NCBI RefSeq assembly: GCF_036373705.1 | Contig: NC_089855.1 | Span: forward strand, 3,868,501-3,932,500 | Direction: 5' to 3' | DNA length: 64,000 nt | Source: Amia ocellicauda | Lineage: Eukaryota; Chordata; Actinopteri; Amiiformes; Amiidae | In this document: positions 1 to 64,000 of the stretch, in pieces | How positions within the stretch are numbered: position 1 is the stretch's first letter | Layout of the letters: each line of letters opens with the position of its first letter | The notes under the pieces: generated by a model | Database searches by the model: none | The model's input: only the letters and a program-made list of their open reading frames with translations | What the model was told of the DNA's origin: nothing | Made by a program: the position numbers and the translations under genes

Positions 1-549
1 AGATTATTGGTCGCCCTGCCTTTCCTTAATCATTGAATAATAATCAGTTAAGGGAAATTGTGGTAACAAGTAATGATAGGATCTTTCTCGGCACCTAAAC
101 ATAAATGAGACTGATATATATATAACGAGAAGTTACCTGACATAAATACTAACCTGCGTAGTTATTTAATGTCTGACTAACAATACTAATGAGAGACTCA
201 CCTTTGTCTTACTAACCGGTATTGTAGTCAATGTGTTTATAACCTTTTTTGTTTAACGATTTGTGTTATCATATGTGATCCCATGGTCTTTGATTTGGTC
301 ACGGAATTGATTTGTCTTTGATTTGTTGATCTAGAGTTGAATTTTAATTAGTTTTTCCCTTTTGTATAATTAGTGTAGTGCTACATTTAGTCTTTGTTTT
401 TGAATAAATTTGACAATTTATATCTTTGGAATTGGTGTCTTTGGAATTATTAAAGAAATTGAGTTCTACAAGATTCCAGGATTCGTGATAAGGTGATACT
501 ATAAATTCACTTCTTTAATTGAAATTTATAAGTGTACCTTACGCTACAG
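1..549. other. A/T-rich flank, no gene recognised
   Basis: No convincing open reading frame or RNA gene is visible. Homology to the second duplicated copy only begins at about 550. The abrupt start of homology there marks one edge of the duplication or an insertion boundary. Confidence 0.4.
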
Positions 550-1266
550 CATCAACCCTGCTGTCCCCCCCATAGCAGCTACACAACTGCATCACATGAC
601 TGCACTGGCCGGGCTGCAGTCTGGGGCTCGAAGCTCCTGGATCCTTTTCCACAGCCGTGCACATTACAATAGAATAATCATGTTCATGTTTCATGTTCAT
701 ACTGACATGTTAAAATGTCATTATTATATTGCGCTTTTACAATGCCCTTGCAAATAAAGTGTGCTTTTAAATGTTTTTAAAATGATTTCCTACATTTTAC
801 ATTGTTAAATGGAACTCCTAAAATATTTATATTTTCACCCCCAATTTATGTTTTTTTTTTTTTTTGTATGAGTGTGTTCTCAGGGTCCCAAGTCAGGCAT
901 CACATTAAAGAAACTGACTCACTCAATTTAAATAAACAGTGAAGTCAAAACAATTGGACTCACATGAGTTAATTCATGTTCATCAATATTATTATGATTA
1001 TTATTATCATTGTTATTCATCTTATTGTTTTCAGTAGTAATCATGGTTTATAAATGTCTAAATAAATACTCTGTGTGATATCCCCAGCCATAAACAACCC
1101 CTGGGTCCAGTATTTGCCTTTCTTGTGCCCCTGTCCCCCTGTCTCCAGGCCTGCTACTCCAGGGCTCCCAGTGCCCTCTGCTCTGGGGCTTCCCGCGATG
1201 CTCCTAACAGCTGCAACCAGCTCCTTAATGGGGCCATTAGCCTGCCCCACTGGACCAGGAGCAGCC

Positions 1267-1331
1267 ATAAATACAGCAGCTCTCAGCGCTCACACTGCTC
1301 TCCATGTGGAACCGCCCAGCTCAGAGACAAG
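1267..1331 (+). promoter_or_regulatory. Candidate promoter and noncoding exon 1 of OR-A
   Basis: A TATA-like ATAAATA lies at 1267-1273, after a G/C-rich stretch that is unusual for the neighbourhood. About 60 bases downstream is a good splice donor (CAAG|GTAAGA, exon end 1331). The same TATA-like box (47012-47018) and donor (exon end 47076) are kept in copy 2. Fish receptor genes commonly have noncoding 5' exons, so I infer this is the OR-A transcription start. No transcript evidence is available. Confidence 0.45.
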
Positions 1332-1557
1332 GTAAGAGGCTCAGTGTGACTCCAGCAGGGGGGCCAGTTGCAGAGTGCGCAGCACAGAGCTATACTGCTG
1401 AAATTTTTATTTTCTTAATCTGTCTGAGTCCCCCTCTGTCCTGGAGTTGGCAGGTATGCGTTAGTGTTTATGTGTTTTAAACAGCATTATGCATTTTTTG
1501 CTACAGCCTGCTGTGTAATAAACATCTGTATAATCTGTATATTGCTGTTGATTACAG

Positions 1558-1660
1558 CACAGGTGTGAACAAAGACAGAGCCGACGCTACACTGGATCAG
1601 ACAGACGTTCAGTTCCCAGAATGCAGTCTGTCAGCCAACATAATAAATAAGAAAACTAGT
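1558..1660 (+). other. Candidate noncoding exon 2 of OR-A
   Basis: A 103-base segment is bounded by an acceptor (TTGATTACAG|) and a strong donor (|GTAAGTTA). The copy at 54851-54953 has the same length and the same splice sites. It would sit between exon 1 (end 1331) and the receptor exon, whose acceptor TTGTTGTCAG| ends at 4490. Confidence 0.4.
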
Positions 1661-2159
1661 GTAAGTTAGTTTAATAATGTCCTTTCGTAATTGTTTCAGG
1701 AATGTCTTATTTTTTTTACATTTTATTGCATTTTCCTTAATACATACCTAATTACTATTATTTTATTAACCCACATTATAGTCTATATTCTCTACTATTT
1801 ATTTTGAACATTTTTAATTGTATGTTGCTATGAATTGTATATATTTGTTTTGTGGATATGTTAAGCAATTTGGTTACATTTGGTTATGCATTATATGTTA
1901 AAAACAGACGATTATTATAGTATCTCAATAATGCAACCTTTCAAGCTCTAAAAAAGTGATTTTGATTATTAATACAAAATTTATTTGAATGTTTTAGGCC
2001 AAAAAGCTATTAAATATATATATTTCTAAGTATGATTGTGTAGAGAGAAGACATACTTTAATGGTTGGCTTCGTCATTGGTACAGACTAATTTATAACAC
2101 ATTAATTGGAAAAAACACCACATTATCCAAACAAACTATTAACATTATTAGTCCCCTCT

Positions 2160-2520
2160 TATAATCTGCAGTCTGATTAGCTGTTGGGCATAACTCGCTC
2201 CAATGTGCATTCCTGACTGGAATGAGTTGCAATAAAGAATTAAGCTTTATTTGGGAAGGTTTTTTCCTCTCTCAGCTTGATGCACTTTTCCCAGTTTCAT
2301 GTACCTGCCAGTGCAGATGCTGACTTTTTATTTTTAGGGGTACATGTTTTACTGTTGTGATGTTTTCAATTGTAATGTATTTCTTTATGCTGTATCTATG
2401 CTGCCTCTTGGCCAGGTCAGCATTTTAAATGAGATCTTGTTCTCAATAGTCTAACCTGGTTAAAATAAAGGTTTGAATAGCATTGGAATTGAATTGAATT
2501 GAATTGAATTGAGAGGTTCT
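2160..2520 (+). repeat. Non-LTR retroelement 3' tail with GAATT microsatellite
   Basis: The stretch ends in a motif typical of fish non-LTR tails: GCCAGGTCAGC, then TTGTTCTCAATAGTC, then ACCTGGTTAAAATAAAGG, followed by repeated GAATT units at about 2485-2513. It is present in both duplicates (about 55490-55840), so it was inserted before the duplication. Confidence 0.5.
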
Positions 2521-3098
2521 TTTTGTGGGACCCTGATAATCAACAATAACACATTGTAAATACAAATGAACCAAACAAACAGTACCTAGACACTGTGGTC
2601 TGCTGAATACCACTGGATTTGTGCTGCCTAGCCTTATAGTGGCCAACAGGGCCAGAAGTGCTCACTCTGAACGGAAATGGGAAAAACTTTTATTTTAATA
2701 ATATGCTTGTCTCCCGGTACAGACCAGATGCCCCTCATATCCAGCTGCTCTTTGTTGTCTGCTCTTTACTCCTTTACACAGATGATATTGTGCTTCAAGA
2801 CCAACAGCATTAAATTAAACAATATATCACAATATCATGCATGTTTTAAACATTATCACAAAACAATGCAAAATCTTTGAATTAATTAAAATAGTTATCA
2901 GGATGCCATTCCAGACCCTTTAAATCAGAATGACATCACCTAGAATCGTCAGCTTTTTGGGTGAGAACTGTTTCAAATGTGAGCTTGCGTAGCACTTCTT
3001 GCGACAAAGAAACAACAAAAGAAAAACAAAACAAAACAGAATTGGATATTTTTGAAAAGTGGAATTTGAAATGTTTTATATATATGTATATATATATA

Positions 3099-4319
3099 CT
3101 TTCACCTAAAGGATTATTAGGAACACCTGTTCAATTTCTCATTAATGCAATTATCTAACCAACCAATCACATGGCAGTTGCTTCAATGCATTTAGGGGTG
3201 TGGTCCTGGTCAAGACAATCTCCTGAACTCCAAACTGAATGTCTGAATGGGAAAGAAAGGTGATTTAAGCAATTTTGAGCGTGGCATGGTTGTTGGTGCC
3301 AGACGGGCCGGTCTGAGTATTTCACAATCTGCTCAGTTACTGGGATTTTCACGCACAACCATTTCTAGGGTTTACAAAGAATGGTGTGAAAAGGGAAAAA
3401 CATCCAGTATGCGGCAGTCCTGTGGGCGAAAATGCCTTGTTGATGCTAGAGGTCAGAGGAGAATGGGCCGACTGATTCAAGCTGATAGAAGAGCAACTTT
3501 GACTGAAATAAGCACTCGTTACAACCGAGGTATGCAGCAAAGCATTTGTGAAGCCACAACACGTACAACCTTGAGGCGGATGGGCTACAACAGCAGAAGA
3601 CCCCACCGGGTACCACTCATCTCCACTACAAATAGGAAAAAGAGGCTACAATTTTCACAAGCTCACCAAAATTGGACAGTTGAAGACTGGAAAAATGTTG
3701 CCTGGTCTGATGAATCTCGATTTCTGTTGAGACATTCAGATGGTAGAGTCAGAATTTGGCATAAACAGAATGAGAACATGGATCCATCATGCCTTATTAC
3801 CACTGTGCAGGCTGGTGGTGGTGGTGTAATGGTGTGGGGGATGTTTTCTTGGCACACTTTAGGCCCCTTAGTGCCAATTGGGCATTGTTTAAATGCCACG
3901 GCCTACCTGAGCATTGTTTCTGGCCATGTCCATCCCTTTATGACCACCATGTACCCATCTTCTGATGGCTACTTCCAGCAGGATAATGCACCATGTCACA
4001 AAGGTCGAATCATTTCAAATTGGTTTCTTGAACATGACAATGAGTTCACTGTACTAAACTGGCCCCCACAGTCACCAGATCTCAACCCAATAGAGCATCT
4101 TTGGGATGTGGTGGAACGGGAGCTTCGTGCCCTGGATGTGCATCCCACAAATCTCCATCAACTGCAAGATGCTATCCTATCAATATGGGCCAACATTTCT
4201 AAAGAATGCTTTCAGCACCTTGTTGAATCAATGCCACGTAGAATTAAGGCAGTTCTGAAGGCGAAAGGGGGTCAAACACAGTATTAGTATGGTGTTCCTA
4301 ATAATCCTTTAGGTGAGTG
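3099..4319 (+). mobile_element. Tc1/mariner DD36E (Incomer-like) element, copy 1
   Basis: A 1,221-bp element flanked by TA dinucleotides. Its ends are inverted repeats beginning CWCWCACCTAAAGGATTATT-like at the left and ending TCCTTTAGGTGAGTG at the right. It carries one intact transposase. The duplicated locus near 56400-56420 has only a (TA)n run here, giving a natural empty site. Two further copies are at 24061-25281 and 60259-61478. Confidence 0.93.
3247..4287 (+). CDS. Tc1-like transposase, DD36E type
   Basis: The 346-residue protein is full length for a Tc1/mariner transposase. The N-terminal half has two helix-turn-helix segments (about residues 10-45 and 70-120) that would bind the inverted repeats. 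The catalytic residues are D155 (in WSDESRF), D246 (in QQDNAPCH) and E283 (in NPIEHLWD). The spacing between the second D and the E is 36 residues, so this is a DD36E family member, the class described as Incomer, rather than classical DD34E Tc1. It has no internal stop. It catalyses cut-and-paste transposition into TA sites. The ATG used is the first after the left inverted repeat, and the stop lies just before the right one. Confidence 0.92.
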   Translation: MGKKGDLSNFERGMVVGARRAGLSISQSAQLLGFSRTTISRVYKEWCEKGKTSSMRQSCGRKCLVDARGQRRMGRLIQADRRATLTEISTRYNRGMQQSICEATTRTTLRRMGYNSRRPHRVPLISTTNRKKRLQFSQAHQNWTVEDWKNVAWSDESRFLLRHSDGRVRIWHKQNENMDPSCLITTVQAGGGGVMVWGMFSWHTLGPLVPIGHCLNATAYLSIVSGHVHPFMTTMYPSSDGYFQQDNAPCHKGRIISNWFLEHDNEFTVLNWPPQSPDLNPIEHLWDVVERELRALDVHPTNLHQLQDAILSIWANISKECFQHLVESMPRRIKAVLKAKGGQTQY

Positions 4320-4492
4320 TATATATATATATATATATATATATATGATAATTAAGAAAATTTTATTTTTGAATAATGTATTTGTATTTCTTTCACATCA
4401 ATTACAACAATGTGTACAATGTGTACAAACTGTTTAAACAAACTGTAAACTTGACTAAATCTGTTGTTCACAGGTATATTTTGTTGTCAGCC

Positions 4493-5455
4493 ATGTCGGA
4501 CACAAACCACACAGGCTCTACAGTCACAGAATTCACCATCCTTGGCTTCCCTGGACTGCAGGACCAAGAGAGCAAGACCATCCTGTCTGTGGTCTTCCTG
4601 GCTGTCTATCTTCTCACTGTATTGGGAAACCTCCTGATAGTAGTTGTATTTGCTGTGAATGAGTCCCTTCACACCCCCATGTATATCCTGATTTGCAATC
4701 TTGCTATTCTGGACATTTCTCTGATCTCAATCACTATCCCTAAAATGTTAGCTGTTTTCATGTTTGATTCCAAATTCATTTCCTTTGGTGCCTGTTTCAC
4801 ACAGATGTTTTTTTTCATGAGTCTGGGAACAACTGAGGGCTTTCTCTTGACTGTAATGGCATATGACAGATATCTTGCCATCTGCCATCCACTCCATTAC
4901 TCCACTATGATGACCAATGGTCTTGTCATGAGGCACGTTCTGTGGTGTTGGGCTGGAGGGTTTTTATCAATGCTTGTACCTCTGATTCTTGCAGTGCGCT
5001 TGCCGTTCTGTGGACCTGATAAAGTCCTCCACTGCTTCTGTGATCATTCTTCAGTGCTCAGGCTGGCCTGTGCAAACATTGTCATCAACAGCATTCTGGG
5101 CTTAACCATTGCTCTGTCAGTGCTCCTCATCCCTCTCACCCTCATCTTGCTTTCCTATGTGAAAATTGTGAGGTCAGTGCTGCAGATCTCAGGCACAGAG
5201 GGCAGAGCCAAGGCCTTCTCCACCTGCAGCTCACACCTGCTGGTCATCTCTGTGTTCTTCCTCACGGCCATAGGAGTCTACATCTCTTACAGGGTCCCTG
5301 GGACCTCAGCCAATCTGCGCATCATGACAGCTGTGTTTCAGAACGTCTTCCCTTCCTTCATGAATCCAATCATCTACTGCCTGAGGACTAAAGAGATCAG
5401 GGACAGCTTGGTGAAAACACTAAAGAAGAGCAGAGTCTTTCCAAAGAGCATGTGA
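4493..5455 (+). CDS. Olfactory receptor OR-A (seven-transmembrane GPCR)
   Basis: A 320-residue receptor on one coding exon. An N-glycosylation site (NHT) lies near residue 5, followed by the receptor hallmark GFPGLQ. TM1 contains GNLLI. The post-TM2 signature is LHTPMY. TM3 ends in MAYDRYLAICHPLHY. The IL3/TM6 motif is KAFSTCSSHLLVIS and TM7 has NPIIYCLRTKEIR. It should act as an odorant-sensing G-protein-coupled receptor at the cilia of olfactory neurons. The ATG follows the splice acceptor TTGTTGTCAG|CC by two bases; an upstream in-frame extension to 4376 lies in the intron and is not expected to be translated. A near-identical but disrupted copy lies at 56565-57527. Confidence 0.93.
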   Translation: MSDTNHTGSTVTEFTILGFPGLQDQESKTILSVVFLAVYLLTVLGNLLIVVVFAVNESLHTPMYILICNLAILDISLISITIPKMLAVFMFDSKFISFGACFTQMFFFMSLGTTEGFLLTVMAYDRYLAICHPLHYSTMMTNGLVMRHVLWCWAGGFLSMLVPLILAVRLPFCGPDKVLHCFCDHSSVLRLACANIVINSILGLTIALSVLLIPLTLILLSYVKIVRSVLQISGTEGRAKAFSTCSSHLLVISVFFLTAIGVYISYRVPGTSANLRIMTAVFQNVFPSFMNPIIYCLRTKEIRDSLVKTLKKSRVFPKSM

Positions 5456-6166
5456 GAGAGTTCAGCTCTCTCACCCACTATTATTTCTTGAGTGAAGAGT
5501 AGATGATACAAGATCAAGAAGAACTATGAGCCCTTAAATTATCTGCTTTTAGTTGAAATCCTTCACCCCCAGAAAAATGTGATAGATATTTTATACTATG
5601 CAGCTAGAAATAAGCAATTTCTTTCTGTACCACAGTATTTTAAAGTTTACATAATTTTGGAATGTATTGTATATACTCTTTTCTTCTTGTGAAAAATGTT
5701 TTTTTTTTGTGGCAAATGTAAGCTGTGCTAGATAATGGGGTCAAATAATAAAACATAATAACAACAATAACAGTAACATTATTTTGGTGGCAACTAATTA
5801 TTGCCTCAAGTTTTAATGATGTGCAGTTTGTATTGACGAAGCAGTGGTGTTTTGTGTCATTTTGCCAATAAATGACCATTTCTTTTAAACAAAATCCATG
5901 AAACAGAATTATGTATATTGTAACAGCCACCAGGTGGCCGGAGCCACCCAGGCTCATTAGTATGTGCGCCGTGCATGGGCTGCTGGGAAGCAGTAGCTGT
6001 GCCAGTGGATGCGCATGAAGTGGGCCGGATCAGGCAGGGTCACAGCTTGTACCTTCCGTGCACCGATTTCGGCTCTACCTGCTGGAGCCTTGAAGGCCCT
6101 GACAATATGCCATTGAGAATCACTAGACATTTGCTTATTTATTTAGATGATTATTATTATCATCAT
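5456..6166. other. 3' flank of OR-A, no gene seen
   Basis: The sequence aligns with 57528-58100 downstream of OR-A'. It includes the conserved stretch beginning GTAACAGCCACCAG (about 5921) in both copies. I see no coding region. Confidence 0.5.
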
Positions 6167-6511
6167 TGTCACGGTCTCTCATGGAGGACTGCAGGGCACG
6201 GGAGGTAATGACCCAGGTGCAGCGTTCATAGAGCCAGCTGACAGGACAAAAGGGTTAGGCAAGGACGTGGTCGAGGTCACTAACGCGGAGCACGCTAGGT
6301 GAAGCAGGATTAACTGACGACACTTCGCCAAGAGTGAGGGCAGTGAGGGGTTTAAGAAGGGAAGCAGATACTGGGAAGGCAGGTGCAGGGTAAATGGAGG
6401 AATGTTAATTGGAAGAGTGACAAAGGAAAGCAGTGAGAAGAGAAGGGAAAGGCAGGGGAATAATGGCAGCCTCTAGTGGGGATAGAGGGTCAAATCTAGG
6501 GAACCATGACA
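6167..6511. mobile_element. 345-bp insert bounded by TGTCACGGT / ACCATGACA
   Basis: The stretch starts TGTCACGGT and ends ACCATGACA, an imperfect inverted terminus of the TG...CA kind. It lies where homology to the second OR-A unit has stopped. It could be a solo LTR or a short non-autonomous DNA transposon. No reading frame is visible and no clear target duplication was found. Confidence 0.35.
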
Positions 6512-6565
<54 letters not shown>

Positions 6566-6781
6566 AGTAGTATTTATATCTTAGCAGATTCCCTTATCCA
6601 GGATGACTTGCAAAATATAAGACCATTGCAAAAGTGCAAAAATACAGTATAAAATTACAGATCAATACATAATAAAATTACAAGTTCAAAATTACACAAG
6701 TCCAGAAATATTCAATTAATACAAAATAGTCCTATATCCTAGATTGTAGTAGCTAATAACTGCAGACGATGTGTAGTCACA
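6512..6781 (-). repeat. L2-type LINE 3' end, left part (split by the virus)
   Basis: An (ATT)n run at about 6512-6564 is followed by the reverse complement of the common L2 3' end (compare CAGATTCCCTTATCCAGGAT here with the copy at about 28110). The LINE resumes at 23733 on the far side of the viral element. The intact relative at 28321-28330 reads GGGTCACAGT across the break point, with a single GTCACA. Confidence 0.75.
6776..6781. repeat. Left target-site duplication GTCACA
   Basis: These six bases directly abut the left terminal repeat and recur as 23727-23732 right after the right terminal repeat. Six-base duplications are what Polinton/Maverick integrases make. Confidence 0.93.
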
Positions 6782-6958
6782 AGTAGATAGTAGGGTTTTT
6801 TGGGCGCGGCCTATTTTGTTATGACGTATGCCCTAAGCTTATTAATATTCCTACGTCATAATTGGGGGGCGTGATTTTAGGTAGAGTTATTTCCTTAATT
6901 ATTCCTACGTCATATCCGTCATAAAGTGTACACCCATAAAACCCTGAACAACAAGGCC
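6782..6958 (+). repeat. Left terminal inverted repeat of the adintovirus
   Basis: The 177 bp match the reverse complement of 23550-23726 with one mismatch that I can see (ATAAAG versus AGAAAG, near 6920-6926). Homology stops sharply after AACAAGGCC. Three TGACGT/ACGTCA (CRE/ATF-like) cores lie at 6822-6827, 6853-6858 and 6907-6912. Confidence 0.95.
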
Positions 6959-7010
6959 ACCCCTAAAGACCCCCACCCCTCTGAAGGCAACGCCCCGAAA
7001 CTCTCCTCTC

Positions 7011-7018
7011 TATTTAAG
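7011..7018 (+). promoter_or_regulatory. TATA-like box of the first rightward gene
   Basis: TATTTAAG lies 66 bases before the ATG at 7085, just inside the left terminal repeat. Together with the CRE-like cores in the repeat it looks like an early viral promoter. Confidence 0.6.
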
Positions 7019-7084
7019 AACCCGCGCTGCTTTTAGGCAATACCTCTTTAATTCTCAGCATCTGAAACATCCCGCTTCTTCAAC

Positions 7085-7795
7085 ATGTCCAGCGACATCA
7101 ACATGAAACCCCGCAAGAAACAATCCCGGGCAAGGGTTCCTGTACTCACCAATTTGAAGATTGAATGCTCCTGGGTGTTGTTCTGGGGGGGTCGACGGGG
7201 TTACCGCTTTAAAAGGGATCCCAGCTATGTTGGAGTGGAGCTTTTTGCTTTGGGAGAGAAGGAGGGTACGTTGGAACTTTTTGAGACGGTGATTGAATAC
7301 TCTTATGAGGACTGGTTGAAGGTGATGGCATGGAGAGACCTGGGGCTTGTGTATAAGACTCTAGAAGGCTTGCAAGAGGTTCCAAGAGAAGGCGAAACGG
7401 AGTCCCTGACTCAGAGTTTTGAAAGGTGTGAATGGGAAAGCTTGCAGAACTACGGTACAGTGGTGAAGAGTCTATCTCTAACTACAGATCGTAAGGTTTT
7501 GTTTAGCAGTACCCTGATTACAAACCCTATTGAAGGGGTTGTGGAGGATCCAGAAAAACAGGTTACTGAAATTATGTTTGACGCCGTGGACTGGCCTTTC
7601 TTGAAAGAGGTCATAAACTGTATAAATGATGGTTTTGACATCTTGACCAAATGTTCACAACTGGATTCGGTTAGAAGGAAAATATGCTGGATTATGGATT
7701 ATATATCCCCCTTGAATGACGACGACGATGATAAAACAGACGACCTGTCGGGGGTTGGAGGGGGGTCTGACGGCTCAGGGGCTACTCTCTTCTAA
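7085..7795 (+). CDS. Unrecognised early-type adintovirus protein, 236 aa
   Basis: I do not recognise a family. The start is basic (MKPRKKQSRAR within the first 17 residues), which could be a nuclear-localisation signal. The middle is mixed and rich in W, E and L. The end is strongly acidic with a run of five D near residue 213, then a Gly/Ser tail. The gene is first on the left end, directly behind the terminal repeat and a TATA-like box. That is where adenoviruses and adintoviruses keep regulatory early genes, so a host-modifying role is inferred from position only. I see no LxCxE motif. The frame is undamaged over 236 codons, unlike hexon, protease and polymerase. Confidence 0.7.
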   Translation: MSSDINMKPRKKQSRARVPVLTNLKIECSWVLFWGGRRGYRFKRDPSYVGVELFALGEKEGTLELFETVIEYSYEDWLKVMAWRDLGLVYKTLEGLQEVPREGETESLTQSFERCEWESLQNYGTVVKSLSLTTDRKVLFSSTLITNPIEGVVEDPEKQVTEIMFDAVDWPFLKEVINCINDGFDILTKCSQLDSVRRKICWIMDYISPLNDDDDDKTDDLSGVGGGSDGSGATLF

Positions 7796-7810
7796 GAGGG
7801 CGGTGTGTCA

Positions 7811-7837
7811 TGACGTAGTGAAGAGATAGGATAAAAG
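7811..7837 (+). promoter_or_regulatory. Promoter of the second rightward gene (CRE-like core plus TATA)
   Basis: TGACGT lies at 7811-7816 and ATAAAAG at 7831-7837, followed by the ATG at 7874. A two-codon mini-ORF (ATG GTT TAA) starts at 7854 in the leader. The CRE-like core is the same hexamer as in the terminal repeats, suggesting shared control by a host bZIP factor. Confidence 0.6.
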
Positions 7838-7873
7838 GCGCAACAATTCATTCATGGTTTAAAATTAAAGAGA

Positions 7874-8722
7874 ATGTCTTACCTGAAAGCTGCGGACGTC
7901 GACAGGCTCTACAGGCCTCTTCAAACCCGGGATCACCCCTGGTTCTATTCCCCAGATTTTGTATACACTCCGGAACCCTCTGACTGCGGTTACCCTCCAA
8001 GACCTCAGACCCCTGTCCCTCAGGACGAAACAACATGCGGGGCGATGGATGTCCAAATGAGTCTCGGGGATCCCCAGCCTCTGGAGCTCATGGAGGGCCT
8101 CGATTTTGCCGAACTGTGTACCGTCTGGGCGTCTCAGGAGGGGGTCAGTCCAATGGATGTAGAAACACCCCACAAACCACCAGGCGACCCAATGAGCATC
8201 GGACTGTCTCGGGGGCGTGATGAAGACGCAGGATTTATGCCCGGGGTATGTGACCAAGTAAGCAGAGTGGTTAAAAGCACCCTGGTGTATATTCTGAGTG
8301 CTCTCATCGACCGAGCTCTGAAAGAAGTCTGTCGGGGGTGTGAAGTGAATCACCCCAGTCAGTTGAGACACAGTTGTTTGTTTGAACCAGACCGTTACTA
8401 TTTCCTGTTCTATTTCAACGTGTTTTACAGAAGACTGAACAAACCGTGGCTGAAACCGGCACTAATCAAGGCGCTGTCTTACTCCCACATACATGTCACT
8501 GCGGGACAAGTCCAGAAAATCATAGATGAGATTTTGCTGGAGCTGAAAAAGGAGCCGTTTATAATAGAGAAACTTGGGCAGCTGCTCAATGACCTGGATG
8601 AGCCGAGTAGAAAAACCGCTGGCAAGCTAAAAGCTTATTTCTTCCGTAAAGAAGTTAAAGCTGGGGGCAGCGACGAAGAATTCGACATCTACGCCACTGA
8701 TTCAGACTCTGACCTGAACTAA
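7874..8722 (+). CDS. Cys/His-cluster early-type adintovirus protein, 282 aa
   Basis: The N-terminal 120 residues are Pro- and Asp-rich and look disordered. Residues 130-240 look folded and contain a cluster C153-x2-C156-x3-H160-P-S-Q-x2-H166-x-C168, which could bind zinc. The next segment is aromatic (RYYFLFYFNVFYRR). The C-terminus is acidic (DEEFDIYATDSDSD). The cluster is reminiscent of Cys/His-rich early regulators of small DNA viruses, but I cannot assign a named family with confidence. It has its own TATA box and lies between two other early-type genes; the next ATG is 12 bases after its stop. Confidence 0.7.
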   Translation: MSYLKAADVDRLYRPLQTRDHPWFYSPDFVYTPEPSDCGYPPRPQTPVPQDETTCGAMDVQMSLGDPQPLELMEGLDFAELCTVWASQEGVSPMDVETPHKPPGDPMSIGLSRGRDEDAGFMPGVCDQVSRVVKSTLVYILSALIDRALKEVCRGCEVNHPSQLRHSCLFEPDRYYFLFYFNVFYRRLNKPWLKPALIKALSYSHIHVTAGQVQKIIDEILLELKKEPFIIEKLGQLLNDLDEPSRKTAGKLKAYFFRKEVKAGGSDEEFDIYATDSDSDLN

Positions 8723-8734
8723 GGGACTTTGAAC

Positions 8735-9241
8735 ATGGGGAATGTTCTGGACTACTTCTGCAACTGGTTCTGTCATCAACACTCTGCAGCTAACCTGAGA
8801 GCGCTATTACACCATGTGCTTGACAGAAAAGTAGCCAACGCGAGCCTTTTCTCTACAGATTTAACCATCGATGAGGATCAACTTTCAAACCTGGAAAAGT
8901 TAATGGTTGCTGTAACAAAGACCGGGGGGTACGAACAATGGGATGAAGCGCTCAAGGGGGCCAAGAATGATATTAGGCCATTTCATCAACATCTGTATGA
9001 CCTTTTACTGAGCATGTTTAATACCCCTCTGTTTACTTTTAAAATAGGTCATATTGTTGTTTTATTTACATATGTAACTAAGGTGTGTGCCTACAAGATA
9101 AAGAAACAGGTATTTGTTGATATAGATCAAGTAACCAATCATCTGATTTCTTTTTGTCTGGACCATAGAAAAAATTGTTGTGTATGTTATACTTTTCTCA
9201 AATGTCTAAAAAGGGGTATCTGCTCTCCTGAAGTTGAATAA
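8735..9241 (+). CDS. Bcl-2-like candidate protein, 168 aa
   Basis: Residues about 103-122 (GHIVVLFTYVTKVCAYKIKK) resemble a BH1 helix pair of Bcl-2 family proteins. The preceding amphipathic segment and the following C-terminal stretch (VTNHLISFCLDH, then an aromatic/Leu-rich tail) fall at the spacing expected for the fold. Adenovirus E1B-19K and other viral proteins of this fold block apoptosis, so the same role is inferred. The canonical Trp-Gly pair of BH1 is absent, so this is a divergent member at best. The ATG at 8735 is used; TTG codons upstream are not credible starts. The stop overlaps a poly(A) signal, AATAAA at 9237-9242. Confidence 0.55.
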   Translation: MGNVLDYFCNWFCHQHSAANLRALLHHVLDRKVANASLFSTDLTIDEDQLSNLEKLMVAVTKTGGYEQWDEALKGAKNDIRPFHQHLYDLLLSMFNTPLFTFKIGHIVVLFTYVTKVCAYKIKKQVFVDIDQVTNHLISFCLDHRKNCCVCYTFLKCLKRGICSPEVE

Positions 9242-9250
9242 AAAACCTTG

Positions 9251-9257
9251 TATAAAA
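9251..9257 (+). promoter_or_regulatory. TATA box of the integrase/late block
   Basis: TATAAAA lies 41 bases before the integrase ATG at 9298, immediately after the poly(A) signal of the upstream gene. It probably starts the rightward integrase and capsid transcript(s). Confidence 0.65.
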
Positions 9258-9297
9258 ACTTTGCGCATAGTGTGGGTCTGTGTGTTTATTTGGCAGA

Positions 9298-10389
9298 ATG
9301 ACTCGGCAAGCTCCCCAAATGCATGAACTATACTACAACCCAGCCAAGATTGGGGGTTTGGCGGGTAAGAAGGGTTTTCAAAGAGGACTCGCTGAGGCCG
9401 GTGTGAAGGTTAATGATGTGGTTGTTTCAGAATGGTTACGGGAACAAGACGCCTATACCTTACATAAACCTCTCAGGATTAACTTTAAAAGAAACCGCGT
9501 ATATGCAACTGACATAGACTCACAATGGCAAATGGATCTAGTCGATATGTCAAATTTATCAAAACATAACAATGGTCACAAATTTATGTTGATGTGTATC
9601 GATGTGTTATCAAAAAATGCCTGGGCTTGCATTCTACATAATAAAACAGGTCGGGCGGTGACAAGGGCCTTTGAGGATATATTGTCCCAGGGCCGATGTC
9701 CTAAAAAACTGCAGACTGATAAAGGAAAAGAGTTTCTCAACAGAGAATTTCAGAATCTACTGAAGAGACACAAAATACATCATTTCACCACCTGTAATGA
9801 GCTTAAGGCATCGGTGGTGGAGAGGTTTAACCGCACCATAAAGACCAAAATGTGGAGATATTTTACAGCGGTCAACACGTTCAAGTATTTTGATAAAGTT
9901 CAGGATTTTATCGATGCTTACAACCAAGGGTATCACACCAGTATTAAAATGAAGCCTATAGATGTTGATCAAAGTAATTCTTTTAAGGTCTATAAAAAAT
10001 TATACGGCCCATTTATTAAGAAGGGAAAAACTACTTATAAGTTAAACATCGGCGATGTGGTTCGCGTTTCAAAGCTAAGGAGTACTTTTGCCAAAGGTTA
10101 TGAACAAACATTTTCTGACGAATATTTTACAGTTACCGAACAGGTGGCTAGAGACCCCCCCGTGTACCGGTTAAAAGACTATGATGGGGAGGATATAGAA
10201 GGAACGTTTTACGAAGCCGAGTTACAAAAAATTATTGTGGGTAAAGACAGTGTATACAGAGTTGAAAAGATATTAGCTGAGAAAACCCAGAACCGGAAAA
10301 AATATGTGTTGGTGAAATGGCTTGGATGGCCTGAAAAGTTCAATAGTTGGGTCCCGGAACAACAGGTTTGTGATATTCAAGCCTTATAA
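9298..10389 (+). CDS. Polinton/adintovirus integrase with chromodomain, 363 aa
   Basis: This retrovirus-like DDE integrase joins viral ends to host DNA and makes the 6-bp duplication seen at the element borders. The catalytic core has D80 (in WQMDLVDM), D141 (in LQTDKGKEF) and E175 (in ASVVERFNRT). An SH3-like C-terminal segment follows (about 250-310). A chromodomain lies at about 321-360 (YRVEKIL, then YVLVKWLGWP, NSWVP), which in related elements reads histone marks and may guide insertion. The frame is intact. The longer frame starting with GTG at 9280 is not credible; the ATG at 9298 follows the TATA box at a normal distance. Penton begins just after its stop. Confidence 0.95.
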   Translation: MTRQAPQMHELYYNPAKIGGLAGKKGFQRGLAEAGVKVNDVVVSEWLREQDAYTLHKPLRINFKRNRVYATDIDSQWQMDLVDMSNLSKHNNGHKFMLMCIDVLSKNAWACILHNKTGRAVTRAFEDILSQGRCPKKLQTDKGKEFLNREFQNLLKRHKIHHFTTCNELKASVVERFNRTIKTKMWRYFTAVNTFKYFDKVQDFIDAYNQGYHTSIKMKPIDVDQSNSFKVYKKLYGPFIKKGKTTYKLNIGDVVRVSKLRSTFAKGYEQTFSDEYFTVTEQVARDPPVYRLKDYDGEDIEGTFYEAELQKIIVGKDSVYRVEKILAEKTQNRKKYVLVKWLGWPEKFNSWVPEQQVCDIQAL

Positions 10390-10435
10390 CAACATGCCCG
10401 CGGGTGTGTTGGGGGCATTACTTTCGATACTCAAG

Positions 10436-11191
10436 ATGGAATCAGGAGGCTTCTACGTGACTCTACCCAGTAACGCCTCTCTCGATATATACCCTAAAAA
10501 TGAAATATCCAGTTACACGGTACAATTTGGAAAATCTATAGATCTAAGGGGGTCGTGGGAAGTGGGGTTGGCGGAAATACAGTATCCTTACACTTGGGCT
10601 GTTTTACAAGATAAGGATGCCACCTTCGCCATTTTTGATGATGTTAAAAAGAGTCAATGGACATTCACGATACAAGGAGGTTATTATGACAATGTGGATA
10701 AAATATTAGATGAGATGCATAAACAGTTCTCAGAAGGCACCCCCAACATCAAGCTATATTACAACCCTATTAAAAACAGAGTGTACAAGGTGTCAAAACC
10801 AGGTATTAGCATTCAAACCAACGGACAACTGGGGCGTATATTAGGGTTCTATTCTGACACAGAGAGCAGGTTCTCAGAAGTGGTGGCCCCCTTCCCGGCT
10901 GACATCAGGGGCGGCTTTTACACTCTTTATGTGTATACGGATATCATAACCCACCAGAGGGTCGGGGATAGTTATGTCCCCCTTTTGAGAAATGTACTTA
11001 TTAAAGGTAAAAGCAATGACATGGTCACAATTACTTATGACAAGCCACACTACGTACCAGTCTCAAAGACCCACTTTGACAACATCACGATCGAAGTAAA
11101 ATCGGATCAGAATATCAACGTACCCTTCCGCTTCGGTAAAGTTATTGTCAAACTACATTTTCGACCCCTGAAACAGTGTGTACATTATTAA
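10436..11191 (+). CDS. Minor capsid protein (penton, single jelly roll)
   Basis: The protein starts MESGGFYVTLPSNAS, and is followed by a run typical of Polinton minor capsid protein (TVQFGKSIDLRGSWEVGLAEIQYP). It would form the five-fold vertices of the virion. The protein is 251 residues from this ATG. An earlier in-frame ATG at 10394 would add 14 residues; 10436 is preferred because its Kozak context is better (A at -3, G at +4) and the family normally starts here. The frame is intact. Its stop TAA is separated by one base from the next ATG. Confidence 0.92.
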   Translation: MESGGFYVTLPSNASLDIYPKNEISSYTVQFGKSIDLRGSWEVGLAEIQYPYTWAVLQDKDATFAIFDDVKKSQWTFTIQGGYYDNVDKILDEMHKQFSEGTPNIKLYYNPIKNRVYKVSKPGISIQTNGQLGRILGFYSDTESRFSEVVAPFPADIRGGFYTLYVYTDIITHQRVGDSYVPLLRNVLIKGKSNDMVTITYDKPHYVPVSKTHFDNITIEVKSDQNINVPFRFGKVIVKLHFRPLKQCVHY

Positions 11192-11192
11192 A

Positions 11193-11681
11193 ATGGCTAC
11201 CTTGAGGGGTTATGTAGATCCTAGCGCCTATGTGGATTATTACAAGATGCAAGCCGGGAACGGCTTGCCCGGTTTTGTAGGAGCCCCCACAATGTATGGC
11301 GCCGGTCTAGGAGGACTCTTTCGTGGTCTCTTTAGAATGGCCGTACCCCTGCTTAAGAGAGGCTTTGCTATAGCCAGACCCCACTTGAAATCAGCGGCTA
11401 AAAATATTGTTAGTGACGTGTTCACCAATGTTATGAACCGGGCAGCTAGCCATGATCAGCAGGAGGGTTCGGGTCTCATGGTAATGGCGAGGAGGGGGGG
11501 TAAAAGAAGAAACAGTATGTGTCCACCAGGGCGACGAAGATCCGTGGCTAACAAAAAACGAAGAATCTCTCATTCTCCAACATATCGTGGAAACACTCGG
11601 AGAAGGAAGCAGCACAAGAAAAAACCTGCAAAAAGAAAGTCTCAAAGAAAGACAAATAGAGCCTCAGGATACATCTTTTAA
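11193..11681 (+). CDS. Basic virion core protein (adenovirus pX/pVI-like), 162 aa
   Basis: The N-terminal part is Gly/Tyr-rich, then comes an amphipathic stretch (GLGGLFRGLFRMAVPLLKRG), and the last 60 residues are extremely Arg/Lys-rich. The layout fits a DNA-condensing or membrane-active core protein of adenovirus pX/pVI type, which would neutralise packaged DNA. Residues 34-38 (MYGAG) match the adenain cleavage pattern (M/I/L)xGx|G, so processing by the viral protease at A37|G38 is possible. The gene sits between penton and hexon. Function is inferred from composition and position. Confidence 0.7.
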   Translation: MATLRGYVDPSAYVDYYKMQAGNGLPGFVGAPTMYGAGLGGLFRGLFRMAVPLLKRGFAIARPHLKSAAKNIVSDVFTNVMNRAASHDQQEGSGLMVMARRGGKRRNSMCPPGRRRSVANKKRRISHSPTYRGNTRRRKQHKKKPAKRKSQRKTNRASGYIF

Positions 11682-11683
11682 AA

Positions 11684-12990
11684 ATGTCTTTTGTCCACAG
11701 TCTATCAGAAGAATGCGTCAAATCAGAACTGGATCTGTTTACAGTTCCATACACTCAAACGAGTATAGATAAGAGCATATATGTAGAGATACCCCCTCTT
11801 TCCGCAATTTCAGATACGGCCCCTCTGGAGTTTTTTATAGCTGGCAATGGCGAGGATTATATTGATTTGAATAACACATTTATTTTAATGAACTGTAAAG
11901 TGACTGATGAGGATGGCGATGCAATCGAGAAGACGGCCAACGCTGGGGTCATCAATTACCCGGTGGCCACCATGTTTTCACAGGTGGATGTGACCCTGGG
12001 AGATCGGCTCATTAGTCAAAGCAGCAATACTTACCCCTATAGGGCCATGATGGAGTGTATCCTTAATTATAGTGAGGAGACCCTAAGCAAACAGTTCAGC
12101 CCCGGCCTTTTCTTCAAAGACACCCCGGAAGCTATGAACGACAAGGATCCAGAGGGACTCAATAAGGGTTTGCAAAAAAGAACGGCCTTTTCAACAGAAG
12201 GGAGGACCTTTGAGCTAATGGGACATATCCATGCAGACATATTTTTCCAAGAAAAACTCATGCTCAAAGGGGTAGACATTAAAATTAAAATGATCCGAAT
12301 AAAAGTGCTTTTTGTCTGATGACCTCTGATACTGAAAAATATAAACTGACCATATTATCGGCCTCGCTGTTTGTGAAAAAAGTATCCGTCTCCCCGGCGG
12401 TTAAACTAGGACATGCGCAGGCTTTAATGACGGCAAACGCCAAGTACTCGATCGAAAGAGTCTATATGAAAGTCCACAGTATCCCCGCAGGGACACGGGT
12501 GATGAACCAGGAAAATCTGTTTCTAGGACAGCTCCCAAAACAGGTTATTATAGGTCTCGTGGTTAATGATGCATTTACCGGGGTTTACAACAAGAACCCC
12601 TTTAACTTTAAACATTATAACGCGGAATTTATAGCGCTGTACGTCGATGGTGTGCAGGTTCCATCCAGACCTTTTCAACCTGACTTTGAAAACGGCAACG
12701 CGGTTCGTGAATATTACAGTCTAGTACTGGCTACGGGTCGCCATCTCAAGGATCAACCTCTGCTGATCGATCGCCGGGAATACTGCAGCGGTTACACCCT
12801 GTACGGTTTCAACCTGACCCCTGACTAAGAGTGTGGACAACATTTTTCACTGATGAAGACGGGCAATATGCGTTTGGAGATGCGTTTCAAGCAGCCTCTA
12901 CCACGCACTGTAAATATGGTCGTGTATGCTGTGTTTGACAACATTAATGAGGTGAATCAGAGGAGAAACGTTCTGTATGATTATTATTAA
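11684..12990 (+). pseudogene. Major capsid protein (hexon, double jelly roll), two lesions
   Basis: The first part (11684 to about 12306) holds the first jelly roll of the Polinton hexon-like protein, including FIAGNGEDYIDLNN and VDVTLGDRLIS. Around 12306-12308 one base appears missing and the product continues in the frame of 12319-12828 with the second jelly roll. At 12826-12828 an in-frame TAA interrupts it; the same frame then stays open for another 53 codons of capsid-like sequence to a normal stop at 12988-12990. Full length would be about 435 residues, usual for the family. As written the gene cannot make a complete capsid protein. The next gene starts one base after its true stop, as at the other late junctions. 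Confidence 0.9.
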
Positions 12991-12991
12991 A

Positions 12992-13548
12992 ATGAACACC
13001 AGAGAGCTCAACCACATCATGAATGCCCTGGCCGGCTCACGGAAACTGTTTCAAGGAGTCTACGCCTGCGACCAGCTGCCTAAATTTAAGATCAAGAATT
13101 TACCTGCATGTACATAATCAACACACACCCTAAAAATATGCCCGGAGAACATTGGCTGGCTATTTATCTAAGGGAGGACCGCCGTGGTGAATTTTTTGAT
13201 TCCTATGGAAACCCCCCGGATTTCAGACCTTTCCCTCGGAAGATCAATAACTTTCTGCTCAACAACTGTCAAGAAACCATTTACAGCGGTCGTCAAGTAC
13301 AAAGTCTTCAGACCTTCACTTGTGGTCAACACTGTGTGTTTTTCTTATATCATAGATCTAAAGGAAGGTCATACCCCGATATTATGGCCTTGTACAGTGA
13401 GGATTTAGGCCAAAATGATAAAAAAGTGGCAGAGTTTGTCAGGACACTGTGGACCCCCCCTTATAACACAATGACTTACGACCCTAGCCAGCCATGTATA
13501 CAGATGGGGTGTTCTTGTGAGGATTTTAAAAGATGTCATGCGTGTTAA
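12992..13548 (+). pseudogene. Adenain-like maturation protease, one frameshift
   Basis: The N-terminal 41 codons read from ATG 12992 in one frame and stop at 13115-13117. The rest continues in another frame from about 13108, consistent with loss of one base at about 13106-13107. The catalytic set of adenovirus-type cysteine proteases is visible in the second part: His in GEHWLAIYL, Asp in FFDSYG, and Gln/Cys in CGQHCVFFL. The C-terminus is Cys-rich (MGCSCEDFKRCHAC). In related viruses the enzyme cleaves capsid and core precursors at Gly-containing sites. Confidence 0.9.
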
Positions 13549-13592
13549 AGTGAAAAAATAATGAAAACAGCCTTTGAATCATTAGTTTTGTT

Positions 13593-13675
13593 TTTATTCA
13601 ACACAAATCTTATACAAAGCAGGGTTATGTTATAAATAAATGTACAACATTTGAAAAAAAAAAAAAAAAAAAAAA
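13593..13675. terminator. Convergent polyadenylation zone and poly(A) tract
   Basis: A plus-strand AATAAA is at 13635-13640 and a minus-strand AATAAA is at 13593-13598, so signals for the two convergent blocks overlap. A run of 22 A follows at 13654-13675. There is no coding sequence between the protease stop (13548) and the next minus gene (13724). Confidence 0.7.
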
Positions 13676-13723
13676 TTGTTTGTCGGTTCCTTATTTACAG
13701 GGGAGACAAATAAAAACATGAGA

Positions 13724-14467
13724 TTAATAAGCTTCCCAACGATGGATAGATCCTGAGGATGGTTGTTCAGCATGGTCAGAGTAATGAGATATCGGAGTCA
13801 GATCAGTCACCACCTCTTTACACAGATGGATTTTTTGTCGCGTTTCCTGGTTAGGGACTGTTGATTGGGGCATGTTCAGACAGGCCATCGCCTGTAGGAA
13901 AGCATTCCAGCCTACAGGTCGGCGACTATCGGGTACCTTATTAGTGCTAGTGACACTCTTCAACAAATCAAACATGTGTGAACCTTTGATCAGTTGTCCT
14001 TTAAAAACAAATTCACCCTGTTCATTCCAAGTCGTTACCCGCGGTTTCTGAACCATTTTGTGCAGAATATATTCTGCATGTCTTTTGCTTCTGGCCGGCA
14101 TGTTTCTCAAAACATCCGTTACAACATCTCCCTCTGAACTCTCAACAGGTTCGGTCACCGCAACATCTTTATCAACCGTACCCCCCGCATCAGCCCCAGA
14201 ACCATTTTCTTGAGAGACCATGGTTAAAGTTAAAATGTTTTGATCTTTTTCACCCTGTCTAACCAGACGGAGGTAGCGCTGTAACGTGTTGCTATACATC
14301 TGGGCTTTGGAATACTGATTTAAATCGGCCCTGGCCAGTATAGCTTTCATTTCAGAGTCCAGGTTGTTTTCGGCCGTTTGTCTAATGGGCTCTGGCCCGA
14401 CAACATTTTTTCTCAGTTTCTCAAGCTGCTCCTGAGGGATCAAAAACATTTTCTGAGCATATTCCAT
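13724..14467 (-). CDS. Conserved Maverick/adintovirus protein of unknown function, 247 aa
   Basis: The N-terminus (MEYAQKMFLIPQEQLEKLR) and the segment KAILARADLNQYSKAQMYSN followed by LQRYLRLV are typical of a protein conserved in Maverick elements. A disordered acidic linker follows (about 85-118). A C-terminal domain has ARSKRHAEYILHKM, then VFKGQLIKGSHMFDLLKS. It is thought to be a virion-associated or assembly factor because it always sits with capsid and ATPase genes, but no activity is established. Its start lies 2 bases after the stop of the preceding leftward gene. The frame is intact. Confidence 0.75.
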   Translation of the reverse strand: MEYAQKMFLIPQEQLEKLRKNVVGPEPIRQTAENNLDSEMKAILARADLNQYSKAQMYSNTLQRYLRLVRQGEKDQNILTLTMVSQENGSGADAGGTVDKDVAVTEPVESSEGDVVTDVLRNMPARSKRHAEYILHKMVQKPRVTTWNEQGEFVFKGQLIKGSHMFDLLKSVTSTNKVPDSRRPVGWNAFLQAMACLNMPQSTVPNQETRQKIHLCKEVVTDLTPISHYSDHAEQPSSGSIHRWEAY

Positions 14468-14469
14468 TA

Positions 14470-14805
14470 TTAACCCACTCTGGAAGCTAGAAGACTGGTT
14501 AGGAAAGGCACGGCTATGCTCAACAGCGGTCCTATAAAACCTCCGGTTTGATTAATCTTCTTTCTTTTTCTTTTAATAGAATACTTCTTATTAGCGATGA
14601 TCTTGATAACCGCTTTTTGTTTTTTGAGTTTAGAATGTTGAGAAGGGGTTAGGGGTATATTACCGCGTAAGATGTTAAAAGCTATTTCACACAGGGTCTC
14701 GATCAAATCCGAGGGGGCCCCAGCCAGCACAGCTTTCCTATGGCGCGGGCTCCCCTCAAATAACATTTGCAAAAGCGGCAGATTTCTTTTAATCCGAACA
14801 GACAT
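14470..14805 (-). CDS. Small basic conserved Polinton protein, 111 aa
   Basis: The N-terminal part has a run recognisable in many Mavericks (GSPRHRKAVLAGAPSDLIETLCE, then ILRGNIPLTPSQHSKLKKQK). A Lys/Arg-rich linker (KRKRKK) leads to a hydrophobic C-terminus after GG (about residues 88-111) that could be membrane-active or buried in the capsid. A minor virion protein is plausible; function is not established. The gene is packed 6 bases downstream of the ATPase stop. Confidence 0.75.
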   Translation of the reverse strand: MSVRIKRNLPLLQMLFEGSPRHRKAVLAGAPSDLIETLCEIAFNILRGNIPLTPSQHSKLKKQKAVIKIIANKKYSIKRKRKKINQTGGFIGPLLSIAVPFLTSLLASRVG

Positions 14806-14811
14806 TCTTAT

Positions 14812-15483
14812 TTATTTCCTTTTCTTTAGCACATACACTGCCGGCCAATCGGGCGGGCACAAACCTGTTCTGAGGCGAAAGTCTTCTGGGGTTTGTGCTT
14901 TTAAGTCCGCAATCAAGTACCCGTAGGGTTTTTTGGTGGCATCCTCAAATGCCTCCAAAAAGAACTTGGTCTGGTTAGGGTACATTTGACGAGCCAAGAC
15001 GGTGACCTGTAGTTTATCTCTGGGGTTTTTAAAAAGAATTATATAATTGGCATTTAAATTAATAGTGCGGCTTTTTTTACCTTGAAAAAATAGATTTTGA
15101 ACTAAATAAATAATACTTAAATTCCTATGATGAGTGTACTTTGTGAAAGCTTTTTCCACTTCACTGTTGTCACCGGCCTGCTCCATCAGGTCATCAAGGA
15201 TCACTAGATTAGTTTGTCCGGGCGGGAACAGGTCATCGTCACACAACGAGGCGGGGAGACCTTGCACAAATTTCAGATTATTTTTTTTCGATGCCAAATC
15301 ATCGTAGAGAGGTTGCCAGCAAGAGTAACACCACACTATGTTGTCAAGAGCTTGGGACACGGTTGCGTCCACATCTTCTATGATGTTCTTTATAAGATAG
15401 CTCTTACCCGAATTGGAGGGACCGGCTATAATACAGGAGAAAGGGTGTTGAAGTCTGTTATCAAAACCACCGCTAATATCCAT
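14812..15483 (-). CDS. FtsK/HerA-type genome packaging ATPase, 223 aa
   Basis: Walker A is GPSNSGKS at residues 21-28 and Walker B is NLVILDD at about 92-98. The region HHRNLSIIYLVQNLF matches the sensor/arginine-finger area of Polinton packaging ATPases. The enzyme would hydrolyse ATP to pump the genome into preformed capsids. The frame is intact. Its first 11 bases overlap the end of the polymerase gene, consistent with one leftward transcription unit. Confidence 0.95.
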   Translation of the reverse strand: MDISGGFDNRLQHPFSCIIAGPSNSGKSYLIKNIIEDVDATVSQALDNIVWCYSCWQPLYDDLASKKNNLKFVQGLPASLCDDDLFPPGQTNLVILDDLMEQAGDNSEVEKAFTKYTHHRNLSIIYLVQNLFFQGKKSRTINLNANYIILFKNPRDKLQVTVLARQMYPNQTKFFLEAFEDATKKPYGYLIADLKAQTPEDFRLRTGLCPPDWPAVYVLKKRK

Positions 15484-18400
15484 AAGGCAGAGTGGTATAA
15501 TCAGTCTTCAACACTCTTTTATTGTACACCACCCTGAACCGTTTGTTTAGTGATCTATTTTCCAATGTGTACCCCTTTTTATTGCGATAGATCTGATTTC
15601 CGGCTGTAATAATCTCGCGAGGAGGCGCGTCTTTCTCAGTTACAAAACTTTGTACCAGGGTCGTCAGAGACTTGATGTTAATGAGCTTGTTGTTACAATG
15701 GTTCAGAGTGAAACCCTTAACTTTCATACAGGTCTTACCCGCAGCCGTTCTGTATGCGTAAGTCTTAGGACCCCCTGAAACAAACTCCACTATGTGGTCC
15801 TGAGGATCTAGCTCGCTCGTTAACTCCCCAAGGTAGTCCCCGAGGGGAGGGACCCAATCCCCTGGCCTGGTGACAAAGATTACAGAGTCAGTATCATGAT
15901 AGAGCGTGCGTTCCTGCAGCTGATCCATTAAGTTGTACAGTTCAAGCCGGGCGTAAGCCGTGGTAAAAACCGCTATGAAAACATTAACGTTCTCCTGTTT
16001 GGTGGGGAAATCTTTAGGGGCCCTCCACTGGACCTGTGCCACGTGGTCATTTAAGAATTGAAAGTGTGATACTGCATGTTGTTTGGAAAACATAAATTTT
16101 ATAAACTGTTCAGGGGTTTTAATCAAGGTTGTGTTTAGACGGTTATTTCTTTCCCCAAACTTACCCCACAGACTGTTTAAAATCAGTTTGGACATTTGTC
16201 TCTTGGCGGGGTTTACAGTTATGTTCCCCGGCTCTAGACGGATCCCTTCCTTTTCAAAATATTGCTGAATGTACCGCTCTTTGGCCGCGGAGTCAACACA
16301 CCATGAGGGATAGCCCGATGCCTCCTGTTTCCCTTTCAGATGGGTCATAATGTAATCAGCAAAAAGAGTATCAGATTTTTCAGAAAAATGCCAAACCTCA
16401 TACACCTTACCGACTCTGTAACCTTTCTCCACCGCCTTGTCAAGCTCAATGCTACACCAGACACCCGTCAGCGCTCTCTCGTCATCACTGTGCAGACAAG
16501 AGGTATTTTGATTTTCAGTTTCCACACACGTTCTACACAGAGGGAACATCAATTTTCCCGAACACCTGTAAGGCAACACGGGTAAGAACAGCTCGCGAGG
16601 AGGGTACATGGTGACTTTGATCAAACCAAAGTACTGTCCGATTTCGAGAAAGTCACGATAAACAATGGTTGGATGCCCCACCGGGTACATTTTGGTCTTG
16701 TTGACATAAGGGTACAGACTGGTGAAATCATAGTAATCTACTCTCTCACCCTCCTTTACCTCATAATGTAAACAGAGGGCGTTGGTACGACCCCCAAATA
16801 ACGCATCCCTGGGCTCTAGACGTTTAGGAAAGTCCAAGGTTTCCATAAACCGTTGTACCCCCACATCCTGTTGCTTCAGGGTCATCCACGCGTGTTCCCA
16901 AATCACCAGCACATTCAAACCATAGGTGTTTTTTAAAGTTTCAATTCGTTCCTGGAAATCATAGTACATATCACCGCAGAGTTTTTGTGTTACGGGGTTA
17001 AAGGTGTTTGGGTCGAAGCACTGAGGACAGCCATGGTAAATACAACCAGCAAACTCATAAGCGGTACGCCGCCCGGACACGTCGCTAAAACCGTCTAAGT
17101 AGTAAGGCCCCATTTTGACTTCCCCTTGATTTAAAGCATGTCTGATGAAGATGTTATCCCGGGCACTCAGATATTCCAGCCACTGTATGGAGACAGTCGA
17201 AAAGTTATTTTGTCTAGCACGATAGTTGTCAGAAGTGGTGACCGCTATAGTGTTTTTCTGCAAGAAATTGGATCGCTACATTTTCATGCAGAGAGACGCT
17301 ATGGTCACACTTTGCAAAGGGTCGAGACCCGATGTGTTGATAACCTCGGCGCGGAAACGCAAACAGGCTTCTTTAAGGATCAACACATCATTTTTACAAT
17401 AAGCGGCCATATCTTCTCGGAAATCAAAAACACCTCCCTTAACCGTATTGTACCATTTAAAGAATTCCTCCCTCTCATGAGACATCATAGTATCAACCCC
17501 ATAATAAGAGGCGGGCGGGTAGGACCCTCGATAATTTTGAGTGTCCTTAGTATTAAAAAAATGGCAGAACCAACCTTTCTTCTGAGCCTCAAAACCCAGA
17601 GCTTTAGGCAAAGCGCTCAATTTCATGGGGAGGAAATTTAACGAGTCTATGTAATGTTGGTTGAAATCTTCGTCGGTGAAACACATGATCTTGCTACCCT
17701 GAGCTATTATTTTTGGGGTCACCCCATTTTCCACCAGATACTTCATCAAAATGTAAGAATCATAACCCTTAGCATTGTGGGCAATAAATGTGTAATTGAG
17801 GTATTTTGGACCGCAATACCGCGTAAAGAAATCCCTGACACAACTCTCACCGCTAGCTGACCACTCACGATCCAACATGTCAATACAGTGTATATAATTA
17901 GCAACGTGGACCCCGTTTTCTTGCCAGCATTCAAAATCAAAAAAGACATACCAGTTGTGCGGCGGCTCCTTTTTAACCGGCTGAATAAAGCACTGGTGTT
18001 CAGACCCCGGGGTTAAATCAGCATTACAGATCCTACATCTCGGCTCCAGACATTTGTGTGGTTTAACCTCATGAAAACGGTACTGGGGGCAACACTGCGG
18101 GCAATATTTAGTTTGATCACAATAACTCCGTTTTTTAACCCCCTCAGCAGCGGCCCTCTGTACCTTATGTTCGGAAAAACAGAACGCGGAGAGACAAATC
18201 CTTAAGCAATCTTTACATCGGATGGTAGGGGCCAAACCCTTACGACATTGCGGATTGAAACAGACGTTACAGTAACCGTCACAGCGGTGCTTAAGCTTAT
18301 CATTGAAGGCCTTATAACACCAATGACAAACATATGAACAACCCAAAAATGCCTTAGGAAGAGAAACAGTGTCTGTGTATGGGTTTCAGGATGTGTCTGA

Positions 18401-19677
18401 AATTTCACAAATACTTCCTTTACCTCACAACGGTACCACACAACAGTTTTTAAAGACAACAACTCCTCAAACATGGTAATGTCTGAAAAGGCAACCATCT
18501 GTTGAGAGTTTAAGCCGGCCCTCTGATGAAGCATTAAAGCCTCTTGCATAGCTTGGGGTTCAGGCATGTCGGGGGTGAGTAGTTTTATTAAACTGTAAGC
18601 AAAACAGAGCTTATTGTCCCCATTGGAACTCACCACTAATTGCCTGAGCTTGTTCCTAATTATGTCGTTCTTCAAGCATTTCGACAGTCTTCTAAGCGCC
18701 CCACCCTCAGGGTTACGAACCACATTCATTACCAGAGACAGACTTTCATCAGCTAAGATGGATGCGTTACTTTGCAATAACGCTTCGATTTTAGCCAGAA
18801 ATTCATCAACATCTAAATTATCTCCACTCAGCATTACAGATAGGTTGCTAAACAAATCATCCCCTCTGAGTTCTAACTGTACAACATCTCGAGGTCTGAC
18901 CCTTTCAGCAACCTGTTCAAGCATGTTTTGCAAGGCCTCGTGTATGTTGACAAATATTTCTGCATAATTGTCACAATTTAAAAGTTCTGCAAAATTAAAA
19001 CGCTGAATAATTTCAAAATTGTTATAGGCCGGTCTATCTATAATCACGGGATCACTGGTACTCTTGGACACATCATTATTTTGAACAAAGCCTTCAACCC
19101 CTACATTCTCACAGAGCATGTCTTCCACAGCCTTATCAGTCTCAGAACCCTCCACATTCCGAACACCCCCACTGCTGACATCTACAAAACCCGCTTTTTG
19201 AGGAGGCTCATTTAAAGCCTGTAAAAGTCCTTCAAAGATATCCAACCGGTTAAAGTCAAGACCCTCCTCTATAGTGACGGCTGCTTCTGCCGCCGTACTG
19301 TGTTCTAATTGTCTCAAATCATTTATAATAGGGGCAGAATTTGGTCGGGGTAGCGTCTCCAAAGCCTCCACCATTTCAAACAAATCGGGGTGAACTAGGG
19401 GTTGAACCTCTATAAGCGCTACCGTTGGGAGGTGGTTATTTAGATCACTGACCATCTGTAACAGGTCAGGGTTCACCGGTAAGTCTGTTAATTCACATTC
19501 TATCGGTGGTGATTGGGGGTTATTTAAATCATTTATCATTTGTAATAGTTCCTGGTTCATTGGGACATCAGAGGAGTTCACAACAGGGCCGGGGATGTTC
19601 TCTCGGGAAGGTCTTTTTGGGGCCCTAACTTGTTCATAATCCTTTAGTTTGTGAGTTCTTTTACCAAGTCCGGACAT
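15473..19677 (-). pseudogene. Family B DNA polymerase (protein-primed type), two lesions
   Basis: The coding region spans about 1,400 codons from ATG 19675-19677. Segment 1 (to about 18380) is a long N-terminal extension with repeated Leu-rich motifs. One base appears missing near 18377-18382 and the product continues in a second frame. That second frame carries a Cys/His-rich module and the 3'-5' exonuclease motifs: DFE (FFDFECW), NAKGYD, and YCKND. An in-frame TAG at 17276-17278 then interrupts it, and the frame continues with polymerase motif A (DFTSLYP), motif B (KLILNSLWGKFG) and motif C (YHDTDS). In its family the enzyme copies linear viral DNA starting at protein-bound ends. This copy cannot encode one uninterrupted enzyme. 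A T/A-rich leader upstream also supplies the poly(A) signal of the neighbouring spliced gene. Confidence 0.93.
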
Positions 19678-19743
19678 TTTTTTATTTATTTTTTATTTTT
19701 CCAACAACCCACAATAGTAAGGCGTTTTGTATCTATTAAAACA

Positions 19744-21767
19744 TTAAATACGGTACAATTCGTTAGTAAGGGTATTAATAAGGGTGTTTTGGCTCTCTAT
19801 CACAAGGTTTTGCCCCACTAACACAAGTCTTTGATTTTGTAACAAAGTATGTAGCAACTCATGCCGACCTTCAGGAAGTAGCTCCGGGGGATGGTGGCCT
19901 GGCTCAGCTTCAAAGGATGGTCGCTCCGGTAAATCTCGGTCGAAGGAGGCAGGGAGCGAGCGTATACTCACGGACGGAGACCAAGAAGGCCTTTGCGGTG
20001 ACACCCTGGCCAATCGCGGTGTACTGTTCAGCGTTTCTGTAGCCAAGAAACGGGGCTGGGGGGACGATGTTGAAACCAGTCCGTCGTTGGGTGGTGTGTC
20101 AACCCTGACTGACGGCGACCCCTGAGGTTGTTGGTTGCCTGTATTTGTTCCGCCCGACAATGCGGCGGGCTGAATCTGGGTTGTTGAATTACCCCCAGAA
20201 GGCTGTGGCCTGAGTAGATGTTGGGGGGTCTCCAAGACCACCGTGGGGGATCCTCTCGGTGATCTCTCCAGGGAAGATGTTTGATCCCACTTAGATGAGG
20301 TAATTGTCCTCAATAGCTCATCCACAGAATGACTATCCCAAGAGTCTTGGGAAGAATAAAAATATACATTACATTTACATCTTTAAACGGCGACAGAAAT
20401 CAAACTTAAAACAACATGTCCAGGACCTTCAAAACCTTTAGCTTTTTTAGACCTTTGAAAATAGGCTTAGCCATTCACTACAACGCCTTATTATTTACAG
20501 ACAATATATTTATTAGGACTTGATAATAAATGTAAAACAGAGAAGCCTCTGTAAATAAACGGTTTCTTAAATGTTTCTTTAAAAACTGTAATATTGTTAA
20601 TAAAACACTTTTTATACACACACACACCACATTTCATTTTTAAACGAACCTTCCAAGTGTAAACGCTTCCTGATCCCGGGACTTCCTGTTTCACAAACGT
20701 TTTCACGATCTGTTTAAATATTAAATACAATGAACACCTTCAAGCCTTTTCCTACAGCCACTTTAAAACAGAAGTATAATTGCGGGAGATAAGCCAAACA
20801 ACTTACTAAAACCTTTCGGACAGCTTTACTTCCTAACCAGACGGTAGGGCAATCGGTCATTTCTAAACACGTGCCCCAGAAACAAGCCTAGACCTGTCCG
20901 GACTTCTAAAGATCTTTCCCAGAACCCCCCGCCCTACAGGAAATGGGCACCCATCACTTAAATATTAGCCCTCAATGGGCAAACAAAGCCCTTTTAAAAA
21001 CATTAAAGTTTGAAAGATCTTACTTACCTCCAAAGAATAATCGTTTCTTATGTTTTTCAGCTGGTAAGAGACATGTTTAACCTTTAACCACCCCGCTTTA
21101 TAAAAAGCTTTAACCTCTTACAAGCGGCAGATATATACTCACCGCTATCAGATACAGGGGCTGACGGCCTTTCAGATTCTTGAAAGGTTACGGTTCTCGA
21201 AGGTAAAACGAAACAAGCCCTCGATGTGGAAGGCCTTTCGTTGTCTCGAACCACGTTTCTTAATACTGTTAGAAAGGATAATTTTTTAAAATTAACAAAA
21301 CTGGCCTCATAAATCTTACAGAAACGTTATACAAACAAACAGGGGTTTAGTTCTTACCCGGTCGGCAGACAGCCTGTCTAGGGACAACCACTTCTCTTGG
21401 TTGATCCTCGGAGACATTAATCACAGGCCTTTCGATAGTTTCTGTGTAATTAAAGAGACCGGCATTAATATATATTAAAACGTTTTCATAACTCTAATGA
21501 GCCGCTTCAAAACCACACACACACCCATACATAAGAACCCATGAGCGCAAACACAAAAATCTTACCGTCGTTGTTCCAGATGATCTCCTCAGCGTTGGGA
21601 ATTAACTCCTGTTGACTGGCTGAAAAATAATTTTACAGAACTTAAAACAGATGTTATAGCCTTATTTACAATACATGCCCACAACACGCTCTGAGTCAAT
21701 GAAAATAATCTGAAGACTTACCTAAAAACTCGTTTAAATCGAAGTCGTTGATGTTGTTTCCGGACAT
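19744..21767 (-). CDS. Six-exon spliced leftward gene of the adintovirus, about 313 aa
   Basis: Exons (minus strand): 21767-21722, 21619-21566, 21441-21358, 21265-21143, 21060-21028 and 20345-19744. All five introns begin GT and end AG (102, 124, 92, 82 and 682 bases). Donors are GTAAGT, GTAAGA, GTAAGA, GTGAGT and GTAAGT. Every intron is phase 1 and the four internal exons are 54, 84, 123 and 33 bases, so any can be skipped without changing frame. The protein starts MSGNNINDFDLNEFL. It contains the short motif ERP at least four times (IERPVI, NERPST, SERPSA, PERPSF). The 33-base exon adds a basic KHKKRLFFG segment. The last exon is Pro/Ser/Gln-rich with a Leu-rich C-terminus that could be a coiled coil (ELLHTLLQNQRLVLVGQNL). 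I do not recognise a family. A regulatory role is inferred from position, splicing and composition. The stop is 19744-19746, and the minus AATAAA at 19681-19686 is a fitting poly(A) signal. Confidence 0.72.
21028..21060 (-). other. 33-base internal microexon with basic KRLFF segment
   Basis: The acceptor is CTCTTACCAG| and the donor is GGAG|GTAAGTAAG. Read in phase it encodes 11 residues including KHKKRLFFG, which combines a basic cluster with a [RK]xLxF pattern like cyclin-docking motifs. The match to such motifs is short and may be chance. Confidence 0.55.
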
Positions 21768-21834
21768 TGTTGATCTTTAGGCTTAAATCGAAAGGTCAAT
21801 ACGAGTCTGTCGAGCTGAAGACCAGACCTTCATA

Positions 21835-21840
21835 CTTATA
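21835..21840 (-). promoter_or_regulatory. TATA-like box of the spliced leftward gene
   Basis: On the minus strand the sequence reads AGTATAAGTATG, with TATAAG at 21840-21835, about 70 bases upstream of the ATG at 21767. It is the only clear TATA candidate in front of that gene. Confidence 0.5.
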
Positions 21841-22740
21841 CTGATGGCCAGATGCTGGATCTGCTTGTAAGGCATTGTTCTGGGCTGGCCTTTGTGCCGT
21901 CCTGTTACCAATTAACATATCAAAACCAACCAATAAAACGACACTGCATCAAATTTCAAATAGAAACCAAGATGGCGACGATCTCTCTCCTCTCTACTCT
22001 AAACTTTTATTAGAACCTTTTGGTCTCTCAAAAAAACATTTTTAAGCATCAAGACCTATAGTCAATAAACACTAAGAATATTTCAGGCCTTTATAAGCGC
22101 TAAAAAACAACCTGAGCCAAGAAAATAACTATAAAGATCTAAAATAAGTAGCGCTTTTACAGTGATTTTTTTTTGTTATTTTTTTAATAGCGATGCTTTG
22201 TTTGGTATTATACAAGTCACAAACTACTCAGAACAGCGTTTATCCCCGCAAAATAGATATTTGGGTTTATTTTACAAAGCTTATAAATTATATAGTTTAA
22301 AAGTATTCTGAATGTTTTGATACCACACGCCATACCTACGTTTGTCTGAGCCCACCCCCGCCCCCCATGGTGTGAGTGATTTAGCCTTGAGTGTTGTGAT
22401 CTATTTAGCATTGAGTGATCAGTTGTTTTTATTTTTTAAATGATTCCTTATCATCAGGGATTGAGACTGCTAAAATACCTTAAAAACATATCCTTATCTT
22501 AAGTCTAACTCTTATGAGCTTTAAGACCCTAGAATGTATTTAAGTAAAACGAATGAACACATTATGTGTGAGATAAAATATAACCACAGCTTTTTTTTTT
22601 TTTTTTTTTTTTTTTACAAAAACAATTAACCTATACACACAAACACCCACACACACACACGCCCTCTTTTTTTAATTTTATTTTTAATTAAATTTGAAGG
22701 GAGAGACAGAGCCATATACATTGGGGTTAACATAAGTACC
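21841..22740. other. Noncoding right arm of the virus
   Basis: No credible gene is seen. The stretch contains scattered stops on both strands, a T run at about 22590-22615 and a CA-rich run at about 22635-22662. Confidence 0.5.
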
Positions 22741-23455
22741 CTATGCAAAACAGGCATTGTTAGGACCTGTGACCATTACAGACAACAGAACTTGTTGATC
22801 TTATAAAATGATTGGGCGAGAGAGACAGAGAGAGAGAGACAGACAGAGACAGAGACAGTGTGAATATGATAAACGCACTATTCAAAATGGCATTGTTAAG
22901 ACCTGGGACCATTACAGACAACAGAACTTGTTGATCTTATAAAATGCTTGGGCGAGAGAGAGAGATAGAGACAGACAGAGACAGAGACAGTGTGAATATG
23001 ATAAACGCACTATTCAAAATGGCATTGTTAAGACCTGGGACCATTACAGACAACAGAACTTGTTGATCTTATAAAATGCTTGGGCGAGAGAGAGAGATAG
23101 AGACAGACAGAGACAGAGACAGTGTGAATATGATAAACGCACTATTCAAAATGGCATTGTTAAGACCTGGGACCATTACAGACAACAGAACTTGTTGATC
23201 TTATAAAATGCTTGGGCGAGAGAGACAGAGAGAGAGAGACAGACAGAGACAGAGACAGTGTGAATATGATAAACGCACTATTCAAAATGGCATTGTTAAG
23301 ACCTGGGACCATTACAGACAACAGAACTTGTTGATCTTATAAAATGCTTGGGCGAGAGAGACAGAGAGAGAGACAGACAGAGACAGAGACAGTGTGAATA
23401 TGATAAACACACTATTCAAAACAGGCATTGTTAAGACCTGGGACCATTACATGTA
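22741..23455 (+). repeat. Tandem array of about 5.3 units of 132-136 bp
   Basis: The marker TGTGAATATGATAAACGC starts at 22859, 22991, 23123 and 23259, and a variant at 23393, giving unit lengths of 132, 132, 136 and 134. Each unit has a GA/CAGA-rich half and a unique half (GGCATTGTTAAGACCTGG, then ATTACAGACAACAGAACTTG). Length differences come from the GA-rich part. Units are nearly identical, so the array has expanded or homogenised recently. It lies just inside the right terminal repeat. Confidence 0.93.
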
Positions 23456-23549
23456 AATTTAAAAAGACCCCCAACCACTACAGGAAGAGCCGACCCATTC
23501 ACACTCTACAGTTGACCAACAAGAACAACAAGAACAACCGGTTATGGGA

Positions 23550-23726
23550 GGCCTTGTTGTTCAGGGTTTTATGGGTGTACACTTTCTGACGGATATGACG
23601 TAGGAATAATTAAGGAAATAACTCTACCTAAAATCACGCCCCCCAATTATGACGTAGGAATATTAATAAGCTTAGGGCATACGTCATAACAAAATAGGCC
23701 GCGCCCAAAAAACCCTACTATCTACT
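23550..23726 (-). repeat. Right terminal inverted repeat of the adintovirus
   Basis: Reverse complement of 6782-6958 with one visible mismatch. CRE-like cores are at 23596-23601, 23650-23655 and 23681-23686. It is followed directly by GTCACA (23727-23732). Confidence 0.95.
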
Positions 23727-23732
23727 GTCACA

Positions 23733-24060
23733 GTTAGGAGCTAAGGGGAAGGGGGCATATGATGATGATTAAAAAGAAGTACACAAAAATAATGTGTCTG
23801 GTGCCTTTGTAAATAGTTTAATGAAATTAAAGGATGCTGATCTGATAAGATACAGCCAAAATTTTGCAATGGACAAATTGTTTTAATTTTTCATTACAGT
23901 TATTGTTTTATTAGTAAGTACTTTCGATTGTCCTAGGACTTTAAACTAGAGTCAATTTGAGAAGAAATAATAATTTGCTGAATAAAGTCCTATTTTCTAG
24001 TGACCCCCACAAATACAACCCACAGCGGTCAAATCCTCTGAAAACAAGAATATATATACA
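23733..24060. repeat. Right remainder of the L2 target, then unassigned A/T-rich sequence
   Basis: The first bases (GTTAGGAGCTAAGGGGAAGG) continue the L2 sequence interrupted at 6781, as judged from the related copy at about 28329-28350. The rest has no recognised feature. Confidence 0.5.
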
Positions 24061-25281
24061 CACTCACCTAAAGGATTATTAGGAACACCTGTTCAATTTC
24101 TCATTAATGCAATTATTTAACCAACCAATCACATGGCAGTTGCTTCAATGCATTTAGGGGTGTGGTCCTGGTCAAGACAATCTCCTGAACTCCAAACTGA
24201 ATGTCTGAATGGGAAAGAAAGGTGATTTAAGCAATTTTGAGCGTGGCATGGTTGTTGGTGCCAGACGGGCCGGTCTGAGTATTTCACAATCTGCTCAGTT
24301 ACTGGGATTTTCACGCACAACCATTTCTAGGGTTTACAAAGAATGGTGTGAAAAGGGAAAAACATCCAGTATGCGGCAGTCCTGTGGGCGAAAATGCCTT
24401 GTTGATGCTAGAGGTCAGAGGAGAATGGGCCGACTGATTCAAGCTGATAGAAGAGCAACTTTGACTGAAATAACCACTCGTTACAACCGAGGTATGCAGC
24501 AAAGCATTTGTGAAACCACAACACGTACAACCTTGAGGCGGATGGGCTACAACAGCAGAAGACCCCACCGGGTACCACTCATCTCCACTACAAATAGGAA
24601 AAAGAGGCTACAATTTGCACAAGCTCACCAAAATTGGACAGTTGAAGACTGGAAAAATGTTCCCTGGTCTGATGAGTCTCGATTTCTGTTGAGACATTCA
24701 GATGGTAGAGTCAGAATTTGGCGTAAACAGAATGAGAACATGGATCCATCATGCCTTGTTACCACTGTGCAGGCTGGTGGTGGTGGTGTAATGGTGTGGG
24801 GGATGTTTTCTTGGCACACTTTAGGCCCCTTAGTGCCAATTGGGCATCGTTTAAATGCCACGGCCTACCTGAGCATTGTTTCTGACCATGTCCATCCCTT
24901 TATGACCACCATGTACCCATCCTCTGATGGCTACTTCCAGCAGGATAATGCACCATGTCACAAAGGTCGAATCATTTCAAATTGGTTTCTTGAAAATGAC
25001 AATGAGTTCACTGTACTAAACTGGCCCCCACAGTCACCAGATCTCAACCCAATAGAGCATCTTTGGGATGTGGTGGAACGGGAGCTTCGTGCCCTGGATG
25101 TGCATCCCACAAATCTCCATCAACTGCAAAATGCTATCCTATCAATATTGGCCAACATTTCTAAAGAATGCTTTCAGCACCTTGTTGAATCAATGCCACG
25201 TAGAATTAAGGCAGTTCTGAAGGCGAAAGGGGGTCAAACACAGTATTAGTATGGTGTTCCTAATAATCCTTTAGGTGATTG
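24061..25281 (+). mobile_element. Tc1/mariner DD36E element, copy 2
   Basis: Same family as 3099-4319, with inverted repeats CACTCACCTAAAGGATTATT at the left and its counterpart ending GGTGATTG at the right. It lies 335 bases right of the viral element. Confidence 0.92.
24209..25249 (+). CDS. Tc1-like DD36E transposase, second intact copy
   Basis: The 346-residue frame is open and differs from the copy at 3247-4287 at only about a dozen residues (for example H172R, C214R, H263N, W to L near the C-terminus). D155, D246 and E283 are all retained. The near-identity of intact copies suggests recent activity of this family in the genome. Confidence 0.92.
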   Translation: MGKKGDLSNFERGMVVGARRAGLSISQSAQLLGFSRTTISRVYKEWCEKGKTSSMRQSCGRKCLVDARGQRRMGRLIQADRRATLTEITTRYNRGMQQSICETTTRTTLRRMGYNSRRPHRVPLISTTNRKKRLQFAQAHQNWTVEDWKNVPWSDESRFLLRHSDGRVRIWRKQNENMDPSCLVTTVQAGGGGVMVWGMFSWHTLGPLVPIGHRLNATAYLSIVSDHVHPFMTTMYPSSDGYFQQDNAPCHKGRIISNWFLENDNEFTVLNWPPQSPDLNPIEHLWDVVERELRALDVHPTNLHQLQNAILSILANISKECFQHLVESMPRRIKAVLKAKGGQTQY

Positions 25282-25323
25282 TATATTACCCGCCGGCAGG
25301 ATGATAACAATAGAGTTGAGTGA

Positions 25324-27428
25324 TACACCGATCAGTCATAACATTATGACCACCTGCCTAATATTGTGTAGGTCCCCCTTTTGCCACCAAAACAGCACTG
25401 ACCCGTCGAGGCATGGACTCCACTAGACCTCTGAAGGTGTGCTGTGGTATCTGGCACCAAGACGTTAGCAGCAGATCCTTTAAGTCCTGTAAGTTGCGAG
25501 GTGGGGCCTCCATGGATAAGACTTGTTTGTCCAGCACATCCCCCAGATGCACGATTGGATTGAGATCTGGTGAATTTGGAGGCCAAGTCAACACCTTGAA
25601 CTCATAATTTCTCAGACCAGGCCACCTTCTTCCTTTGCTCCGTGGTCCAGTTCTGATGCTCACGTGCCCATTGTAGGCGCTTTCTGCAGTGGACAGGGGT
25701 CAGCATGGGCACCCTGAGTGGTCTGCGGCTACGCAGCCCCATACGCAACAAACTGCGATGCACTGTGTGTTCTGACACCTTTCTATCAGAACCAGCATTC
25801 ACTTTTTCAGCAATTTGAGCTACAGTAGCTCGTCTGCTGGATCGGACCACACAGGCCAGCCTTCACTCCCCATGGGCATCAATTTCCTCCATTTCCACTG
25901 GCTTAAGCGTCCATGCCGTGCCATGCCGTGCCGGACGCCTCCCAGAGCTTTTTCTGTAAACCAGGCTGTTGTGAAGTCCGTCCCTCTGATGGGAGGAGCA
26001 GCGACTGTGGGTTTGGTTTGTGTTATAAACAGAGACAGGAAACAGTACGAGCGACACAGCCTGAGGGGGGAGGACTTGTGTGTCTATTTTATTCTTTGTG
26101 CTTTAACAGCGTAATAAATACACGTTTCTGTTAAGAGATATCAGGAAGCGCTGAACGTGTATAGACAACACGTCCCCATAAGAATACGTTTCCATGTGCA
26201 ACAATAATACTAAATAGCGAATATGTATTGTTATTATTATCGTCATCATTTGTGCTAGTATATATGTATTTTTAACGGCACAGTGTGACTCCCTAATTTA
26301 TTACTCTTTCTGCAGATTTGTAACTGCAAACAATACTTTTTGCCGTATTATTTATAATTTACTTATCAGACGTCCTTAACCAGGGCAAATTACAGTTGAA
26401 ACAAAATACACACGTTTCACGATTAATCATCCAGATACAATATAGCAGGTTATAATTGAATTAAAGTGTGCACGTCTCAGTCATGGCGTTTATGGATGCA
26501 TTTCTTAAACCAGTCCTTAATGTTTTAGAGGGAAACCCAGATCTGCTGTATTTATTTATTCATTAATTTAACTTGTAAATGGGCACGTTAACTAAATCGT
26601 GATCGCCTTCATACTGACTGTCTTTGCGGATTGTCCTGCACACCATTCACAAAACACAGCCTGAAACAATGTCCAGTTATTCATAAAATATTAATAAAAT
26701 TTATAAAATTAATAAAATCAGGGCACTGCACTGGTCCTGTGAAATCCAAGTTTTTAATACACTCGGATATTAACTGTAAGCAGTCATTGTTTCTATACGT
26801 GGATTTCACTCCATGCTGCTAATAAACTTGTAATTTCTTCGTGATCGCACACGGCACTTGAGATTATATCTTCCGACACAATGTATCTGATCTCTTCCCT
26901 GTGTCAAGTCAAGCGCACACCTCCAGTTCTGAAAGCGAATCATGTCCTCAGTGGGTGGGACGGACGCTTACGGACACGTCTAGCACCAGCAAGTTAACTG
27001 TCCACAAAACACGGATGCGTCCAGAAGCTTAGCCAGTGGAAACACCCGTTTAAGCGTCCGGGTCCGCCAGTTGAAACGGGGCAAATGAGCCTTGGCAGCC
27101 CATGACCCTGTCGCCGGTTCACCGCTTTTCCTTCCTTGGACCACTTTTGATAGGTACTGACCACTGCAGACTGGGAACACCCCACAAGAGCTGCAGTTTT
27201 GGAGATGCTCAGACCCAGTTGTCTAGCCATCACACTTTGGCCCTTGTCAAAGTCAAAGGTCCTTACACTTGCCCATTTTTTCTGCTTCTAACACATCAAC
27301 TTTGAGGACAAAATGTTCACTTGCTGCCTAATATATCCCACCCACTGACAGGTGCCATGATAACGAGATTATCAGTGTTATTCACTTCACCTGTCAGTCG
27401 TCATTATGTTATGGCTGATCGGTTTATA
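25324..27428 (-). mobile_element. Second Tc1-like family, decayed, minus strand, with nested insertion
   Basis: Terminal sequences match as imperfect inverted repeats (CCGATCAGTCATAACATTATG near 25328 and its counterpart CATTATGTTATGGCTGATCGG near 27402). Transposase parts lie on the minus strand: the DNA-binding N-terminus at 26994-27233, then a middle part at 25602-25850 and the C-terminal part at 25358-25663. The two latter parts are in different frames. The last catalytic Glu position reads Val (NPIVHLG), and an in-frame stop lies near 25841. The element is inactive. Confidence 0.8.
25873..27083. mobile_element. 1.2-kb insertion nested in the Tc1-like element
   Basis: The Tc1 transposase sequence breaks after a segment ending GHGLPRLI (near 27083, minus strand) and resumes at about 25873. 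The intervening DNA has related ends (TTTCCACTGGCTTAAGCGTCC on the left, and TTTCAACTGGCGG then GGACGCTTAAACG at the right, read on the minus strand). No reading frame is seen. It behaves like a non-autonomous DNA transposon of unknown family. Confidence 0.55.
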
Positions 27429-28079
27429 TTTGCAAGAAAACTCAAAATACATACGTTATTGTCCCAATAGCAAATTTAAAACAGCTGAAAATACCTGAAT
27501 GTGCTTTTTTGTGCTGGGTGGCAAAACATCAAGTGCCTTGGCTCATCTTGCCTCAATGCCAAGAACACCCAGGTTACTGGGGAGCAATAGGAACAAAGCA
27601 GGCAAACGCTGCCTGCATTTTGCTGGCATTTCAATGTGAATGAGTCTTTTGATGCAGGCAACCTCAGTGACTCATACTGTTTTTCTGGGTCTGTGGTCAC
27701 AAAACATGAGATCACATGTATACAAGCAGAAGCTAAAATACAACTATACCAATATGCAAAGCTAACTCAACATTTTATTTGTTTATAATTTGACACTAAT
27801 AAAAAGCGTTCCCCCCTTATTCCTTCATTACAATGATGTGAGGTGCTACATTGAAGTTAACATGCTAGATTAATTTCTCATTCACAATCACAATAAATAA
27901 ATATACATAGAACATCTTAAAATTGAACACTATTTATCCTTCTGTTGTACATAAGAAATTGTCCACAGTTTTAAACACTGGGGTATATTCATAAAGGATT
28001 TTAAACCAATTCACTATTTCAGACACTTTTTCTGTATTGAATAAAATACAAATTAAAGTAAACGTGCAAACATTATTAT
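27429..28079. other. No feature recognised
   Basis: A/T-rich intergenic sequence with frequent stops in all frames. No repeat family was identified by eye. Confidence 0.4.
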
Positions 28080-29750
28080 TATTTTTTCATTATTATTTTT
28101 ATTTCTTGGCAGACGCCCTTATCCAGGGCGACTTACAACATAAGTGCAAAACAAAGTGCAAAAATACAGTTAAGTACAAGACATCAATCATTACAAATTC
28201 AAGTTAACTAAAACATAGTAATACAAAATACATTTTACAAATTCTAATTTACAATTTACAAAGTACAGTAAGTGAGGTCCTACATCCTGGAAGGTGAAAG
28301 CTAAGTACAGTCAAGATATAGGGTCACAGTCAAGGGCAACGGGAAAGGGAGCAAGGAGGAAAACAATCAAAAGCACAAGAGGCATAATAAAAATTGTGAA
28401 GTGCTATCTAGCAGGGATAAAAGGACTAATATTACAAGTACTGTCGGAGTCTTGAGTTAGCGCCGGAATGAGGTCAAGGACTCTGCCGTTTTGACTTCGG
28501 TGGGCAGGTCGTTCCACCATTTAGGGGCCAGGGATGAGAAGGAGCAGCTCTGGAGGAAGGAGAGTGGAGAGGAGGTAGAGTTAGTCTTCTGGCACTGGAG
28601 GAACGCAGTGGTCTGGAGGGGATGTATGGAGAGACGAGTGTCTGAAGGTAGCTTTGTGCAGTGTGGTCGAGACAGCGGTAGGTGAGGGTCAGTGTCTTGA
28701 ACTGAATGCGTGCCGGTATCGGGAGCCAGTGGAGGCAGCGGAGCAGTGGAGTAGTGTGTGCGAATCGTGGTGGAGAGAATACCAAACGAGCTGCAGGGTT
28801 CTGGATGAGCTGGAGTGGGCGGGTAGTGGATGCAGGCAGGCCGGCCAGGAGGGAGTTGCAGTAGTCCAGGCAGGAGAGGACCAGTGACTGGACGAGTAGC
28901 TGAGTTGAGAAGTCGGTGAGGAAGGGACGGATCCGGCGTATGTTGCTCAGGAAGAATCTACAGGTGCATGTCAGCGTGGTGATGTGCTGGGTGTCAGAGA
29001 GCGCAGGATTGAGGGTGACTCCTAGATTTTTAGTGGAAGAAGAAGAAGAAGAGAGTGTGGTGGATTCCAAGGGGATCGAGATGGGGAGGTCAGCAGAAGG
29101 TGAGGAAGAGTGGAGGAAAAACAGGAGATCCGATTTGGAGAGGTTGAGCTTGAGGTGGTGCGAGTGCATCCAGGCAGAAATAGCGGACAAGCAGGAAGAG
29201 ATGCGAGAGGGTATGAGAGGGTCGGAAGAGGGAAAAGACAGAAAGATCTGGGCATCATCAGCATAGAAGTGGTAGGAGAAACCATGGGATGCGATGAAGG
29301 GGCCCAGGGAGCGAGTGTAGAGAGAGAACAGGAGTGGGCCCAGGACAGAGCCTTAGGGAACGCCTGTGAATAGAGGTTGGGGGGTGGATGAGGAACCTCG
29401 CCATGTCACTTGGTAGGACCGGTCACTGAGGTAGGAGGAGAACCAGGTGAGAGCAGTCCCAGAGATTCCAAGGTCAGCAGGGCAGGAGAGGAGGATGGAG
29501 TGATCAACGGTGTCAAATGCTGCGGAGAGGTCAAAGAGGATGAGGACTGAGGAGAGGGAGGCTGCCCGAGCACAGCTGAGGGAGTCAGTGACTGCCAGGA
29601 GAGCCGTCTCAGTGAAGTGAGCTGTGCGGAAGCCGGATTGCAGAGGAGTGAGTGTTGGGACAGAAAGACAAAGAGCTGACGGTGGACCGCCCGCTCGAGA
29701 GTCTTTGAGAGGAAGGGGAAGTCTTTGAGAGGAAGGGAACATCACCGCAC
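28080..29750 (-). pseudogene. L2-type LINE, 3' half with reverse transcriptase remnant
   Basis: On the minus strand the reverse-transcriptase part includes LDLSAAFDTVDH-like sequence (29353-29745, ending near FSSYLSDRSYQV) and its C-terminal region (28474-29190, with LSKSDLLFF and [12 protein letters not shown]). The 3' end (28080-28140) is the reverse complement of a hairpin-bearing tail with TAA repeats. Frames are shifted and the 5' part is missing. Confidence 0.82.
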
Positions 29751-31232
29751 ATACAGTTTATCATGAATATGCATTGATTATGAATTTGGCTTGTTTTGGG
29801 GATATTTGACGAGCAGTCATGGGCAAAGCAATCTCAAGAAAATTATGCTTATTGAAGGCTGTGATGGTCCCAAGTCATCACTGCTACATTGTTGCATTTC
29901 CCCTGTGGCCAGACACCACGACACTGACACCACCTTTATCTCTGCTGACAATGCCGCATTTCTGACAGTGGCGGCAGACTGCATTTCTGACTAGTTCAGT
30001 AACAAACAATATTCAATTTCTGTACAATCTATATTGTCGCAATAACTCCCATCATCACAGTGCTGCAACACTTTTCCTTTCAGAGAAGGTGCGCTGATGT
30101 CGTCGTCTTATTGCTGCCATCTCCCAGCTCCTAACTATAGGGGACCTCGTGAGGTCTTCTAAATATTGGTTGAGTTCTTTTAATTCTCAGAATTTCTGGG
30201 GGGAGGCACTGGGGTGGCCAATCAGATTTCAGATTTTCATTTGATTGTTATGTGATTGCTGTATTTTGAGACAATCTGTTAGAGATTAAAATAAATGCAA
30301 GTGTACTTAAAGTGATTATGTATATTTCTTTGTTTACATCAGCAGTATTAAAATTAACTTTTAGTTAGTCTTTTTTTTTCCTCAGTCACATGGCCATTCT
30401 GTCCTCTTTCTCTCTGGCTTTGGGTGTCTCTTACAATATTTAATTAGTTACCTTGAAATAAATATGTATTAGAGTTCATTCATGTATAAAAAACACATGA
30501 ATGTTATTGTCAGCTACCATATACCATAGGTTATCAAAGTCATGGGTGTTCTCAGCATTGTTAGGCTGAATGAAAACTACTGCTGTACCCTGGCTAGCGG
30601 AGGTAAACGTCAACTTCATCATACAATGAAGCCGTGACCAGCATTGTCAACACCATAGATATAGAATTCTAGATCAACGCTTTGGCATTGTCAATGCTTT
30701 ATTAAATAATTACATCAATTATTTAACAAATATAATGTAAATCTATGATGCACAAAAAAGCTGTAACTTAAATGATTGTCAATTCCATTTTTCTTTCCAA
30801 ATAAAAACTGTAAAATAATAAAAAAATTATAAAAAATCAAGTAATCTAATTACATTGATTTCAGCAGGTTTTGTGAAGAAAGGTGTTCTTTGATCAGATG
30901 TGTGTGATGTCAGACAGAGCGGAGCCACAAGGAGCTGGCACAGCAAGCTGTGGGAAACTCGAACACAACCATTCTTTTCACATGGAAGTTGTTATAAAAA
31001 CGATTTCACTGCATTGCAATTGCATATGCAAATGACCGTGTAGAGGTTAGAGAACTTAAAACTGCTTTTCATTGCAATTAACATATTGCTTATTAACAAT
31101 GATGGAAAATTGTATTTTTGTGAGTAACAAAAAAGGTATATTTTACAAATTGTACTGCATGAAATAGCAGATAAATGTACCATGTAGCCATGTTTTTTGT
31201 GTTGTGATCGGTAAGACACCGTAGAAGTGACA
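29751..31232. other. No gene recognised
   Basis: A/T-rich sequence. Short open frames here have no recognisable domain or codon pattern. I see no repeat family. Confidence 0.4.
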
Positions 31233-31330
31233 TGGGGTATGGGGTAGTGAAAGGGTTCAAATTGAGGCTGCTGCCGGTGTGTGTATCCAGTTAAAGGGGC
31301 CAGGCCCCAGTCTGACTCAGAGATCATCAG
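31233..31330 (+). repeat. Detached start of the OR-B duplicated unit
   Basis: The stretch GGTATGGGGTAGTGAAAGGG and following bases to GTCTGACTCAG match 58289-58370. In copy 2 this is next to sequence matching 38250 and onward, so about 6.9 kb (mainly LINE material) was inserted here in copy 1. Confidence 0.75.
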
Positions 31331-31639
31331 TTTCTGTAATTCAGAAGCGGGTACATTGTAGGCTGTTATTATTTAGTATTGTTGCAAGCTATTGTTCAGT
31401 GTAACTGCGTGTGTCTGGCACGGTCTTTGTCTGTATTGACATTCAAAGCGGCCATTAATTGTACTATTAGCAGTCCTGCCTGGAAGGGATCGTGCCATCA
31501 CGATAGCCTTGTGTCATTCAATGTAACACAGGTGTGTATGGTCCTAATTAGCTACAGGTGGAGTATTTAACAGCCTCCTAGACTTCTGCGCCAGCAGCCT
31601 CAGTGCCCCCCTTCAAAAGGGCCATGCTTACAAAAGGCA

Positions 31640-33110
31640 GGGACTTTGTGCGACTCCAGCGAGAAGACTGTGAGGAGACGCTGCACAGCAACAGCAAGAA
31701 GCCATGACGATCTCTCCAATTCCTGTCCTGCTCTCTCCGTCTTCTCGGCGTGCACCTGCATACCATTGCTTCCCTAATCCCCCTAACCTCATCTCCCTGC
31801 CTCTCCCCTCCTCCTCCCTCCCCTCTACTCCACTCTCTGGAGGTCTGTGAAACTACCACTCAGCTTCCAACAAGGCTGACTTCATTTCTGCCTTCGCTTC
31901 CCACCACTCTCTGGATTTCCTCGCTCTCACCAAGACATGGATCTCCTCGGACACCTCAACCACCCCTGCCACCCTATCCTCTCTGTTTGTCCTGTCCCAC
32001 TCCACCCATCTTACCGGGCGGGGAGGTGGAACAGGGCTCCTGCTCTCCCCTTCTCTCCTCTTCTATCCCTCCTTTCTCTCCTCTATCACGACTAACAGCT
32101 TTGAATTCCACACAGTGGAACTCACCTCTCCCTCTCACCTCTTCCTTCTAGTTCTCTACCATCCTCCCAGTCCACTCTCCTCCTTCTTGGATGAACTCGA
32201 CTTTCTTCTCTCCTCCCTTCCCTCACTGTCCTCACCTACCATCCTCCTGGGAGACTTCAACATCCACCTCTCCAACCCGTTCCACTGTGCCGGATTTCTT
32301 CCTCTCCTTTACCTCTCTCGGACTCTGAACTTTCCTCTCTCCCCCTATGTCACAAACCTACAACATGTGCCCTGGACCCTCTCCCTACATGCCTCCTCCA
32401 AGTGACTGCTTCTGATCTACTCCCCTTCATCTCCTCCCTCCTCAACTCCTCCCTCCCCTCTGGCTGTTTCCCCTCTGCATTTAAACAAGCTGCTGTCATC
32501 CCACTCCTCAAGAAACCTATCCTTGACCCCACCTCTTCTCAGAAATACCGCCCTGTCTCCCTACTCCCCTTCCTCTCAAAGACCCTCAAGCGTGCTGTCC
32601 ACCATCAGCTCTCTGACTTTCTTTCTCATCACTCACTCCTGGATCCTCTAGAATCCAGCTTCTGCACAGCTCATTCCACTGAGACGGCTCTCCTGGCAGT
32701 CACTGACTCCCTCAGCTGTGCTCGGGCAGCCTCCTTCTCCTCAGTCCTCATCCTCCTCGATCTCTCTGCAGAATTTGACACTGTCGATCACTCCATCCTC
32801 CTCTCCTGCCTCGCTGACCTTGGAATCTCTGGGACTGCTCTCACCTGGTTCTCCTCCTACCTCAACGACTGAACACCTGGCAAGGTTCCTCATCCACCCC
32901 CCAGCCTCTCCTTACAAGCGTATCCCAAGGCTCCGTCCTGGGCCCCTTCCTGTTCTCTCTCTACACTTGCTCCCTGGGCCCCCTCATCACATCTCATGGT
33001 TTTTCCAACCACTTCTACGCAGATGATGCCCAGATCTTCCTGTCTTTTCCTTCTTCTGACCCTCTCATCCCCTCTCGCATCTCTTCCTGCACACATTCAA
33101 GACATTGACC
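31640..33110 (+). pseudogene. L2-type LINE with internal deletion, plus strand
   Basis: Endonuclease-like sequence (PTILLGDFNIHL at about 32240-32275) is followed by reverse-transcriptase sequence (KYRPVSLLPFLSKTLKR; SSVLILLDLSAEFDTVDHS at about 32402-32872). Frames are broken several times, and the stretch between the endonuclease and the polymerase part is missing. It is a dead copy related to the minus-strand one at 28080-29750. Confidence 0.8.
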
Positions 33111-33124
33111 CTCACCTACCGCTG

Positions 33125-33640
33125 TCTTAAGAACATAAGAACATAAGAAAGTTTACAAACGAGAGGAGTCCATTCGACCCATCGTGCTCGTTTGGTGTCC
33201 ATTAATAACTGAGTGATCCAAGGATCCTATCCAGCCTGACTTTAAATCACATCACTGGAGAGTTTGTTCTGGATTGTGACTACTTTGTGTGAACAAGTGT
33301 CTTCTGTTTTACACTTTGAATGCCTTGAAGCCCAATTTTCATTTGTGTTGCCGGGTCTGTGAGTCCCTGCTGATCTGGATAAACTTCTCTGGTTTGATGT
33401 GGTCGATGCCTTTCATGATTTTGAAGACTTGGATCAAGTCCCCATGTAGTCTCCTCTGTTCCAGGGTGAAAAGGTTCAGGTCCCTCAGTCTCCCAGTAGG
33501 ACATTCCCTTCAGAAATGGAATAAGTCTGGTTGCTCTCCTCTGAACTGCCTCTAGAGCAGCGATATCTTTCTTGAAGTGTGGAACTGTACACAGTATCCA
33601 GATGAGCAACTAGTGCATTGTACAGTCTGTGACAAAACGA
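33125..33640 (-). pseudogene. Rex1/CR1-like LINE 3' fragment, minus strand
   Basis: A minus-strand frame contains KKDIAALEAVQRRATRLIP, the conserved C-terminal part of Rex1/CR1-type polymerases. The end at 33127-33150 carries the repeated AAGAACATAAGAACATAAG motif typical of this family's 3' end. Confidence 0.75.
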
Positions 33641-34479
33641 GTTGTCACGGTTACAACACCAGACACACAAACACCCGTATTTCTCACTGAATACTCATAA
33701 CTCACTATCCCACATCAGTATATAGAACCATGTTTACTTACCACGCCACAGCTGGGTTTGCAGTTTTCTCTCCGGTAATAATAATCCAGTACGGCAGAGG
33801 TCTGTGTTGTTTGTGGATTCTCCGGTTCGTTTAAACTTTGTCTTTTTGGTAGGAAATGGTCTTGTTCATCTCTGTTTTATTGTTATTTGTGGAAAGATTA
33901 ATGAAGAAGATAAAACATAACAGATAGATCTAACAGTGCTATGTTGGTGTATGTATTAATTACCTGTACAAATGATAGTTGGTTTGACCGGTGGGCGGGG
34001 CCTAATGGATAAATGGAGTCTCTTGACTACAGCAAAGGGAAAGAGTAGTAGGAGCGTTTAGGAGAGAGGAGGTAGAGCGATATTTAGAAGAAGAGTTATT
34101 GTTTATAGTTATTGTAGTGCTGGGAGAGTTTTTTCTTTCTTTCTCCCGGCCCGTACTCACACAGGTAACCACGCAAGCAATAATTTAGAAGAGGAATCGG
34201 TAGCAGTGGATGAGTTTGAGAGGATGCCAGAAACTCAAAGTGTAGCATCAGAGACAGAGTTAGCGGCTACAGGTTTGTGCAGGGTTTGTGTTTGCTAGCT
34301 AGCTAACCTTAGGGCTCAGCATAACAGTGGTTAAGTAAGCATTTCTTTGGGAGAACATGAAACAACTCAATTAACCTACTAACATTATATAAACCACCTA
34401 GATAGAACTTTATATTATTGCTGGTTAGTGTATGTACACACATGACAAGAAAGTTTTGTTTAACTCTAAAAGAGTTTCC
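33641..34479. other. No gene recognised
   Basis: No coding region or repeat family is recognised. Short tandem features only. Confidence 0.35.
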
Positions 34480-34487
34480 TTTTAGTG

Positions 34488-35610
34488 CAGGGGTGGGGAA
34501 CCTTTTTCCAATCAATGGCCATTCAAGTGTTCACAAATGTATTCATGGGCCACAACCTTAATTAATACACCTACATCAAAACATTAATAAAGATGAAACT
34601 TACATTCTAATGCAAGAACAAATCGCTTTTCTAAACGCACACACTGCAGTCAAAACATTAATAACGATATAGCCTACAATAAGCAAAAAGCTCAAAAAAG
34701 GCATAAAATAAGAGAATGAAACAAGTGTAAACGTAAATATTGGAATAATGCTCAAAAGCAATATTTTATAGTTCAAAAATAAGTATTGCATTTATCAAAA
34801 CATAATTGTACACTAAAGTAAACATTTTCAACACTGTGTAAACTTTGTTTTCAACATACAAAGCTACAGTGAGTAAAATCAGTGTATTTCAATAAACTAT
34901 GTACTATATATTTAGCCTGCATACCTGACAGTCTAGACGGGACACGTGTCTGCATTTTCCGTGCATGAGCTCGTACCTCTGCATTTTGATAGCCCTTTTC
35001 AGGTGAACACTTTTACTTCACGAATATATAGCATCACAATAAATGCTCCCCCACTGATAATGTCTGTGAATCATTATTTTGCTTGCGCTGTGCCTGCGCT
35101 ATTGCACTCTGTACTGTGCAGTAGCAATCGTGTATTGATCAGTAGAGTAAAAGCACTCTGTGCCATTTGGACCTGGTGTTTCACTCGCAAAATGTTTTCA
35201 CACCACTGACACAAACCCACGAATGATCTGTCACTCCCAGTATCACTGATGCCCCTGTATCAGTCATGTTCATATACACGGCATGTCCAAAATTAGCTCT
35301 CTTCAATCTCTGTTTCCAATCCATGTTTATTTGCGGGTAATCACTGTATCCACTCAATCTGAATACAGTTGTAAGAAAACACCTGTAATGCTGTACAATG
35401 CGTGTGTTTTTCAAGCACATGACCGGTGAAAATAACCCGACTTTGGCTATATTCTAGGTAAATGTGTTTTTAACTTATTTATTTTCGTGTTTATGCAGTT
35501 AAAACACAGTAGAGATGTTTATTACATAAGCTCGGCGCTTCTAATGTTAAGTGTATGTCACAGAAATTATTTTTTACAAATGGACTCTAGGGACTAGGGA
35601 CCCACCCCTG
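34488..35610. mobile_element. Non-autonomous hAT element, 1,123 bp
   Basis: Ends are CAGGGGTGGGG at the left and CCCACCCCTG at the right, with 8-base direct repeats TTTTAGTG at 34480-34487 and 35611-35618. Terminal sequence and 8-bp duplication are diagnostic of the hAT superfamily. No transposase frame is present. Confidence 0.88.
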
Positions 35611-35618
35611 TTTTAGTG

Positions 35619-36299
35619 ACAAAATGTGTTCCTATAAACATATGTATATTATTTTTAAAATCAGAGTATTCTTTCTTTTTATCATTAACACTAGAACTAC
35701 TGGAATTCTGTATCTACCAGAATGGCCATAGCAGTCATTTTGACCGCTAGATTCCAAACTCTATAATCTCAGTCTCAATTGAAAAAATACCCAATTGAGA
35801 GATTTCATTCAGTTCAGACACTTCTGTTCTATTCAACCGTTGTACTGATCAGCCAATTTAATCTAGCAATTTGTATTTGTGAGCAAATTAGCGCTAGCAC
35901 TCGAGACCACTAGCAACATTTATTTGACAGAGACAATGACAGTTGCTAAGTTGATGATGGAAACACAAGGAAAGAGAGACACAGACAACAAATAGATGGA
36001 GACACCAGGAAAGACACAGAGACAGACAACAATTAGTAAAATATGATGTAGACACCATGAAAGACAAAGAGTATGGTGTGCATTAACAGAAAAGGGTAGA
36101 TACAGGAGTTGTTACTGAAACAGAATAAAGTGTTCTTCCAAAACATGCAATTTGTCAGTAATGCATTTAGCTGTATTGTGTGCTTGGGGTGCGGTGTGTC
36201 TGTGTCTGGGCTAAGCCCCTAGTCTCTTCAAAATCTAAAAATGCCCCTGGTGGGGAGTTATGTGACACAGTCTTAACATTACTTCCCTTGTTTTAAATT
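35619..36299. other. No gene recognised
   Basis: The stretch at about 35690 (TTAACACTAGAACTACTGG) resembles a piggyBac-type terminus, but no matching right end was found. The rest is unassigned. Confidence 0.35.
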
Positions 36300-37586
36300 C
36301 TACACATTTGACAATATACCCTTAACATTCTGTTTGCCTTTTTTATTACTTCCCCACATTGTTTGGATAGAGAAAGTGAGGAGTCCACATAGACTCCTAG
36401 GTCTTTCTCATGCGTTACTTCATCTAGTTCTATTCCTCCTGTAGTGTAAATCTATAGTGGACATTTTTGTTACCTGCATGTATTACCTTGCCCTTGTCCA
36501 CATTGAATTTCATCTGTCGGTGTCGGCCCAAAATTGAATATTATCCCTTTGAATAACCTGTGCTGCCGAGATTGTATCTGCTGAGCCACCTATTTTAGTA
36601 TCATCTGCAAATTTGACAAGTTTGATAACTATCCCAGAGTCCAGATCATTAATATAATTTAGAAAAAGCAAAGGCCCTAGTACTGATCCCTGTGGCACTC
36701 CACTAACAACCTCACTCCAGTTAGAAGCAACTCCTCTAATTGACACCCTCTGTTTCCTAGACATCAACCAGTTCATAATCCATCTACTTACATTACCCTG
36801 AATGCCTACAGCTTCAAATTTAAGGATCAGTCTTTGGTGTGGAACCTTATCAAAAGCTTTCTGAAAATCTAAGTATATCATATCATATGCTTTCACCTGA
36901 TCTACAGCTGCAATTTCCAATAAATTAGTAAGACATGATCTAAACCCATTTTGACTATTTCCAAGAATATGGTTTTCATTAAGATGCTTCTCTATAAGTT
37001 TCTCCAACATTTTACAGGTGATGCAGGTGAGACTGATTGGTCTGTAATTTCCTGGCTCAGTTTTGTCCCCTTTCTTGTGGATTGGTATGACATTTGCTGT
37101 CTTCCAGTCAGTTGGCACATCCCCTGTTCTATGTGTCATTTGGAATATTTTAGTTAGCGTTTTGTTTGTTTTTAATTCTGCTAGTCCCTTTAGTACCTCC
37201 TCCTCATTTATCCTGATCTCGCTTAGGATTTGACTGGACTGATTGTTAACCTGTGGCATGTTATCTGTTTTTTCTTTTGTTAAAACCTCTGTGAAATACT
37301 CATTTAGAATATTTTCCACATCTTGTTCGTTTTCAAAGATACTTCCATTTTTGCCTTTTATCTGTTTCACTTCCTCCTTTATTAACCTCTTGCTGTAGTA
37401 TTGAAAAAAGCTCTTTGCATTAGTTTTAGCTCCAAGAGCTATGTTTCTTTCTATTTCCCTCTTTGCTTTCCTGATCCCTTTCTTAAGATCTCTTTGCAGC
37501 TCAACATATTCTATGTATTTAGTTTTGTCTCCATCCCTTTTGTATGCGACCACACTCTTGACCACACTGCACCAAGCTACCTTCAA
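36300..37586 (-). pseudogene. Rex1/CR1-like LINE reverse transcriptase fragment, minus strand
   Basis: The frame 36510-37586 (358 codons) contains reverse-transcriptase blocks in order: [58 protein letters not shown] and the catalytic FADDTK. The 5' part of the polymerase has lost a segment between LAELKTNKT and TKIFQM. It is more intact than other LINEs here but lacks endonuclease and 3' end. Confidence 0.85.
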
Positions 37587-38170
37587 ACCCTCGTCTCTCC
37601 ATACATGCCCTCCAGACCACTGTGGTCTTCTGGTGCCAGAAGACTAACTCTGCCTCCTCTCCACTCCACTTCATCCAGAGCCGCTCCTTCTCATCACTGG
37701 CCCCTAAGTGGTGGAACAACCTTCCCACTGAAGTCAACACAGCATAATACTTGACCTCCTTCTGTCACTTACTCAAGACACATCTTTTCAGACAGTACTT
37801 GTAATTTAGTCCCTTACTCTCCTGTAAGATAGCACTTTACAACGTTTTATCATACTTCTTGCCTAGTACTTGTATTATTTTGACTTCCCCTATGCTCCCT
37901 TTCCCTTTGCCTTTGTCCGTGACCTAACATCTTGTCTACACTCTGCTTTTACAATCCAGGATGTAAGATCTCATATTGTATTCACTTGTGTAAATTGGAA
38001 CTTGTAAAATGTATTATGCTTTGAATTTCACTGTATTATGTAACTTTGAATTTGTAATGTTTATTGACTTGTACTGAACTGTATTTTTGAACTCTGTATT
38101 GTGCTTATATTTTGTAAGTCGCCCTGGCTAAGGGTGCCTGCCTAGAAATAAATAGTAATAATAATAACAA
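37546..38170 (+). repeat. L2-type LINE 3' end, plus strand
   Basis: The C-terminal polymerase tail ([16 protein letters not shown]) is followed by the common L2 3' end (AGTCGCCCTGGCTAAGGGTG) and a TAA-rich tail at about 38145-38170. It directly follows the minus-strand LINE fragment. Confidence 0.8.
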
Positions 38171-39083
38171 TCAGTGTAGGGGTTCAGTGCAGCGCCAGTG
38201 ACATCAGTGACTTCACTCCCTCCTGTCCCCCTGAATGCCCTGCTCTGAGACTCCAGGAGTCTTACAAATGATCTCAGGCAGCTGCTACTGAGGGGAAAAC
38301 AGGACTGAGCTTTTTGGGGGGAAAGAGGTTTTTGAAATGCACTTTAGAGTTGCTTTAGGTCATGGTGGGTAATTAGGCGCAGTGCTTCACAGGTCCAGCT
38401 CAGACCCACAGTGTGTCACAGTGGAGTGAATGTCAGTTATTCCAAATGGAAGCAGAACTAGGCAATAAAATAAATTAAATAATATTATCATAATCATAAT
38501 ATACCTGCCAGCTTACTTGGATACAATTTTATTTTTGCAATTTATCATGGCAAAGAATGATTACAACAGATACATTTAGATTTCAAAGGCATGAATCAGC
38601 TAAGAACAAAGAACCAATGCTGGTCCAAAACACATTTAAATGACCTCTTTCAAGTGGATGGCTGACCTGTAGCTGCTTCCGCCTGTCTCATGGGGCTCCT
38701 CAGTGTCAAGGGATCCACTCTTGTCCCTATGTGCCCTATTGATATGCTGCCTTGGCTGCTCATTTGGAATAAATATATATTTAAAAAATTGAATTTAATG
38801 TAACAACCCGTGATCCATCTGTTTTCTATGTTTTCTACCAAATCTGATGTTTTTGTGATATATTTTTAATACACTTACATCTGTAATCTATATATTTATT
38901 TATATCTTCAAAATATATTGTGAGGTTCTGAAATGCATTTTCAATAGGGATTACACACAAAAATATATTTAAAATATAAATCATATATATATATATATAT
39001 TATATAAACCCGTCCCTGACACCTGGATTAGGAAAGCATCATATTCTGTGGCACACATCATTTCACTAAGGGGCTGAAATCTG

Positions 39084-40046
39084 TCACTTGCTACCTGGGA
39101 AGATTTTGGTCTTTTTTAGGGTATTAATCAAGCTGTCCCTGATCTCTTTAGTCCTCAGGCAGTAGATGATCGGATTCATGAGGGCAGGGAAGACATTCTG
39201 AATCACAGACCCCATGACACGCATGTCCACGGAGGTCCCAGGAATCCTGTAGGAGATGAAGACCCCTGCTATTGTGAGGAAGAACACAGAGATGACCAGC
39301 AGGTGTGAGCTGCAGGTGGACACGGCCTTGGCTCTTCCTGCTGAACTGGAGATACGCAATACTGACAGAAGGATCTTCACATAGGACAGCACAATGAAAA
39401 ACAGAGGGATAAGAATAAGACTCAAACCAACAAATAAACTAACATAGCTGATTAAGAGAACATCTCCACAGGCCAGGCGTAGGACTCCTGAATAGTCACA
39501 GAAGCATTGCAGAACTCTATTGGGTCCACAGAACCGCTTTGTGAGTGCTAGAATTAAAGGAAGGGTAGGGCACAGGAACCCTCCCAGCCAACAAACAACT
39601 ATGAGTTGCAAAGTTAACCTAATGGTCATCCTGGCTGGGTAGTGGAGTGGGTGACAGATGGCCACATACCTATCATAAGCCATGAGCAGCAAGTTAAAAC
39701 TTTCTATTGATGCAAGAGCCAGAAATAAGTAGGTCTGGGTAAAGCATGCAGAGAAGGAGACAGTGTGAGTAGTAGAACTGAAGACAGCTAGCATAGTGGG
39801 TACGGTGCATGTAGAAAGGGTGATGTCAATAATGGCCAGGCTACACATTGTCAGGTACATGGGGGTGTGCAAGCTTGTGTCTGCAGCCAGTATGCAAATA
39901 AGGAGAAGATTTCCCAATAAAATGAGGAGGTAGACTGTCAGGAACACAGCAAACAGGATGGTCTTGCTCTCTCTGTCCTGTAGTCCAGGGAAACCAACAA
40001 TAATAAATTCACTGACCATTGATCCTGTGTAGTTTGCATCAGCCAT
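39084..40046 (-). CDS. Olfactory receptor OR-B (seven-transmembrane GPCR)
   Basis: A 320-residue receptor on the minus strand. It begins MADANYTGS (N-glycosylation site NYT), then GFPGLQDRESK, GNLLL in TM1, LHTPMYL, MAYDRYVAICHPLHY after TM3, KAVSTCSSHLLVIS and NPIIYCLRTKEIR in TM7. It belongs to the same receptor group as OR-A. The ATG at 40046 follows a splice acceptor TTATTTTCAG| (exon start 40053). The longer in-frame extension to 40178 lies in the intron. A TATA box and noncoding exon 1 lie about 1 kb upstream. Confidence 0.93.
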   Translation of the reverse strand: MADANYTGSMVSEFIIVGFPGLQDRESKTILFAVFLTVYLLILLGNLLLICILAADTSLHTPMYLTMCSLAIIDITLSTCTVPTMLAVFSSTTHTVSFSACFTQTYLFLALASIESFNLLLMAYDRYVAICHPLHYPARMTIRLTLQLIVVCWLGGFLCPTLPLILALTKRFCGPNRVLQCFCDYSGVLRLACGDVLLISYVSLFVGLSLILIPLFFIVLSYVKILLSVLRISSSAGRAKAVSTCSSHLLVISVFFLTIAGVFISYRIPGTSVDMRVMGSVIQNVFPALMNPIIYCLRTKEIRDSLINTLKKTKIFPGSK

Positions 40047-41083
40047 GGCTGTTCTGAAAATAACCAGATATTGTGAGAAAAATCCTGCAATGCAATGGAA
40101 GAAGACATATACAATGTTTAGGACATGAAAGGAAAATGTATTTAGGAGATAATAAACCCCCAGCAGACATTTGGTCATTGATCATCAGAAGGACCAAATT
40201 AAATTGTACTCTTCTTATAGAATTTAAATTCCCATACATACAGATACTGAGTACAAATATATATAATGTTTATTTTAGAGTTCATGCCTATAGTAAATGA
40301 CATAAACCTACCTTGTTGTTGAGTAGTCAATATGAAGGTTCTTGTTTATGTTGTGGAAACAATGTCTTACCTCCAGCAGTGGTGGCAGACCTTACCTGTG
40401 AAATGCCAGAAGAGATGTAACAGTGTTTGTCTTCTGCTACCACTGTCATTAATGTACCACTATTGTGCACTACCAGTTATTATGCAACAACATTTTATAA
40501 TCCTTGTCAGAGTTCTTATTTTAATCTATTTATATTTTTATATATATTTTAAATATATTATTTTGTAATAACAAGAAAAAACATCACATTAAGTAACAAT
40601 GAAAATTAAGTAAAGGAAGCATATCATTGAATTACGTTTTTGCAAATTACTGCATTCAATTGCAGAAGAGGTTGTACACCCAATACAAACAAAGATGAAA
40701 ATATTATATAATCCATACACTGACCCACACATGACATATACAAAAGAGACACGTTCTCTATTCTGCAGCATTAACAAGGCTGCATGGCACAGGCCTCTCT
40801 TTTCAAAGCTTTCCAAACCTATGTATTAATAATGTCAGATTCATCTATTTTTTCTCATGGCTGTAACAGATCAGAGGGTCACTGGAGAATGTGCCCTTAC
40901 AGACAAACCACAGACCCTGAAGCTCGAGCGTACAGACCGTATGCAGTATTCCTGGAGTGTATACTCTGTAAGAATGACGTTTCTAATGCTAGCCTTCATA
41001 TTGAATATGCAAGCATATTCACAAATAATGTAATAATGAAAGACAACACTGCTCCGGTCTGAAGAGGCGTACAGCACACTTAC

Positions 41084-41152
41084 CGACTCTGACAGTCCAG
41101 TTAGACTGATGCACTGGATTCCACACCTGAATTGAACACACACAGCTTTATA
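41084..41152 (-). promoter_or_regulatory. Promoter and noncoding exon 1 of OR-B
   Basis: TATAAA (minus strand, 41152-41147) is followed by a short leader ending in the donor |GTAAGTGTGC at 41083. The same TATA box (62501-62496) and donor (exon end 62438) are conserved in copy 2, while the intron is much less conserved. Confidence 0.6.
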
Positions 41153-41578
41153 CCAGGTCCCAGTCCACTGGGGCTCTACAGGCTGTAACACAAAGGCAAT
41201 TAAAGCAATTAGTTCAACTCATTAGGCCGTCACTGAGGACTGAAGTTTACATCACACAACATTTCTAAAGAAACAATCTGACATGGTGAACAGCAGACTT
41301 TTTTGACCCTTTGACCTATTTGTTAAAGATGGAAAAGAAAAAGATACAAGAGTAAAGCAACATTGTGGGAAGGGAGCTTCTATCAGTTCTGCAGAATATT
41401 GTTTCTACTGAGGAGCGTAGAGAGGCCACAGCTGTGTAGAGGAGTGCTGGGAAACACTTCAAAGGGAAAACAGACATATTTCAGGCAGTTACATTGTATT
41501 GTTAAAATAATTAAGAATTATTTGTATCACATATTATGTGTTTGGTTCAGTCACTGCCACTGGAAACACAAATTTATG

Positions 41579-41641
<63 letters not shown>
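41579..41641. repeat. (AT)n microsatellite
   Basis: About 63 bases of uninterrupted AT dinucleotides. Confidence 0.95.
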
Positions 41642-41645
<4 letters not shown>

Positions 41646-41699
41646 TCTTTATTTTTTGAATAAGTTATTTTTAAAGTTGAGAATAATGACCAATCCATG

Positions 41700-42290
41700 A
41701 AATTAAAGGTTTACACTGTGTAAACTGATGTAATCTACTGATGTAATTTACTAAATTTACACAACATCGTAAACATCTTGTTTACACAGTGTTTACAAAG
41801 ATCTGCTTACCTAGTAGGTCACCATGTATATTTGTACAGTATATCGTTTCACACTCAGTTTACAGAAGGTGTAAGGTGTAAACTTCAGTTTCAAAAATGT
41901 ATACGTCACCTTTGCAGTGATTCCAAATATCTGTATACTTCGTAGCTCACCATGTATTCGTGTACAGCTGGTTTACATACTGTAAACTTTATGTTTTACA
42001 CTTAGTTTATCTAACAATATGTTGTGTGAACTTCACCTTTGGGCCAATGTAAACATTACGTTTGCAGCATTTACAAATATAAGCTTACTAGTAGCTCACT
42101 GTGTATGTTTGTACAGCTGGTTTACATACTGTACAATTTATATTTCACACTCAGATTACAGAATAATGTAAGGTATAAACTTCAAGTTTGCAAATATATA
42201 AATCACCTTTGACAAGTTGTAAACATCATACTTGCAAACATTTTATTACACAACATTGTAGGTCATTAAGTTTAGAAAACATAAACTTTT
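41700..42290 (+). repeat. Degenerate tandem array rich in GTTTACA/TGTAAAC
   Basis: Segments built on TAGCTCACCATGTAT, then TGTACAGCTGGTTTACATACTG, then TTTTACACTYAGTTTA recur with spacings of about 130 and 149 bases (anchors near 41818, 41948 and 42097). GTTTACA and TGTAAAC occur many times on both strands. Confidence 0.6.
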
Positions 42291-42944
42291 GGTTTGTGTA
42301 CAGTTTCCTCAGTCAATCTGCCATTTCAACAGCTCCACTCTCTTCCATGGCAGGCTGATGCTCCTCAAATAGGTGTTATGCCACCCAGGGAATAATTGAC
42401 TGATTGGCCAATCATACATGAGGCAGCAATTTATTGCATTCTCATGATGGCCAATCAGTCAATTAAGTCTCCCAGCTCCAACAGGCTGTGAGAGGCAGCT
42501 AGTCTCTTAAAGTGGGACAGTGGGTGAAAATCTTGGGTGAAGTTCCAAGCAACATAGCATTACAATAATTTCCCTAAATATCTGATTTACACATAACACA
42601 ATTACACATCTGTTACACAACACAATATACAATATACACCTAATTTACAAAATACAGAATTCACAAATTAAGAAGACAGTAAAAATAAAAAATACAATAA
42701 AATAAAATACAATAAAAATACACTGTATCCCCCCTCCCCCCCATACCCCCCATATAATCAATGGAAATAAATATAAAGTGTCATATATTTTCCATTGTGT
42801 GCAAATGCCAGATGCAACAGTAAATTGTATGTGGGCAATTTGTCCTCTAGGGAAAATCAGGCCCTTAGAGTTCACAATGGTTAGAATGGAAATTAACATT
42901 TATATCTGGCTGTAATACTTTTCTGCAATCTATAGGGGTTCATC
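42291..42944. other. No gene recognised
   Basis: A/T-rich sequence with a C-rich run at about 42729-42752. No coding region is seen. Confidence 0.4.
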
Positions 42945-43222
42945 CATCCATTTTCAAAACCACTTATCCTGGTGAGGGTCACAGGAGAGCTGGAGCTGGA
43001 AGCTGGAGAACAGGACACCAGACCATCACTGGGCAACACACAGCAATTTAGAGTGACCAATCAATCTAACCCACATGTCTTTGGATAGTGGGAGGAAACC
43101 CACACAGACACAGGGAGAAGATGCAAACTCCACACAGGCAGGCCCCCCAAGCCAGGACTTGAACCCAGGACACCTGGAACTATGAGGCAGTAGTGCTAGC
43201 CAGTGCACCACCCTGGCAGAAG
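42945..43222 (-). repeat. Common fish dispersed repeat
   Basis: Shows the familiar order CATCCATCCATTTTC, CACTTATCCTGGTGAGGGTC, GGAGGAAACCCACACAGACAC, CAAACTCCACACAGGC and GAACCCAGGAC found in many fish genomes. It has no coding capacity. Confidence 0.75.
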
Positions 43223-43639
43223 TGGGTTACAAGCTACAATTATCATACAAACATAATGCAGATCCTTAATATTGAAACATTTTATAATTTAAAAATAATC
43301 GTGAAGTAATTGCTTGATGTCATTGACTCCTCAATTACATTTCTGCAAATAGATTAATAGACTGATTAATATTTAAAGCTCCCCAGTGGAGCTTTGTAAA
43401 CCTAGCGCTCCACCCCATACATCTGCTCTCTCTCATTCATATTGAGCTCTGTCACCTCGTCATTTAAAAATGAATCTCTGCTGTTGGATATTAACAAATG
43501 CCCACTACTTGGCCTGCCATTTTCTGAAGGTAGAGAGGCGGCTTTGCCTTCCTAGCTCTGTATCCCTTCTACCATGGCGATGTCTTGCTTGTTATGTTCA
43601 GTTATTAAGCATCAGCAGTGTTCTGTTTTGTGTCTTCCT

Positions 43640-46265
43640 AGATGAATGAGTGTCGTGCTGGAATTGTGTGTGTATGCGTGCTACGTGAGAGAAACTGCAT
43701 GTTCTAGCAAAGATAATAAAGACGTCCTATATAGTTCAACCTATACAGTTGGTTCCCAGTTATTTATTATAACACAACATTGGCGACAAAGATGGCAGTA
43801 TTTTCATTTGCATTCCTCGCCTCCCTTTCAGCCTGTTCCCTGGACTTGCTGGCTGTTCAGATTTCAGACATACCTGCTTGCACTTGGTCTGGATGATGTG
43901 AGTGATGCCCGCAAACCTGCAATGCTGCTGCACTGCCTGGGAACTGAGGGATAGCACATCTTTGATACCCTGGGTCCTGTTACCACGTACACGGAGGCTG
44001 TCACTGTAATCCAGGTACAATTCGCCACCACACACAGGGTCCTTCTCTGGCGGTTCACTTTCTGTCAGCAAGGCCAGCTGCCAGCTGAGTTTATTCTGCA
44101 ATACGTGGCTGCATTGCTAGAGTTGGTGCTGCATTGTAAATTTGGAGCGCTGCATGATTCAATGATATGGGAATAAATTATTGAAAAAAGGTTTTCTTTG
44201 ACACATATAAAAAAATAAAAATGTAGCATGCCTGTACAGTGCCCCTCCAACTCCTTCAGTGGTTATGGACATGACAGAATTGAGGTCCTAGGCTCCTGCA
44301 CTACAGCACCAGATCTCTGCCCACCTTCTCATTCCACATCACGCGTAAAGGGGCCAACCTCCTGGGCCTCGAACTGTTCATCGCACTGGACTTCTCCTTG
44401 ACTGATAACTGTGGCACAATCATCCTGCAGGTTGTCTCTCCTTGGCAGCAACATTGGCCTGCACTATTTGATGATCTGGGCTGCTTCTCTATCTTCGTCC
44501 ACCAGCCCAAAGTTGACCCTTCAGTGCAGCTAGTTATCAAACCACTGCACCATAATCAGGTCTCTGAGCTGAAACTCCTGCTGGATTCTGGGATCATCTA
44601 ACCCATCAATGCTTCACCCTGTATTTCCAATCTTGTCTTAGCTAAGTAAAAATCTGGGGGACTCTGGGTTTGCGTTGATCTTGGATCAGTGAACATCGCT
44701 ATCATCCCCGACAAGTACCCAGTCCCGCCTACAAAGGGCTTATCACCCTCTTTTATGGCTCCATGATCTTTAGCAAACTGGACTTATGCCAAGGCTACCT
44801 CCAGGTGCCCCTCCCCCCCAGCAGCAGGGACCTTACTGCTTTTGCTACACATGCTAGGGTTTTTCGCTACACCTGCATGCCTTTTGGCCTCAGCTCTGCA
44901 ACTAGCTGTTTCCAAAAGATTATGTCCTCTGTCTTTGTAGGTTTCCCAGGAGTGTCCCTTTATCTTGATGACATCGTGGTGCATGGTCCCAACACCTCAG
45001 TTCACAATGAGCACCTTCTTTAGGTGTTCCGCACACTTGCCCAGCAAAACCTCACGCTCAACGAGTGGCAGTGGCAGAAATTGAGTTTGTGGGGTTCCAC
45101 GTGTCACCACTGCAATCAAATGTGGATGTGATTCACCACATTCCAGAGCCCACATCTGTGGCACAGCTCGCCTCCTTTCTGAGCATGACAGCGTACTACC
45201 TCCATTTCTTGCCACAGTATTCAGCTACAACCTCACCACTGCACCTGCTGCTTAAGAAGGAGGTCCCCTGGGACTAGACCTTGGCCTGCCGGTTAACCAC
45301 TGCACACATCCTGGCACACTTCAACTTTGCCAGCCCCACCTTGCTCACTTGTGACGAATCTGCCATGGCGCTGGGGACCATCTTCTCCCAAACTCAGGAC
45401 GGTGTGGAGAAGCCCATTGCCTTTGCTTCTCGGTGGCGGAGCATGCGGCATTAGCGTGTGTCTGGGCATGTGAACACTGGCACGTGTATCTCTACAGCCA
45501 GATGCTCAGGCACGGGACATAAACCACTCCGGCTATACAGGTGGATGGGCCTTTCACCTGCAGTTCACTCCAGGTCGGGACAATGTGGTGGCGGACCTGC
45601 TGTCCAGATCAGTCATTGTTCCTGACCCTGCTGGCCCAGGACACGGTTGTGCCAAGTGCTGTACATGCACGAGTGCTGGTTATGGCACACAAGGGACACC
45701 TGGGCATTGTTAGGTTGAAGCAGAGGTGTCGGGCCCTTGTGTGGTGGCCTGGTATTGATCATGATATTGAGGCACTGGTCAAGGACTGCACGGCCTGCCT
45801 GGTCAGTGGGAAAACTGGGCAGCCTGCTCCATCACCACTGCAGCCACTCAGCTGCCCTACAGAGCATCTCAGCACACCACCACAGGGGTTTCCGCAGCTT
45901 TGTTAATGACAGGGTGAGAGATACTACTGCCGATGGACAGGTTGCGGCTACCAACAGCTCAGCCTGCACACCTTAGTCCACCAGCATCAACACAGCTTGA
46001 AGCAGAGGTTTGACAAGGCCCATAGAGTAAGACCTCCTACCATACAGGTCTTGGACTGCATCAAAGCTAATCGGCCTCACCACAGCGACTACAACTCTAC
46101 TACTGATATCGATGACAATTCAGTATCCCTGGATATGAAAGTTATTATAGAACAGGCCAGAGCTAAGAGGAATATCTTGAGCAGTATTTTGGGGGTTCTG
46201 GTCCCACAGGGACATATGAATGATGTCTTAAGTGTTGTGAGACTTATATTGTAGCTCTGGAGGGG
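43640..46265 (+). pseudogene. Decayed Ty3/gypsy retrotransposon
   Basis: A tRNA-primer-site-like ATTGGCGACAAAGATGG at about 43786 is followed by a Gag remnant (GLDDVSDARKPAMLLHCLGTEG, 43870-43950). The polymerase remnant is at 44760-45020 (FSKLDLCQGYLQVPL, MPFGLSSATSCFQ, YLDDIVVHG). An RNase H remnant follows, then an integrase zinc-finger part (HKGHLGIVRLKQR, WWPGIDHDIE, CTACLVSGK) at 45660-45830. Frames are broken many times and the integrase core is missing. A purine-rich GGAGGGGAGC before TGTTGG at 46260-46271 may be the start of a lost 3' LTR. Confidence 0.85.
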
Positions 46266-47274
46266 AGCTGTTGGCAATCAAACCCTGCTCTCCCCCCCAT
46301 AGCAGCTACATGGCTGCATCACATGACTGCACTGGCCGGGCTCCAGTCCGGGGCTCGGAGCTCCTAGATCCTCTTCTACGGCTGTGCACATTACAATAGA
46401 ATAATCATGTTCATGTTTCATGTTCATACTGACATATTAAAATGTCATTATATTGTGCTTTAACAATGCCCTTGCAAATAAAGTGTGCTTTTAAATGTTT
46501 TTAAACTGATTTCCTGCATTTTACATTGTTAAATGGAACTCCTAAAAAATGTATATTTTCTCCCCCAATTTATGTTTTTTTTTTTGTTTTGTTTTTTGTA
46601 TGAGGGTGTTCTCAGGGTCCCAAGTCAGGCATCACATTAAAGAAACTGATTCACTCAATTTAAATCAACAGTGATGTCAAAACAATTGGACTCACATGAG
46701 TTAATTCATGTTCATCAATATTATTATTATTATTATCATTGTTATTCATCTTGTTGTTTTCAGTAGTAATCATGGTTTATAAATGTCTAAACCAATACTC
46801 TGTGTGATATCCCCAGCCATAAACAACCCCTGGGTTCAGTTTTTGCCTTTCTTGTGCCCTGAGTCCACTGTCCCCCTGTCCCCCTGTCTCCAGGCCTGCT
46901 ACTCCAGGGCTCCCAGTGCCCTCTGCTCTGGGGCTGCCCGCGATGCTCCTAACAGCTGCAACCAGCTCCTTAATGGGGCCATTAGCCTGCCCCACTGGAC
47001 CAGGAGCAGCCATAAATACAGCAGCTCTCAGCACTCACACTGCTCTCCATGCAGACCTGCCCAGCTCAGAGACAAGGTAAGAGGCTCAGTGTGACGCCAG
47101 CAGGGGGGCCAGTTGCCATTACTGGGAGGAGAGGCGCTGGCTGCACAGGGTGCTGGGACTGGGAGAGGCAGAGTGAGCAGCACAGAGCTATACTGCTGAA
47201 CATTTTATTTTCTTAATCTGTTTGAGTCCCTCTCTGTTCTGGAGTTGGCAGGTATGCGTTAGTGTTTATGTGGG

Positions 47275-47325
47275 ATGGCTGGGGATATCACACAGAGTAT
47301 TGGTTTAGACATTTATAAACCATGA
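47275..47325 (-). repeat. 51-bp inverted copy of 46770-46820 at the LINE 5' junction
   Basis: The 51 bases are the reverse complement of 46770-46820, including the copy-2-specific bases (ACCAATACTC rather than AATAAATACTC). They lie exactly between duplicated host sequence and the L2 fragment. Confidence 0.92.
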
Positions 47326-47827
47326 CCCCTAAGTGTTGGAACAACCTGCCCACCAAAGTCAAAACAGCAGAGTCCTTGACCTCATTCCGGCGCTTACTCA
47401 AGACGTATCTTTTCCGACAGTACTTGTAATATTAGTCCTCTATCCCTGCTAGATAGCACTTCTACGGAGAAGCATTAGGGCCACTTAAGAGAGAAAAAAA
47501 ATATATATATTTTGAGAAAAAAAGTTGAAACTTTTGTGAAAAAAAGTCAAAAGTTTTGAGATTTAAGATGAATTGTGGAAAGGTATAGTGTGCATGTCTG
47601 CTTTCATCACAATGCCTGAGGTGGATAACCTTATTACATTATATTTCAAAATAGGTTTCCACAATAAATAAATGCTTTGCCTCTTAGCACAAAATTATCA
47701 GATCATTATAAGCATTTGAACTTTAAAGAGGCGAAGTCGCAAATTGGGGTTGTTCAGGAGGAAAAAACACACGGATTTAGATTAAGTAACAGCATTTGTG
47801 CATAACGAAATATCAGGCAGTGGAGAA

Positions 47828-48473
47828 ATGCAAGGGTATCGTTGGTTGCATTTGCGTGCCATCCAAAGAGGATTCGTAGTTCAGCAAGACACAATACGCC
47901 AGATTATCAAATTGATTGATCCACAAGGTTTAGGGCGCATCGTCTGAAGCGACGTCGGTACAGTACATCTGGCCCCAATGCACTTTGGCACTTAGATTCC
48001 TATGACAAGTTGAAGCCATACGGTATAGGGATTAATGGATGTATTGACGGATTCAGACGTTTTGTGCTGTGGATGGAATCTTACACCACAAACAACGACC
48101 CAAAAGTTATAGCTGATTACTATATTGAATGCATTACGCGCCTGGGAGGTTGTCCAGAGAGGCTGCGTGCGGACAAATGCAATGAAAATGCATCGAGAGC
48201 ATGCAGATTTTCCTAAGGAGAAATCATACCGATGCTTTTTCAAAATACAAAAGTTTTATTTATGGACATAGCACGGCCAACCAACGTATTGAATCCTGGT
48301 GGGAAATACTGAGAAAGCAGAGTGCGCAGTTCTGGATAAACCTCTTCAAAGGCCTTCAAGATGATGGACACTTCTCTGGAGATTTCTTTGACAAAAGTCT
48401 GATCCAGTTCTGTTTCCTAAACCTTGTCCAGGTAACCCAATTTATAGTTTATTTCAATTATTTTATACTATCC

Positions 48474-48527
<54 letters not shown>

Positions 48528-49104
48528 GAGAAAGAGATAGAAACTTACTGTAAGAAGTATTATTAGCAATCACTTGCAAAGTCATGACTCTGTTAGGCTG
48601 CTATGTCTAGCATAAATATATATTTTTAATGTTATCTATTTATAAAATCGAATAAATATTAATATAAATATTAACCTTATTGTATTTATATTAAATAAAT
48701 GCATAGTGCATCATAAATTAATTCAATTTTACCATATGTAGCCCATTTCAATATTGTATTTTTTTTTCATACAGGAAGAACTTGATGAAGTGGTAAGAAC
48801 ATGGAATTCACACAAGATCAGTCCAAGGCCAGCCCAGGGTATACTTGGAGGTCGCCCAATTGTTATGTACACTGTTCCACAAATATATGGTACAGCGGAG
48901 GACAAGCTAAAGTCTATCGACCAGGAGGAGTTGTCTGTTTGCAGGGAGGAGTGTACCCCAAAGGGCCAGTACCCTTGTGATCAAACAGTCTTTGAACTTT
49001 GCATTCTGCTAATGGAAGAGAATGGGTGGTATGCTCCTGAAGATGCATTTCAAGCTGCTGAATTGTACACTCTCTTAAGAAATGAGATAATACAAAATAT
49101 CTAG
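47828..49104 (+). pseudogene. DDE integrase-like transposase of the 7-kb element
   Basis: Reads MQGYRWLHLRAIQRGF as an N-terminal DNA-binding-like segment. It shifts frame near 47930 and continues with the catalytic core: D in LWHLDSYDKLKPYGIGING, D in RLRADKC and E in STANQRIESWW. A second frameshift lies near 48195. An intron with GT-AG ends (48432-48774, phase 0) separates the last exon (48775-49104, EELDEVVRTWNSHKISP to the C-terminus). The (GT)n run at 48476-48522 lies in the intron. The order and spacing match a full transposase of about 400 residues, inactive by frameshift. Confidence 0.8.
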
Positions 49105-50313
49105 GTGTAAGTTAACATGTTATGTGCACCCAAACATGCAAAAATGCACTCATTTTGGACTTTCTGATGAATGCATCATTGATTAAAGAGATACGTTATA
49201 ATAATACACCCCCGACCACCCACCCAAGGGACACAGGACTGGAAATAGATATCAACACCAAACTTGAGTGGTGCAAACTCACATTTCTGTGAGTTATGTA
49301 GCTATGTATCCTGGTACAAAGGCTTAATCAGCCATGCAGTAATTTGATTAAGTGCTCATTGTGGAGGGTCACTTCTACAATGGAAGATGTGTTTGGTTTT
49401 GCAAACATCATAGAATAACCTTTACTGAGAGAGTGCTGAGACATTGAGACAATAATTGAGTTGCTGTGTTTGTGTATATTGCAAAAATCAGTGTATTAAA
49501 CAGTTCCCATTTGTGTAGTCAGAGCTTGGAAGAGGAAATATGTTACATAAATATACAGATTAATTATCGCTTGATATTATGAATGGAACAGGTAAAACAT
49601 GCAATAACTGTCTTGTATTTCTATAGAGTTCATAAACTTATAGTTCATATCATATTGGAGGCAATGACTTTTTCTTTATGAATACACTAATATAAATAAA
49701 TTACATAATTAATATTTGTCTTTTTCCTACACTTGAAACTTCAAATGAAGCAAACACAAACATATTTGAATTGTTTCATATAGAAAATCCACAGAACACC
49801 ATTGAAGTTGCATATAAACATTTAATACAAAGAACTTGTGAATATCCCAAATTAAGTGTTTTAAAGTCGACAAAATACACTGCCTACAAGTGTATGTAGT
49901 TACAAAAGAAAAATTGTAAATGAGTGTAGCAGTTATCAGTTTGACTTTAGTTGCTAAATGAAAAGATAACTGACCTCATTTCATGACAGCCTAAATAAAG
50001 CTAAATTAAACTTTCCTCAAAGTGAAATGGCCTCACAGCTTGCCAGAGTATTCAAAATGATATAAGTATGCAGGATTTAGATATTCTTGTTTGAGCTAAA
50101 ACACCAACAGTCCAATTTAAACAAAACAAATAGAATGGAAAGTGGAATGCCCTCCTTAGTATAAACATATATAGGCAATGAACGAGAGGGCAAAGGACAA
50201 AATTAAGTATGCAAAACTTAAAGTTTGTTGTTTCACAAGTAAAACAGACAGTGGAACACAATGTTGCTCTTTCAATAAAAGTCTAATTAGGTGTCAAAGT
50301 TCTGTATATTAGG

Positions 50314-53300
50314 TCAGAACCAGAGCTGAATAGCATGAATCAAACTCAAATCAAGCACTGCTTTAAATTCAGCACGGAAATCTGGGAAATTCTGATAGGT
50401 GTCTGCTATTTCTAGGATCCTACCACATGTACGCCCAATGGGGCGTCTTGTGAAATCAGACATCTGTGTGAACTGAATGAGTATTCTGTCACAAGTAATT
50501 AAATCAGATCCTGTCGTGAACCTCAGAAACTTCCCAAGATTCTCTCCATCCATTTCTCTGACATATATTATAAGGTGGTTTTCTACCTCCTTTTGCTTTG
50601 TTGTCAAATCTGCAGGGAATTTCAGCAGTTGAAGTACTTTTGAGGTGTTGGCTTAAGGTTGGCATACATTTCTGAGAGCTTCTCACCATTCAGGGCAATC
50701 TGTGACAGAATCACTTCCCTCCAGCAATCTACCACATACATTGGCTTTTGAACAAGCTCTTTATGAGAAATCTCCACCAGAATCTCTTTAAGATTATCAG
50801 CTGTGACTCTCGTTCGGCATTCATAACTTTCCAGGACTTCCAAAAGTTCATCAAGTTCCACAGAGGAGAAGTCATGCAGAGCTTGTTGGATGATCTGTTG
50901 TTCTTGGGCACTTACAAACTGCAGGAAGCTTTCCAACAGATCGCTGTGCACTATTCCATACAACATTTCTTCCACAAAAGGGGGAGCAAGCTTGATTGGA
51001 AAGTAACAGCAGTCTTGATATCCTTTCAGCATAATTCTGCCAATGGCCTTCCAGACAGTAGCACTGAAATCATGTCTGATGAAAGGGACTTTTAAAGTTG
51101 TTCCAAGTGTGCAACGGTCATAAAACTCTTGCCAGAAACAAGTGTAAACATCCCTCACTACCCCAGAACCACAGCCAGCTTCATCTGAATTATCAGGAAG
51201 TAACCGCCTTATGGACAGTGGTTTGGTCAAAACGGCTGGATCACAGAATGCTTCAATCATGTCATTCAGACAGTTTCCGTGGTGTATGGTTACAAATGTC
51301 GCATACACAGGAGGTGGAGTATCTTGGGACATCTCTTCAAAATTATATGGCAATGTGTCATCTGTGTCTGTTCCATCTTCTCTTTGTGGACCAAAGGTCA
51401 TCTCTGGGTCAGACACATCAAAAGCATGGTCAACAATGGTCTCAATCACAACATTGCTGTGCAATATTTCCGGGTTGTGGCAATCAGTAATGAACGGTAC
51501 TGCTGACAGGACCTGGGCATCAATGATTAGTGGTGTTGGTGGACCATCCTGTGAAAATAACACAGCTCTGCCCAAATCATGATCTTCATGAGTTTGCTCC
51601 TCCTGGTCATCAACTTCACCCTCGTCTTCATGATATTCATTAGAATGGTCCTCTTCTTCATCATCTTTGTGACCACTATCTCCATTAGCATGAGCACTAC
51701 CAGGTTCAGAATCAGAGTCTCCACTGGGCTCTTTTTTGCAGGTTGCTATATAAAAGCGCAATCTAGGAAGCTTGACAGTGTCATATATTGTGCCAATGAA
51801 AATATCCTCATGGACTGTATTTTGTTTGAAATCCCACACTTCAAAATCAAAGTCTGCTTCAAGACCTTTAGTAGACTGTCCATTCGGGAAAAAGAGGCTC
51901 TTTCCCTCTTTAAGTTTTTTATTTAATCCTGCTCTTACGTTCATCCTCACCTTTCTGGTTCCACCCCCTTGTTTAGCCCTAACCTGTCTTGCTTCTTTTC
52001 CATTCTCTCGTTGAATCCATCCTATTTAAATGACTCGAGTATTCGGTTTAGACCTTATCTGGGGTGAATTTTGGATGCAAGTGGATTGAGGTTCTTCCTC
52101 AGCTGATTGCTTTCTCAGTTTCAATTTAGCTTTTAGCTTTTCAAAAAGACCCTGTTTTCTCTTGGACACTGGGTTTTGGTTTCTGCAAAAATTAAAGAGA
52201 GCAATTCTGTTCCCATAGGATGGAAGGTAGTTGGAAAGTGTAGCATGATCCATAAGCAGGATGACATCTTTGTCGATCTGAGGAGCACAAGAAAAGTTAA
52301 CTTTACACTTAGACAATTAATATTTAGCTTTGCTAAATAGTGATTCCTGGAACACAGATGTGTGCAAACTGGAAGTACTATGTACAACTGCTGCTCAAGC
52401 AGAAAATTGGGTCTATAATTTTATGGTATAAAATCAGTATCATCCTTTCCCCATATCATATTATAAAACAACCCAAACTCAGTCCATAACCCAAATCATA
52501 CCTTTTCATCCTCCAGCCGAGTAATCACTTCATCTGCTACACCATGGCCCTGCAAGAAATCTGAGACTGGGATTGGCATGGATCGTGCTGTTAAAACAAT
52601 AACAGGAAGTTATTACAAGTGTCAACATGTAATCAGAGTTGAAAACTTCATACATATATGATCACAGAAATGTGAATGGGGTACTCTTAGATCAATAGAC
52701 CAGGTTTTTTTGGCTATTCCTGAGTCTAGATTAAAATCAAGGAGATTGTGCCTTTGCCGTAAGAGCTCATTGGTCCTTGCTTTTAAATCAAACCTTAAAC
52801 TAATTTTGATAGCCTTGTGTTTTAAAATATCTCAAAGCAAATTGTATTTTAGCAAATTAATGTCACAGGAATGCTTATCCTGTTTTTCACTAAACCATTT
52901 TAGGGCATTCTGAGATGGTGGGAGTGTAACAGATTACTTGGGAGCCTGTAGCTGTACTATGCCACCTTGAGTTTACTGAGGACAAGGAACTACATCATTT
53001 AGTTCCCCAAACAGAACACTTTTATCCAGAAGAAGTGAAGTAATCAAATACCAAAATTGTTCATTACAAAGCTTTAAGTCATAAAACATTGCCATGTCAC
53101 TTCTGCAATAAAACAAGGTGAAAATGATCTTATTCATAACAGGTATATCATATTTTTGTAGTTGAGGTACAAATCCATTTACACCAAAAGAAGGCACAGA
53201 TCAGTTCCTTATAGACAGTACAATTAGGAAGATATTACACAAATAAATCAATATAGTTATAATTAGTTGTAGTAGAATATAGTACACAAATAACCCTGTT

Positions 53301-53546
53301 TATCAGTTTCTTCTAAATAATCAACATTACCAGCTGTATGTTTTCGATTAAACAATGGCAAAACTGCTCACAGAATGCTTGAAAATTAAAATATAAGCCA
53401 GCTGCGTGCACACACTAAAAAACATGCAGACAGTCACGCATTCAGTCCCACCGAGAAGAGAGGCAGTTTAGCAATACAAAGTAAAAAATAAAAAATATTG
53501 TGATAAGTGATAATCGTTATATCAACAACAAAAAACACAATACTAC

Positions 53547-53595
<49 letters not shown>

Positions 53596-53798
53596 CACAC
53601 GTGCACTTGATAACCAAAATACAATATAGGAAGAATAATAAAGACCCTACTACAGGTGTCATGGTGAGTGATTTGAAATTGGATTGACCCGTGAATATGT
53701 TACCTTGTGTTAGAAGTGAATAAAACTGGGCTATAAAACAACAATTAGCAAATTAGCTAGCTACGATAATGTTAGTTTGGTTTACCTGTCGATGCCAT
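50314..53798 (-). pseudogene. SAM/HECT-domain protein carried by the 7-kb element
   Basis: Minus-strand exons: 53798-53786 (MAST plus one base), 52587-52502 and 52277 onward form a SAM-like domain (LEDEK joined to IDKDVILLMDHATL, LPSYGNRIALF). A large exon (51950-50622) begins with a Lys-rich segment, then a long acidic linker, then a HECT-like domain (LSIRRLLPDNSDEAGC, VPFIRHDFSATVWKAIGRI). One base seems missing at about 50635, after which the domain ends in another frame at 50314 (RRPIGRTCGRILEIAD, with a Cys where HECT ligases carry theirs). Related host-annotated proteins in fish are called G2/M-phase E3 ligase-like. Ubiquitin-ligase activity is inferred only. Confidence 0.7.
53551..53593. 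repeat. (AAT)n microsatellite
   Basis: About 43 bases of AAT repeats upstream of the HECT-type gene. Confidence 0.95.
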
Positions 53799-56564
53799 TA
53801 TGGGGAATGTGATTTGTCTGTGGTCCTTCAGTTTCTTTGTTTGTTTTCCTTCACTCTGTTTCTGGGTGATTAAAAAAATAATTACTAAGGCTACTCCTTT
53901 AATCCAGAACAATGTCAATGGGAACAGCAGAAACTAACTAAGCAAAAAATCATAGTTTGTGAAAAAGTAAAACAATGTTTTATACTTTGACGAATGCAAC
54001 TTCACGCCATACCATAGCCCCTCTGGGCTCTAAAATTCACTAGCGATTATGAATCCACCAACATTATTATATTCATAATTAAAGAGAAACTACTTAAATT
54101 TTCACACTCATTCACCAAAGGGCTGCACAGCGCAGGTATTTCAGCAGGTTCTTGTTATTCTTCAAACAGTGGGTTCTTGGGCTTTTCAAAACCACTGCGG
54201 GTTATGCAGCTGATAACACCATATCCACGCTGTTGGTGTTTGAACCTGAACTTTCAAAAAAATGTCTCATGTTTATTTTGACTTTTTTTCTCAAAAGTTT
54301 ATTTCGACTTTAAATCTCAAAACTTTTGACTTTTTTTCTCAAAAGTTTATTTCGACTTTAAATCTCAAAACTTTTGACTTTTTTTCTCAAATGTTTCGAC
54401 TTTTTTTCTCAAAATATATATATTTTTTTTCTCTCTTAAGTGGCCCTAATGCTCTTCCGTACACTTCAGCTTATTATGCTCCTCGCGTTCTTGATTGTTG
54501 TCCTCCTTGCTCCCGTTCCCGTAGCCCTCGTCTGTAACCCCACATCTTGACAGCACTTAGCTTTCACCGTCCAGGATGTAGGAAGTCTCTTACTGTACTT
54601 GTGTAAATTGTAATTGGAATTTGTAAAATGTATTATTTTGAATTGCTATGTTTTAGCTAAGTTGAATTTGTAATGATTGATGCCTTGTACTTCTCTGTAT
54701 TTTTGCACTTATGTTGTAAGTCGCCCTGGATAAGGGTGTCTGCCGAGAAATAAAAAATAATAATGTGTTTTAAACAGCATTATGCATTTTTCGCTACAGC
54801 CTGCTGTGTAATAAACATCTGTATAATCTGTATATTGCTGTTGATTACAGCACAGGTGTGAACAAAGACAGAGCCGACGCTACACTGGATCAGACAGACG
54901 TTCAGATCCCAGAATGCAGTCTGTCAGCCAACATAATAAATAAGAAAACTAGTGTAAGTTAGATTAATAATGTCCTTTCATAATTGTTTCAGGAATGTCT
55001 TATTTTTTAACATTTTATTGCATACCTTGCATTTATTGCATTTTCCTTAATACATACCTAATTACTATTATTTTATTAACCCACATTATAGTCTATATTC
55101 TCTACTATTTATTTTGCACATTTTTAATTGTACGTTGTTATGAATTGTATATATTTGTTTTGCGGATATGTTAAGCAATTTGGTTACATTTGGTTATGCA
55201 TTATATGTTAAAAACAGATGATTATTATAGTATCTCAATAATGCAACCTTTCAAGCTCTAAAAAAGTGATTTTGATTATTAATTAAAGATTATTAATTTA
55301 TTTGAATGTTTTTTGCCAAAAAGCTATTAAAAATATATATTTCTAAGTATGATTGTGTAGAGAGAAGACATACTTTAATGGTTGGCTTCGTCATTGGTAC
55401 AGACTAATTCATAACACATTAATTGGAAAAAACACCACATTATCCAAGCAAACTATTAACATTATTAGTCCCCTCTTATAATCTGCAGTCTGATTAGCTG
55501 TTGGGCATAACTCGCTCCAATGTGCATTCCTGACTGGAATGAGTTGCAATAAAGAATTAAGCTTTATTTGGGAAGGTTTTTTCCTCTCTCAGCTTGATGC
55601 ACTTTTCCCAGTTTCATGTACCTGCCAGTGCAGATGCTGACTTTTTATTTTTAGGGGTACATGTTTTACTGTTGTGATGTTTTCAGTTGTAATGTATTTC
55701 TTTATGCTGTATCTATGCTGCCTCTTGGCCAGGTCAGCATTTTAAATGAGATCTTGTTCTCAATAGTCTAACCTGGTTAAAATAAAGGTTTGAATTGCAT
55801 TGGAATTGAATTGAATTGAATTGAATTGAATTGAGAGGTTCTTTTTGTGGGACCCTGATAATCAACAATAACAAATTGTAAATACAAATGAACCAAACAA
55901 ACAGTACCTAGACACTGTGGTCTGCTGAATACCACTGGATTTGTGCTGCCTAGCCTTATAGTGGCCAACAGGGCCAGAAGTGCTCACTCTGAACGGAAAT
56001 GGGAAAAACTTTTATTTTAATAATATGCTTGTCTCCCGGTACAGACCAGATGCCCCTCATATCCAGCTGCTCTTTGTTGTCTGCTCTTTACTCCTTTACA
56101 CAGATGATATTGTGCTTCAAGACCAACAGCATTAAATTAAACAATATATCACAATATCATGCATGTTTTAAACATTATCACAAAACAATGCAAAATCTTT
56201 GAATTAATTAAAATAGTTATCAGGATGCCATTCCAGACCCTTTAAATCAGAATGACATCACCTAGAATCGTCAGCTTTTTGGGTGAGAACTGTTTCAAAT
56301 GTGAGCTTGCGTAGCACTTCTTGCGACAAAGAAACAACAAAAGAAAAACAAAACAAAACAGAATTGGGTATTTTTGAAAAGTGGAATTTGAAATGTTATA
56401 TATGTATATATATATATATATGATAATTAAGAACATTTTATTTGTGAATAATGTATTTGTATTTCTTTCACAGCAATTATGAACAATTAGGTGTGTACAA
56501 ACTGTTTAAACAAACTGTAAACTTGACTAAATCTGTTGTTCACAGGTATATTTTGTTGTCAGCC

Positions 56565-57527
56565 ATGTCGGACACAAACCACACAGGCTCTACAGTCACA
56601 TAATTCACCATCCTTGGCTTCCCTGGACTGCAGGACCAAGAGAGCAAGACCATCCTGTCTGTGGTCTTCCTGGCTGTCTATCTTCTCACTGTATTGGGAA
56701 ACCTCCTGATAGTAGTTGTATTTGCTGTGAATGAGTCCCTTCACACCCCCATGTATATCCTGATTTGCAATCTTGCTATTCTGGACATTTCTCTGATCTC
56801 AATCACTATCCCTAAAATGTTAGCTGTTTTCATGTTTGATTCCAAATTCATTTCCTTTGGTGCCTGTTTCACACAGATGTTCTTTTTCATGAGTCTGGGA
56901 ATAACCGAGGGCTTTCTCTTGACTGTAATGGCATATGACAGATATCTTGCCATCTTCCATCCACTCTGTTACTCCACTATGATGACCAATGGTCTTGTCA
57001 TGAGGCACGTTCTGTGGTGTTGGGCTGGAGGGTTTTTATCAATGCTTGCACCTCTGATTCTTGTTGTGCGCTTGCCGTTCTGTGGACCTGATAAAGTCCT
57101 CCACTACTTCTGTGATCACTCTTCAGTGCTCAGGCTGGCCTGTGCAATCATCGTCATCAATAGCATTCTGGGCTTAACCATCGCTCTGTCAGTGCTCCTC
57201 ATTCCTCTCACCCTCATCTTGCTGTCCAATGTGAAAATTGTGAGGTTAGTGCTGCAGATCTCAGGTACAGAGGGCAGAGCCAAGGCCTTCTCCACCTGCG
57301 TCTCACACCTACTGGTTATCTCTGTGTTCTTCCTCACGGCCATAGGAGTCTACATCTCCAACAGGGTCCCTGGGACCTCAGCTGTTCTGCGTGTCATGGC
57401 AGCTGTGTTTCAGAACGTCTTCCCTCCCCTTGTGAATCTGATTATCTTCTGCCTGAGGACTAAAGAGATCAGGGACAGCTTGGTGAAAACACTGAAGAAG
57501 AGCAGAGTCTTTCCAAAGTACATGTGA
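56565..57527 (+). pseudogene. Olfactory receptor OR-A', stop at codon 13
   Basis: Aligned without gaps to OR-A (4493-5455) over the full 963 bases. Codon 13 is TAA (56601-56603) where OR-A has GAA. Other changes hit conserved positions: the ICHPLHY block after DRY reads IFHPLCY, and NPIIYCL in TM7 reads NLIIFCL. No in-frame ATG occurs before the middle of TM1/TM2, so re-initiation would drop the first helix. The duplicate has lost receptor function. Confidence 0.92.
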
Positions 57528-58110
57528 GAGAGTTCAGCTCTCTCACCCACTATTATTTCTTGAGTGAAGAGTAGACGATACAGGATCAAGAAGAACTATG
57601 AGCCCTTAAATTATCTACTTTTTGTTGAAATCCTTCACCCCTAGGAAAATGTGATAGATATTTTATACTATGCAGCTAGAAATAAGCAATTTCTTTCTGT
57701 ACCACAGTATTTTAAAGTTTACATAATTTTGGAATTTACTGTATATACTCTTTTCTTCTTGTGATTTTTTTTTTGTGGCAAATGTAAGCTGTGCTAGGTA
57801 ATGGGGTCAAATAATTAAACATAATGGTGGCAACTAATTAATGCCTCAAGTTTTAATGTTGTGCAATTTGTATTGAGGAAGTAGTGGTGTTTTGTGTCAT
57901 TTTGCCAATAAATGACAATTTATTTTAAATAAAATCCATGAAACAGAATTATATATATTGTAACAGCCACCAGAGGGCCGGAGCTGCCCAGGCTCATTAG
58001 TATGCACACCGTGCAGGGGCTGCTGGTAGCCGCACCAGAAGACGCGGATGTAGTGGGCCGGATCAGGCAGGGTCACAACCTGTATCTTCTGTGCACCGAG
58101 AGAGAGATAG

Positions 58111-58380
58111 AGCGATCTATCTATTACTTAAGTTTGACTCGAGGCACAAAGCATGTAAAATAAAATAAATCTACATTTTAATGCTACCCGTTCCTACACT
58201 TATAGCGAGCGCGACCCCAGGCCGGCACAGAGCTCATGTTCTCGAGTCCAGTGAAGAGACAAAAACAGGAAGTGGGAAGTGACCAGGTGTATGGGGTGGT
58301 GAAAGGGTTCAAACTCATGATGCAGCCTCTGTGTTTCCAGTTAAGGGGGCCAGGCCACAGTCTGACTCAGTGGCAACACT
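58111..58380. other. Junction between OR-A' and OR-B' units
   Basis: Sequence at 58289-58370 matches 31233-31330 of copy 1. No gene is seen. It marks the original short spacer between the two receptor units, before insertions enlarged it to about 32 kb in copy 1. Confidence 0.55.
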
Positions 58381-59218
58381 CACTTTATTATCATCACTCA
58401 AGGAGTCTTACAAATGACCTCAAGCAATCTGTACTGAATGAAATACAGGGTTGAGCTTCTGGGGAGAAAAAGGGTTTTGGGAAATGTGCTTTAGAGGTGC
58501 TTTGTGGGTAATTGTGTTCAGTGCTTCTCAGGTCCAGCTCAGACCCACAGTGTGTCACAGTCGAGTGAATGTCAGTTAATTGAAGTGGAAGGAGAACTAG
58601 GCTATAAAATAAAATAAAATGAAATACTACTGCAACTGCCACTATTACAACTACTGTTCATAATAATAATATACACACCGGCTTACCTGGGCTTAATTTT
58701 ATTTTTGTGGCAAACAATGATCACAACAGATACATTGGGAATTCATAGATATGAATCAGCTTAAACAAAGAACTAATTCTACTACAAAACACATTTAAAT
58801 GACCTCTTTCAAACAGATGGTGAGCTGTAGCTGCTCCTTCCTGTCTCATGGTGCTCCTCAGTCTCAAGGGATCCACTCTTGTCCCTATGTGTCCTTTTGA
58901 TACACTGCCTTGGCTGCTCATGTGGAATAAGCATATATTTTAATATAATGTAACGATCCTTCACATTTCTGTGTAACCAAATTGGATGTTATTGGGATAT
59001 ATTTTAAATAGGTTTATGTCTACAATTTATATATTTATTTTAAATCTGCAAAAGATATATACAAATAGAATACATAATACTATGCAATAATATGTATTAC
59101 AACTAAAAGAAAAAGGGATCATGAAGCAAAATATATCCCACATAAACCTCATGTTAACCAGTCTGTGGCTCTGACGAGTAGCGGGCCGGAAATCATTGGA
59201 AAAATGGACTGAAACCTT

Positions 59219-60172
59219 TCACTTGCTACCTGGGAAGATACTGTTCTTGTTCAAGCTTTTCACCAAGCTGCCCCTGATCTCTTTAGTCCTCAGGCAGTAG
59301 ATGATCGGATTCATGAGGGCAGGGAAGACATTATGAATCACAGACCCCATAACACGCATGTCTACTGAGGTCCCAGGAATCCTGTAGGAGATGAAGACCC
59401 CTGCAGTCGTGAGATAGAACACAGAGATGACCAGCAGGTGTGAGCTGCAGGTGGACACGGCCTTGGCTCTTCCTGCTGAGCTGGAGATACTCAATACTGA
59501 CAGAAGGATCTTCACATAGGACAGCACAATGAAAAACAGAGGGATGAGGAGAATACTCAGTGCAACAAATAAGACAACGTAGCTGATTAAGAGAACATCT
59601 CCACAGGCCAGGCGTAGCACTCCTGAATAGTCACAGAAGCATTGGAGGACGCTGTTGGGTCCACAGAACCGCTTTGTGAATGCCAGACTAAAAGGTAGGA
59701 TTGGGGTCAGGAACCCTCCCAGCCAACAAACAACTATGAGTTGCAAACTGAACTTAACAGTCATCCTGGCTGGGTAGTGGAGTGGGTGACAGATGGCCAC
59801 ATACCTGTCATAAGCCATGAGCAGTAAGTTAAAGCTTTCTGTAGATACCAGAGCTTGAAAGAAATAGGTCTGTGTAAAGCATGCTGAGAAGGATACAGTA
59901 TAAGAAGTAGACCTGAAGACAGCTAGCATAGTGGGTACAGTGTTTGTACAAAAGGTGATGTTAATAATGGCCAGACTACATACTGTCAGATACATGGGGG
60001 TGTGCAAGCTTGTGTCTGCTGCCAGTATGCAAATAAGGAGAAAATTCCCCATTAAAATGAGGAGGTAGACTGTCAGGAACACAGCAAACAGGATGGCCTT
60101 GAACTCTCTGTCCTGCAGTCCGGGGAAACCAACAATAATGAATTCAGTGACTGTGTAGTTTGCATCAGCCAT
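59219..60172 (-). CDS. Olfactory receptor OR-B', intact paralogue
   Basis: A 317-residue receptor, open throughout and shorter than OR-B by three residues near the N-terminus (MADANYTVTEF). It retains LHTPMYL, MAYDRYVAICHPLHY, CDYSGVLRLAC, STCSSHLLVIS and NPIIYCLRTKEIR. Changes relative to OR-B are scattered in the transmembrane helices (for example the segment after ITFCTNTVP), as expected when ligand preference diverges. The acceptor used by OR-B (TTTTCAG|) reads TTTTTTG here, so splicing would need the AACAG| just before the ATG. Confidence 0.92.
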   Translation of the reverse strand: MADANYTVTEFIIVGFPGLQDREFKAILFAVFLTVYLLILMGNFLLICILAADTSLHTPMYLTVCSLAIINITFCTNTVPTMLAVFRSTSYTVSFSACFTQTYFFQALVSTESFNLLLMAYDRYVAICHPLHYPARMTVKFSLQLIVVCWLGGFLTPILPFSLAFTKRFCGPNSVLQCFCDYSGVLRLACGDVLLISYVVLFVALSILLIPLFFIVLSYVKILLSVLSISSSAGRAKAVSTCSSHLLVISVFYLTTAGVFISYRIPGTSVDMRVMGSVIHNVFPALMNPIIYCLRTKEIRGSLVKSLNKNSIFPGSK

Positions 60173-60225
60173 GGCTGTTCAAAAAATCACGAGAAATGAT
60201 CCTGTAATGCAAAATAGGACATTAT

Positions 60226-60258
<33 letters not shown>

Positions 60259-61478
60259 CACTCACCTAAAGGATTATTAGGAACACCTGTTCAATTTCTC
60301 ATTAATGCAATTATCTAACCAACCAATCACATGGCAGTTGCTTCAATGCATTTAGGGGTGTGGTCCTGGTCAAGACAATCTCCTGAACTCCAAACTGAAT
60401 GTCTGAATGGGAAAGAAAGGTGATTTAAGCAATTTTGAGCGTGGCATGGTTGTTGGTGCCAGACGGGCCGGTCTGAGTATTTCACAATCTGCTCAGTTAC
60501 TGGGATTTTCACGCACAACCCTTTCTAGGGTTTACAAAGAATGGTGTGAAAAGGGAAAAACATCCAGTATGCGGCAGTCCTGTGGGCGAAAATGCCTTGT
60601 TGATGCTAGAGGTCAGAGGAGAATGGGCCGACTGATTCAAGCTGATAGAATTTGACTTTGACTGAAATAACCACTCGTTACAACCGAGGTATGCAGCAAA
60701 GCATTTGTGAAGCCACAACACGTACAACCTTGAGGCGGATGGGCTACAACAGCAGAAGACCCCACCGGGTACCTCTCATCTCCACTACAAATAGGAAAAA
60801 GAGGCTACAATTTGCACAAGCTCACCAAAATTGGACAGTTGAAGACTGGAAAAATGTTGCCTGGTCTGATGAGTCTCGATTTCTGTTGAGACATTCAGAT
60901 GGTAGAGTCAGAATTTGGCGTAAACAGAATGAGAACATGGATCCATCATGCCTTGTTACCACTGTGCAGGCTGGTGGTGGTGGTGTAATGGTGTGGGGGA
61001 TGTTTTCTTGGCACACTTTAGGCCCCTTAGTGCCAATTGGGCATCGTTTAAATGCCACGGCCTACCTGAGCATTGTTTCTGACCATGTCCATCCCTTTAT
61101 GACCACCATGTACCCATCCTCTGATGGCTACTTCCAGCAGGATAATGCACCATGTCACAAAGGTCGAATCATTTCAAATTGGTTTCTTGAACATGACAAT
61201 GAGTTCACTGTACTAAACTGGCTCCCACAGTCACCAGATCTCAACCCAATAGAGCATCTTTGGGATGTGGTGGAACGGGAGCTTCGTGCCCTGGATGTGC
61301 ATCCCACAAATCTCCATCAACTGCAAGATGCTATCCTATCAATATGGGCCAACATTTCTAAAGAATGCTTTCAGCACCTTGTTGAATCAATGCCACGTAG
61401 AATTAAGGCAGTTCTGAAGGCGAAAGGGGGTCAAACACAGTATTAGTATGGTGTTCCTAATAATCCTTTAGGTGAGTG
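60259..61478 (+). mobile_element. Tc1/mariner DD36E element, copy 3
   Basis: A 1,220-bp copy with perfect-looking ends CACTCACCTAAAGG and CCTTTAGGTGAGTG, flanked by TA within (TA)n. It lies in the intron of OR-B'. Confidence 0.93.
60407..61446 (+). pseudogene. Tc1-like DD36E transposase, frameshifted copy
   Basis: Identical in layout to 3247-4287. Near 60648-60655 the bases GAGCAA are replaced by TTTGA, giving a net loss of one base and a stop after LIQADRI. The catalytic part is open afterwards in another frame and keeps the D, D and E. It cannot make a full transposase. Confidence 0.9.
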
Positions 61479-61529
61479 TATATATATATATATATACATA
61501 CACACACACACACACACACATATACATAA

Positions 61530-61962
61530 ATACACAGTTAGGTCCATTAATATTTGGACAGTGAAACAATTGTCATAATTTTGGCTCTGTACACCACCAT
61601 AATGGATTTGAAAGGAAACAATCAATATGTGCTTTAAGTGTAGACTATCATCTGTAATTTGAGGGTAGTTACATCCAAATTCTGTGAACAGTGTAGGAAT
61701 TACACCCATTTTTATATGTGGTCCCCCCAATTTTAGGGGCTCAAAAGTAATTGGACAAACTAACATAATCATGAATTAAATTGTGAGTTTCAATACGTGG
61801 TTGCAAATCCTTTGCTGTCAATGACTGCCTGAAGTCTGAACCCATAGACATCACTAGATGCTGGGTTTCTTCCCTGGTGATGCTTTGCCAGGCCTGTGCT
61901 GCAGCTGTCTTTATTTCCTGCTTGTTCTTGGGGCGTTTTGCCTTCAGTTTTTCCTTCAGCAA
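61530..61962 (-). mobile_element. Third Tc1-like family, truncated C-terminal part
   Basis: The left end reads CAGTTAGGTCCATTAATATTTGGACAGTG-like, a typical Tc1-type terminus. On the minus strand, LKEKLKAKRPKNKQEIKTAA and AWQSITREETQHLVMSM form a transposase C-terminus. The remaining two thirds are missing. Confidence 0.75.
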
Positions 61963-62437
61963 GTGAAATATTCACTATAGTCACTATTCCACTATTGTGC
62001 ACAGTTATTACCAAACATTATTATTATCTATATTTACAAATAATAATATATTATTTTTTTAATACGTCTTTAAATCTGGTCTTTTTCAAGTTTTAAAAAT
62101 ATATTATTCTGCAAACAATATTCTGTCACATTAAGTAACAGCAAAAGCAAGTTATTTAAAAATATAACAGCAGAGGTTGCACACCCCTTGCAAACAAAAT
62201 TAAAAGCGTTATATCATCATTAAATTGATCCACATGTAATCAATGGCATGATCAAGGGAAAAAAGCTGAGATGTTATCACAATTAGAAAAGTTGCATTAC
62301 ACAGTCCTGTGGGGTGTATTCTTCAGATTAAAATACTGAATTCTTTCTCTCATATTGAATATGCTATCATCTTTACAAATGGTGTAATAATGAAAGACAA
62401 CACTAGTCTGTTCTGAAGACGAGTACAAGACACTTAC

Positions 62438-62501
62438 CAACTCTGAAGGTTCAGTTAGACTGAAGCGCTTGATTGAGGACCTGAACACACACAGCTTTAT
62501 A
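62438..62501 (-). promoter_or_regulatory. Promoter and noncoding exon 1 of OR-B'
   Basis: TATAAA at 62501-62496 (minus) and donor |GTAAGTGTC at 62437 match the OR-B pair at 41147-41152 and 41084. Confidence 0.6.
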
Positions 62502-63147
62502 CCAGGTCCCAGTCCACTGGGGCTCTACAGGCTGTAACACAAAGGCAATTAGAGCAATTAGTTCAACTCATTAGGCCGTCACTGAGGACTGAAGTTTACA
62601 TCACACAACATTTCTAAAGAAACACACTGGGGAACAGCAGACTTTTTGACCCTTTGACCTATTTGTTTAAGATGCGTCTTGGAAAGAAAAAAGATACAAG
62701 AGTAAACAACATTGTGTGAAGGGAGCTTCTATCAGTTCTGCAGGATATTGTTTCTACTGAGGAGAGTAGAGGCCACAGCTGTGTAGAGGACTGCAGGGAA
62801 ACACTTTGATGGGAAAACAGACAGATTTCAGAAGATAATATTTTACTGTTTACAATATACCATTACCCCTCTATTGTATATTTTATTATAAGGGAGCCAT
62901 CCAGTTCTTGCTGTATAATACACACATAAATCTTCAGTTCTGTAGTTGCAGGCTGTTACTCCAGTGTATCAGTCTAATAAACCAGCACCAGGCTGCCACT
63001 CAGTCAGAAGCTTTTGTTTCTCATTGTGAGTAGGATGGCCCTGGAAACCCTGAGACACAATACAAGTGAAAGATGTTTAATGAGCTTTCAAGTTTTATTT
63101 GTGCAATATAGACCACAAAGGGGACATTGCATGTTACCATGGGGCAG

Positions 63148-63213
63148 AGACCCTCCCTCTGCCTGCTTTAACTAGTTCAGCTGTACTACATAATGCAGGC
63201 AGAGGGAGGGTCT
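63148..63213. repeat. Perfect 19-bp inverted repeat with 28-base loop
   Basis: AGACCCTCCCTCTGCCTGC at 63148-63166 is the exact reverse complement of 63195-63213. The stem is G/C-rich in an A/T-rich neighbourhood. Confidence 0.9.
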
Positions 63214-63558
63214 GCCTGAGAGAGCATTTAAAACACTGAGTTCTCTGTGGTAACAAGTGATGTCCCATCACCCTTTTGGGTAGTATTCTATTATTCAGGA
63301 TTTGCAACCTTTCATTTTAACCTGTGATGGCACAGCTGTTGGTGGGGGCTGGATTGTCTCTCATCAGCGTCGGCAGCTGTGTCTCATTTATGTGCTTTGC
63401 ACCAGGTAGTTAGATCCACCTACCGCGCTGCTGAGGTACAGCAATCAGTACCCTCACCACAGCTGCGCTTCACCTTGTATACAGATCTTTGTTTTGGATA
63501 GTTCCCCCACATGTTTTTCCCTCTCTTGGCAGAGTATAATTCCCTGAAATGGCTATGG

Positions 63559-64000
63559 CAGGGTTCCCCAATAGGTGGCCCATGGGCCACATCTGGCTAT
63601 GCGAAAGGTTAATTTGTGTCCCTCTTGTGGCCAGCAACACACATGCTGCTTCAAGCAGCTGAGTTTTTAATTTTTATTTCAAATTTTTGGGAATATTCAG
63701 ATTCTCTGAATACAGCTGGGAATTACAAAATGTTTTTCAAATATTGCGAGAAAAATAATAAGGAATGAGTTAAAACACTTTCAGTCACCTGTAGTTTATG
63801 AATTTACCATTTCCAATAATATACACTAAAGTACACTAAATGAGTGCATTTATATATCTAAAAAGTACAAAGTAGACTTTGAAAACAGACTGTTCAATTA
63901 GGAGTGAACGGATCATTTTTGCTTTGTTCTGCTTTGTTAGGACATGCAAAGACAGAAACAATTATTGGTAATTTTTATGTGTGTGTATGTTTGTTTGAAT
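63559..64000. mobile_element. Possible hAT element end running off the window
   Basis: CAGGGTTCCCCAA followed by GGTGGCCCATGGGCC and ACATCTGGC resembles the terminus of hAT/ZBED-type elements. The other end is outside the window. Confidence 0.4.

Follow-up and report, generated by a model that had tools for sequence, protein, structure and literature searches.

Vertebrate Mavericks carry accessory regions that hold additional open reading frames (ORFs), and in the survey by Barreat and Katzourakis (2021) no introns were observed in the genes of intact elements (PMC8097293). Among adintovirus genes, a class termed 'Oncoid' is defined solely by short linear motifs (PMC11071296). HPV E1 and E1^E4 are reported to carry RXL cyclin-interacting motifs (PMC5298330), and composite NLS-RXL modules are reported in beta-herpesvirus kinases, RB1, p21, E2F1 and CDT1 (PMC7518283). 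Our literature search, which was partial and did not extend to the founding adintovirus paper (Starrett 2021), found no spliced vertebrate Maverick gene. Here we describe an accessory gene that lies upstream of PolB, on the same strand, in a bowfin Maverick/adintovirus. Sequence comparison makes it highly probable that this gene is real. The best overall explanation, to which we assign a probability of roughly 0.78, is a seven-exon spliced accessory gene whose product we infer to be a nuclear early regulator.

The window, that is, the whole 64,000-nt stretch of DNA analysed, contains a Maverick/adintovirus of the bowfin (Amia) at positions 6782-23726 (16,945 bp, ~16.9 kb). The element is bounded by terminal inverted repeats of 185 nt (left, 6782-6966; right, 23542-23726, 98% identical to the left copy) and flanked at both ends by a perfect 6-bp target duplication, GTCACA. 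An integrase with an rve domain (Pfam, 1.2e-12) and a C-terminal chromodomain (Chromo, 1.1e-9) is encoded on the plus strand at 9280-10389, and the PolB region (DNA_pol_B_2, PF03175, 6.7e-27 and 7.6e-17), which encodes a family B polymerase that is putatively protein-primed, occupies 15473-19677 of the minus strand and follows immediately on the spliced gene. Three frames make up PolB (15473-17263, 17276-18346 and 18202-19677), the third of which has no Pfam match above cut-off. Its closest polymerases are records from fishes, frogs and reptiles, including a minnow adintovirus. It is 53% identical to PolB-C of the Pimephales minnow adintovirus, and since a PolB-C name exists for that virus, part of the frame split may be natural. 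A PolB relative in Brienomyrus stands at 66%. A PolB profile run against viral contigs recovered a pair of loci, 28-37% identical, from a single contig; exon and PolB queries against the viral contigs returned no relatives. Matches to Pox_A32 (4.2e-4) and Peptidase_C5 (0.024) within the element, which would point to a packaging ATPase and an adenovirus-like protease, are both weaker than the curated cut-offs, and the ORFs present between the integrase and the putative protease, where major and minor capsid proteins would be sought, gave no Pfam match above cut-off; a probable major capsid protein, read in two frames, is placed at 11684-12828 by position alone. The two modules lie on opposite strands and are both directed at the element centre, in agreement with the layout given in PMC8097293.

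Other features surround these genes. About five copies of a 132-bp unit are arrayed at 22741-23451, between the candidate promoter and the right terminal repeat. Two Tc1-like transposons (3069-4341 and 24031-25249), 96% alike over 300 nt, flank the element, and an olfactory receptor gene lies at 4376-5455. An accessory ORF of 168 aa on the plus strand (8735-9241) may resemble a viral Bcl-2-type protein; it has no Pfam match above cut-off.

The first-pass annotation had proposed a minus-strand gene of six exons and about 313 codons, joined by five GT-AG introns in phase 1. All five introns are present where it had placed them, each is GT-AG and phase 1, no exon is interrupted in its frame and the total length is 313 aa. 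The exon count did not hold, as a further exon of 60 nt, designated 5b, had been overlooked; the chain comprises seven exons, six introns and 333 codons, with all introns in phase 1. Exon 1 (21722-21767, 46 nt) begins with the ATG and ends in phase 1, and is followed by exon 2 (21566-21619, 54 nt), exon 3 (21358-21441, 84 nt) and exon 4 (21143-21265, 123 nt, with two ERP motifs), all three of them phase 1-1. In the window, exon 5 spans 21028-21060 (33 nt) and encodes the basic RXL-like stretch KHKKRLFF, and exon 5b (20650-20709, 60 nt, phase 1-1) encodes another, RKRLHL. The terminal exon 6 (19744-20345, 602 nt) is Ser/Pro-rich and closes with a stop codon at 19744-19746. Exon 5b splits the fifth of the originally proposed introns and was the top-ranked candidate in a scan of that intron; its donor (GTTCGT) is weak.

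Two candidate signals on the same strand were read by eye: a TATA box, TATAAG, at 21835-21840, ~70 nt upstream of the ATG, and an AATAAA at 19692-19697, between the stop codon and the ATG of the next ORF (19677). The spliced gene (start 21767) and this next ORF (start 19677) share the opening ATGTCCGGA (MSG). Another phase-1 candidate exon, at 20871-20933 (63 nt), was rejected: among 13 chosen rows of the alignment described below, window included, it was open in eight, carried a stop in one and had a length not divisible by three in four.

Related copies were collected from the 988-Mb bowfin assembly. A search with exon 6 gave at least 150 scored matches at 96% or higher, window included, from 978 candidates; two of these 150 carry a stop, a count biased by the fact that the copies were found through exon 6 itself. 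Searching with P0002, one of two NCBI protein models considered below, added at least 131 further matches from 2252 candidates, and with them a second lineage. The gene region was aligned for 81 copies and the window (82 rows), of which 50 were retained after removal of near-duplicates above 99.5%, a step that older segmental duplicates may have survived. Dropped from the counts were seven copies whose 5' part is missing or too short (L033, L034, L042, L062, L069, L089 and L090), one in the wrong place (L053), the window itself (L003) and two unrelated sequences (L001 and L002).

Across this alignment each exon upstream of exon 6 is open in 71-77 of the 82 rows. Exons 1, 2 and 3 are open and in frame in 73, 76 and 72 rows, and exon 4, the 33-nt part of exon 5, and exon 5b are open in 75, 71 and 77. 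The internal exon lengths given by the first-pass annotation (54, 84, 123 and 33 nt) were all found in the window, but the last of them is a truncation: exon 5 has 54 nt and its own acceptor in 70 of the 82 rows, whereas the 33-nt form occurs in the window row only. A deletion unique to the window copy among these rows removed the exon 5 acceptor together with the beginning of the exon, and the phase of what is left is preserved fortuitously by an AG further downstream; one of the five introns had therefore been seen in a damaged state. Copies with an undamaged exon 5 exist, and where the exon has 54 nt the product is 340 aa long, as compared with 333 aa in the window copy. With the native exon 5 considered, the whole chain is open, with an ATG and GT/GC-AG sites, in 41 of the 82 rows (window counted) and in 23 of the 50 deduplicated copies, the remaining rows being variously damaged. 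Of 476 split codons checked across the 82 rows, none reads as a stop, and 81 of these rows end in TAA.

Some copies lack entire small exons. Exon 5 is absent in L011, L013, L017 and L081, and exon 5b in L039, L041 and L081; in the five copies that lack just one of the two, the remaining exons stay in frame. These copies fit dispensability of exons 5 and 5b but could reflect decay. The shared whole-exon deletions (33 and 60 nt), measured within exon columns, may be independent and were not counted as proof of dispensability. In the assembly, copies cluster on one strand of contig C14, with further clusters on C6 (49.5-50.6 Mb), C25, C42 and C372, and some neighbouring copies on C14 lie at intervals of 16.9 or 18.2 kb. 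One of three junction stretches (L093) shows ~1.15 kb of other DNA after the right terminal repeat, before element sequence resumes from position 7205, as if truncated elements and their flank had been amplified in tandem; neither of the other two stretches shows both ends.

To assess the chain statistically, we used a dynamic-programming chain finder that takes site thresholds, an ATG, an open frame and the exon 6 acceptor as inputs. At thresholds of 7/7 and 7/8, it returned exactly the six upstream exons (400 nt), with five introns among them and a sixth leading to exon 6. The original judgement that agreement of the introns by chance was very unlikely is borne out, as none of 300 dinucleotide shuffles, run at 7/7 only, reached 400 coding nt or five introns; the best gave 355 nt and four introns. 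Lowering the donor threshold to 6 led the finder to chains that were different and longer (490 nt in the real sequence), and its result thus depends on requiring good donors. When long ORFs were masked, no other phase-1 chain in the window exceeded one intron on either strand, and chains in phase 0 or 2 did not exceed two. Once the phase rule was lifted, the longest masked chain of the window started at 22489, had six introns and shared the exons of the gene from part of exon 2 onwards. An unmasked control, in which the finder joined 7-8 spurious introns within long ORFs, was uninformative, hence the masked version was used. Applied at 7/7 to 17 chosen other copies, the finder returned exactly 46/54/84/123/54/60 in eight and missed at least one exon in nine; with a looser donor threshold, it favoured other chains in all 17.

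Composition adds to these statistics. GC content is 0.46 in the exons and 0.35 in the introns, and exons 1-5b together have a coding score of +12.9 bits in frame, compared with scores of -27 to -76 for the five remaining frames; 5 of 2000 random placements did as well. Taken singly, exons 5 and 5b score slightly higher in another frame.

Selection was examined in the 50 deduplicated copies by comparing private changes, taken mainly as post-insertion decay, with shared changes, taken mainly to stem from the spread of the element, some of which may represent segmental duplicates. Exons 1-5b (400 nt) carry 30 private indels, seven of them multiples of three, and the introns (866 nt) carry 74, with 17 multiples; shared indels number three in these exons, each a multiple of three in length, and 34 in the introns, with five multiples. 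Frame-breaking indels in exons 1-5b and in introns therefore amount to 23 and 57 among private changes and to 0 and 29 among shared ones (Fisher p = 0.0004). Nonsense changes in exons 1-5b follow the same division, with seven private and none shared. The N/S ratio in these exons is 3.43 for private and 1.87 for shared changes, against a neutral expectation of 3.01, a contrast that is not significant by itself (p = 0.15). In exon 6 the trend is reversed (private 1.75, shared 2.32, expected 2.53) and two nonsense changes are shared, so that this exon looks little constrained. Pairwise dN/dS among 15 representatives is 0.79 for exons 1-5b and 0.71 for exon 6, with similar intron divergence (0.053); as this measure blends decay with selection, the private/shared comparison was preferred. 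The comparison of copies suggests that, as the element spread, the exons retained a continuous reading frame. Together with the chain statistics, it backs the initial proposal of a viral accessory gene made up of several exons, with every intron in phase 1.

A profile protein search (E<=10) that scored 8000 candidates found only two proteins, both from bowfin, and no relatives outside it. These two close proteins, P0001 and P0002, are NCBI models from other copies in Amia ocellicauda. Both join exons 4, 5, 5b and 6, with 5b situated between 5 and 6, and both lack exons 1-3. Within its own copy, P0001 starts at an in-frame ATG of intron 3; P0002 differs at its N-terminus. Since exons 1-3 are absent from these models, the evidence for them comes entirely from the statistics and the comparison of copies. 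At the best P0002 locus (L023), the intron 1 acceptor is altered and exon 3 contains a stop, changes that could explain the N-terminal model of P0002. No Pfam family reached its cut-off with the gene product, nor was a kinase domain detected, and Rfam gave no match at the gathering threshold.

The NCBI models bear directly on a shorter gene consisting of exons 4-5-5b-6 only, with transcription starting further in and exons 1-3 as a chance extension. The start of P0001 in intron 3 and the differing N-terminus of P0002 speak for it, but we consider it quite unlikely: exons 1-3 are open in the great majority of rows, three peptide forms account for 36 of the 50 copies in exon 1 and for 38 in exon 2, exons 1-5b hold no shared frame-breaking indel, and the L023 changes could account for the P0002 model. 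The chain might instead be an artefact, with consensus-like sites and short open stretches aligned by chance beside one real ORF (exon 6); in favour of this, the finder builds chains of 7-8 introns in unmasked coding-rich sequence and favours other chains at this locus under looser thresholds. Yet no shuffle equalled the chain at 7/7, other same-phase chains outside long ORFs have no more than two introns, the frame is conserved across copies and the NCBI models share the junctions, all of which makes an artefact very improbable. Some modular host genes characteristically consist of uniform phase-1, 1-1 exons, and a fragment of a host gene, captured introns and all and now carried as baggage, would also display this pattern. 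Such a capture is rather unlikely in view of the lack of Pfam matches above cut-off, the restriction of the relatives found to bowfin proteins, the compact introns (82-318 nt) and the preservation of the frame in shared changes. The seven-exon accessory gene remains the preferred reading.

As a seven-exon accessory gene, it would be transcribed in the nucleus and then spliced by the host major spliceosome, with phase-1 joints only. With very low confidence (mean pLDDT 36), AlphaFold predicted three helices in P0001, one C-terminal and two short, and otherwise disorder. A product of this kind, largely disordered with a C-terminal helix in the low-confidence prediction, may act as a nuclear early regulator, as judged from gene position, predicted disorder and short motifs. 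The motifs in exons 5 and 5b are well kept (KRLF in 43 and KRLHL in 43 of the 50 deduplicated copies), and in many copies of the second lineage the last F of the exon 5 motif is replaced by C. The chance of finding an RXL-like motif in both exons is 0.0003 with pooled composition and 0.006 with their own composition, for a motif picked post hoc. The strict RXL pattern is present in exon 5 and not in 5b, and the loose pattern in both; strict matches also arise in ~37% (P0001) and ~34% (P0002) of shuffles. Exon 6 contains nine SP/TP sites against 5.2 expected, a slight enrichment (213 of 5000 shuffles were as high). The retinoblastoma motif LxCxE was found in none of the exons, nor in P0001 or P0002.

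Given the RXL-like motifs in exons 5 and 5b and the nine SP/TP sites of exon 6, the likeliest role is cyclin-CDK docking, a leading guess that is itself less likely than not. The motifs, each overlapped by a basic stretch, would dock cyclin-CDK, and this docking would adjust the host cell cycle for replication. The multiple isoforms suggested by the first-pass annotation go beyond what phase 1-1 exons imply, namely that skipping would be frame-neutral; such skipping could switch the exon 5/5b modules, but regulated skipping of these exons seems improbable to us. Equally hard to credit at present is a fuller version, in which exons 5 and 5b would be frame-neutral cassettes, each a nuclear-import and cyclin-docking module, with host splicing setting the number of cyclin-binding modules and, through it, the viral cell-cycle programme.

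A structural or DNA-binding role for the real gene, for example in packaging or tethering the genome as a coiled-coil multimer, would replace cell-cycle control altogether. We give it an appreciable share of the probability, well short of even: the C-terminal helix at 256-294 of the low-confidence model and the basic exons fit such a role, whereas the gene lies upstream of PolB, outside the integrase/capsid module, and nothing was found that favours DNA binding. The nuclear early regulator remains our preferred reading of the product.

What sets this locus apart is the intron-rich structure of an adintovirus accessory gene. Genes of such small-exon structure would be overlooked by single-ORF annotation. 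An accessory gene with seven exons implies that it is transcribed in the nucleus and spliced by the host, possibly with a layer of isoforms, and the accessory regions of other vertebrate elements merit a re-scan for small same-phase exons.

Among the known systems, the beta-herpesvirus kinases U69 and M97 come close in design, since their NLS is reported to overlap an RXL/Cy module (PMC7518283), as it would in the putative modules of the bowfin gene. They differ in being kinases, whereas Pfam found no such domain in the bowfin product. Papillomavirus E1^E4 is itself a spliced product, and the likeness of E1 and E1^E4 to the bowfin protein lies in the RXL motif; in bowfin the RXL-like motifs sit on small cassette exons. 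The 'Oncoid' genes (PMC11071296) also encode an accessory protein with short linear motifs; the bowfin gene differs in being multi-exon and in lacking LxCxE. Similar in setting are the accessory regions of vertebrate Mavericks, which according to PMC8097293 occupy the same kind of place, outside the core modules and between PolB and the terminal repeat, within elements of similar size that likewise have a 6-bp duplication and a fitting layout. Those elements are described there without introns, whereas the bowfin gene has six.
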